A DNA stretch of 27,767 bases from IMG/VR virus record IMGVR_UViG_3300042458_001447, positions 1 through 27,767 of that record; one strand, 5' to 3'. The DNA comes from a virus. The position numbers were made by a program, and so were the translations under genes. Shown here one piece after another: positions 1-27,767 of this stretch; the first letter of the stretch is position 1, and each line of letters opens with the position of its first letter. Below the pieces are notes generated by a model, which searched no databases, was not told the origin of the DNA, and saw only the letters and a program-made list of their open reading frames with translations.

Positions 1-43
1 AATGTACGAAAAAGAGACGAATAATCCTAGCGTTTTCTGGTAT

Positions 44-196
44 TTATTTTTCAACTCCAATAACCCATTGGAGTGTAGTAATTGCCGTTCTTATTTTTAG
101 TATGGTAATATCATTCAGAATATCTTCTTTCATTTCTCGTGCCAGTTCAACCTCTAACTCTGCGATTTCTATTAGAATATCCGTTTCGTTTTTCAT
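44..196 (-). CDS. Small hypothetical protein, 50 aa, minus strand
   Basis: I do not recognise this protein. It reads ATG at 196-194 to a TAA at 46-44 without interruption. It is a short, charged, probably helical peptide, with an acidic N-terminal half (MKNETDILIEIAELEVELAR) and a more hydrophobic C-terminal end (TTLQWVIGVEK). It is the only minus-strand gene I can support in the window. The main support beyond the open frame is a good Bacteroidota-type promoter upstream (plus positions 221-251) that would give a leader of about 18 bases. Being short and divergent from the operon on the right, it could be an early regulatory peptide, but that is inference. It is also possible that it is not translated. 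Confidence 0.5.
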   Translation of the reverse strand: MKNETDILIEIAELEVELAREMKEDILNDITILKIRTAITTLQWVIGVEK

Positions 197-220
197 ATAG
201 TGTATTATTTCATAATAAAT

Positions 221-251
221 CCAATGTACAAAAAATGAAAATAAAAAACAA
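221..251 (-). promoter_or_regulatory. Bacteroidota-type promoter for the minus-strand small gene
   Basis: Read on the minus strand, CTTG (TTG at 251-249) is followed by exactly 20 bases and TACATTGG (228-221). This fits the known Bacteroidota pattern of TTTG at -33 and TAnnTTTG at -7. The expected start point near 214 lies about 18 bases before the ATG at 196. A related string, TTTTTCGTACATT, is found at the extreme left edge on the same strand (positions 13-1), perhaps the promoter of another minus-strand gene outside the window. Confidence 0.5.
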
Positions 252-267
252 GCTTTTAATCAGTTAT

Positions 268-299
268 TTTGGAAAATTTAATAATTATTAGTATATTGT
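268..299 (+). promoter_or_regulatory. Bacteroidota-type promoter for the 324 operon
   Basis: TTTG at 268-271, a 20-base spacer, then TATATTGT at 292-299, resembling TAnnTTTG. A start near 305 would give a leader of about 18 bases before the ATG at 324. It is back to back with the minus-strand promoter at 221-251, so the gap 197-323 holds a divergent promoter pair and nothing else I can see. Confidence 0.45.
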
Positions 300-323
300 T
301 ATACTCTAACCATCTACATCTCC

Positions 324-626
324 ATGAATGCCAAAGTTTTATCTAGCCTAGAAAGAAGTTACATCCAATTGGATTGGAAAGAATATATTAGTAAGATAGA
401 AATGAATACGGAGCAGATGGTTAAGATTATTGATTTAATCGAAGTTTTCAAAAAAATTAAAGGAACTAAAGAATTAGTTGTATTTAGGTTTGAAGGAGTA
501 CCTGCATACGTTACCGTTAAAAAGGAAGAATATAGTTCAATATTGGATTGGATACATCAGAGAATGCTAGATTTTGAAATTTTTGAGCAGTGTAAACGAA
601 TCGATGATTTGATTAAAACTTTATAA
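324..626 (+). CDS. Hypothetical protein, 100 aa
   Basis: I do not recognise this protein. It is small, mixed-charge and without membrane segments or cysteine clusters (a single Cys near residue 90). The N-terminal part looks helical, the middle (KELVVFRFEGVPAYVTVKKE, residues about 49-68) looks like two or three beta strands, and the C-terminal part is again helical, so a small alpha-beta domain is likely. The start is the first ATG after a promoter-like site at 268-299. Eight bases separate it from the sugar isomerase gene that follows, so the two are probably co-transcribed. It is first in the operon, a common place for small phage accessory proteins, but no function can be assigned. Confidence 0.7.
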   Translation: MNAKVLSSLERSYIQLDWKEYISKIEMNTEQMVKIIDLIEVFKKIKGTKELVVFRFEGVPAYVTVKKEEYSSILDWIHQRMLDFEIFEQCKRIDDLIKTL

Positions 627-633
627 AGAATAT

Positions 634-1134
634 ATGGATTTACAGGAATATAAAAAATGCTTATCTGAAATAGAGATAGGCAAATTGGCAACTTTAAAAA
701 ATTTAATAAATCATCACACTAATATCATTATATTAGGTAATGGTGGTAGTAATGCAGTTGCGTTACATATAGCGGAGGATTACCATAAAATGTTGGGGGT
801 TAAAGCAATTACGTTCGGAGATACTCCTAGAATGAGTTGTTATGCGAATGATTACGGATGGGATAATGCGTATCAAATGTTTTTAGAACACTTCGTAGAA
901 GGGGATACATTGGTAATATTAATATCATCATCAGGTAATTCAAAAAATATACTGAATTGTGCGAAATATTGTATAGATAATTCCATTGATATGATTACAA
1001 TGTCAGGTCATTCCGAAAAGAATAAATTGAAATCTAACTTTGGTAGTCATTCAAAATTACATTTTTGGGTAGATAGTAAAGATTACGGAATCGTTGAAGG
1101 TTTGCACGAACTAATTTTACATTCTGTAATTTAA
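634..1134 (+). CDS. SIS-domain sugar-phosphate isomerase, GmhA-like (sedoheptulose-7-phosphate isomerase family)
   Basis: A 166-residue single SIS (sugar isomerase) domain. GNGGSN at residues 36-41 is the phosphate-binding loop of the GmhA group, followed by LHIAED (44-49), where GmhA carries a zinc-binding His and a catalytic Glu; Asp49 may stand in the Glu position here. ISSSGNS (97-103) is the second substrate loop. The C-terminus has HELILH (158-163), matching the helix with the other catalytic His in GmhA. In bacteria GmhA converts sedoheptulose 7-phosphate to heptose 7-phosphate for ADP-heptose and LPS synthesis. GmhA-like genes occur in some phages, but their role there is uncertain. 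The protein is slightly shorter than bacterial GmhA (about 190 aa), losing part of the last helix. Substrate unproven. Confidence 0.85.
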   Translation: MDLQEYKKCLSEIEIGKLATLKNLINHHTNIIILGNGGSNAVALHIAEDYHKMLGVKAITFGDTPRMSCYANDYGWDNAYQMFLEHFVEGDTLVILISSSGNSKNILNCAKYCIDNSIDMITMSGHSEKNKLKSNFGSHSKLHFWVDSKDYGIVEGLHELILHSVI

Positions 1135-1161
1135 TAAGTTTCATTAATTAAACAAAAATTT

Positions 1162-1896
1162 ATGGCATCAAATATATCATTAAAACATAGAGAATTGACA
1201 GAACAAATAGCAGACCAAAAACGACCAAAAGGTTCTATTAAATTTCAACTTCAGTTAAATGAAGAACAAAAACAAGCCAAAGAAAAGATTTTATCAAATG
1301 CAATTACCATATTGAGTGGTAAAGCAGGTAGTGGCAAAACACTCCTAGCGTGTCAGGTTGCATTGGATATGTTATTTAAGAAAGAAGTTAAACAAATCAT
1401 CATCACAAGACCAACCGTAAGTAAAGAAGAAATTGGATTTCTACCAGGTGACCTTCGCGAAAAGATGGAACCTTGGATGCAACCAGTTTATGCAAACTTT
1501 TATCAACTTTACAACAAACAAAAAATAGATGAGATTTTAAAAGATGGGACAGTGGAAATTGTACCACTTGCATTTATGAGAGGTAGAACATTTTTAGATT
1601 CATTTATTATTGTAGATGAGGCACAAAATTGTACCAACGAACAAATGGAAATGATTACATCTCGTTTGGGATTGAGAAGTAAAATGGTAGTATGTGGTGA
1701 TACACAACAAGTAGATTTAAAATCAAAAGGAGAAAGTGGATTTAAGTTTTTAGTATCTGCTGCAAAGAAGATTAAAGATATGGATTCACATACCCTACTT
1801 ACCAACCATAGACATCCAGTAGTTGATTCCCTATTAGAGGCATACGATACTTTTTACTCAATGGCATCAAACTTATCAGGTTCTATCAAAAAGTAG
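1162..1896 (+). CDS. phoH: PhoH-like ATPase
   Basis: A 244-residue PhoH-family P-loop NTPase. Walker A is GKAGSGKT at residues 53-60 and Walker B is FIIVDEAQN at 148-156. The PhoH signatures FLPGDLREKMEPWMQP (93-108), GDTQQVDL (179-186) and a C-terminal RHPVV (217-221) are all present. Length is normal for the phage version, which lacks the PIN or KH domains of larger bacterial relatives. PhoH is a predicted RNA helicase-like ATPase; it is very common in marine T4-like phages and often used as a marker gene, though its job in infection is not settled. It lies between the sugar isomerase and the fibre gene, separated from the former by 27 bases. The sequence is less AT-biased than the accessory block at 4.3-9.8 kb. 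Confidence 0.95.
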   Translation: MASNISLKHRELTEQIADQKRPKGSIKFQLQLNEEQKQAKEKILSNAITILSGKAGSGKTLLACQVALDMLFKKEVKQIIITRPTVSKEEIGFLPGDLREKMEPWMQPVYANFYQLYNKQKIDEILKDGTVEIVPLAFMRGRTFLDSFIIVDEAQNCTNEQMEMITSRLGLRSKMVVCGDTQQVDLKSKGESGFKFLVSAAKKIKDMDSHTLLTNHRHPVVDSLLEAYDTFYSMASNLSGSIKK

Positions 1897-1924
1897 TTAA
1901 TATCAACATTTATTTAAATATCCT

Positions 1925-1932
1925 TATATTTA
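1925..1932 (+). promoter_or_regulatory. TATATTTA -7-like box before the fibre gene
   Basis: TATATTTA lies 27 bases before the fibre start in a 63-base gap. The same octamer precedes the genes at 9874, 11493, 12751 and 21502. Unlike three of those, no TTG lies 20 bases upstream, so this could be a chance match in AT-rich DNA or a different promoter class (for example one read by the phage late sigma factor). Confidence 0.3.
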
Positions 1933-1959
1933 TATAAAAGAACTTAAAAAAATCAAAAT

Positions 1960-3870
1960 ATGAGAGCAGTCATTATAGGTACTGATTTTATGAAAGATAC
2001 TGATGGTACTTTCAAGGCATTAGAAACGAATACAAATATTCAATTAGATACCCAATGGTCTCTTAATTTTGATTCAGCATCATTTGAGAATTTTGTACTT
2101 TCAAATAATTTTACCGAAGTTGTATTGATTTCAAATCAAAATAATACATCGCTCGGTTCAGATTATACAATTAATGATGCGATTATTGAGCTTGAAACTA
2201 TAACTAACAATTATGTAAATAACTCAATACCTTTTACACCATTTAATTTTAGTTTTAATCAATATTTACAATCATTTTTATCTGGAAGTGATGTACAACT
2301 AACAACCATATCCACAGATGCTACATCTACTACTATTCCGTTTGTTGAAGATGCGGATGATAAGTTAATCATACGATTATCATTTGATACTACTGCATTA
2401 ATTGATGACAACTATGCAAGAGATAATTGGGGATTTTTGAAATTAATGTATGATGCTGATAATAATTCTATTCCAAAGTGTTATATTGATGATGCGGAAT
2501 TTGGCATAGATAATATTGGTGAAACATTAAGAGATAATGGAAATCATCCTAATTATTGTATTAAAAAGAGAGTAACTCCTGCTGATAATGCAATATATCC
2601 AATATTACTTAAAATTTCTAATGTAGAAGAATTGAATGCTTTAAAATCTAATTTGGAAGTTGATGAATATATTCAAGAATATATTTTTAATACCGATGAT
2701 TTATTTGAGGATAGATTAAACTCATATAGAAGTATAGATGTGTTATATGGTTCAAATTTAGATATAATACATTTACAAGTTGTAGAAAAAACAAAAAATT
2801 TACCAGTTCTAGCTTCTGCAGATTTTGATGATAATAACCAAGTTCAACCTTGGGATAGAATGAGATATCTTCAAAAATTTCATACAACTTCTAATCAAGT
2901 TGCAATAAAATTAAGTGCTACCGAAAACACTAAAGTAATACTGCCAGATGATACTATTGAATTAGCACCTAATTTACAAATAGGTGATGAAGTTAAATCT
3001 ATTTTATTTCCAACATTACCAGATGAAAGTAGTATGAATAATTTAGATAGTTGGTCTTCTTCATTTGATTCAGTAATCACAGATTACCAAATATCATCAT
3101 CATTTTTAGAAAACAAATCAACTACTAATTATTATGGAGTTTTAGTAACATTTGAAACTGATTTGAATTCTACTTTTAGTGATGTTAATCATGCTCAAAT
3201 AATGATAAAAGATGGGGATAATGTAAAATTTGAAACATATTCGAACTTAACAAATGGTAATGAGATTATTATTTTTGATACAACTACGAACGAGTTAACT
3301 ACTACTACTATAACCAATGTAAATTTTAGATTTGATAAATTTACTGCATATACCTTGGATTTTGAAGAATTTGATTTATTCCTTACGTTAGAAGAAACTG
3401 AAAATCAAAGTAGATATGGATTGGTTACTCATAATTTTGGATATGATTGCTACTTCTCTTCAGTTACATATTTTAGTGGTCCTGGATATTGTGTTAGTTC
3501 CTGGGCATGTTCCTCGGGTGCATACTTGAACCAATGTGGATGGAATCACGATATTTCCATCCGATGTTCAAGATTTCCACCCACTGGCTTTAATTACTCA
3601 CCTGGAAGTGCAACACTGAATTTAAACACTCTTTGTAATGACCAAAAATCAGATATTCGATATAAAGAAAATCTAACTTTAATTGGTATATCTAATAGTG
3701 GATTAAATATCTACACCTTTAATTACAAAAACGAAGAGGGATTATATCAAGGAGTTATTGCTCAAGAATTGATTGGAACCAAATTTGAAGATGCGTTATC
3801 TAAAAATAGTGAAGGATTATACGAAGTAGATTATAGTAAAATAGATGTGGAATTTAAAAAAATAAATTAA
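1960..3870 (+). CDS. Large fibre-like virion protein with C-terminal S74 intramolecular chaperone
   Basis: A 636-residue protein ending in a clear peptidase S74 / intramolecular chaperone domain: SDIRYKEN starts at residue 564, followed by a GLNIYTFNY segment, QGVIAQE and the VDYSKI end. Ser564 and Lys569 fit the Ser/Lys self-cleavage pair of this family, which trimerises fibre proteins and then cuts itself off. Just before it lies a Cys-rich stretch with cysteines at 497, 511, 517, 526, 536 and 559, unusual for a fibre. The N-terminal 300 residues do not look fibrous; they carry DGTFKALETNTN (15-26) and other segments that resemble pieces of ATP-grasp enzymes. The middle (310-490) is Ser/Thr/Asn-rich and probably beta. 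Likely a receptor-binding or appendage protein; the N-terminal reading is tentative. Confidence 0.8.
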   Translation: MRAVIIGTDFMKDTDGTFKALETNTNIQLDTQWSLNFDSASFENFVLSNNFTEVVLISNQNNTSLGSDYTINDAIIELETITNNYVNNSIPFTPFNFSFNQYLQSFLSGSDVQLTTISTDATSTTIPFVEDADDKLIIRLSFDTTALIDDNYARDNWGFLKLMYDADNNSIPKCYIDDAEFGIDNIGETLRDNGNHPNYCIKKRVTPADNAIYPILLKISNVEELNALKSNLEVDEYIQEYIFNTDDLFEDRLNSYRSIDVLYGSNLDIIHLQVVEKTKNLPVLASADFDDNNQVQPWDRMRYLQKFHTTSNQVAIKLSATENTKVILPDDTIELAPNLQIGDEVKSILFPTLPDESSMNNLDSWSSSFDSVITDYQISSSFLENKSTTNYYGVLVTFETDLNSTFSDVNHAQIMIKDGDNVKFETYSNLTNGNEIIIFDTTTNELTTTTITNVNFRFDKFTAYTLDFEEFDLFLTLEETENQSRYGLVTHNFGYDCYFSSVTYFSGPGYCVSSWACSSGAYLNQCGWNHDISIRCSRFPPTGFNYSPGSATLNLNTLCNDQKSDIRYKENLTLIGISNSGLNIYTFNYKNEEGLYQGVIAQELIGTKFEDALSKNSEGLYEVDYSKIDVEFKKIN

Positions 3871-3871
3871 T

Positions 3872-4021
3872 ATGGCAACCGAAATTAACAAAAATATAAC
3901 ATACCCAAATCATACCGATTTGTTTAAAAGACAGAGAATAAATACAAACTCTGTTGTAAAAACCGCTCTTTCAGATAAAATTAATCTATTTGTAAATGCT
4001 GTAAAAGAAAAACATTTGTAA
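3872..4021 (+). CDS. Small hypothetical protein, 49 aa
   Basis: A short basic protein (MATEINKNITYPNHTDLFKR at the N-terminus, ending VKEKHL) with an uninterrupted frame. It starts two bases after the fibre stop codon and fills almost the whole gap to the zinc-ribbon gene, in the same tight spacing seen throughout the window. I do not recognise it. A peptide directly behind a fibre gene could be a small fibre-assembly or structural partner, but that is only position-based. Confidence 0.55.
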   Translation: MATEINKNITYPNHTDLFKRQRINTNSVVKTALSDKINLFVNAVKEKHL

Positions 4022-4039
4022 TAATTAATAATTAGTTAT

Positions 4040-4321
4040 ATGTTTGATAAAGTAAAAGAAATTGCAGAATCTTGGATTATAGCCAACAATCCCTCTGAAT
4101 CTCAATTAAAATTAGCGGACGAACGATTAAAAATTTGTAAAGGGTGTGATAAGATGGTAAAGGGTACTCTAGTAAAGTTTAAATGTTCGGAGTGTGGTTG
4201 TCCTATTGATAAGAAAATATTCTCACCAACGTATGATGCATGTCCTTTACATAAATGGTTAGATGTAGAAAGTTCTGATGTGTTTGGTAACACACGAAAA
4301 CAACAAAATAGTTTAATATAA
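4040..4321 (+). CDS. Small zinc-ribbon protein, 93 aa
   Basis: The cysteine pattern is a double zinc-knuckle: CKGC at residues 33-36 and CSEC at 49-52, then Cys54, with CPLHKW at 68-73 supplying two more possible ligands. The first 30 residues form an amphipathic helix (SESQLKLADERLKICKGC) that leads directly into the first knuckle. This architecture is frequent among small marine phage proteins of unknown function. The spacing would allow one or two zinc ions. It lies between the fibre genes and the accessory enzyme block. Binding to nucleic acid or protein is possible; no enzyme activity is suggested by the sequence. Confidence 0.75.
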   Translation: MFDKVKEIAESWIIANNPSESQLKLADERLKICKGCDKMVKGTLVKFKCSECGCPIDKKIFSPTYDACPLHKWLDVESSDVFGNTRKQQNSLI

Positions 4322-4353
4322 TATTATTGTCAAATTGGTTATAATTTTTTTTA

Positions 4354-5634
4354 ATGAAATTTTATATTCATCATTTTTATTCAATTTCTCTTTTTTATAA
4401 GTTGTTTCATAAAACAACTAATAGAAGATATGAACTAACTAATAACATCGGTTCCATTTTTTGTTCTTACGAGGGGAATGATTTGGAATTGGTATTTGAC
4501 CCTACACTAAACGATAATACCGATGGATATCATATATTGGATTTTTTAACTTGTTTAGAACAGATAAACCACGATGATAAGTTAAAAAGTATCGATTGTA
4601 TAAATCGTAAAGAAGGTGATACATCACATCGTGGTAAATGGGGAGCTGAATTTGGTATAAATGATATTCCAATAATGAAATGGATAGCCAATACTTTGGA
4701 AAATAAAAGTAATTGGTTTATTTTTTTATTACGAACTGAAAAATCAATAATAAAATATGATGGTATTGATTATCCAAATGTGATGGATTTGGAGGTTCAA
4801 ATAGATAGATTAAAAAATCATGTTATAATATCAGACAATGTGATTTTTAATGACTTTGTAAAAACCAAATACCCAAATCACTTTTTTTGTTTAACAAATA
4901 CAATACATCAATGGAATGAACTTTTATCAATTCGTTGGTATTATGAATTTAAAAATATATTTAGTAAATTAAACCAGCCGTATGATTTATGTTTCTCTAT
5001 GAGATATCATAAGAGAAATAGAACTAATATCATAAATGGATTGGCAAAACTAAATGATGATAGAATATATCTTTCGAGAGTAGATAATTGTATTAATAAA
5101 GAATTTGCTATGTATTCTAAACAATTAGAAAAAAATATCAACTATAATATTAATAAAGGAGATGATTTTGATGATATATCTTGGATTGAAAATATAGAAC
5201 ATTATTTAGATTATTTGATGAGAATCTTACCAATGTCCAAGATGCATATACTATCCGAAACTTGGGATTGGAAAGAAGGTGATTTTACATCAAACTATTT
5301 ATCTGAAAAAACTTATGGATTCTTACTATCCAATATTCCTTTTATATCTACACATCAGTATCCATTGGAAGTGATAACCGAAATATTGAATACACCTCCA
5401 CATCCATTTTATAATGAAATAAAAAACGTAAATGGTAATCCTGGCAAATTTGTTTTATTCGTGGAAGAATTTATGAAAAATTATGAAACTAATAGACAAC
5501 TATGTATTAACTGGGGTAATGGTACACACAATAAATTAATAAGTTTTATGGATAATGAAAATTCATTTTTAAAAAATATAATTAATAATAATTTTATTAT
5601 AGAAAAAAATACTATATACAAAAACATTATATAA
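4354..5634 (+). CDS. Glycosyltransferase-like protein (paralogue of the 8648 gene)
   Basis: A 426-residue soluble protein, not recognised by name. Near the C-terminus it has LSEKTYGFLLSNIPFIST (residues 316-333), and in the middle a segment DLCFSMRYHKRNRTNIINGL. The 8648 gene carries the same two blocks in the same order (CFNGIPRENR and SEKTYKPIYLCQPFIVFG). The S/T-E-K-T/I-y-x(n)-P-F/I-I block is typical of the donor-binding half of some glycosyltransferases, including the GT10 fucosyltransferase-like group, where the Glu and Lys contact the nucleotide sugar. No DxD motif stands out. It heads the accessory enzyme block and is followed two bases later by an oxygenase-like gene. A sugar transfer role is inference from this motif and the neighbours. 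Confidence 0.5.
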   Translation: MKFYIHHFYSISLFYKLFHKTTNRRYELTNNIGSIFCSYEGNDLELVFDPTLNDNTDGYHILDFLTCLEQINHDDKLKSIDCINRKEGDTSHRGKWGAEFGINDIPIMKWIANTLENKSNWFIFLLRTEKSIIKYDGIDYPNVMDLEVQIDRLKNHVIISDNVIFNDFVKTKYPNHFFCLTNTIHQWNELLSIRWYYEFKNIFSKLNQPYDLCFSMRYHKRNRTNIINGLAKLNDDRIYLSRVDNCINKEFAMYSKQLEKNINYNINKGDDFDDISWIENIEHYLDYLMRILPMSKMHILSETWDWKEGDFTSNYLSEKTYGFLLSNIPFISTHQYPLEVITEILNTPPHPFYNEIKNVNGNPGKFVLFVEEFMKNYETNRQLCINWGNGTHNKLISFMDNENSFLKNIINNNFIIEKNTIYKNII

Positions 5635-5635
5635 T

Positions 5636-6286
5636 ATGGAAAAAATATGGTTTGATGATACAACATTTATATGGAAAACAAAACTTAATTTATTTGATAA
5701 TAAAAATGAAATAATTAAACAAGCAAAACGAGTTGAAAAATCCCGTTACGGTGCTATCCATGACGGATTTGGATATTTAATAACAGAAGATGATAAAGTT
5801 CTGGATATAGCAAGTTGTGGATACCAACCTCTATTGGATAAAATAATTAAATTAAGTACCAATTATTGTAAGGAAATATATATTGAAAATAATAAGTATA
5901 ATAAATTAAATACTGAATCTTGGATTAACATAGTTAGAGCAAAAAATCCAGTACAAAGTTCATATAAAGATAGAGATGTAATTGGAGAGTTGAGTTATCA
6001 TGCACATACTGAAATTAATAAAAGACTTAAATCATTTTTTCCACATTATACCTTTGTTTATTATATTCAAATGCCGGATGTAATGAATGGAGATGATGGT
6101 GTTTTATACTTTAGAGGTAAAAATAAAAAAGAATATTGGATAAGACCAGAAGAGGATGATTTAATTATAATGGAGGGTGATATGCCCCATGCTCCAAATA
6201 ATGCACCCAATTCAACATTAGATAGAATAGTATTAGCAGGTAATGTTGGTTTTGAATTTCTTAAAAACTTTAAAAGTATTATATAA
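5636..6286 (+). CDS. Putative 2OG-Fe(II) oxygenase-like protein, 216 aa
   Basis: The C-terminal half has the layout of a small double-stranded beta-helix oxygenase: YHAHTEINKR (residues 121-130) could give His and an acidic ligand (His124 and Glu126, or His122 and His124), GVLYFRG (155-161) is a core strand, LIIMEGDMPHAP (176-187) gives the distal His185, and DRIVLAGNVGF (196-206) supplies Arg197 for 2-oxoglutarate. This matches the general phage Fe2OG plan in which the distal His lies on a strand starting with a Gly-Asp turn. The first 100 residues are unassigned. The classical HxD is replaced by HxE or HxH, so activity is uncertain. The stop codon shares one base with the start of the next gene, a clearer oxygenase, which suggests the two are translated together. 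Confidence 0.5.
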   Translation: MEKIWFDDTTFIWKTKLNLFDNKNEIIKQAKRVEKSRYGAIHDGFGYLITEDDKVLDIASCGYQPLLDKIIKLSTNYCKEIYIENNKYNKLNTESWINIVRAKNPVQSSYKDRDVIGELSYHAHTEINKRLKSFFPHYTFVYYIQMPDVMNGDDGVLYFRGKNKKEYWIRPEEDDLIIMEGDMPHAPNNAPNSTLDRIVLAGNVGFEFLKNFKSII

Positions 6287-6855
6287 TGTTTATTAAATAT
6301 ATTGAGAATTTCTTAACAAAAGAAGAATGTGAACAAATAATTTTATTAGGAGAGTCAATTGGTCTTATCCAAATGAAATCATCACTTATTGTAGATGGTA
6401 AATTAATTGAAGAGAATATGAGTTATAATGGTAATAAACGAATGGGTTGTTATTTTCACAATGACTTATTAGAAAATGAACTATTAAAAAATATTACAAA
6501 TAAGATTATTGAATTATCCAATAACCTAAATCCATTTAAGGGTGTATATTATACTAATGTACCAAGTTATTCATTCAATAGATATGGTGAGGGTGATTTA
6601 CTGGAGTGGCATTCAGATAAGCATGAAATCTTAAATGGTGCAACAATAACATTTATTATCCAACTTAACGATGATTATGAGGGTGGGGATGTTAAATATA
6701 TTACACATGAGGATAGTCACACTACCCCTAAAAAAGCAGGAAGTGTACTGATATTTGATTCAAATATAGTTCATTCGGTTGATGCAGTGATAAAAGGAAC
6801 TAGATATTCATTGAATGTCTGGCCAAGTAAAACAATTAAAAAATCTATATTATAA
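6286..6855 (+). CDS. 2OG-Fe(II) oxygenase, prolyl-4-hydroxylase-like
   Basis: A 189-residue protein with all key residues of the 2-oxoglutarate/Fe(II) dioxygenase family: WHSDKHE gives His109 and Asp111, IVHSVDAV gives His163, and GTRYSLNVW gives Arg173 for 2-oxoglutarate. The strand YEGGDVKYI (131-139) and the segment AGSVLIFDSN (151-160) fit the prolyl-4-hydroxylase/PKHD group. The N-terminal IENFLTKEECEQII (6-19) is also typical of that group. These enzymes hydroxylate proteins, small molecules or nucleic acid bases; T4-like marine phages often carry several of unknown substrate. It overlaps both neighbours by a single base (TAATG junctions), indicating translational coupling with another oxygenase-like protein before and a sulfotransferase-like protein after. 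Confidence 0.85.
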   Translation: MFIKYIENFLTKEECEQIILLGESIGLIQMKSSLIVDGKLIEENMSYNGNKRMGCYFHNDLLENELLKNITNKIIELSNNLNPFKGVYYTNVPSYSFNRYGEGDLLEWHSDKHEILNGATITFIIQLNDDYEGGDVKYITHEDSHTTPKKAGSVLIFDSNIVHSVDAVIKGTRYSLNVWPSKTIKKSIL

Positions 6856-7592
6856 TGTTAGTAGAAAATAAATTTATTTATGTATCATTACCAAGATGTG
6901 CATCAACTGCATTTATGGCATCTTGTGTAAAACAAAATTTAGATATTAAACATTATATTAATGATTATAATATGGATAATCAATTAATCAACAGTAGATA
7001 TACTAATATAAGTCAAATAGATTTTAAATATTTTGAAAAAGATTTTGCTCATAGTCATGAGCCAATACCTCTTTTAAAACAAAAATTTGGATATGATTAT
7101 AATGTAATATCCGTTAGAAGAAATAAATATGAAAGATTTATATCCCTATGGAAGCATGTATTAAACAAATTTAATGGATATGGTGATTTAGATACAGTTA
7201 ACAAATTATCAAACCTCACCATTCATGAATTATTATTCTATAACACAAATAATTTACAATCAGTAGAGAGTGTAAAAGAAGTTATTGAAATTTTTATAAA
7301 AAAATATAAGTTAAATATTGATGAAGTTGGCAGAGAAATGTTAAGAATTTTGATATTTCCCTATTCAAGATGGCATAATCATGACCCGAATATAATATGG
7401 TTTGATTTTAATGAATTGTATAAATTAGAAGAGTGGGTATCAAATAAATTAAATATAGATTTTAAATTAATAAATTTAAATAGTAGTAATCACTTTAATA
7501 CAAAATTAGAACTTAATGATGAATTTAAAGAAAAATATGATTCTATTTATTTACCGTATGATGAAGTTAAAAGTGTAAAAACTCTATTCTGA
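6855..7592 (+). CDS. Sulfotransferase-like protein
   Basis: A 245-residue protein with the two PAPS-binding blocks of the sulfotransferase superfamily. The 5'-phosphosulfate loop is YVSLPRCASTAF (residues 9-20), and the 3'-phosphate block is VISVRRNKYERFISLW (84-99), where the Arg and Ser contact the 3' phosphate. His66/His68 in the FAHSHEP segment sit where the catalytic base could lie. Length matches small carbohydrate sulfotransferases. The family moves sulfate from PAPS to hydroxyls on sugars, proteins or small molecules; in phages its target is mostly unknown. No PAPS synthesis gene is visible, so the donor would come from the host. It is translationally coupled to the oxygenase before it and the GNAT-like gene after it. 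Confidence 0.75.
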   Translation: MLVENKFIYVSLPRCASTAFMASCVKQNLDIKHYINDYNMDNQLINSRYTNISQIDFKYFEKDFAHSHEPIPLLKQKFGYDYNVISVRRNKYERFISLWKHVLNKFNGYGDLDTVNKLSNLTIHELLFYNTNNLQSVESVKEVIEIFIKKYKLNIDEVGREMLRILIFPYSRWHNHDPNIIWFDFNELYKLEEWVSNKLNIDFKLINLNSSNHFNTKLELNDEFKEKYDSIYLPYDEVKSVKTLF

Positions 7593-8029
7593 TGAAACCA
7601 TATATCTTACATAAAGATAATTTTATAAAGGAAGAATTGACTATACATTATGTAGTTGATATATCTAATTATATTTCAGATATCCAATTACTTATTAATT
7701 ATTTTAATTCCGAATACAAGTGGGATGGTATGTTTGATATAGATGAGTGTGAGAATAGAATAGAATTGGGACACTATTTATTTTTACTAAAATTAAATCA
7801 TACCCCGATTGGGTATGTTTGGTTTAAAGAATTAAGTAATGATGTATGTTTTGGTTACAATCTTTATGTTACTAAACAAATATCAAGACCTAAATATGCT
7901 CCAACTTGGTTTTATAGAGAAGTTAGTGGCCGTATGTTACAAAAATATAATTCAATTGAAGTTGAGATAGAAGATTGGAATAGTGTTGTATTTGAGTTAG
8001 TTGAAAATATTGGGTATAAAGAATACTAA
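7592..8029 (+). CDS. GNAT-like acetyltransferase (tentative)
   Basis: A 145-residue protein with a weak GNAT-fold outline: an early helix region, a strand pair LFLLKLNHTPIGYVWFKEL (residues 63-81) like the central beta3-beta4 hairpin of GNAT enzymes, a strand NLYVTKQ (90-96) where the beta-strand before the acetyl-CoA loop should be, and a C-terminal segment WNSVVFELVENIGYKEY resembling the usual N-x(n)-lyekxGF end. The R/Q-x-x-G-x-G/A pyrophosphate loop is not obvious, so cofactor binding is doubtful. The start shares a base with the sulfotransferase stop (TGATG). If a true GNAT it would acetylate an amine on a sugar or peptide, in keeping with the modification theme of the block. Confidence 0.45.
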   Translation: MKPYILHKDNFIKEELTIHYVVDISNYISDIQLLINYFNSEYKWDGMFDIDECENRIELGHYLFLLKLNHTPIGYVWFKELSNDVCFGYNLYVTKQISRPKYAPTWFYREVSGRMLQKYNSIEVEIEDWNSVVFELVENIGYKEY

Positions 8030-8030
8030 A

Positions 8031-8651
8031 ATGAAATCCACATTATGGACTTTTGGGGATAGTAATACCGCAGGTTGGGGATGTAATCCATCGGATGAAT
8101 ATTATCAAAAATATTATAAATTAGGAAATAAAATATGGCCGGAGTGGTTAAGTGAACTTTTTGATATTAATTTAAAAAACTTTGGAAAAAGTGGAAGTTC
8201 AAACGATACAATCATAGATACTATAATACGAAAATGGGATGAAATAAATAAAGGGGATTATGTATTTATTGGAATGACTCATCCACATAGATTTGATGTT
8301 CCAATTAATAATCAATTTGAATCAATCGTTCATAATTTTGCAGAGGATAAAAAAGAAAGTAATTTAACTAAAACTGAATTTGAAACTATTATAAATTTTC
8401 AGTATTATTTTGCAGACCATATTTTATATAAAAATAGACACATACATCGATTCGAATGGATTAGAAAACTCTTATTAAAAAAGGGGTGTAACATGGCTAT
8501 ACTATGGAATGTCCAAACTGATTTAAATGGTCTTCAAACAATATATGATGAAACTAATGGAGAGATTGTAGATAAGCATTTATCATTTTCTTCACATAAA
8601 TTACTTGCTGATATATTTTATAAAAAATATATTACTAAAGATATTATATGA
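8031..8651 (+). CDS. SGNH/GDSL hydrolase-like protein
   Basis: Block I is FGDSNTAGWGC (residues 8-18) with the nucleophile Ser11, block II is GKSGSSND (52-59) giving the oxyanion Gly and Asn58, block III is around YVFIGMTHP (77-85), and block V is DKHLSFSSH (181-189) with Asp181 and His183. The family removes acyl groups from sugars and lipids, for example O-acetyl from polysaccharide. An upstream in-frame TTG start would add ten residues inside the previous gene; I prefer the ATG at 8031, one base after the previous stop, because it places the GDS motif at the usual distance from the N-terminus. No signal peptide, so it should act in the cytoplasm. A second member lies at 18040 and shares GDSxTxGxGC. 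Confidence 0.7.
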   Translation: MKSTLWTFGDSNTAGWGCNPSDEYYQKYYKLGNKIWPEWLSELFDINLKNFGKSGSSNDTIIDTIIRKWDEINKGDYVFIGMTHPHRFDVPINNQFESIVHNFAEDKKESNLTKTEFETIINFQYYFADHILYKNRHIHRFEWIRKLLLKKGCNMAILWNVQTDLNGLQTIYDETNGEIVDKHLSFSSHKLLADIFYKKYITKDII

Positions 8652-9799
8652 GTAATATAAAAAACATATTGATAAATGTTGGGTATGATGATATAAATTT
8701 TCCAAACTTATACAATTATAATATTGAACCCGAATGGAATATCCAAAGTAAAACAAATATAACAACTTTATTGGATAACACTCTTGGTAATTTTAAACAA
8801 AATACGATTGATAATTTTATAAAAACTGATGTAAATTTTATTTACCCAATAGTTTTATTTGATAATAAGTTATTTGACAATTATACCACAATTGATTTCG
8901 ATGAAAGGGTATTAAAATCAATTAAATTAAAAAAGTGTAAAATTGTTTTTGCTTATTTATTGGAAGGATATTTTAATATATCTCATATTAAGTGGATAGA
9001 TAATTTATGCCAAAAGTATCAATTTTCTAAAGAAGATGTTATTGTTATTACATCTAATTTATTTCAATTTTCAAATAATAAATTTACCATAATCAATTAT
9101 GATTATTTTGGTAATCATATAAACTTTTTATCAGTATCTAAATTGGATTCTATAAAAGTAAAATCAGTTGAAAACGATTACCAGAAATTTATAAATAATA
9201 ATTTTGTATTTCATTTTTTGTGCTTTAATGGAATTCCTAGAGAAAATCGATTACTGATGTTTAATGAATTGACTACTAATGAAAAGTTCAAAAATAAATC
9301 TATTACAACATTACGAGGAGTTGATAAAAATTACTATTACGATGTTCCAAGTTGGGATAATCAAAAAATAGGTGGAGGTGCTAGATTAAATATAGATGCT
9401 CATTTAAAAAGTTTTTTGAATATAGTTACCGAAACTCTATATGATAATGATTCGCTTTTTATATCTGAAAAAACATATAAACCGATTTATTTATGTCAGC
9501 CATTTATTGTATTTGGGAATCCATTTACTTTAAATAAATTACACCAGCTGGGTTATAAAACATTTGATAAATGGTGGGATGAAAGCTATGATTCTGAATT
9601 AGATTTGAAAAAAAGATTTGATAAAATTGTTAAAGTAATCGAACAGATATCAAACTTGGATATAAATCAACTTATGAAATTGAAAAATGAAATGAGAGAA
9701 GTATTAATTCATAATTATTTAAACTTTTTCAAAGCAGATGGAATGGAAGAATTGTTTAAAAAATTGAAATGCGATTTTAATAAAAAAACATTAATATAA
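8648..9799 (+). CDS. Glycosyltransferase-like protein (paralogue of the 4354 gene)
   Basis: A 383-residue protein with FLCFNGIPRENRLLMFNEL in the middle and, from residue 272, SEKTYKPIYLCQPFIVFG followed by LHQLGYKTFDKWWDESYD. This second block (an E-K-T-y/w-K-P motif, then PF, then a GFxTFxxWWDExYD tail) is a pattern I associate with a common marine phage protein family of unproven, probably glycosyltransferase, function. The motif resembles the donor-sugar site of GT10/GT-B enzymes. It overlaps the previous SGNH-like gene by four bases (ATGA) and ends the accessory block; a 74-base gap and a new promoter follow. Together with the 4354 protein it brackets the oxygenase, sulfotransferase and esterase-like genes. 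Confidence 0.55.
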   Translation: MSNIKNILINVGYDDINFPNLYNYNIEPEWNIQSKTNITTLLDNTLGNFKQNTIDNFIKTDVNFIYPIVLFDNKLFDNYTTIDFDERVLKSIKLKKCKIVFAYLLEGYFNISHIKWIDNLCQKYQFSKEDVIVITSNLFQFSNNKFTIINYDYFGNHINFLSVSKLDSIKVKSVENDYQKFINNNFVFHFLCFNGIPRENRLLMFNELTTNEKFKNKSITTLRGVDKNYYYDVPSWDNQKIGGGARLNIDAHLKSFLNIVTETLYDNDSLFISEKTYKPIYLCQPFIVFGNPFTLNKLHQLGYKTFDKWWDESYDSELDLKKRFDKIVKVIEQISNLDINQLMKLKNEMREVLIHNYLNFFKADGMEELFKKLKCDFNKKTLI

Positions 9800-9823
9800 A
9801 ATTATAAATTAAAAATTGTATTT

Positions 9824-9855
9824 TTTGTAAAATTGATATTTTTTTACTATATTTA
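9824..9855 (+). promoter_or_regulatory. Promoter (TTTG, 20-base spacer, TATATTTA)
   Basis: TTTG at 9824-9827 and TATATTTA at 9848-9855 are separated by exactly 20 bases. The -7 box differs from the Bacteroidota consensus TAnnTTTG only in the last base. The spacer contains ATATTTTTTT just before the -7 box, as in the promoters at 11410-11440 and 12716-12746. A start about 7 bases downstream gives a leader near 12 bases for the gene at 9874. Confidence 0.6.
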
Positions 9856-9873
9856 CTTGTAAATATTTTAATT

Positions 9874-10191
9874 ATGATTATACTACCGCAGACTCTGATA
9901 ACTGAAAATAGCTTCAATAGATGGAGATGTCATAAAATAGAAGTAGAAGATGGAATAGATTCATATCACTATTATGTTATACCTTTGGTGGATGTAGATG
10001 ATGAAGATGCTTTAGAAAATATAGAATATACTCCCGCATTATTCAGTTCTGAATCTGATGAATTTTTTGATGAAAAAGGTAATACCGTCTACACTCTTCG
10101 ATTGTTTGATGATGATTTGCCTGAATTAACTACTGAAGAAGAGGTTGAAATTCTATATGAAATTTTAACAAAGAAAAAACTTTTTATCTGA
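9874..10191 (+). CDS. Acidic hypothetical protein, 105 aa
   Basis: I do not recognise this protein. It is strongly acidic: residues about 43-65 (LVDVDDEDALENIEYTPALF and neighbours) and 65-100 are rich in Asp and Glu. It has an N-terminal segment with basic and aromatic residues (NRWRCHKIEVEDG) and several predicted beta strands. Many phage small acidic proteins mimic DNA or bind host proteins, and this one has its own promoter at 9824-9855, separate from the block upstream. This is suggestive only. It is followed by a 73-base gap containing a consensus-like -7 box for the HD-domain gene. Confidence 0.65.
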   Translation: MIILPQTLITENSFNRWRCHKIEVEDGIDSYHYYVIPLVDVDDEDALENIEYTPALFSSESDEFFDEKGNTVYTLRLFDDDLPELTTEEEVEILYEILTKKKLFI

Positions 10192-10219
10192 TGACTAGGA
10201 AAAGTTGAAAATTTTTCGT

Positions 10220-10227
10220 ATGTTTGG
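10220..10227 (+). promoter_or_regulatory. TATGTTTG, perfect -7 box, before the HD-domain gene
   Basis: TATGTTTG matches the Bacteroidota -7 consensus TAnnTTTG at every fixed position and lies 37 bases before the ATG at 10265. No TTG is found 19-21 bases upstream, so the -33 element is missing or replaced. It is preceded by TTTTTCG, giving a string close to the one at the left edge of the window (TTTTTCGTACATT on the minus strand). Confidence 0.45.
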
Positions 10228-10264
10228 GTATTATTAATAGTTAAACTCTTTACTACTCAAGAAA

Positions 10265-10918
10265 ATGAAACAAAAAACAGAACAAGAATTAAAAACAAAT
10301 TACGAAAAGTTTCTTAAAATCCTAGAAAAGTACTTCACAGGAGAAAGATTAGAAAAACTCCTTTATATGTACTCTGAATCAGAATTAGGTGGTAACCTTA
10401 TGATATCACCAGCTTCAGGTAATTTAAATTTTCATAACGCGTATCCTGGTGGTTATATTGACCATATTTTTAATGTTTGTAAGAACGCAATTGCTATGAA
10501 AAATGTATTTGTATCACAGGGAGGTGTACCTGATTTTACAGATGAAGAATTAATATTTGTAGCACTACATCATGATTTAGGAAAGTTAGGAACTAAAGAA
10601 GAATTACATTACGTACCTAATGAATCAGATTGGCATGTAAAAAATAAAGGTGAAGTATATACTAGAAATAGTAATAACTCATATATGGCGATTACTGACA
10701 GAACTTTCTTCTTACTTAATAGCTATGGTATTCAGTATAATGAAAATGAATATTTTGGTATTAAACTTACAGATGGAATGTATGATGAAGATAATGTAAA
10801 ATATTATAAAACATTTGATTTATCCAAATATCTTAAATCAAACATTCAGTACATAATGCATTGGGCAGACCACATGAGTACTATTATTGAAAGACAAAAT
10901 TACATTAAATCTAAATAA
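10265..10918 (+). CDS. HD-domain phosphohydrolase
   Basis: A 217-residue HD-superfamily metal-dependent phosphohydrolase. GGYIDHIFNV places the first His at 67, LHHDLGKLG (101-109) holds the HD pair His103-Asp104, and HWADHMS (199-205) supplies His199 and the last Asp202. The long N-terminal helical region (1-60) and the insert after the HD pair (110-190) are similar in plan to the YhaM-like and phage HD proteins. The family removes phosphate or breaks phosphodiesters in nucleotides, (p)ppGpp, cyclic dinucleotides or RNA ends. Similar genes are frequent in marine T4-like phages; the substrate here is not known. It stands alone between two promoter-like regions, next to the Hsp20 gene. Confidence 0.85.
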   Translation: MKQKTEQELKTNYEKFLKILEKYFTGERLEKLLYMYSESELGGNLMISPASGNLNFHNAYPGGYIDHIFNVCKNAIAMKNVFVSQGGVPDFTDEELIFVALHHDLGKLGTKEELHYVPNESDWHVKNKGEVYTRNSNNSYMAITDRTFFLLNSYGIQYNENEYFGIKLTDGMYDEDNVKYYKTFDLSKYLKSNIQYIMHWADHMSTIIERQNYIKSK

Positions 10919-10922
10919 TACA

Positions 10923-10966
10923 GACACTTTGTCATATTTTATTTAAATAACACTGACAATTTGTCA
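10923..10966 (+). promoter_or_regulatory. Tandem GACA-N3-TGTC palindromes upstream of hsp20
   Basis: Two inverted repeats, GACACTTTGTC (10923-10933) and TGACAATTTGTCA (10954-10966), share the form GACA-N3-TGTC and repeat with a 32-base spacing, about three helical turns. The second is perfect over 13 bases. They end 22 bases before the hsp20 ATG. The housekeeping TTG-N20-TAnnTTTG arrangement is absent here. The layout suggests an operator or alternative-sigma promoter for heat-shock-type control. Confidence 0.5.
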
Positions 10967-10988
10967 TAATAATTTGATTGGTATAAAA

Positions 10989-11417
10989 ATGGAAACTATC
11001 AGTTTAAATTATTTCAAAAACTTAAATAAAAAAACTATGTACACTACAGATTTAACAAAACTACTAGATTTATTTGATTATCCAAAATGGAATACTACAT
11101 CATCAAACCACTCTTCATTTGTAGCGGATTATGATGTATCTCAATTGGAAGATGGTCAACAACAACTAACTTTGAATGTTTTAGGGCATGATGCTAAAAA
11201 CATTAAATTAGATGTTACGGATGATAAAATTAAAATTAAAGCAAAAAAAGAAGAAGGAAGCTCTCCATTGGTTAAGGAAATTGATGTTACCTTTACGGTA
11301 AGTAAAGATTATGATGGAACTAAAACTAAAGCTAAATTCTCTAATGGATTACTTATTTTAACAATTGATAAAAAAGAAGAAAGAAAGTCTAAATCAATTT
11401 CAATTACGGTTGATTAA
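10989..11417 (+). CDS. Small heat-shock protein, Hsp20/alpha-crystallin family
   Basis: A 142-residue small heat-shock protein. After a variable N-terminal region (1-42), FVADYDVSQLEDGQQQLTLN (44-63) starts the alpha-crystallin domain, GHDAKNIKLDVTDDKIKIKA follows the usual strand order, and NGLLILTIDKK (119-129) matches the conserved G-x-L strand of the family. A longer frame with a TTG start at 10974 exists; I chose the ATG at 10989 because the extension has no family counterpart. Hsp20 proteins hold unfolding proteins for refolding; many marine myoviruses carry one, probably to aid capsid or tail assembly. It has its own upstream palindromes and a downstream terminator, so it is probably a single-gene unit. 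Confidence 0.9.
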   Translation: METISLNYFKNLNKKTMYTTDLTKLLDLFDYPKWNTTSSNHSSFVADYDVSQLEDGQQQLTLNVLGHDAKNIKLDVTDDKIKIKAKKEEGSSPLVKEIDVTFTVSKDYDGTKTKAKFSNGLLILTIDKKEERKSKSISITVD

Positions 11418-11440
11418 TTCAAATATTTTTTCTATATTTA
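11410..11440 (+). promoter_or_regulatory. Promoter (TTG, 20-base spacer, TATATTTA) inside the hsp20 end
   Basis: TTG at 11410-11412, in the last codons of hsp20, then 20 bases, then TATATTTA at 11433-11440. The spacer ends AAATATTTTTTC, as in the promoters at 9824 and 12716. The predicted start near 11446-11448 falls in the left arm of the hairpin at 11443-11465. Confidence 0.6.
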
Positions 11441-11442
11441 TG

Positions 11443-11472
11443 GGTGGTAAGAATAACTTATCACCTTTTTTT
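11443..11472 (+). terminator. Rho-independent terminator after hsp20
   Basis: A 9-base-pair stem, GGTGGTAAG (11443-11451) with CTTATCACC (11457-11465), one G-U pair, a five-base AATAA loop, then seven T (11466-11472). It lies 25 bases after the hsp20 stop. The only strong intrinsic terminator I can see in the window. Confidence 0.85.
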
Positions 11473-11492
11473 ATTTAAAAATACTTATTAGT

Positions 11493-11669
11493 ATGATATA
11501 CGACGAAAAAATAAAAAACTTATTAGAGGCCATTGATGGTAAATTGAGAATTTTACAAAATGGAATTTCAGGTGCGCAGAACTTATCACCTTCTGAAGCA
11601 CATACTACATTAGCAGACGCCCGAGCATTAATAGAACGTGTAGGAGAGTTAGCTAGAATCAATCGATAA
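11493..11669 (+). CDS. Small helical hypothetical protein, 58 aa
   Basis: An open frame of 58 residues (MIYDEKIKNLLEAIDGKLRI at the N-terminus, ending VGELARINR) that starts after the hsp20 terminator and ends one base before the membrane protein gene. It is predicted to be two amphipathic helices with a short central loop (SGAQNLSPSEA). I do not recognise it. Its position in a unit with its own promoter and directly ahead of the membrane coiled-coil protein suggests that the two act together, perhaps as a small binding partner. Confidence 0.7.
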   Translation: MIYDEKIKNLLEAIDGKLRILQNGISGAQNLSPSEAHTTLADARALIERVGELARINR

Positions 11670-11670
11670 T

Positions 11671-12711
11671 ATGAATTGGCTAAAAGTATTAGTAGGATTA
11701 TCTGCTATTATTGTAGCCGGATGTGCGGCTTATTTCTCTGTAACTGGTTTAGGTGTTCTCTTTGCGGGAGCATCTACATCAGTTATAGTAATGGCTTCCT
11801 CTTTGGAGTTAGCTAAATTGGTTGTTGCCACATATTTAAAACAAAAGTGGAATGAAATTGGTGGATTTAACAAATGGTATCTTACTATTTCAGTAGGAGT
11901 TCTTATGTTAATCACTTCCGCGGGTATTTTTGGATACCTTTCTAATGCATTTCAAGCACAGTCACTCCAATTACAACAAGTAGATAGAGAAATTGAGGTT
12001 CATCAAACAAAAATTGACCAAAACACAGAACAAATTACTCAACTTTCTACTCAAATTACCGAATTTAACTCCAATCAAGGTAAAATTATTGATGGAGGTA
12101 CAGTAAATTCACGTTTATTACGTTCACTTGATGCTAGAGATAAGGAAATTAGTAAAATTAACGATAAAATTTCTAATTTACAAGCAGAAAACGCAACTGA
12201 AACAGAAAAAATCAATCAAATTAAGATTGCTAATCTAGATTTAGAGAAGGAAGTAGGTGGATTTCGATTTGTAGCTGAAGCATTTGGTATCGAATTGAAA
12301 AATGTTGTAAAATTCTTCATATTTTTGATTGTAATAGTGTTCGACCCTCTCGCAGTTGCTCTAATTATTGCATTTAATGGCTTAATTTCTAACAAAAAAC
12401 TCCAACAAAAAGAAAAATTGGTTGAAATGATAGAAAATGATGAAAAATTGGGGTTATATGAAATTTATGGTGATAAAACAGAGGATGTAGCTGACGAAAC
12501 TGCTTCTAACATTGAAAAAATTCAAGAAGAGGAAGAAGAAACTTCAAATTTAAAATGGGAAGAATACATGCATCCAGAATTTCCATGGAATAATCGTAAA
12601 TTGTGGATAAATAATCCAAAAGCTGTAAATTATTGGTTAAACACCAAAAAAGGAAGTGTTAGGGATTTGGCTAAATTCCGTAACGAAGAAGAAAACATCA
12701 AAACTTACTAA
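11671..12711 (+). CDS. Membrane protein with coiled coil
   Basis: A 346-residue integral membrane protein. Hydrophobic segments are at about 4-23, 27-55, 70-90 and 212-238, the last being KFFIFLIVIVFDPLAVALII. Between the third and fourth lies a 110-residue Gln/Glu/Ile-rich coiled coil (about 95-197). The C-terminal tail is acidic (EDVADETASNIEKIQEEEEE) and ends with a basic, Trp-rich section with PWNNRKLWINNPKAVNYWLN. Proteins with this plan, including the FDPLAVAL segment, recur in marine T4-like phages but have no known function. The large soluble loop with coiled coil could span the periplasm or reach into the cytoplasm, as in a membrane sensor or an assembly anchor. The C-terminal part may bind another virion or host protein. 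Confidence 0.75.
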   Translation: MNWLKVLVGLSAIIVAGCAAYFSVTGLGVLFAGASTSVIVMASSLELAKLVVATYLKQKWNEIGGFNKWYLTISVGVLMLITSAGIFGYLSNAFQAQSLQLQQVDREIEVHQTKIDQNTEQITQLSTQITEFNSNQGKIIDGGTVNSRLLRSLDARDKEISKINDKISNLQAENATETEKINQIKIANLDLEKEVGGFRFVAEAFGIELKNVVKFFIFLIVIVFDPLAVALIIAFNGLISNKKLQQKEKLVEMIENDEKLGLYEIYGDKTEDVADETASNIEKIQEEEEETSNLKWEEYMHPEFPWNNRKLWINNPKAVNYWLNTKKGSVRDLAKFRNEEENIKTY

Positions 12712-12715
12712 CCGC

Positions 12716-12746
12716 TTGTAAATACGAAATATTTTTCTTATATTTA
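12716..12746 (+). promoter_or_regulatory. Promoter (CTTG, 20-base spacer, TATATTTA) before uvdE
   Basis: TTG at 12716-12718 (part of CTTG), exactly 20 bases, then TATATTTA at 12739-12746. The spacer contains GAAATATTTTTCT. The -7 box ends only four bases before the ATG at 12751, so transcription should begin at or near the start codon, giving a leaderless or nearly leaderless message. Confidence 0.6.
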
Positions 12747-12750
12747 AAGT

Positions 12751-13650
12751 ATGAATATAGGATATGCGTGTATTAATATGTCGATGGGTAACAAGGTTAC
12801 CACAAATCGTTCAATGGTGAAGAAAACATTCAATGCCAAAGGCTTGGATTACGTTTCGGAGTTGGCGTTAGCAAATGCCAAAGATATTATTAAGATATTG
12901 GAATGGAATCGTATCCATAATATCAATTTTTTTCGTTTATCATCCGCTATTATTCCGTGGGGTGATGCATTGGATTTAACTCAACTCAAAGATTACACAG
13001 AGATTAAATCGGAGCTAAAGAAAGCAGGTGATTACGCTAAATTCCATAATATCCGTATTAATTCTCATCCTGGTCCATTTAATGTGTTACCTTCCCCTAA
13101 CGAAGAAGTTATTCAGAAAACTTTTGCTGATTTAGAATTACATGGTAAGATATTTGATATGATGGGGTTATCTAAAACCCATTATAACAATATTAATATC
13201 CATTGTAATGGGGTCTACGGAGATAAACAAGCGGCAATGGATAGATTGATTACAAACTTCAAAAGACTCTCTCCAAGCGTACAAAAACGATTGACATTGG
13301 AGAATGATGATAAGGCTTCTATGTATTCAGTAAAAGATTTGATGTATATCTACGAACGAACAGGTATTCCTATTGTATTTGACTATCATCACCATCAATT
13401 TTGCACAGGTGGGTTAACCGAAGAAGAAGCTCTTAAACTTGCTGCCACAACTTGGCCAAAAAGTATTACACAAGAAGTTCACTATTCAGAATCTAAAGCA
13501 TTACATGAAAACAATCCAAAAGAAAAACCACAAGCCCATTCGGTGTATATTAATGCCCTCCCCAATACATACGAGTTGGATGTGGACATTATGGTTGAAG
13601 CAAAAGGAAAAGAATTAGCAATATTACCATTTATAAAAACAATGTTATGA
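12751..13650 (+). CDS. uvdE: UV damage endonuclease UvdE
   Basis: A 299-residue UvdE-family enzyme with the full TIM-barrel endonuclease plan. It begins IGYACIN, the conserved first strand, so the start at 12751 is required. Metal-ligand positions are visible: SHPGPFNVLPSPNEE (105-119) with His106, NIHCNGVYGDK (149-159) with His151, LTLENDD (181-187) with Glu184, IVFDYHHHQF (208-217) with Asp211 and nearby His, and QEVHYSES (241-248) with His244. UvdE nicks DNA 5' of UV photoproducts and some other lesions. In sunlit water this would protect or repair the phage genome. Its 3' end overlaps the nucleotidyltransferase gene by four bases. It is less AT-rich than the accessory block: a hand count of two single 60-base lines gave about 35 percent GC here (13021) against 25 percent there (7681). 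Confidence 0.93.
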   Translation: MNIGYACINMSMGNKVTTNRSMVKKTFNAKGLDYVSELALANAKDIIKILEWNRIHNINFFRLSSAIIPWGDALDLTQLKDYTEIKSELKKAGDYAKFHNIRINSHPGPFNVLPSPNEEVIQKTFADLELHGKIFDMMGLSKTHYNNINIHCNGVYGDKQAAMDRLITNFKRLSPSVQKRLTLENDDKASMYSVKDLMYIYERTGIPIVFDYHHHQFCTGGLTEEEALKLAATTWPKSITQEVHYSESKALHENNPKEKPQAHSVYINALPNTYELDVDIMVEAKGKELAILPFIKTML

Positions 13651-14024
13651 AAAAGTACGCACTATACATCGGAAGATGGCAGAATTGGCACAAAGGACAT
13701 GAATGGTTAATCAATCAACAACTTGAAAAGGGAAAGAATGTTTGGGTGGCAATTAGAGATGTGGATGTAGATGAAAACAACCCAAAAACTGCCCAACAGG
13801 TAATGATTGAATTAACAAAAGAACCATTCTTTCAAGAAAATTGGAATCAAATTCATATATCTATTATTCCTGATATTGAATCAGTAAACTATGGTAGAGG
13901 TGTAGGATATGATGTAATATATCATGAACCACCAACCGATGTAGCAGCAATTAGTGGAACTGCTATTAGAACAGGCCGTATGACACCAAATGGAACTATT
14001 ACCTATGATGAAACCAAAGGATAA
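13647..14024 (+). CDS. Small nucleotidyltransferase (HxGH family)
   Basis: A 125-residue cytidylyltransferase/adenylyltransferase-fold protein. LYIGRWQNWHKGH (6-18) carries the nucleotide-binding HKGH at 15-18, and AISGTAIR (101-108) is the family's second motif, ISGTxIR. At 125 residues it is smaller than NMN adenylyltransferase (about 170-190) or CCT domains, lacking the usual C-terminal helices. Possible reactions are NMN adenylylation, CDP-alcohol or pantetheine-phosphate adenylyl transfer; the sequence does not decide. It overlaps uvdE by four bases (ATGA) and shares one base with the next gene, a third oxygenase, in a tight operon. Similar short phage proteins are often annotated as NadR- or cytitidyltransferase-like; whether it makes NAD or an activated sugar alcohol is open. 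Confidence 0.75.
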   Translation: MKKYALYIGRWQNWHKGHEWLINQQLEKGKNVWVAIRDVDVDENNPKTAQQVMIELTKEPFFQENWNQIHISIIPDIESVNYGRGVGYDVIYHEPPTDVAAISGTAIRTGRMTPNGTITYDETKG

Positions 14025-14545
14025 TGATACTAATAGAAGATAATATAAATTTATTTAGTTTAAAAGAAAAAAAAATTTTAAAAAAAAGATGTGTATCGTT
14101 TAAAGTTGATGATACTCCTACTGAATTAAGTGGAAAATCTAGAAACTATTATGTAAGACAATATATCTCAAATGTTGATGAAGATATGAAATCAATTATT
14201 ATAAAGATAAATAATTACTTAAATGAAAAACTAAAAACTAAAATTACGTTTCAAATGGCTTGGATTAATAAAATAACAAACCAAACGAATAGAAACGATG
14301 AATTTCACCAAGACGCATCGGATATAACATTTCTAATGTATCTAAATGATGAATTTACAGGAGGAGAATATGAATATATTGAACCGGAAAATAAAAAGAA
14401 AGAAAAATTAAAACCAAAAAAATATTTAAGTATTATAACCGATAAAACCATTAAACATAGAGTAAATCCTGTTTTAGAAGGTGAACGATATAGTATGGTA
14501 TTTTTTTATGATTTTAATAAAAAAATAAATAAAACATTAATATGA
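14024..14545 (+). CDS. 2OG-Fe(II) oxygenase, 173 aa
   Basis: The third oxygenase of the window. FHQDASD (94-100) gives His95 and Asp97, IKHRVNPV (143-150) gives His145, and GERYSMVFFYDF (153-164) gives Arg155 for 2-oxoglutarate. The strand FTGGEYEYI (111-119) is typical of the prolyl-4-hydroxylase-like fold. The spacing of these residues agrees with the 6286 gene, which has HxD, a GGDxxYI strand, a distal His and the same GTRYSxxVW-type Arg. It is somewhat more basic and lacks part of the N-terminal lid. Substrate unknown; base, protein and small-molecule hydroxylation are all possible. It overlaps the nucleotidyltransferase by one base and the DUF2061 gene by four. Confidence 0.8.
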   Translation: MILIEDNINLFSLKEKKILKKRCVSFKVDDTPTELSGKSRNYYVRQYISNVDEDMKSIIIKINNYLNEKLKTKITFQMAWINKITNQTNRNDEFHQDASDITFLMYLNDEFTGGEYEYIEPENKKKEKLKPKKYLSIITDKTIKHRVNPVLEGERYSMVFFYDFNKKINKTLI

Positions 14546-14754
14546 TAGTAGAGCGTAAAAGACATATTGCTAAAGCCATCTCATATCGTGTTTTAAGTAC
14601 CATCATAGGGTTTTTAATAATGTGGTGGATAAGTGGTTCAATTCAGATAGGAGCTGCATTTGGAGTTGTAGAATTAGTGTATAAACCAGTTCAATATTAT
14701 ATTCATGAAAGAGTATGGTATAAATTTATAAAATACGGATTAAAAAATAAATAA
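14542..14754 (+). CDS. DUF2061 membrane protein, 70 aa
   Basis: A small membrane protein matching the DUF2061 family: a basic N-terminus (VERKRHIAKAISYRVLSTII), two hydrophobic segments (about 17-30 and 33-45), the conserved Glu in VVELVYKP (42-49), and YYIHERVW (52-59) with the family's HERxW motif. The function of DUF2061 is unknown; in bacteria the family is often found next to sulfate or sulfur assimilation genes. In phages it is common and unexplained. It overlaps the oxygenase gene by four bases and is followed after four bases by peptide deformylase. Confidence 0.8.
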   Translation: MIVERKRHIAKAISYRVLSTIIGFLIMWWISGSIQIGAAFGVVELVYKPVQYYIHERVWYKFIKYGLKNK

Positions 14755-14758
14755 AAAT

Positions 14759-15406
14759 ATGAAATTAATTACAGACAAAGCATCAAACGGATTACAATCT
14801 AACGAATTTAGCGAGTTTTTGTTAACACGCGTTCCCAAAACAGAATTTACTGCTATTGAAGCGGATGAATTAGAACAAACTTTGAAAGATGGATTAAAAA
14901 ATTATCCAGGTTTAGGTATTTCGGCAACTCAATTAGGAATTAAAAAAAGAGCCTGTTATATTAAATTTGGTGATGAAGAAGATAGTAGAGAACTATTTTT
15001 AGTAAATCCAGTTATTACAGACCGGTCTAAAGAAGGGTTTCTTTTTTATGAAGGATGTTTATCTATTCCAAAAACAATTGAAAAACCATTACGAACTATT
15101 AGGTCTTGTAAAATTAAAGTTCAAACTGATAATTTGGGAGAATTAGAATTTGAAATTAATCCAGAAGGAGATAAAGTAGATGAAAGAGTTTCAATGGAAA
15201 CAATGATGACAGTTATTGTACAACATGAAATTGACCATTTAGATGGGATAACTATTAAAGATAGAATTTATTCCACAACTATCACAAAGAAAAACAATTA
15301 TGGTAGAAATGACAAAATTGTAATGAAATCACCAACAGGTGAATTAGTTGAGGTTAAATACAAAAAAGCAAATGATTATTTTTTAAAAGGATACGAAATA
15401 GTTTAA
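14759..15406 (+). CDS. def: Peptide deformylase with C-terminal extension
   Basis: The three deformylase motifs are present: GLGISATQLG (51-60), EGCLS (98-102) with metal ligand Cys100, and QHEIDHLDG (155-163) with His156, Glu157 and His160. It removes the formyl group from new N-terminal methionines, and in marine phages is thought to sustain host protein maturation during infection. Unlike many short phage versions, this one has about 45 extra residues (170-215), including KIVMKSPTGELVEVKYKKAN, a segment that looks like a small beta hairpin plus a basic patch. It also has a longer N-terminal region than most phage versions. It is followed one base later by the next gene, in the operon leading to the late sigma factor. 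Confidence 0.93.
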   Translation: MKLITDKASNGLQSNEFSEFLLTRVPKTEFTAIEADELEQTLKDGLKNYPGLGISATQLGIKKRACYIKFGDEEDSRELFLVNPVITDRSKEGFLFYEGCLSIPKTIEKPLRTIRSCKIKVQTDNLGELEFEINPEGDKVDERVSMETMMTVIVQHEIDHLDGITIKDRIYSTTITKKNNYGRNDKIVMKSPTGELVEVKYKKANDYFLKGYEIV

Positions 15407-15407
15407 T

Positions 15408-15650
15408 ATGGAAATTTTATTAGGAATAATAATTGTACTATTCTTAACTGCATTATATATAGTTAGGAATCTTTTAACAAAATTAGAAAAATACGAAGAG
15501 TTTATAGAAAAAGAAACTCAAAGAAACCAAGCATTACTGGAGGCATTGAGACAGATTGATAATCGTCAAATGTTTGAGAAGGATGATGAAGTAGGTTCTA
15601 TATTTTATCAAATAAAAGAAACTATCGAAAGATTCAAACAATTTAATTAA
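15408..15650 (+). CDS. Membrane-anchored coiled-coil protein, 80 aa
   Basis: An N-terminal membrane anchor (MEILLGIIIVLFLTALYIV, 1-19) is followed by a charged coiled coil (about 22-60) and a short acidic end with EKDDEVGSIFYQIKETIERF. Small proteins of this plan are common in T4-like marine phages, without known function. With no lysine-rich cleavage site it should stay anchored, facing the cytoplasm or periplasm. It lies one base after the deformylase stop codon and one base before the late sigma factor start, so it is co-transcribed with both. Confidence 0.7.
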   Translation: MEILLGIIIVLFLTALYIVRNLLTKLEKYEEFIEKETQRNQALLEALRQIDNRQMFEKDDEVGSIFYQIKETIERFKQFN

Positions 15651-15651
15651 A

Positions 15652-16341
15652 ATGCCAAGAAAAGCAAAAAGTAAACAATACTTCACAAAAGATACTGAAG
15701 ACGCAATTATAGAATACAATCTATCGGATAATCAACGTATTAAAGATTTATTATATAGAGATAGAATTAAGCCTGCATTTGATAAACTAGCAGAAATAGT
15801 TTACAACAAATGGAAGTTTTCATATTTTGATGATGACCCACAAGATGTGATGTGTGAAGTTGTTGCTTTTATGATTGAAAAAATTCACATGTATAAAAAT
15901 GGAAAAGGTAAAGCCTTTTCTTATTTCACAATTGTTGCGAGAAACTATTTGATTTTAAATAACAACGCAAATTATAAAAGATATAAAGATACAGATATAA
16001 TGTCTGCAATGCCAGACCATTGGGATACTGAAAATAATTTTACAGAAGAAGTCCGTAATGATGACCATAGAACTTTTAATGTAGTAATGTTGAATTATTG
16101 GGATAAACATTTAGAAAATTTCTTTCCTAAAAAACGAGATTTACAAATAGCAGATTCGGTTTTAGAATTATTTAGAAGAGCAGAATACATAGAAAATTTC
16201 AATAAAAAATCTCTTTATCTACTTATTAGAGAGATGACCGGTCACCCAACTCATTATATTACTAAAGTTGTTAATAAGATGAGAGAAAGACAAATGGAAC
16301 TATATAATGAGTTTGAAAGAGATGGTGATATAAAAATTTAA
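15652..16341 (+). CDS. gp55-like late-transcription sigma factor
   Basis: A 229-residue protein resembling the T4 gp55 family (185 aa in T4). The segment from DPQDVMCEVVAFMIEKI (62-78) through GKGKAFSYFTIVARNYLI (84-101) and LNNNANYKRY (102-111) corresponds to sigma region 2, with the aromatic FSYF and ARNY residues that bind the -10 element and the core enzyme. The C-terminal part (155-229) is helical and basic. In T4 gp55 directs host RNA polymerase to late promoters (TATAAATA) with the help of gp33 and the sliding clamp. No TATAAATA site is evident upstream of genes here, so its promoter may differ. It is followed after four bases by the carbamoyltransferase and, further on, the structural genes it would be expected to switch on. 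Confidence 0.8.
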   Translation: MPRKAKSKQYFTKDTEDAIIEYNLSDNQRIKDLLYRDRIKPAFDKLAEIVYNKWKFSYFDDDPQDVMCEVVAFMIEKIHMYKNGKGKAFSYFTIVARNYLILNNNANYKRYKDTDIMSAMPDHWDTENNFTEEVRNDDHRTFNVVMLNYWDKHLENFFPKKRDLQIADSVLELFRRAEYIENFNKKSLYLLIREMTGHPTHYITKVVNKMRERQMELYNEFERDGDIKI

Positions 16342-16345
16342 TATT

Positions 16346-18043
16346 ATGATTCAATTAGGAATATCCGCATTTTACCACGATTCAGCAGCTGCATTGCTTA
16401 TAGATGGTAAGGTAGTATTTGCAATAGAAGAAGAAAAATTATCTGGTATAAAACATGATAATTCGTTTCCATTAAAAGCTATAGAAGCATGTTTATCACA
16501 CGCTCAAATTACAATAGATGAAGTTGATATCCTTTGTTGGTATGAAGTACCAAATATCAAATATGACAGAGTTAGTAAAACATTAGGAAAAAGATGGATT
16601 AAATATTTCAAAACTTGGAATAAATTTAAAAAAGAATTTAAAGCAACAGAGGGAAATTTAAAACAATATATAAAAGATACTATTGGGTATGATAGTGTAA
16701 TTACATTTACAAAACATCATTTATCTCATTTAGCTTTATCTTTTTACACATCACCGTTTGATGAAGCTATTGGAATTTCAATTGATGGAGTCGGTGAATG
16801 GGATACTATCTCAATTGCGGAATGTAATTCAAATGGTATTAATGAAATTAAAACAGTAAAATTCCCAAATTCATTGGGGTTAGTATATTCAACTATAACT
16901 TCATATTTAGGATTTAAACCAAATAGTGGTGAGTATAAAGTAATGGGTTTGGCCCCATACGGAGATTCTTCAAAATATAACGAATTATTTGATACATTCG
17001 TATCGTTGGATACAGTTAATTTAATTAATATAAATCAGAAGTATTTCACATGGGAATATTCTAATACAGATATGTTTACATTGGATTTAATTAAACTGAT
17101 AGGATTTGAACCACGCGAACCTGAATCTAAATTAGAACAACATCACATGGATTTAGCAGCTGCTTTACAAAGGTGGTATGAGCGGTGTTTATATTACATC
17201 ATTAATAACTCATGTAGTTATTCTGATAATTCAAATTTAGTATTAGGAGGAGGATGCGCGTATAATGGAACTGCTAATGGTAAAATAAAAAAACATTGTG
17301 GTATTAAGAATGTATGGATTCCCTACTCACCATCTGATGCGGGTTCTGCAATTGGAGCCTGTTTATATGTATGGCATGATGTAATTGGAAATCCTAAAGT
17401 AAAAGGTGGTGATAATCAATCTCCATATTTAGGACCCGAATTTAGTAAAGAATATGTATTAAATATTATAGATGGGATAGGAGATATATCTTTCAAATAC
17501 TATAAAAATACTGATACATTATTAAGTAAAACTGCCAATTTAATTAAAGAAGGAAATATAATTGGTTGGTTTCAAGGTAGAACCGAATTTGGTGCAAGAG
17601 CATTAGGTAATCGTTCTATATTAGCTAATCCACATTTATCAGATGTAAGAGATAGAATTAATAAGGTTGTCAAAAAGAGAGAAATGTTTAGACCATTTGC
17701 TCCATCAGTAACACATGAAGATTATCAAAATTATTTTAAATCGGAAGAAGATGTTCCGTATATGAATCAAGTAGTTCAGGTTATTTCAGAAACATCAATT
17801 CCATCAGTAACGCATGTTGATAATAGTGCTAGAATACAGACTGTAACAAATGAACAAAATCCCTTATATTATAGTTTATTAAAAGAATTTGAAAAAATAA
17901 CAGGAACACCAATTTTACTAAATACATCTTTCAATTTGAGAGGTCAAACTATGGTTAATGACCCTGCTACCGCAGTTAAAACATTTAATAATTGTGATAT
18001 GGATTATTTAGTTATTGGAAATTATATAGTAAGTAAAATATGA
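16346..18043 (+). CDS. NodU/TobZ-type carbamoyltransferase
   Basis: A complete 565-residue carbamoyltransferase. The N-terminal Kae1-like part has LGISAFYHDSAAALLIDGKV (4-23), KHHLSHLALSFYTSPF (123-138) with metal-binding His, ISIDGVGEWD and SGEYKVMGLAPYG (194-206). The C-terminal YrdC-like half has GRTEFGARALGNRSILANPH near 410-430 and LNTSFN near 530. The family transfers carbamoyl from carbamoyl phosphate via carbamoyl-AMP to a hydroxyl on a sugar or antibiotic (NodU, TobZ); I recall that phage members have been linked to carbamoylation of 5-hydroxymethylcytosine. No hydroxymethylase is seen here, so a sugar or base target is equally open. It overlaps the SGNH-like gene by four bases, so the two are coupled. 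Confidence 0.92.
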   Translation: MIQLGISAFYHDSAAALLIDGKVVFAIEEEKLSGIKHDNSFPLKAIEACLSHAQITIDEVDILCWYEVPNIKYDRVSKTLGKRWIKYFKTWNKFKKEFKATEGNLKQYIKDTIGYDSVITFTKHHLSHLALSFYTSPFDEAIGISIDGVGEWDTISIAECNSNGINEIKTVKFPNSLGLVYSTITSYLGFKPNSGEYKVMGLAPYGDSSKYNELFDTFVSLDTVNLININQKYFTWEYSNTDMFTLDLIKLIGFEPREPESKLEQHHMDLAAALQRWYERCLYYIINNSCSYSDNSNLVLGGGCAYNGTANGKIKKHCGIKNVWIPYSPSDAGSAIGACLYVWHDVIGNPKVKGGDNQSPYLGPEFSKEYVLNIIDGIGDISFKYYKNTDTLLSKTANLIKEGNIIGWFQGRTEFGARALGNRSILANPHLSDVRDRINKVVKKREMFRPFAPSVTHEDYQNYFKSEEDVPYMNQVVQVISETSIPSVTHVDNSARIQTVTNEQNPLYYSLLKEFEKITGTPILLNTSFNLRGQTMVNDPATAVKTFNNCDMDYLVIGNYIVSKI

Positions 18044-18807
18044 TATTACATGCATACGGTGATTCTTGGACCGAAGGTGAAGGTTGTAATTTAGAAATAG
18101 AGAAAAGTTTAAAAAACCAAGACCTTATAGTTTATAGAAATCAGCATTCTTGGGTAAAAAATTTAGCAGAAAAATTAGAATTAAAATGGATTAATAATGG
18201 TAAAAGTGGTAATCCAAATGCTGTTATTTTTAATTCAATAATTGATGATGTAGTTAATGGTAGAATAAAAGAGGGAGATTTGGTAGTAATTCTTTGGAGT
18301 TCATCTTTAAGAGATTATGCCGCATTTTTACCACGTCAACAATGGGTTAGTTGGTCTGTAAAGCACTTACTCAATTTACCTGAAAAATTTACACACTCAT
18401 ACAAAAGTAATGATTCTGTTTATGATAAATTTCTTTCGGAATATAAGTCTTTTTTTCTTAATCAAATGTTTAGTCAAAATTACTATAATATAGTAAATCA
18501 GAATTATATTATTTTTTTACAAAAACTTTTTGAATGTTATGGTGTAAACTATTTTATGGGAGATGCGTTTGATAAAATGATTGTAGATTTAGATATTAAA
18601 GATGATATATCTCATTTAATTAATAAAAATAATTATTATTATTTTTCTAAAAAAACTTTAAAAGATTATTTAAAGCAAACCAATACAGATTGTTTTGAAT
18701 CAAATGAAATGATAGAAAAAAACCCCGCACAACATCCTAATGAAATTGGGTATAATCTAATAAGTGAAGAAATCTATAATTATATAGTAAATAAGAATAT
18801 ATTATGA
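18040..18807 (+). CDS. SGNH/GDSL hydrolase-like protein (second copy)
   Basis: A 255-residue relative of the 8031 protein. Block I is YGDSWTEGEGC (6-16) with Ser9; block II GKSGNPN (54-60) gives the oxyanion Gly and an Asn; block III is around VVILWSSS (82-89); block V is QHPNEIGYN (231-239) with His232. The Asp that normally precedes the His by two or three residues is absent, replaced by Pro/Ala/Gln, so the catalytic dyad or triad may be incomplete. The middle (95-210) is an insert of helices not found in the shorter copy. It overlaps the carbamoyltransferase and the next gene by four bases each. Deacylation of a sugar or of the carbamoylated product is a possible role, or a binding-only one. 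Confidence 0.65.
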   Translation: MILHAYGDSWTEGEGCNLEIEKSLKNQDLIVYRNQHSWVKNLAEKLELKWINNGKSGNPNAVIFNSIIDDVVNGRIKEGDLVVILWSSSLRDYAAFLPRQQWVSWSVKHLLNLPEKFTHSYKSNDSVYDKFLSEYKSFFLNQMFSQNYYNIVNQNYIIFLQKLFECYGVNYFMGDAFDKMIVDLDIKDDISHLINKNNYYYFSKKTLKDYLKQTNTDCFESNEMIEKNPAQHPNEIGYNLISEEIYNYIVNKNIL

Positions 18808-19208
18808 GCACAGAATTTCAATTATTTGATGGTAAAAATTTATCATCACTATTTAAAGATATTTACGATAATCAGCAAGTAAAGAAGAAGAACATTTCAG
18901 AAATGATTGAATCACTTCGTAAATTAATTAAGAGTGTAGGTGAAGCAACTGTCATAGCTCCAATTATTAGAGACTTAATCGATTCATCCATTAAGAATGA
19001 TGACCATTTAATTAAGTTGGCTACAATTGCACAACGATTGGCTCAAGCTGAAGCTAAAGGCATTGGTGAAGATGGTTGGTTAAGTGAAACTGAAAAAGCA
19101 CAATTACTAAACGAATTAGAAGATACTATAAATGAAGTAGAAAAAAAATCAGATGAAAAGTTATTAGATATTCAGGTTGAAATTGAAGAAATAAAAACTA
19201 AATTATAA
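18804..19208 (+). CDS. Hypothetical protein, tail-module start, 134 aa
   Basis: A mostly helical, soluble protein with a Lys/Glu-rich coiled-coil C-terminus (about 85-134, ending VEIEEIKTKL) and an N-terminal FQLFDGKNLSSLFKDIYDNQ motif. I recall this plan from marine T4-like phages, where it lies beside tail genes and is annotated as hypothetical. The four-base overlap with the SGNH-like gene and the one-base overlap with the hub gene tie it to both the decoration and the tail modules. It may be an assembly chaperone or a minor baseplate component; nothing in the sequence proves either. Confidence 0.7.
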   Translation: MSTEFQLFDGKNLSSLFKDIYDNQQVKKKNISEMIESLRKLIKSVGEATVIAPIIRDLIDSSIKNDDHLIKLATIAQRLAQAEAKGIGEDGWLSETEKAQLLNELEDTINEVEKKSDEKLLDIQVEIEEIKTKL

Positions 19209-20452
19209 TGGCAGATACCCAAAGTAATATATTTGGATTTTTAGCAACCGTAGATAATGTATACGGTACAACAACTGAATTGTTAACCAAAGAACAAGGT
19301 GAAGCAGGACTTGATTCTATTTCAATATACAATGATAATAAAACATTTTCGGATAAAGATGCTAGAATGTATGGTGCAATTACATACAGAAGAGAAAGTA
19401 ATATTAAAGTAGATGATTACGCATTCCCATTTGATAAAAATAATTTTACATTTCCAATCAAAGGAGAAACGGTAGTTATAGTAAAACTACATAATCAATC
19501 ATTTTATTTACCATATACAAATACTCCTTATTCAAATTATAGAAGAGATTATACAACTTATTATGCTACGTTAGAGGAAGATGTAGAAGTACCTGCTGGA
19601 AAACAGGGTGGTGGTTCTATGGCTAATACTGCTGCTACTGGTGGTAAAACAAATGCAAAAACTAAAACTAAAGATAAAAACGAATATGTAGTAAATGAAA
19701 AAATTAAATTTTTAAAACCATCAAACGGTGATACTATTATAAGTGGTAGAGTTGGTAACACAATTCGTTTTAGCGAGTTTTTTTTAACTGAAGATAGTAA
19801 AACATCATCTCCATCTATTTTTATTCGTAATAAACAGAATCCAGAATTGGATTCAAAAAAAATAGGTGAATTAGTAGATGAGGATATTAACAAAGATGGT
19901 ACATCAATTTATATAACTTCTGGTAAAGTAAAAATACCATTTAAAGAAACCGTAGCCAAAACTAAAACTGCATTCAAAGAATATCCCGCATCTGATAAAT
20001 TAAAAGGTGACCAATTATTTATAAATTCGGATAGAATAATTCTTTCTTCGAAAGCAAGTGAATTTATTATATTTGGTAAAGGAAACACTGGTATATTAAC
20101 TGATGGTAATTTTACAATTGATGCAGAAAAAGAAGTATATGTTCACAACAATAAAAATATAACAATACACTCAAAAGGTTCTAATCAAATATTCCTTAAT
20201 TCCGATAGTGGTAAAGTATTTATAGGAAAGAACATTGGAGTAGGACAAGAAGGTGCAGATGTACAACAAATGGTGTTGGGAGGAGAACTTGTTAAGATAT
20301 TAAAAGATTTAATAAGTGCTATTTTAGAACAACAATATTTAACTCCATCTGGACCATCCAAGGTTAGTCCTGAAAACGCAGCTGCATTTCAATCAATAAA
20401 CTCACAATTAAAAACTATATTATCTGCTAATAATTATTTAAGTAAAACCTAA
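19208..20452 (+). CDS. Baseplate hub/central spike protein, gp5-like
   Basis: A 414-residue protein. The N-terminal half has a beta-rich, OB-like region (about 50-115 and 165-235, with IKGETVVIVKL and GDTIISGRVGNTIRFSE). From about 265 come regular beta repeats (QLFINSDRIILSSKASEF, GNFTIDAEKEVYVHNNKN, NQIFLNSDSGKVFIG) that resemble the beta-helical needle of T4 gp5 and VgrG. A Gly/Thr/Lys-rich linker lies near 130-160. Unlike T4 gp5 there is no lysozyme domain. The C-terminus (about 350-414) is helical. In the virion it would form the trimeric spike that pierces the outer membrane. Neighbouring genes for gp25 and gp6 homologues support this. Confidence 0.75.
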   Translation: MADTQSNIFGFLATVDNVYGTTTELLTKEQGEAGLDSISIYNDNKTFSDKDARMYGAITYRRESNIKVDDYAFPFDKNNFTFPIKGETVVIVKLHNQSFYLPYTNTPYSNYRRDYTTYYATLEEDVEVPAGKQGGGSMANTAATGGKTNAKTKTKDKNEYVVNEKIKFLKPSNGDTIISGRVGNTIRFSEFFLTEDSKTSSPSIFIRNKQNPELDSKKIGELVDEDINKDGTSIYITSGKVKIPFKETVAKTKTAFKEYPASDKLKGDQLFINSDRIILSSKASEFIIFGKGNTGILTDGNFTIDAEKEVYVHNNKNITIHSKGSNQIFLNSDSGKVFIGKNIGVGQEGADVQQMVLGGELVKILKDLISAILEQQYLTPSGPSKVSPENAAAFQSINSQLKTILSANNYLSKT

Positions 20453-21447
20453 TGGCTATAAATTTAAATAAAGCGAAACAAATTTTTAAAGGAGGAATCT
20501 CTAATAGTTGGACGGATTTTTATTTAAATATGGCATTAGAAATGTCAGAAAATTACCTTAAAGCTAAAGGAGTTGCAATAGGTGCTTCCGTTTTAGGAGG
20601 AACTTCCATCGTTGGTGACCTTGGTGTTATTAGTGATAATGTATCAGAAACAGAATTAAATAATACAATTAATAATTATTGGTTTGCTCAATCTTTAACT
20701 GAAGAATACGATAAAGTTATAAAAGGTGGTAAAACTCTGATAGGTGGTGTTCCATTTGAAGGAAATGTTGAAGCAATGGAAAGAACTTTATTTTTAATTT
20801 TAAATAACACTACAGTAAGTAAAACGGGAGATTTATTAAGGGATATCGGACCAGCAATTCAGGCATATTGGCTGGGGGCTCAATCAGCTAAAATACCCGT
20901 CCCAAATATACCATGTGCTGGTGCAGTTGCAAATTTAACAACAAATGTTGGATTTAATTTATCTCCTGGAATATGGACACCAATTATTGTGAATGCCAAC
21001 GGAAGTATTTCTCCTTTTTTATTAAATTTTATAATATCCGCATCAGTACATTTACTAACTGTAGGTGGACTATTTATCTGTAATTGTACATACCCACCAC
21101 CAGCACCACCTGCACCTGGAGTATTACCTTGGGCAGGTTATTTTGTTAAACCATTTAGCGGTAACCCATTAAGTTCTTTAGATTTTAAAGATATGAGAAA
21201 CCTTGCACTATTAGTTACAGCAGATACGTTATCTGGTGTTACAAATACCATAACTCAAAATGAAACTGAAACCGACGTAGTTTCTCAACTTGCAACAACT
21301 ATAGCTAAAGGATTTATAGAAGGTGAAGAAACCCAAGAACCGCAAATTGCAGCTGCTATAAAATCTATAATATATGGAGATGAGGCAGGGATGGCAGAAT
21401 CATCTACATTACTATCAACGGATAATTTTATTTCAATTGCAAGGTAA
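20452..21447 (+). CDS. Putative virion structural protein, 331 aa
   Basis: I do not recognise a family. The protein lies between the spike gene and the gp25/gp6 genes, so it is probably a baseplate or tail component. Visible parts: an N-terminal helical region with a Gly-rich patch (SVLGGTSIVGDLGVI), a central hydrophobic region (about 150-210, including SPFLLNFIISASVHLLTVGG) that could be a membrane-interacting or buried segment, a Pro-rich stretch (CTYPPPAPPAPGVLPWAGYF, about 217-236) and a helical acidic end. The proline run after a hydrophobic segment is unusual for a tail protein. The start shares one base with the spike stop (TAATG). Confidence 0.6.
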   Translation: MAINLNKAKQIFKGGISNSWTDFYLNMALEMSENYLKAKGVAIGASVLGGTSIVGDLGVISDNVSETELNNTINNYWFAQSLTEEYDKVIKGGKTLIGGVPFEGNVEAMERTLFLILNNTTVSKTGDLLRDIGPAIQAYWLGAQSAKIPVPNIPCAGAVANLTTNVGFNLSPGIWTPIIVNANGSISPFLLNFIISASVHLLTVGGLFICNCTYPPPAPPAPGVLPWAGYFVKPFSGNPLSSLDFKDMRNLALLVTADTLSGVTNTITQNETETDVVSQLATTIAKGFIEGEETQEPQIAAAIKSIIYGDEAGMAESSTLLSTDNFISIAR

Positions 21448-21469
21448 ATCGGTGTAAATTTTAACTTAT

Positions 21470-21477
21470 TATATTTA
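21470..21477 (+). promoter_or_regulatory. TATATTTA -7-like box before the 21502 gene
   Basis: TATATTTA sits 24 bases before the ATG at 21502, in the one visible break in the tail operon (54-base gap). There is no TTG 20 bases upstream, so it does not match the class of sites at 9824, 11410 and 12716, but it shares the -7 octamer and distance. It could be a late promoter read by the gp55-like sigma factor, or a chance match. Confidence 0.3.
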
Positions 21478-21501
21478 TTAACAAATAGAACAATAATTTT
21501 T

Positions 21502-22029
21502 ATGAAATCAGATATTTTATTATCACTAATTAAAGAAGTGGTTAAGAATGAAGTAAAAGCACAAGTTAAAGAAGAAGTTGCTAAACTTATCAAATCTGGT
21601 GCGGTTACTTTAAATTTACCAAAAAAACCAACTGCTCCTACTCTAAAGGAAGCAATTAAATCGGTAGACCCATTTGAGGCTGCAACTTCCGCGTTACAAC
21701 AAAGTAGAAAAGTAGTACAACCTCAACCAAAACCTCAAATCAAAAAGGAATTTTCCAAAGACCCGATGATTAATGAGATTCTTAATATGACTCAACCATT
21801 TTCAGCAGAGCAACGTAAAGAAGGTGCTCAATCGGTAAGTAGTGTATTGGATATGATTAAACCAGAATTAAGGGTTGATGATAGTGATTGGGAAACTATG
21901 GATTTTAGAGAATCAAATATTCCTCAAAACATTCCACAACAATTGGAATCAACTGGTGATGGGTTACAAGATGCTACAATAAAAGCATTAACAAGAGATT
22001 ATTCAGAATTAGTAAAACGATTTAAATAA
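21502..22029 (+). CDS. Hypothetical baseplate-module protein, 175 aa
   Basis: The N-terminal 35 residues form an amphipathic helix (LLSLIKEVVKNEVKAQVKEE), followed by a Pro-rich, apparently unstructured region (about 37-90, with KPTAPTLKEAIKSVDPF) and an acidic, helical C-terminal third ending SELVKRFK. I do not recognise the family. It is directly ahead of the gp25 gene and shares a base with it, and it follows a break in the operon that may hold a promoter. Proteins with disordered linkers between helices are often assembly factors or baseplate connectors. Confidence 0.65.
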   Translation: MKSDILLSLIKEVVKNEVKAQVKEEVAKLIKSGAVTLNLPKKPTAPTLKEAIKSVDPFEAATSALQQSRKVVQPQPKPQIKKEFSKDPMINEILNMTQPFSAEQRKEGAQSVSSVLDMIKPELRVDDSDWETMDFRESNIPQNIPQQLESTGDGLQDATIKALTRDYSELVKRFK

Positions 22030-22466
22030 TGGCAATAGAGTTAGGTAACGTAAAAGTAGCAGATTTAGCGGAAAATGATTATAAGATATTAGGAATTGGG
22101 ATATGCAAATCTTCAAATTCTAATGGTGTATTTTCTACAAACTACACTACTCTAACTCAAGCAAAAGATAATTTAAAAAACCTAATACTAACAAAAAAGG
22201 GAGAAAGATTAATGAATCCTGATTTTGGGTGTGATGTTTGGTTGGTGTTATTTGAACAGATGGATGGTGCTACAATTGAATCAAGAATTGAAACATCTAT
22301 TGTAGATGCAGTTGATACTTGGCTACCATATTTAAGTTTAACTTCAATAGTATTTGATTACGATGATAATGATATTGATACAAACAGAATATCGTTAGAC
22401 ATTCAATTTGCGTTAGCATCAAATCCAAATTTAACAGAATCAGTACAAATAAATATAAATAATTAG
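22029..22466 (+). CDS. Baseplate wedge protein, GPW/gp25 family
   Basis: A 145-residue gp25-family protein. The signature region NLKNLILTKKGERLMNPDFG (48-67) and the following VWLVLFEQM (70-78) are the conserved core of GPW/gp25, shared by T4 gp25, P2 gpW and type VI secretion TssE. A short N-terminal extension and a C-terminal beta region (105-143) complete the usual length. gp25 initiates and anchors the sheath on the baseplate wedge. The TAATG overlap with the previous gene and the three-base gap before the gp6-like gene put it in the wedge operon. Confidence 0.95.
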   Translation: MAIELGNVKVADLAENDYKILGIGICKSSNSNGVFSTNYTTLTQAKDNLKNLILTKKGERLMNPDFGCDVWLVLFEQMDGATIESRIETSIVDAVDTWLPYLSLTSIVFDYDDNDIDTNRISLDIQFALASNPNLTESVQININN

Positions 22467-22468
22467 TA

Positions 22469-24499
22469 ATGGCAATTAATCCATCAAATAAAAGTTGGGG
22501 TAGTGATACAAAAAACATCAATTACATTGGTAAAGATTTTGCTACGTTTAAGCAAAATTTGATAGATTTTACTAAAACCTATTTCCCAAATACATATTCA
22601 GATTTTAATGAAGCATCACCTGGTATGGTGTTTATTGAACAAGCTGCAGCAATTGGAGATGTTCTTTCATTTTACCAAGATACTCAATTAAAAGAATCAA
22701 TGTTATCACACGCTACGGAACGTAAAAATGTGGTATCATTGGCACAATCTATGGGGTATAAGCCCAAAGTAACTTCACCTGCTATAACTACATTAACCGT
22801 TTATCAATTAATACCATCGGTGTATAATGCGCAAAACAACAGTGGTACAAATTATGAAGCTGATTCTAGATTCTACTTTAAAATAAAAGCTGGATTTGAG
22901 GTACAATCATCTACAAATAGTAATGTATCGTTTATAACAACTGATGCAATTGATTTTGCAAGCCCAACTGATAGGACAATTGAAGTATATGAGAGGGATG
23001 CTACGACAGGTACTCCTACTCAATATTTAGTATCTAAAAAAATTAAAGCCATATCAGCTAGAGAAAATACTACTGGTATTACATTAGGTAGTGATACGGA
23101 TTATCCAACTATCCAATTATCCGAAACTAACATTATACAAATAGTATCAATAGCAGATTCAAATAATAACAAATATTACGAAGTTCCATATTTGGCTCAA
23201 GAAAGTATATTTGTAGAACAACCTAATGTGAATGAATTATCATACTATTCTGGTTCAGTTCCATATATTTTAGAAGTACAAAAAGTACCTCGTAGATTTT
23301 CTGTAAAAATTAATTCGGATAATACAACCGAAATACAATTTGGAAGTGGTGATGTTAATTTAAGAGATGAGCAAATATTACCCAATACAAAAAATATAGG
23401 ATTAGGTTTGGCAAATTCTGTTAATAGATTAAATCACGGAATTGACCCATCTAATTTTTTAAAAACTAATACATTTGGTATAGCACCTGCTGGACAAACA
23501 TTAACTATAAAGTATTTAACAGGTGGTGGAATTGCATCAAATGTGAATGTTGGTGATTTAACAAAAATTCAAAAAGTTGAATTTGATGATGATTTGTTAG
23601 CTATACCATCTGGAATTGTTGGAATGTATAACTCATTTAAATCATCAATTGCAGTAGAAAATTTGGAACCTGCAATAGGGGGTAGAGGAGCAGAAAGTAT
23701 TGAAGAAATTAGACAAAATGCTTTAGCAACATTTGGTTCACAAAACAGAGCAGTAACTAAACAGGATTATATAGTAAGAGCATTATCATTGCCAGAAAGA
23801 TATGGAAGTGTTGCGAAAGTGTATGTATCACAAGATGGTGAGATAGATAATAATTCACCCGCATCTATTTTATCTAGTCCAGCATCTATCGCAGAATTTA
23901 CTAATTTAGTAGACGGATTTAAGGGTATGAGTAAATCTGATATCCAAGGTGAATTAATTAAATATCTTTCAACTAAAAAATCATCATTGAATGAAGTAAA
24001 TAACCCATTTGCAATTAATATGTATGTTTTAGGGTATGATGTTAATAAACATTTAACTCCAATAAATCAGGCAGTTAAACAGAACCTAAAAACATATTTA
24101 GGAGAGTATCGAATGATTACAGATGCGGTGAATATGATTGATGGATTTGTTGTAAATATAGGTGTTGACTTTGATGTAATATGTTATTCAAACTACAATA
24201 AAAGAGAAGTTGTTACCAATTGTTTAGTTAAAGTACAAGATTACTTTAATATAGATAATTGGACATTTAATAAACCAATAAACATTTCTGAATTAGAATT
24301 AATACTTGCAAACGTAGAAGGAGTAATGAGTGTACCATCCGTAAAGATATCAAATTTATGTGGTGGAGATGGAAATTATTCACCAAATAAATATAACATC
24401 GATGAAGCAACTCGAGGTAAGATAGTATATCCATCTTTAGACCCTTGCATTTTCGAAGTAAAATACCCTAACAAAGATATAAAAGGAAGAGCTTTATAA
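22469..24499 (+). CDS. Baseplate wedge protein, gp6-like (J-like family)
   Basis: A 676-residue gp6/J-family protein. The N-terminal region has DFNEASPGMVFIEQAAAIGD (residues 45-64), then LSFYQDTQLKESMLSHATER and VVSLAQSMGYKP, which is the conserved start of T4 gp6. The centre carries AIGGRGAESIEEIRQNALAT and RAVTKQDYIVRALSLPERYG, typical of gp6 and phage Mu-like J proteins. gp6 links the wedges into the ring that surrounds the hub in the contractile baseplate. The length is close to T4 gp6 (660). It follows gp25 as in other marine T4-like phages. Confidence 0.93.
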   Translation: MAINPSNKSWGSDTKNINYIGKDFATFKQNLIDFTKTYFPNTYSDFNEASPGMVFIEQAAAIGDVLSFYQDTQLKESMLSHATERKNVVSLAQSMGYKPKVTSPAITTLTVYQLIPSVYNAQNNSGTNYEADSRFYFKIKAGFEVQSSTNSNVSFITTDAIDFASPTDRTIEVYERDATTGTPTQYLVSKKIKAISARENTTGITLGSDTDYPTIQLSETNIIQIVSIADSNNNKYYEVPYLAQESIFVEQPNVNELSYYSGSVPYILEVQKVPRRFSVKINSDNTTEIQFGSGDVNLRDEQILPNTKNIGLGLANSVNRLNHGIDPSNFLKTNTFGIAPAGQTLTIKYLTGGGIASNVNVGDLTKIQKVEFDDDLLAIPSGIVGMYNSFKSSIAVENLEPAIGGRGAESIEEIRQNALATFGSQNRAVTKQDYIVRALSLPERYGSVAKVYVSQDGEIDNNSPASILSSPASIAEFTNLVDGFKGMSKSDIQGELIKYLSTKKSSLNEVNNPFAINMYVLGYDVNKHLTPINQAVKQNLKTYLGEYRMITDAVNMIDGFVVNIGVDFDVICYSNYNKREVVTNCLVKVQDYFNIDNWTFNKPINISELELILANVEGVMSVPSVKISNLCGGDGNYSPNKYNIDEATRGKIVYPSLDPCIFEVKYPNKDIKGRAL

Positions 24500-24500
24500 T

Positions 24501-25562
24501 ATGCATAAATTATTCACATCATCGTTCGATGCCAGTATCTACTTACAACAACCAGACCAAAATGCAGGTAGAGATGAGATATTAGAGGTTGGTAAATTAT
24601 ATTATGGTTCCACTAAAGACATAGCTAGAACCTTAATAAAATTTGATGTAGCTAATATGGGAATCCCAAGTGGCTCTATTGTTTATTTAAATCTAAAATC
24701 TTCTCAAGCAGAAGAAATTCCATTGGAATATACAATCCATGCTAATGCAGTATCACAGAGTTGGTCAATGGGTACTGGTACTAAATTTGATAATATTACA
24801 TCGGATGGTGTAAGTTGGAAATACCGAAATGGTGTTGATACTTGGCAAGATAATGTTACTGCAGGAACTGCGGTATTTACGCCAGGAACAACTGGTTCTG
24901 CAAACGCGGAAGGTGGAACGTGGTATACTGCATCTCAAGCATCTCAATCTTATAACTATGAAGATGCTGATATCAGAATTAATGTGACAGGTATCGTTAA
25001 TAGATGGTTAAGTGGCTCCATACCAAATAATGGGTTTATTATACACCATGGGTTAGAAAACGAAGAAAATACATTAGATTATGGTGTATTGAAATTCTTT
25101 TCTAAAGAAACTACTACTATATATGAGCCAAAATTAGAAATAGTTTGGAATGATGTATCATTTGTAACAGGCAGTTTATTACCAGTTACTGGTTCTGCTC
25201 AAGATGAATATAAAGTAATTATTACCAATTTAAAAACAGAATATAGTAAAGATAGTAAGATAAAAATTAGAATTAAAGGTAGAGATATGTTTCCTTTAAA
25301 GTCATTTTCAACAACATTTGAATATGACCAATCAAAGTATTTACCTACAACATCATATTATCAATTGGAAGATTATATAACAGATGATGTTATATATCCA
25401 TTTGGAGAATACACTAAAATTTCATGTGATAATACATCCAATTATTTTATTTTAGATTTAAATACACTACCATTGTATAGGACATATAGATTAAAATTAA
25501 AAATAATTGATGGTGAAATATCTACCATAATTGATGATAAATTAACATTTCAAATAGTATAA
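24501..25562 (+). CDS. Virion structural protein with DNRLRE-like beta domain
   Basis: A 353-residue beta-rich protein. The N-terminal 215 residues look like a DNRLRE/disaggregatase-type carbohydrate-binding fold: FDASIYLQQPDQNAGRDEIL (9-28), the RTLIKFDVANMGIPSGS segment (43-59), and a SYNYEDADIRINVTGIVNRW strand and helix (149-168). This pattern (D..iy....n.G.d..L.vg, then a sR.Li+FDl strand) recurs in marine T4-like structural proteins. The C-terminal 130 residues (about 220-353) form a second beta domain with a KIKIRIKGRDMFP start. It replaces the T4 gp7/gp8 position after gp6. A wedge or peripheral baseplate role is likely, perhaps with glycan contact; no enzyme motif is seen. Confidence 0.7.
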   Translation: MHKLFTSSFDASIYLQQPDQNAGRDEILEVGKLYYGSTKDIARTLIKFDVANMGIPSGSIVYLNLKSSQAEEIPLEYTIHANAVSQSWSMGTGTKFDNITSDGVSWKYRNGVDTWQDNVTAGTAVFTPGTTGSANAEGGTWYTASQASQSYNYEDADIRINVTGIVNRWLSGSIPNNGFIIHHGLENEENTLDYGVLKFFSKETTTIYEPKLEIVWNDVSFVTGSLLPVTGSAQDEYKVIITNLKTEYSKDSKIKIRIKGRDMFPLKSFSTTFEYDQSKYLPTTSYYQLEDYITDDVIYPFGEYTKISCDNTSNYFILDLNTLPLYRTYRLKLKIIDGEISTIIDDKLTFQIV

Positions 25563-25564
25563 TA

Positions 25565-26719
25565 ATGGCATTAACATCATTAGAAGCAATTGCATTAAAA
25601 TTACAAGAAAAAAGAACTACTGATTTAGAAAATATTCTAAAAGTATCAGGTTCTGCCGCTGTTTCTAAAAATGAATATGGTGTAACCGTAGTTAATGAAA
25701 ATAATTTAGCATCATCTTTAGTATTTAAACCTTTAGTTATATCCAAAATAGATAATGTTGAACTTTTAAAAGCAATTGATACCGAAGTTAAAGAATTAAA
25801 ACCAAACATTCCTGAAGTAAATCTTAATTTAGTACCTAAACCATTATACGATGATGAAGTTATTACTAATACAGATTTAAGAAAACAAGTCGAAAAATTA
25901 ACAACAGATATTGAAGTTTTAAATTCTGAAATCAATACTTTAACATCTAGAGTATTATCTGAAACTAATAAACGATTATCAATAGAGCAAACTAATGATG
26001 TATTAGTTAATCAATTGGATGCATTATCAAAAGTAATCGAACAATTTGCAACACAGATACAATCTGCAGTGCAAAAATCAGTAGATGAATCTATTTTAAG
26101 AGCATCTTTACAATCTCAAAACGCAGGATTTAAAGCACAAATAGAAGCATTAATAAAACAAATAGATTCACTAAACTCAATTATAGAAGGTTTACAATCT
26201 CAATTAGGGGCAGTTCAACAACAACAAGCTATACAACAATCGGCATCCAATACTGCATTAGCAAGTGGTGGGGATATTTTAGTTAAAACTACAATTATTA
26301 AATGGGATGGTCCTAAAGAAGATAATCAAGTATTAAAAGGATTATCTGCTAAATTGAATGCGAAAGATTATGCCGCAAACAAATGGATTTCAAACGGACA
26401 ATTGGCTATAACAAATAACGATACTCAACCTGTAAACATAACATTTCAACTTAAATTGGCCAATAATTGGAGTTGGGTAACCGTACCAAAGAATAACTTT
26501 GATATTCCTGCTAATGGTAATGAAACTATTGATTTTAAAATAAAAACTAGCGCGATACCAAAAAGTGCTGATTCGAGAGACATTGCACCTTTTGCTGGAT
26601 ATTCGGCAGGTAAATTATATACAGGTACTATTAGAGTGATTGCTACTAAACCAGATGGTACAACTGAATTTAAAGAGTATCCATGCAACATAAACAAATC
26701 TCACCCAAATTCGTATTAA
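25565..26719 (+). CDS. Coiled-coil structural protein with C-terminal Ig-like domain
   Basis: A 384-residue protein with three parts: a helical/linker N-terminus (1-105), a long coiled coil (about 106-225, with LRKQVEKLTTDIEVLNSEIN and a Gln run near 218-225), and a C-terminal beta sandwich (about 240-384) with the outline of an Ig-like/fibronectin-type domain: LAITNNDTQPVNITFQLKLA and KLYTGTIRVIATKPDG. Such a coiled coil plus terminal beta domain is typical of trimeric fibres or whiskers, so this may be a short tail fibre or a whisker-like adhesin. No S74 domain follows, unlike the 1960 gene. The gene lies in the wedge operon between the DNRLRE-like and the last structural gene. Confidence 0.65.
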   Translation: MALTSLEAIALKLQEKRTTDLENILKVSGSAAVSKNEYGVTVVNENNLASSLVFKPLVISKIDNVELLKAIDTEVKELKPNIPEVNLNLVPKPLYDDEVITNTDLRKQVEKLTTDIEVLNSEINTLTSRVLSETNKRLSIEQTNDVLVNQLDALSKVIEQFATQIQSAVQKSVDESILRASLQSQNAGFKAQIEALIKQIDSLNSIIEGLQSQLGAVQQQQAIQQSASNTALASGGDILVKTTIIKWDGPKEDNQVLKGLSAKLNAKDYAANKWISNGQLAITNNDTQPVNITFQLKLANNWSWVTVPKNNFDIPANGNETIDFKIKTSAIPKSADSRDIAPFAGYSAGKLYTGTIRVIATKPDGTTEFKEYPCNINKSHPNSY

Positions 26720-26729
26720 TATATAAAAT

Positions 26730-27767
26730 ATGAGTATTAGAAAATATACAAATTTTGATAGCATAAATTCAAATTCAACCAATGAAGGGCAGTTTCTCCT
26801 TGCAGAAGATTTGTTTATTGTTACAAAAAACGAAAAACAAGAAACCGAATTTGGTGAGTGTAAGTATGATGTGATGGAAGTATCTGTATACGATATTAAT
26901 AATATACTTTTACCCCAAAAATCAGGAAAAAATGTTGCATACATAAAAAAAAATAGCATAGGTTCATATATGTATTCACTTACTAATACATTGGGGAAAA
27001 AAGAACTTGCTATTAATATTGAAAAATTATTAAATGATTTAGGGTTTACAAACGGTATTCTTAAAGTTAATATTAATTTCGTTCGTAGTAGAGTTGGTAG
27101 TGAAAATGAATTAGAAAGAGTTTGGATACACGAAATATCTCCATCGAGAGAAGAACTTCGTATTATACCATTAAAAACTAATAATCCTCAACTAAATATA
27201 AATAATACTAAACAATTCTTAAACTTAAATAATTTAAATAGAGATTTTAAGTTTTATAAAAAAAATATATTAGATGGATTAGATTCATTTGAAACAACAT
27301 CGTTACAATCCATAGATGATACATTGGTAGCAAAATTTGGAAACGATTTTCAAGCAATTCTTAAAAAAGATTTTGGATTGAGTAATTTTAACGAATTTAA
27401 AAAGAAGATATTTATAGATTTTAGAAATAGTGTTACCTATTGGTTAACAAATAAAAATTATGATATTACTCAATCTACATTCGGGTCTCCATCCGAAAAA
27501 CGATTTGATGATTGTGACCAATATGATTTTAATTACCTATTAAATGAAATAAAAAATATATTAAATGCTTCTATAACATTTAATATAAAAACATTGTCCA
27601 GAAGAGTTATAAAATATGAAACATTACCAGTTGAATTTGCAGTAGAAGAAGTTAAAAAACAAGTTCAAAATTTATTAGAATTGTATGATACCAAAGTGGA
27701 AATTATACGAAATGTGTATTCACCAGAATTAGCTGCAGTATCATTCCAAGGTGTTACTGATAAAGAC
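26730..27767 (+). CDS. Virion structural protein, partial (runs off the window)
   Basis: An open frame from ATG at 26730 to the window edge, 346 codons without a stop; the true C-terminus is missing. The N-terminal 50 residues are Asn/Asp/Ser-rich and hydrophilic. Residues about 90-150 hold a beta region with GILKVNINFVRSRVG and VWIHEISPSREELRIIPLKT. The EISPSRxExRI motif is one I associate with large marine T4-like baseplate or fibre proteins. The rest (150-346) is mostly helical with a glutamate-rich segment (LPVEFAVEEVKKQVQNLLEL, 294-313). It starts ten bases after the coiled-coil gene and is clearly co-transcribed with the wedge genes. A baseplate-to-fibre connector is the likeliest role; identity cannot be set. 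Confidence 0.75.
   Translation, partial: MSIRKYTNFDSINSNSTNEGQFLLAEDLFIVTKNEKQETEFGECKYDVMEVSVYDINNILLPQKSGKNVAYIKKNSIGSYMYSLTNTLGKKELAINIEKLLNDLGFTNGILKVNINFVRSRVGSENELERVWIHEISPSREELRIIPLKTNNPQLNINNTKQFLNLNNLNRDFKFYKKNILDGLDSFETTSLQSIDDTLVAKFGNDFQAILKKDFGLSNFNEFKKKIFIDFRNSVTYWLTNKNYDITQSTFGSPSEKRFDDCDQYDFNYLLNEIKNILNASITFNIKTLSRRVIKYETLPVEFAVEEVKKQVQNLLELYDTKVEIIRNVYSPELAAVSFQGVTDKD

What the first reader, a model, noticed from the sequence alone, without database searches (positions are those of the whole stretch)
4354..9799. Coupled cluster of sugar- and hydroxyl-modifying enzymes of unknown target
Seven genes in 5.4 kb (two glycosyltransferase-like, two 2OG-Fe(II) oxygenase-like, sulfotransferase-like, GNAT-like, SGNH-like) are linked by 1-4 base overlaps or gaps of 1-2 bases, with no internal promoter seen. 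Sulfotransferase, esterase, acetyltransferase and glycosyltransferase activities together suggest assembly of a decorated glycan or other polymer. A phage-made coating, modification of the host surface to exclude other phages, or glycosylation of virion proteins are possible. The two glycosyltransferase-like paralogues bracket the set. I know no described phage system with this combination.
Basis: partly seen in the sequence, partly recalled or inferred. Interest (0 to 1): 0.82.

Follow-up and report, generated by a model that had tools for sequence, protein, structure and literature searches.

The report
Phage cassette of address-tagged peptide-modifying enzymes
A group of uncultured phages carries a shuffling set of unrelated chemical-modification enzymes that nearly all end in the same short C-terminal "address" (about K-[T/S]-L-I), packed around a precursor-like protein, probably self-cutting, that holds a hypervariable, cysteine-rich segment; this looks like a viral production line for a heavily modified peptide, and the tag makes it testable.

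Summary
The seven coupled genes are real, and the enzyme calls mostly hold. They are not a self-contained glycan cluster, however. In more than 100 related IMG/VR loci they belong to a shuffling cassette next to one conserved gene, window 1960-3870 ("HP"). HP has an N-terminal domain, a Hint (intein-like) domain with an invariant terminal His-Asn, and then a hypervariable Cys/Tyr/Trp-rich segment. In the window's lineage an S74 self-cleavage domain follows. The segment's Cys count is even in 81/81 distinct HPs. The cassette enzymes span at least six unrelated folds: 2OG-Fe(II) oxygenases, sulfotransferase, GT-B glycosyltransferase, Trp halogenase, radical SAM, Zn-ribbon. They share a C-terminal tag, roughly K-x-x-K-[TS]-[LI]-[IL]-COOH. 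The tag ends 73% of ORFs within 2 kb of HP. It ends about 3% of opposite-strand ORFs there, 1 of 64 homologues of one oxygenase in loci without HP, and 11 of about 338 other ORFs of one 287-kb contig. Codon use shows selection on the peptide, not the DNA. Best reading: the tag recruits tailoring enzymes to the HP precursor, whose Cys-rich segment is modified and cut free (or displayed on the virion). Tag recruitment, cleavage and modification are inferred, not shown.

The parts
1960..3870 (+). HP precursor-like protein, 636 aa: N-terminal domain of unknown fold (aa 1 to about 310), Hint domain (about 312-492), Cys-rich segment (493-563), S74 domain (564-636)
   Evidence: Alignments A8/A9; Foldseek top 50 all inteins/Hedgehog/BIL; Pfam Peptidase_S74 1.3e-4
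3430..3435 (+). Codons of the invariant His491-Asn492 at the end of the Hint domain (predicted C-terminal cleavage point after Asn492)
   Evidence: H491 and N492 invariant in 42 aligned HPs; coordinate
3436..3648 (+). Hypervariable Cys-rich segment, 71 aa, 6 Cys (FGYDCYFSSVTYF...NTLCNDQK)
   Evidence: even Cys count in 81/81 HPs; pair identity mostly 0.2-0.5 where the leader is 0.6-0.9
3649..3867 (+). S74/ICA-type domain starting S-D-I-R-Y-K, keeping the Ser/Lys+5 pair
   Evidence: Pfam; S-D-x-x-x-K in 20/21 lineage-1 HPs; dyad spacing as S911/K916 of endoNF (PMC8326128)
4040..4321 (+). Zn-ribbon protein (CxxC..CxxC), tagged ...QNSLI
   Evidence: DUF6171 8e-4; family tagged 65/75; present at 38/39 well-flanked HP loci
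4354..5634 (+). GT1, GT-B-like glycosyltransferase, tag-like end ...YKNII
   Evidence: family tagged 30/34
5636..6286 (+). OxA, 2OG-Fe(II) oxygenase, tagged ...FKSII
   Evidence: family tagged 60/61
6286..6855 (+). OxB, 2OG-Fe(II) oxygenase, tagged ...KKSIL
   Evidence: Pfam 3.8e-13; family tagged 119/145
6855..7592 (+). ST, sulfotransferase, tagged ...VKTLF
   Evidence: PDB profile hit 5.8e-5; family tagged 80/90
7592..8029 (+). GNAT-like protein, regular in lineage-1 cassettes, not tagged (1/18 of family)
   Evidence: no Pfam support for GNAT
8031..8651 (+). SGNH-like hydrolase, tag-like end ...TKDII (family 22/68)
   Evidence: Pfam Lipase_GDSL_2 1e-3
8648..9799 (+). GT2, glycosyltransferase-like (SEKTYKP motif), tagged ...KKTLI, followed by a 74-base gap
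14024..14545 (+). OxC, third 2OG-Fe(II) oxygenase, tagged ...NKTLI, outside the main cassette
   Evidence: Pfam 2.4e-9
18040..18807 (+). Second SGNH-like protein, tag-like end ...NKNIL, outside the main cassette

Best explanation
The gene set is one version of a phage peptide- or protein-maturation cassette. HP is the precursor. Its N-terminal and Hint domains act as a large conserved leader, and the stretch after the Hint's His-Asn is a hypervariable, probably disulfide-paired Cys/Tyr/Trp-rich segment. Tailoring enzymes of unrelated folds hydroxylate, sulfate, glycosylate, halogenate, methylate or otherwise alter that segment. They are brought to the precursor by a shared C-terminal address, about K-x-x-K-[TS]-[LI]-[IL]-COOH, most simply read by the HP leader, because HP is the only untagged protein common to the cassettes of both lineages. 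Asn cyclisation in the Hint then cuts the segment from the leader; in the window's lineage the S74 domain cuts its other end. New cassettes arise by swapping tagged enzymes in and out. Shown: the gene set, the tag and its peptide-level conservation, the predicted Hint fold, the conserved cleavage residues, Cys parity, hypervariability and linkage. Inferred: recruitment by the tag, cleavage, modification of the segment, and the product's role (a secreted or intracellular bioactive peptide, or a virion-borne knob).
For: Tag: cassette ORFs 143/196 against 28/363 other ORFs of the same loci. Within 2 kb of HP 368/504; opposite strand 4/133; same strand beyond 5 kb 42/488. In a 287-kb contig 12 of 14 island genes carry it against 11 of about 338 elsewhere. 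Family level is bimodal: OxA 60/61, radical SAM 13/14, ST 80/90, GT1 30/34, Zn-ribbon 65/75, Trp halogenase 34/41, 2OG 119/145, versus flanks 0/40, 0/39, 0/24, 0/22, 0/21. Homologues of OxB in loci without HP: 1/64. Peptide level: Ser written as both AGY and TCN, Leu, Ile and Thr codons broadly as inside genes, and the tag kept with a >30-nt downstream gap (75/92) or no same-strand neighbour (8/9). HP: Hint fold; HN invariant; S-D-x-x-x-K 20/21; Cys even 81/81 while leader parity is mixed; core identity far below leader and S74 identity. Chemistry: halogenase, SET, Asp/Asn hydroxylase, radical SAM, methyltransferase in sister cassettes. Halogenase at 20/27 loci with Trp-rich cores versus 0/12 of lineage-1 loci counted.
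Against: No experiment. No direct evidence that the tag binds HP, or that any enzyme acts on HP. The N-terminal domain is unassigned (no Pfam hit, low AlphaFold confidence there). Mean pLDDT of the HP model is 56, although the Hint region is mostly higher. The S74 domain in lineage 1 fits a virion fibre, so the segment may stay on the particle. The halogenase/Trp link is confounded by lineage, and two lineage-1 cassettes with a halogenase have a core with a single Trp. GNAT is untagged, SGNH only partly tagged, and GT1 often has K or N in place of T/S.
Confidence: 0.58

Rival explanations
1. HP is a tail-fibre or tail-tip protein and the enzymes modify its Cys-rich knob in place. The Hint is structural or cuts only after assembly, and the modified knob is the hypervariable receptor-binding surface of the virion.
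For: S74 domain typical of tail spikes; baseplate genes 10-15 kb downstream in the window and a tail-fibre distal-subunit gene directly after the cassette in L209; hypervariability; cultured cyanophages have halogenase/2OG sets beside tail genes.
Against: Lineage 2 lacks the S74 domain, and its segment is a 25-33 aa tail directly after the invariant HN. Conserved cleavage residues on both sides would free the segment. In L233 the cassette lies between a helicase gene and Hsp20, not in a structural module.
Confidence: 0.25
2. The tag is real but serves another address, such as a phage-made compartment, a protease adaptor or virion packaging, and HP is only a neighbour; the enzymes act on something else.
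For: No binding data; a few tagged genes lie away from HP (window 14024-14545 and 18040-18807).
Against: Tag frequency falls steeply with distance from HP, and HP is the only untagged protein common to the cassettes of both lineages.
Confidence: 0.12
3. One reading: a decorated glycan, coat or host-surface modification.
For: Two glycosyltransferase-like genes, an SGNH esterase-like gene and a sulfotransferase; some relatives also carry large separate sugar-type clusters (L024, L012).
Against: The main families of the separate clusters carry no tag. GT1 is missing near 2 of 12 lineage-1 and 21 of 27 lineage-2 HPs, while ST and 2OG remain. Halogenase, SET and Asp/Asn hydroxylase do not suit a glycan.
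Confidence: 0.04
4. The C-terminal similarity is a DNA-level signal (A-rich start region of the next gene, or recombination linkers).
For: Genes overlap by 1-4 bases and the genome is about 29% GC.
Against: Synonymous codons vary as inside genes, the tag persists without a close downstream gene, and equally AT-rich loci lack it.
Confidence: 0.01

Closest known systems
RiPP biosynthesis (leader + hypervariable core + tailoring enzymes)
   Same: Conserved leader, hypervariable Cys/Trp/Tyr-rich core, clustered tailoring enzymes, cleavage residues between leader and core
   Different: Enzymes carry the shared recognition element (a C-terminal tag) instead of the leader being read by enzyme RRE domains; the leader is about 490 aa and ends in a Hint domain; encoded by phages; no known RiPP class matched; modification untested
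Hint/pretoxin-Hint polymorphic toxins and bacterial intein-like (BIL) domains
   Same: Hint domain directly before a variable C-terminal payload; terminal HN
   Different: Payload is a short Cys-rich segment with tailoring enzymes, no toxin domain; no Cys nucleophile seen at the Hint start
S74/ICA tailspike chaperones (endosialidase, MYRF)
   Same: S74 domain with Ser/Lys+5 dyad after the variable segment
   Different: Only lineage 1; upstream part is Hint plus Cys-rich segment, not a beta-helix tailspike
Jumbo-cyanophage halogenase/2OG/carbamoyltransferase clusters predicted in PMC7824862; VirX1 locus of cyanophage Syn10
   Same: Halogenase plus many 2OG oxygenases in overlapping phage genes; product unknown
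   Different: No tag at the loci read and no HP homologue in the phage collection
Sublancin (prophage SPbeta glycocin; from memory)
   Same: Phage-borne, disulfide-rich, glycosylated peptide
   Different: Different precursor, one glycosyltransferase, temperate phage, no tag, no Hint

Membership tests
RiPP biosynthetic system | Ribosomal precursor with conserved leader and variable core | tested here: met
   core identity mostly 0.2-0.5 where the leader is 0.6-0.9
RiPP biosynthetic system | Core is post-translationally modified by the clustered enzymes | not testable with these tools
   Needs mass spectrometry
RiPP biosynthetic system | Match to a known RiPP class, precursor family or RRE | tested here: not met
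   No RiPP precursor or RRE family among Pfam/PHROG matches of HP and the scanned enzymes
Hint/intein superfamily | Hint fold | tested here: met
   Foldseek on the predicted model: TvoVMA intein 1.8e-6, Hedgehog 2.3e-6, BIL TMt 0.77
Hint/intein superfamily | Terminal His-Asn for C-terminal cleavage | tested here: met
   Invariant in 42 HPs
Hint/intein superfamily | N-terminal Cys/Ser nucleophile for splicing | tested here: not met
   By eye in the alignment, no Cys at the expected start; C-terminal cleavage only is inferred
S74/ICA domain | Ser/Lys+5 catalytic dyad | tested here: met
   S-D-x-x-x-K in 20/21, spacing as in PMC8326128
Phage DNA hypermodification cluster | Hydroxymethylated-base pathway plus base glycosyltransferase | tested here: inconclusive
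   PF00303 found in 8/9 large contigs but does not separate thymidylate synthase from dCMP hydroxymethylase
Glycan/capsule biosynthesis cluster | Glycosyltransferases as constant core | tested here: not met
   GT1 at 10/12 lineage-1 but 6/27 lineage-2 loci; ST and 2OG are the constant enzymes
PAPS-dependent sulfotransferase (ST) | 5'- and 3'-phosphate-binding motifs | tested here: met
   Invariant P13, S17, R89, R94, F95, S97 in 26 sequences; PDB profile hit

The most novel reading that the evidence does not exclude
Lytic phages make families of hypervariable, disulfide-rich, multiply modified peptides from a self-cleaving precursor, using a modular enzyme set in which membership is conferred by a common four- to seven-residue C-terminal docking tag read by the precursor: a plug-in combinatorial chemistry system not described before in viruses or cells, as far as I could find.
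Probability: 0.45. Interest if true: 0.96.

Novelty: categorically new. Interest (0 to 1): 0.9.

Why it matters
A single short C-terminal address shared by at least six unrelated enzyme folds would be a new way to assemble a modification pathway, with an obvious rule for adding an enzyme to it. It gives phage halogenases, 2OG oxygenases and sulfotransferases of unknown purpose a candidate class of substrate, a phage protein segment. If the product is released, uncultured phages are an untapped source of modified disulfide-rich peptides; if it is on the virion, it is a chemically diversified receptor-binding tip. Both readings can be tested with standard expression and mass spectrometry.

Tried and rejected
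DNA-level origin of the tag, rejected by codon usage and downstream-gap tests. AT-rich chance, rejected by AT-rich control loci, a whole-contig control and untagged homologues. Cultured relatives: GT1, GT2, ST, Zn-ribbon, GNAT, OxA and HP have no tblastn match in 50,697 phage records, except the S74 domain of one Pseudomonas phage. A host from GTDB: one 3.7-kb contig in a Pelagibacterales MAG, probably viral and not conclusive. ATP-grasp identity of the HP N-terminus: suggested to me by eye only; no Pfam or PDB sequence support, so not claimed. GT1-GT2 homology: weak. A tag in cyanophage/pelagiphage halogenase clusters: absent at the three loci read. Thymidylate-synthase search as a DNA-modification test: uninformative. 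RNA families in the window: none. Literature on a tag or a phage Hint precursor: nothing found in an open-access subset.
Full report
WHAT WAS CHECKED. The seven ORFs, coordinates and tight junctions are as described. Enzyme calls: 2OG-Fe(II) oxygenases firm for OxB and good for OxA. The sulfotransferase is supported by a PDB profile hit and motif residues. GT1 is modelled with good confidence and resembles GT-B enzymes, although TM-scores are low. SGNH is weak. GNAT and GT2 are unproven. The window is a 27.8-kb virus fragment with baseplate wedge genes downstream.

RELATIVES. GT1 and GT2 searches of IMG/VR brought more than 45 loci. In those of the window's kind the order is HP - Zn-ribbon - [variable] - GT1 - [variable] - GNAT - [variable, often GT2] - HD-like - Hsp20 - TM. 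The variable slots are filled from a common pool: OxA/B/C-type 2OG oxygenases, sulfotransferases, SGNH, a Trp halogenase (1.5e-93), an Asp/Asn beta-hydroxylase (2e-15), a SET-domain protein (3e-12), radical SAM and methyltransferase-like proteins. Genes are gained, lost and reordered between close relatives.

THE TAG. Aligning each family showed that unrelated proteins end alike. Position frequencies in 540 members of ten families: K at -7 (57%), K at -4 (64%), T or S at -3 (69%), L or I at -2 (94%), I or L at -1 (93%). Inside cassettes 143/196 distinct proteins match a loose form, against 28/363 outside. Within 2 kb of HP 73%, 2-5 kb 36%, beyond 5 kb 9%, opposite strand 3%. A 287-kb contig read whole in pieces gave 12 of 14 genes of the HP island tagged and 11 of about 338 elsewhere. 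Families are mostly either almost always tagged or almost never. OxB homologues in HP-less loci are untagged (1/64), as are the cultured-phage halogenases examined, so the tag is an addition specific to this system. It is conserved as peptide: serine uses both codon sets, synonymous codons broadly follow internal usage, and the tag remains when no gene follows closely.

THE PRECURSOR-LIKE PROTEIN. The one untagged protein shared by the cassettes of two deep lineages is HP. Foldseek of the HP model, whose confidence is good only in the middle, returns inteins, Hedgehog and BIL domains as its top 50 hits. His491-Asn492 is invariant in 42 aligned HPs. No Cys is visible at the Hint start, so I infer C-terminal cleavage only. 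After HN, lineage 2 has 25-33 residues of the form xCWCPWxYCGxxCxSxYCPxC...K[ILV]. Lineage 1, which includes the window, has about 67-110 residues, usually beginning [YF]x[YF]DC, before an S74 domain that keeps S-D-x-x-x-K in 20/21; the Ser/Lys spacing is that of the endosialidase and MYRF dyads (PMC8326128, PMC3742443). Cys counts of the segment are 6, 8, 10 or 12, even in all 81 distinct HPs, whereas the leader plus Hint is even in 47 and odd in 34; three more sequences outside that set are also even. The segment is far more variable than its flanks.

INTERPRETATION. The simplest model that explains tag, Hint, S74, Cys parity, hypervariability, linkage and enzyme types together is a precursor whose Cys-rich segment is modified by tag-recruited enzymes and then cut free. 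ST, Zn-ribbon and 2OG enzymes are near-universal (39, 38 and 38 of 39 well-flanked loci); glycosyltransferases are optional. Whether the product leaves as a peptide or stays on the virion is open; S74 and, in L209, a neighbouring tail-fibre gene favour the virion, while paired cleavage residues and the S74-free lineage favour release. What reads the tag is inferred by elimination.

COMPARISON. RiPP systems share the leader/core/tailoring logic, but modification is untested and no known class matches, so I do not file it as a RiPP. Hint-toxin systems share the processing logic without tailoring enzymes. The nearest published viral case is the predicted jumbo-cyanophage halogenase/2OG cluster (PMC7824862), for which neither tag nor HP is described; at the cultured halogenase loci I read I found no tag. 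Open-access literature searches found no description of a shared C-terminal tag or of a phage Hint precursor.

LIMITS. ORFs were called mechanically; loci are metagenomic fragments with redundancy (distinct sequences were counted, but they are phylogenetically related); the tag pattern was chosen after seeing the sequences, although the whole-contig and HP-less controls were run afterwards; the host is unknown; no function has been measured.

Noticed in passing
window 7592-8029; GNAT genes of lineage-1 loci: The GNAT-like gene is a regular member of lineage-1 cassettes and is essentially never tagged (1/18); why it is exempt is unexplained.
   Followed up: partly
L251 (cyanophage Syn10) 10482-20661: The locus around the two Syn10 halogenase genes (source phage of VirX1) is a run of overlapping genes including several 2OG/JmjC oxygenases after a run of proteins that look like tail-fibre genes, without tag; it suggests a virion-protein substrate for those halogenases.
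   Followed up: partly
L031 7192-7440: An 82-aa GT1 fragment (87% identical) sits beside the full GT1: debris of a duplication in a shuffling cassette.
   Followed up: no
L012 7427-12377, L011 12257-20807: Large separate clusters with several GT2-like SEKTYKP proteins, other repeated families and carbamoyltransferase; these are untagged and may be true glycan clusters.
   Followed up: no
window, all genes: Only 3 of 32 start regions have a Shine-Dalgarno-like site; upstream regions are A-rich, as in Bacteroidota phages.
   Followed up: partly
lineage-2 HP C-termini (e.g. L167, L233): Most lineage-2 HPs end in K-[I/L/V] after a Gly/Pro-rich linker, a faint echo of the enzyme tag.
   Followed up: no
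L059 8001-8570: A tagged OxB orthologue (60-66%) in a 31-kb contig in which no HP was found; fragment or solitary tagged enzyme.
   Followed up: partly
window 16346-18043: NodU/TobZ-type carbamoyltransferase (phrog_1601, 9e-128) followed by a tag-like SGNH gene, outside the cassette.
   Followed up: no
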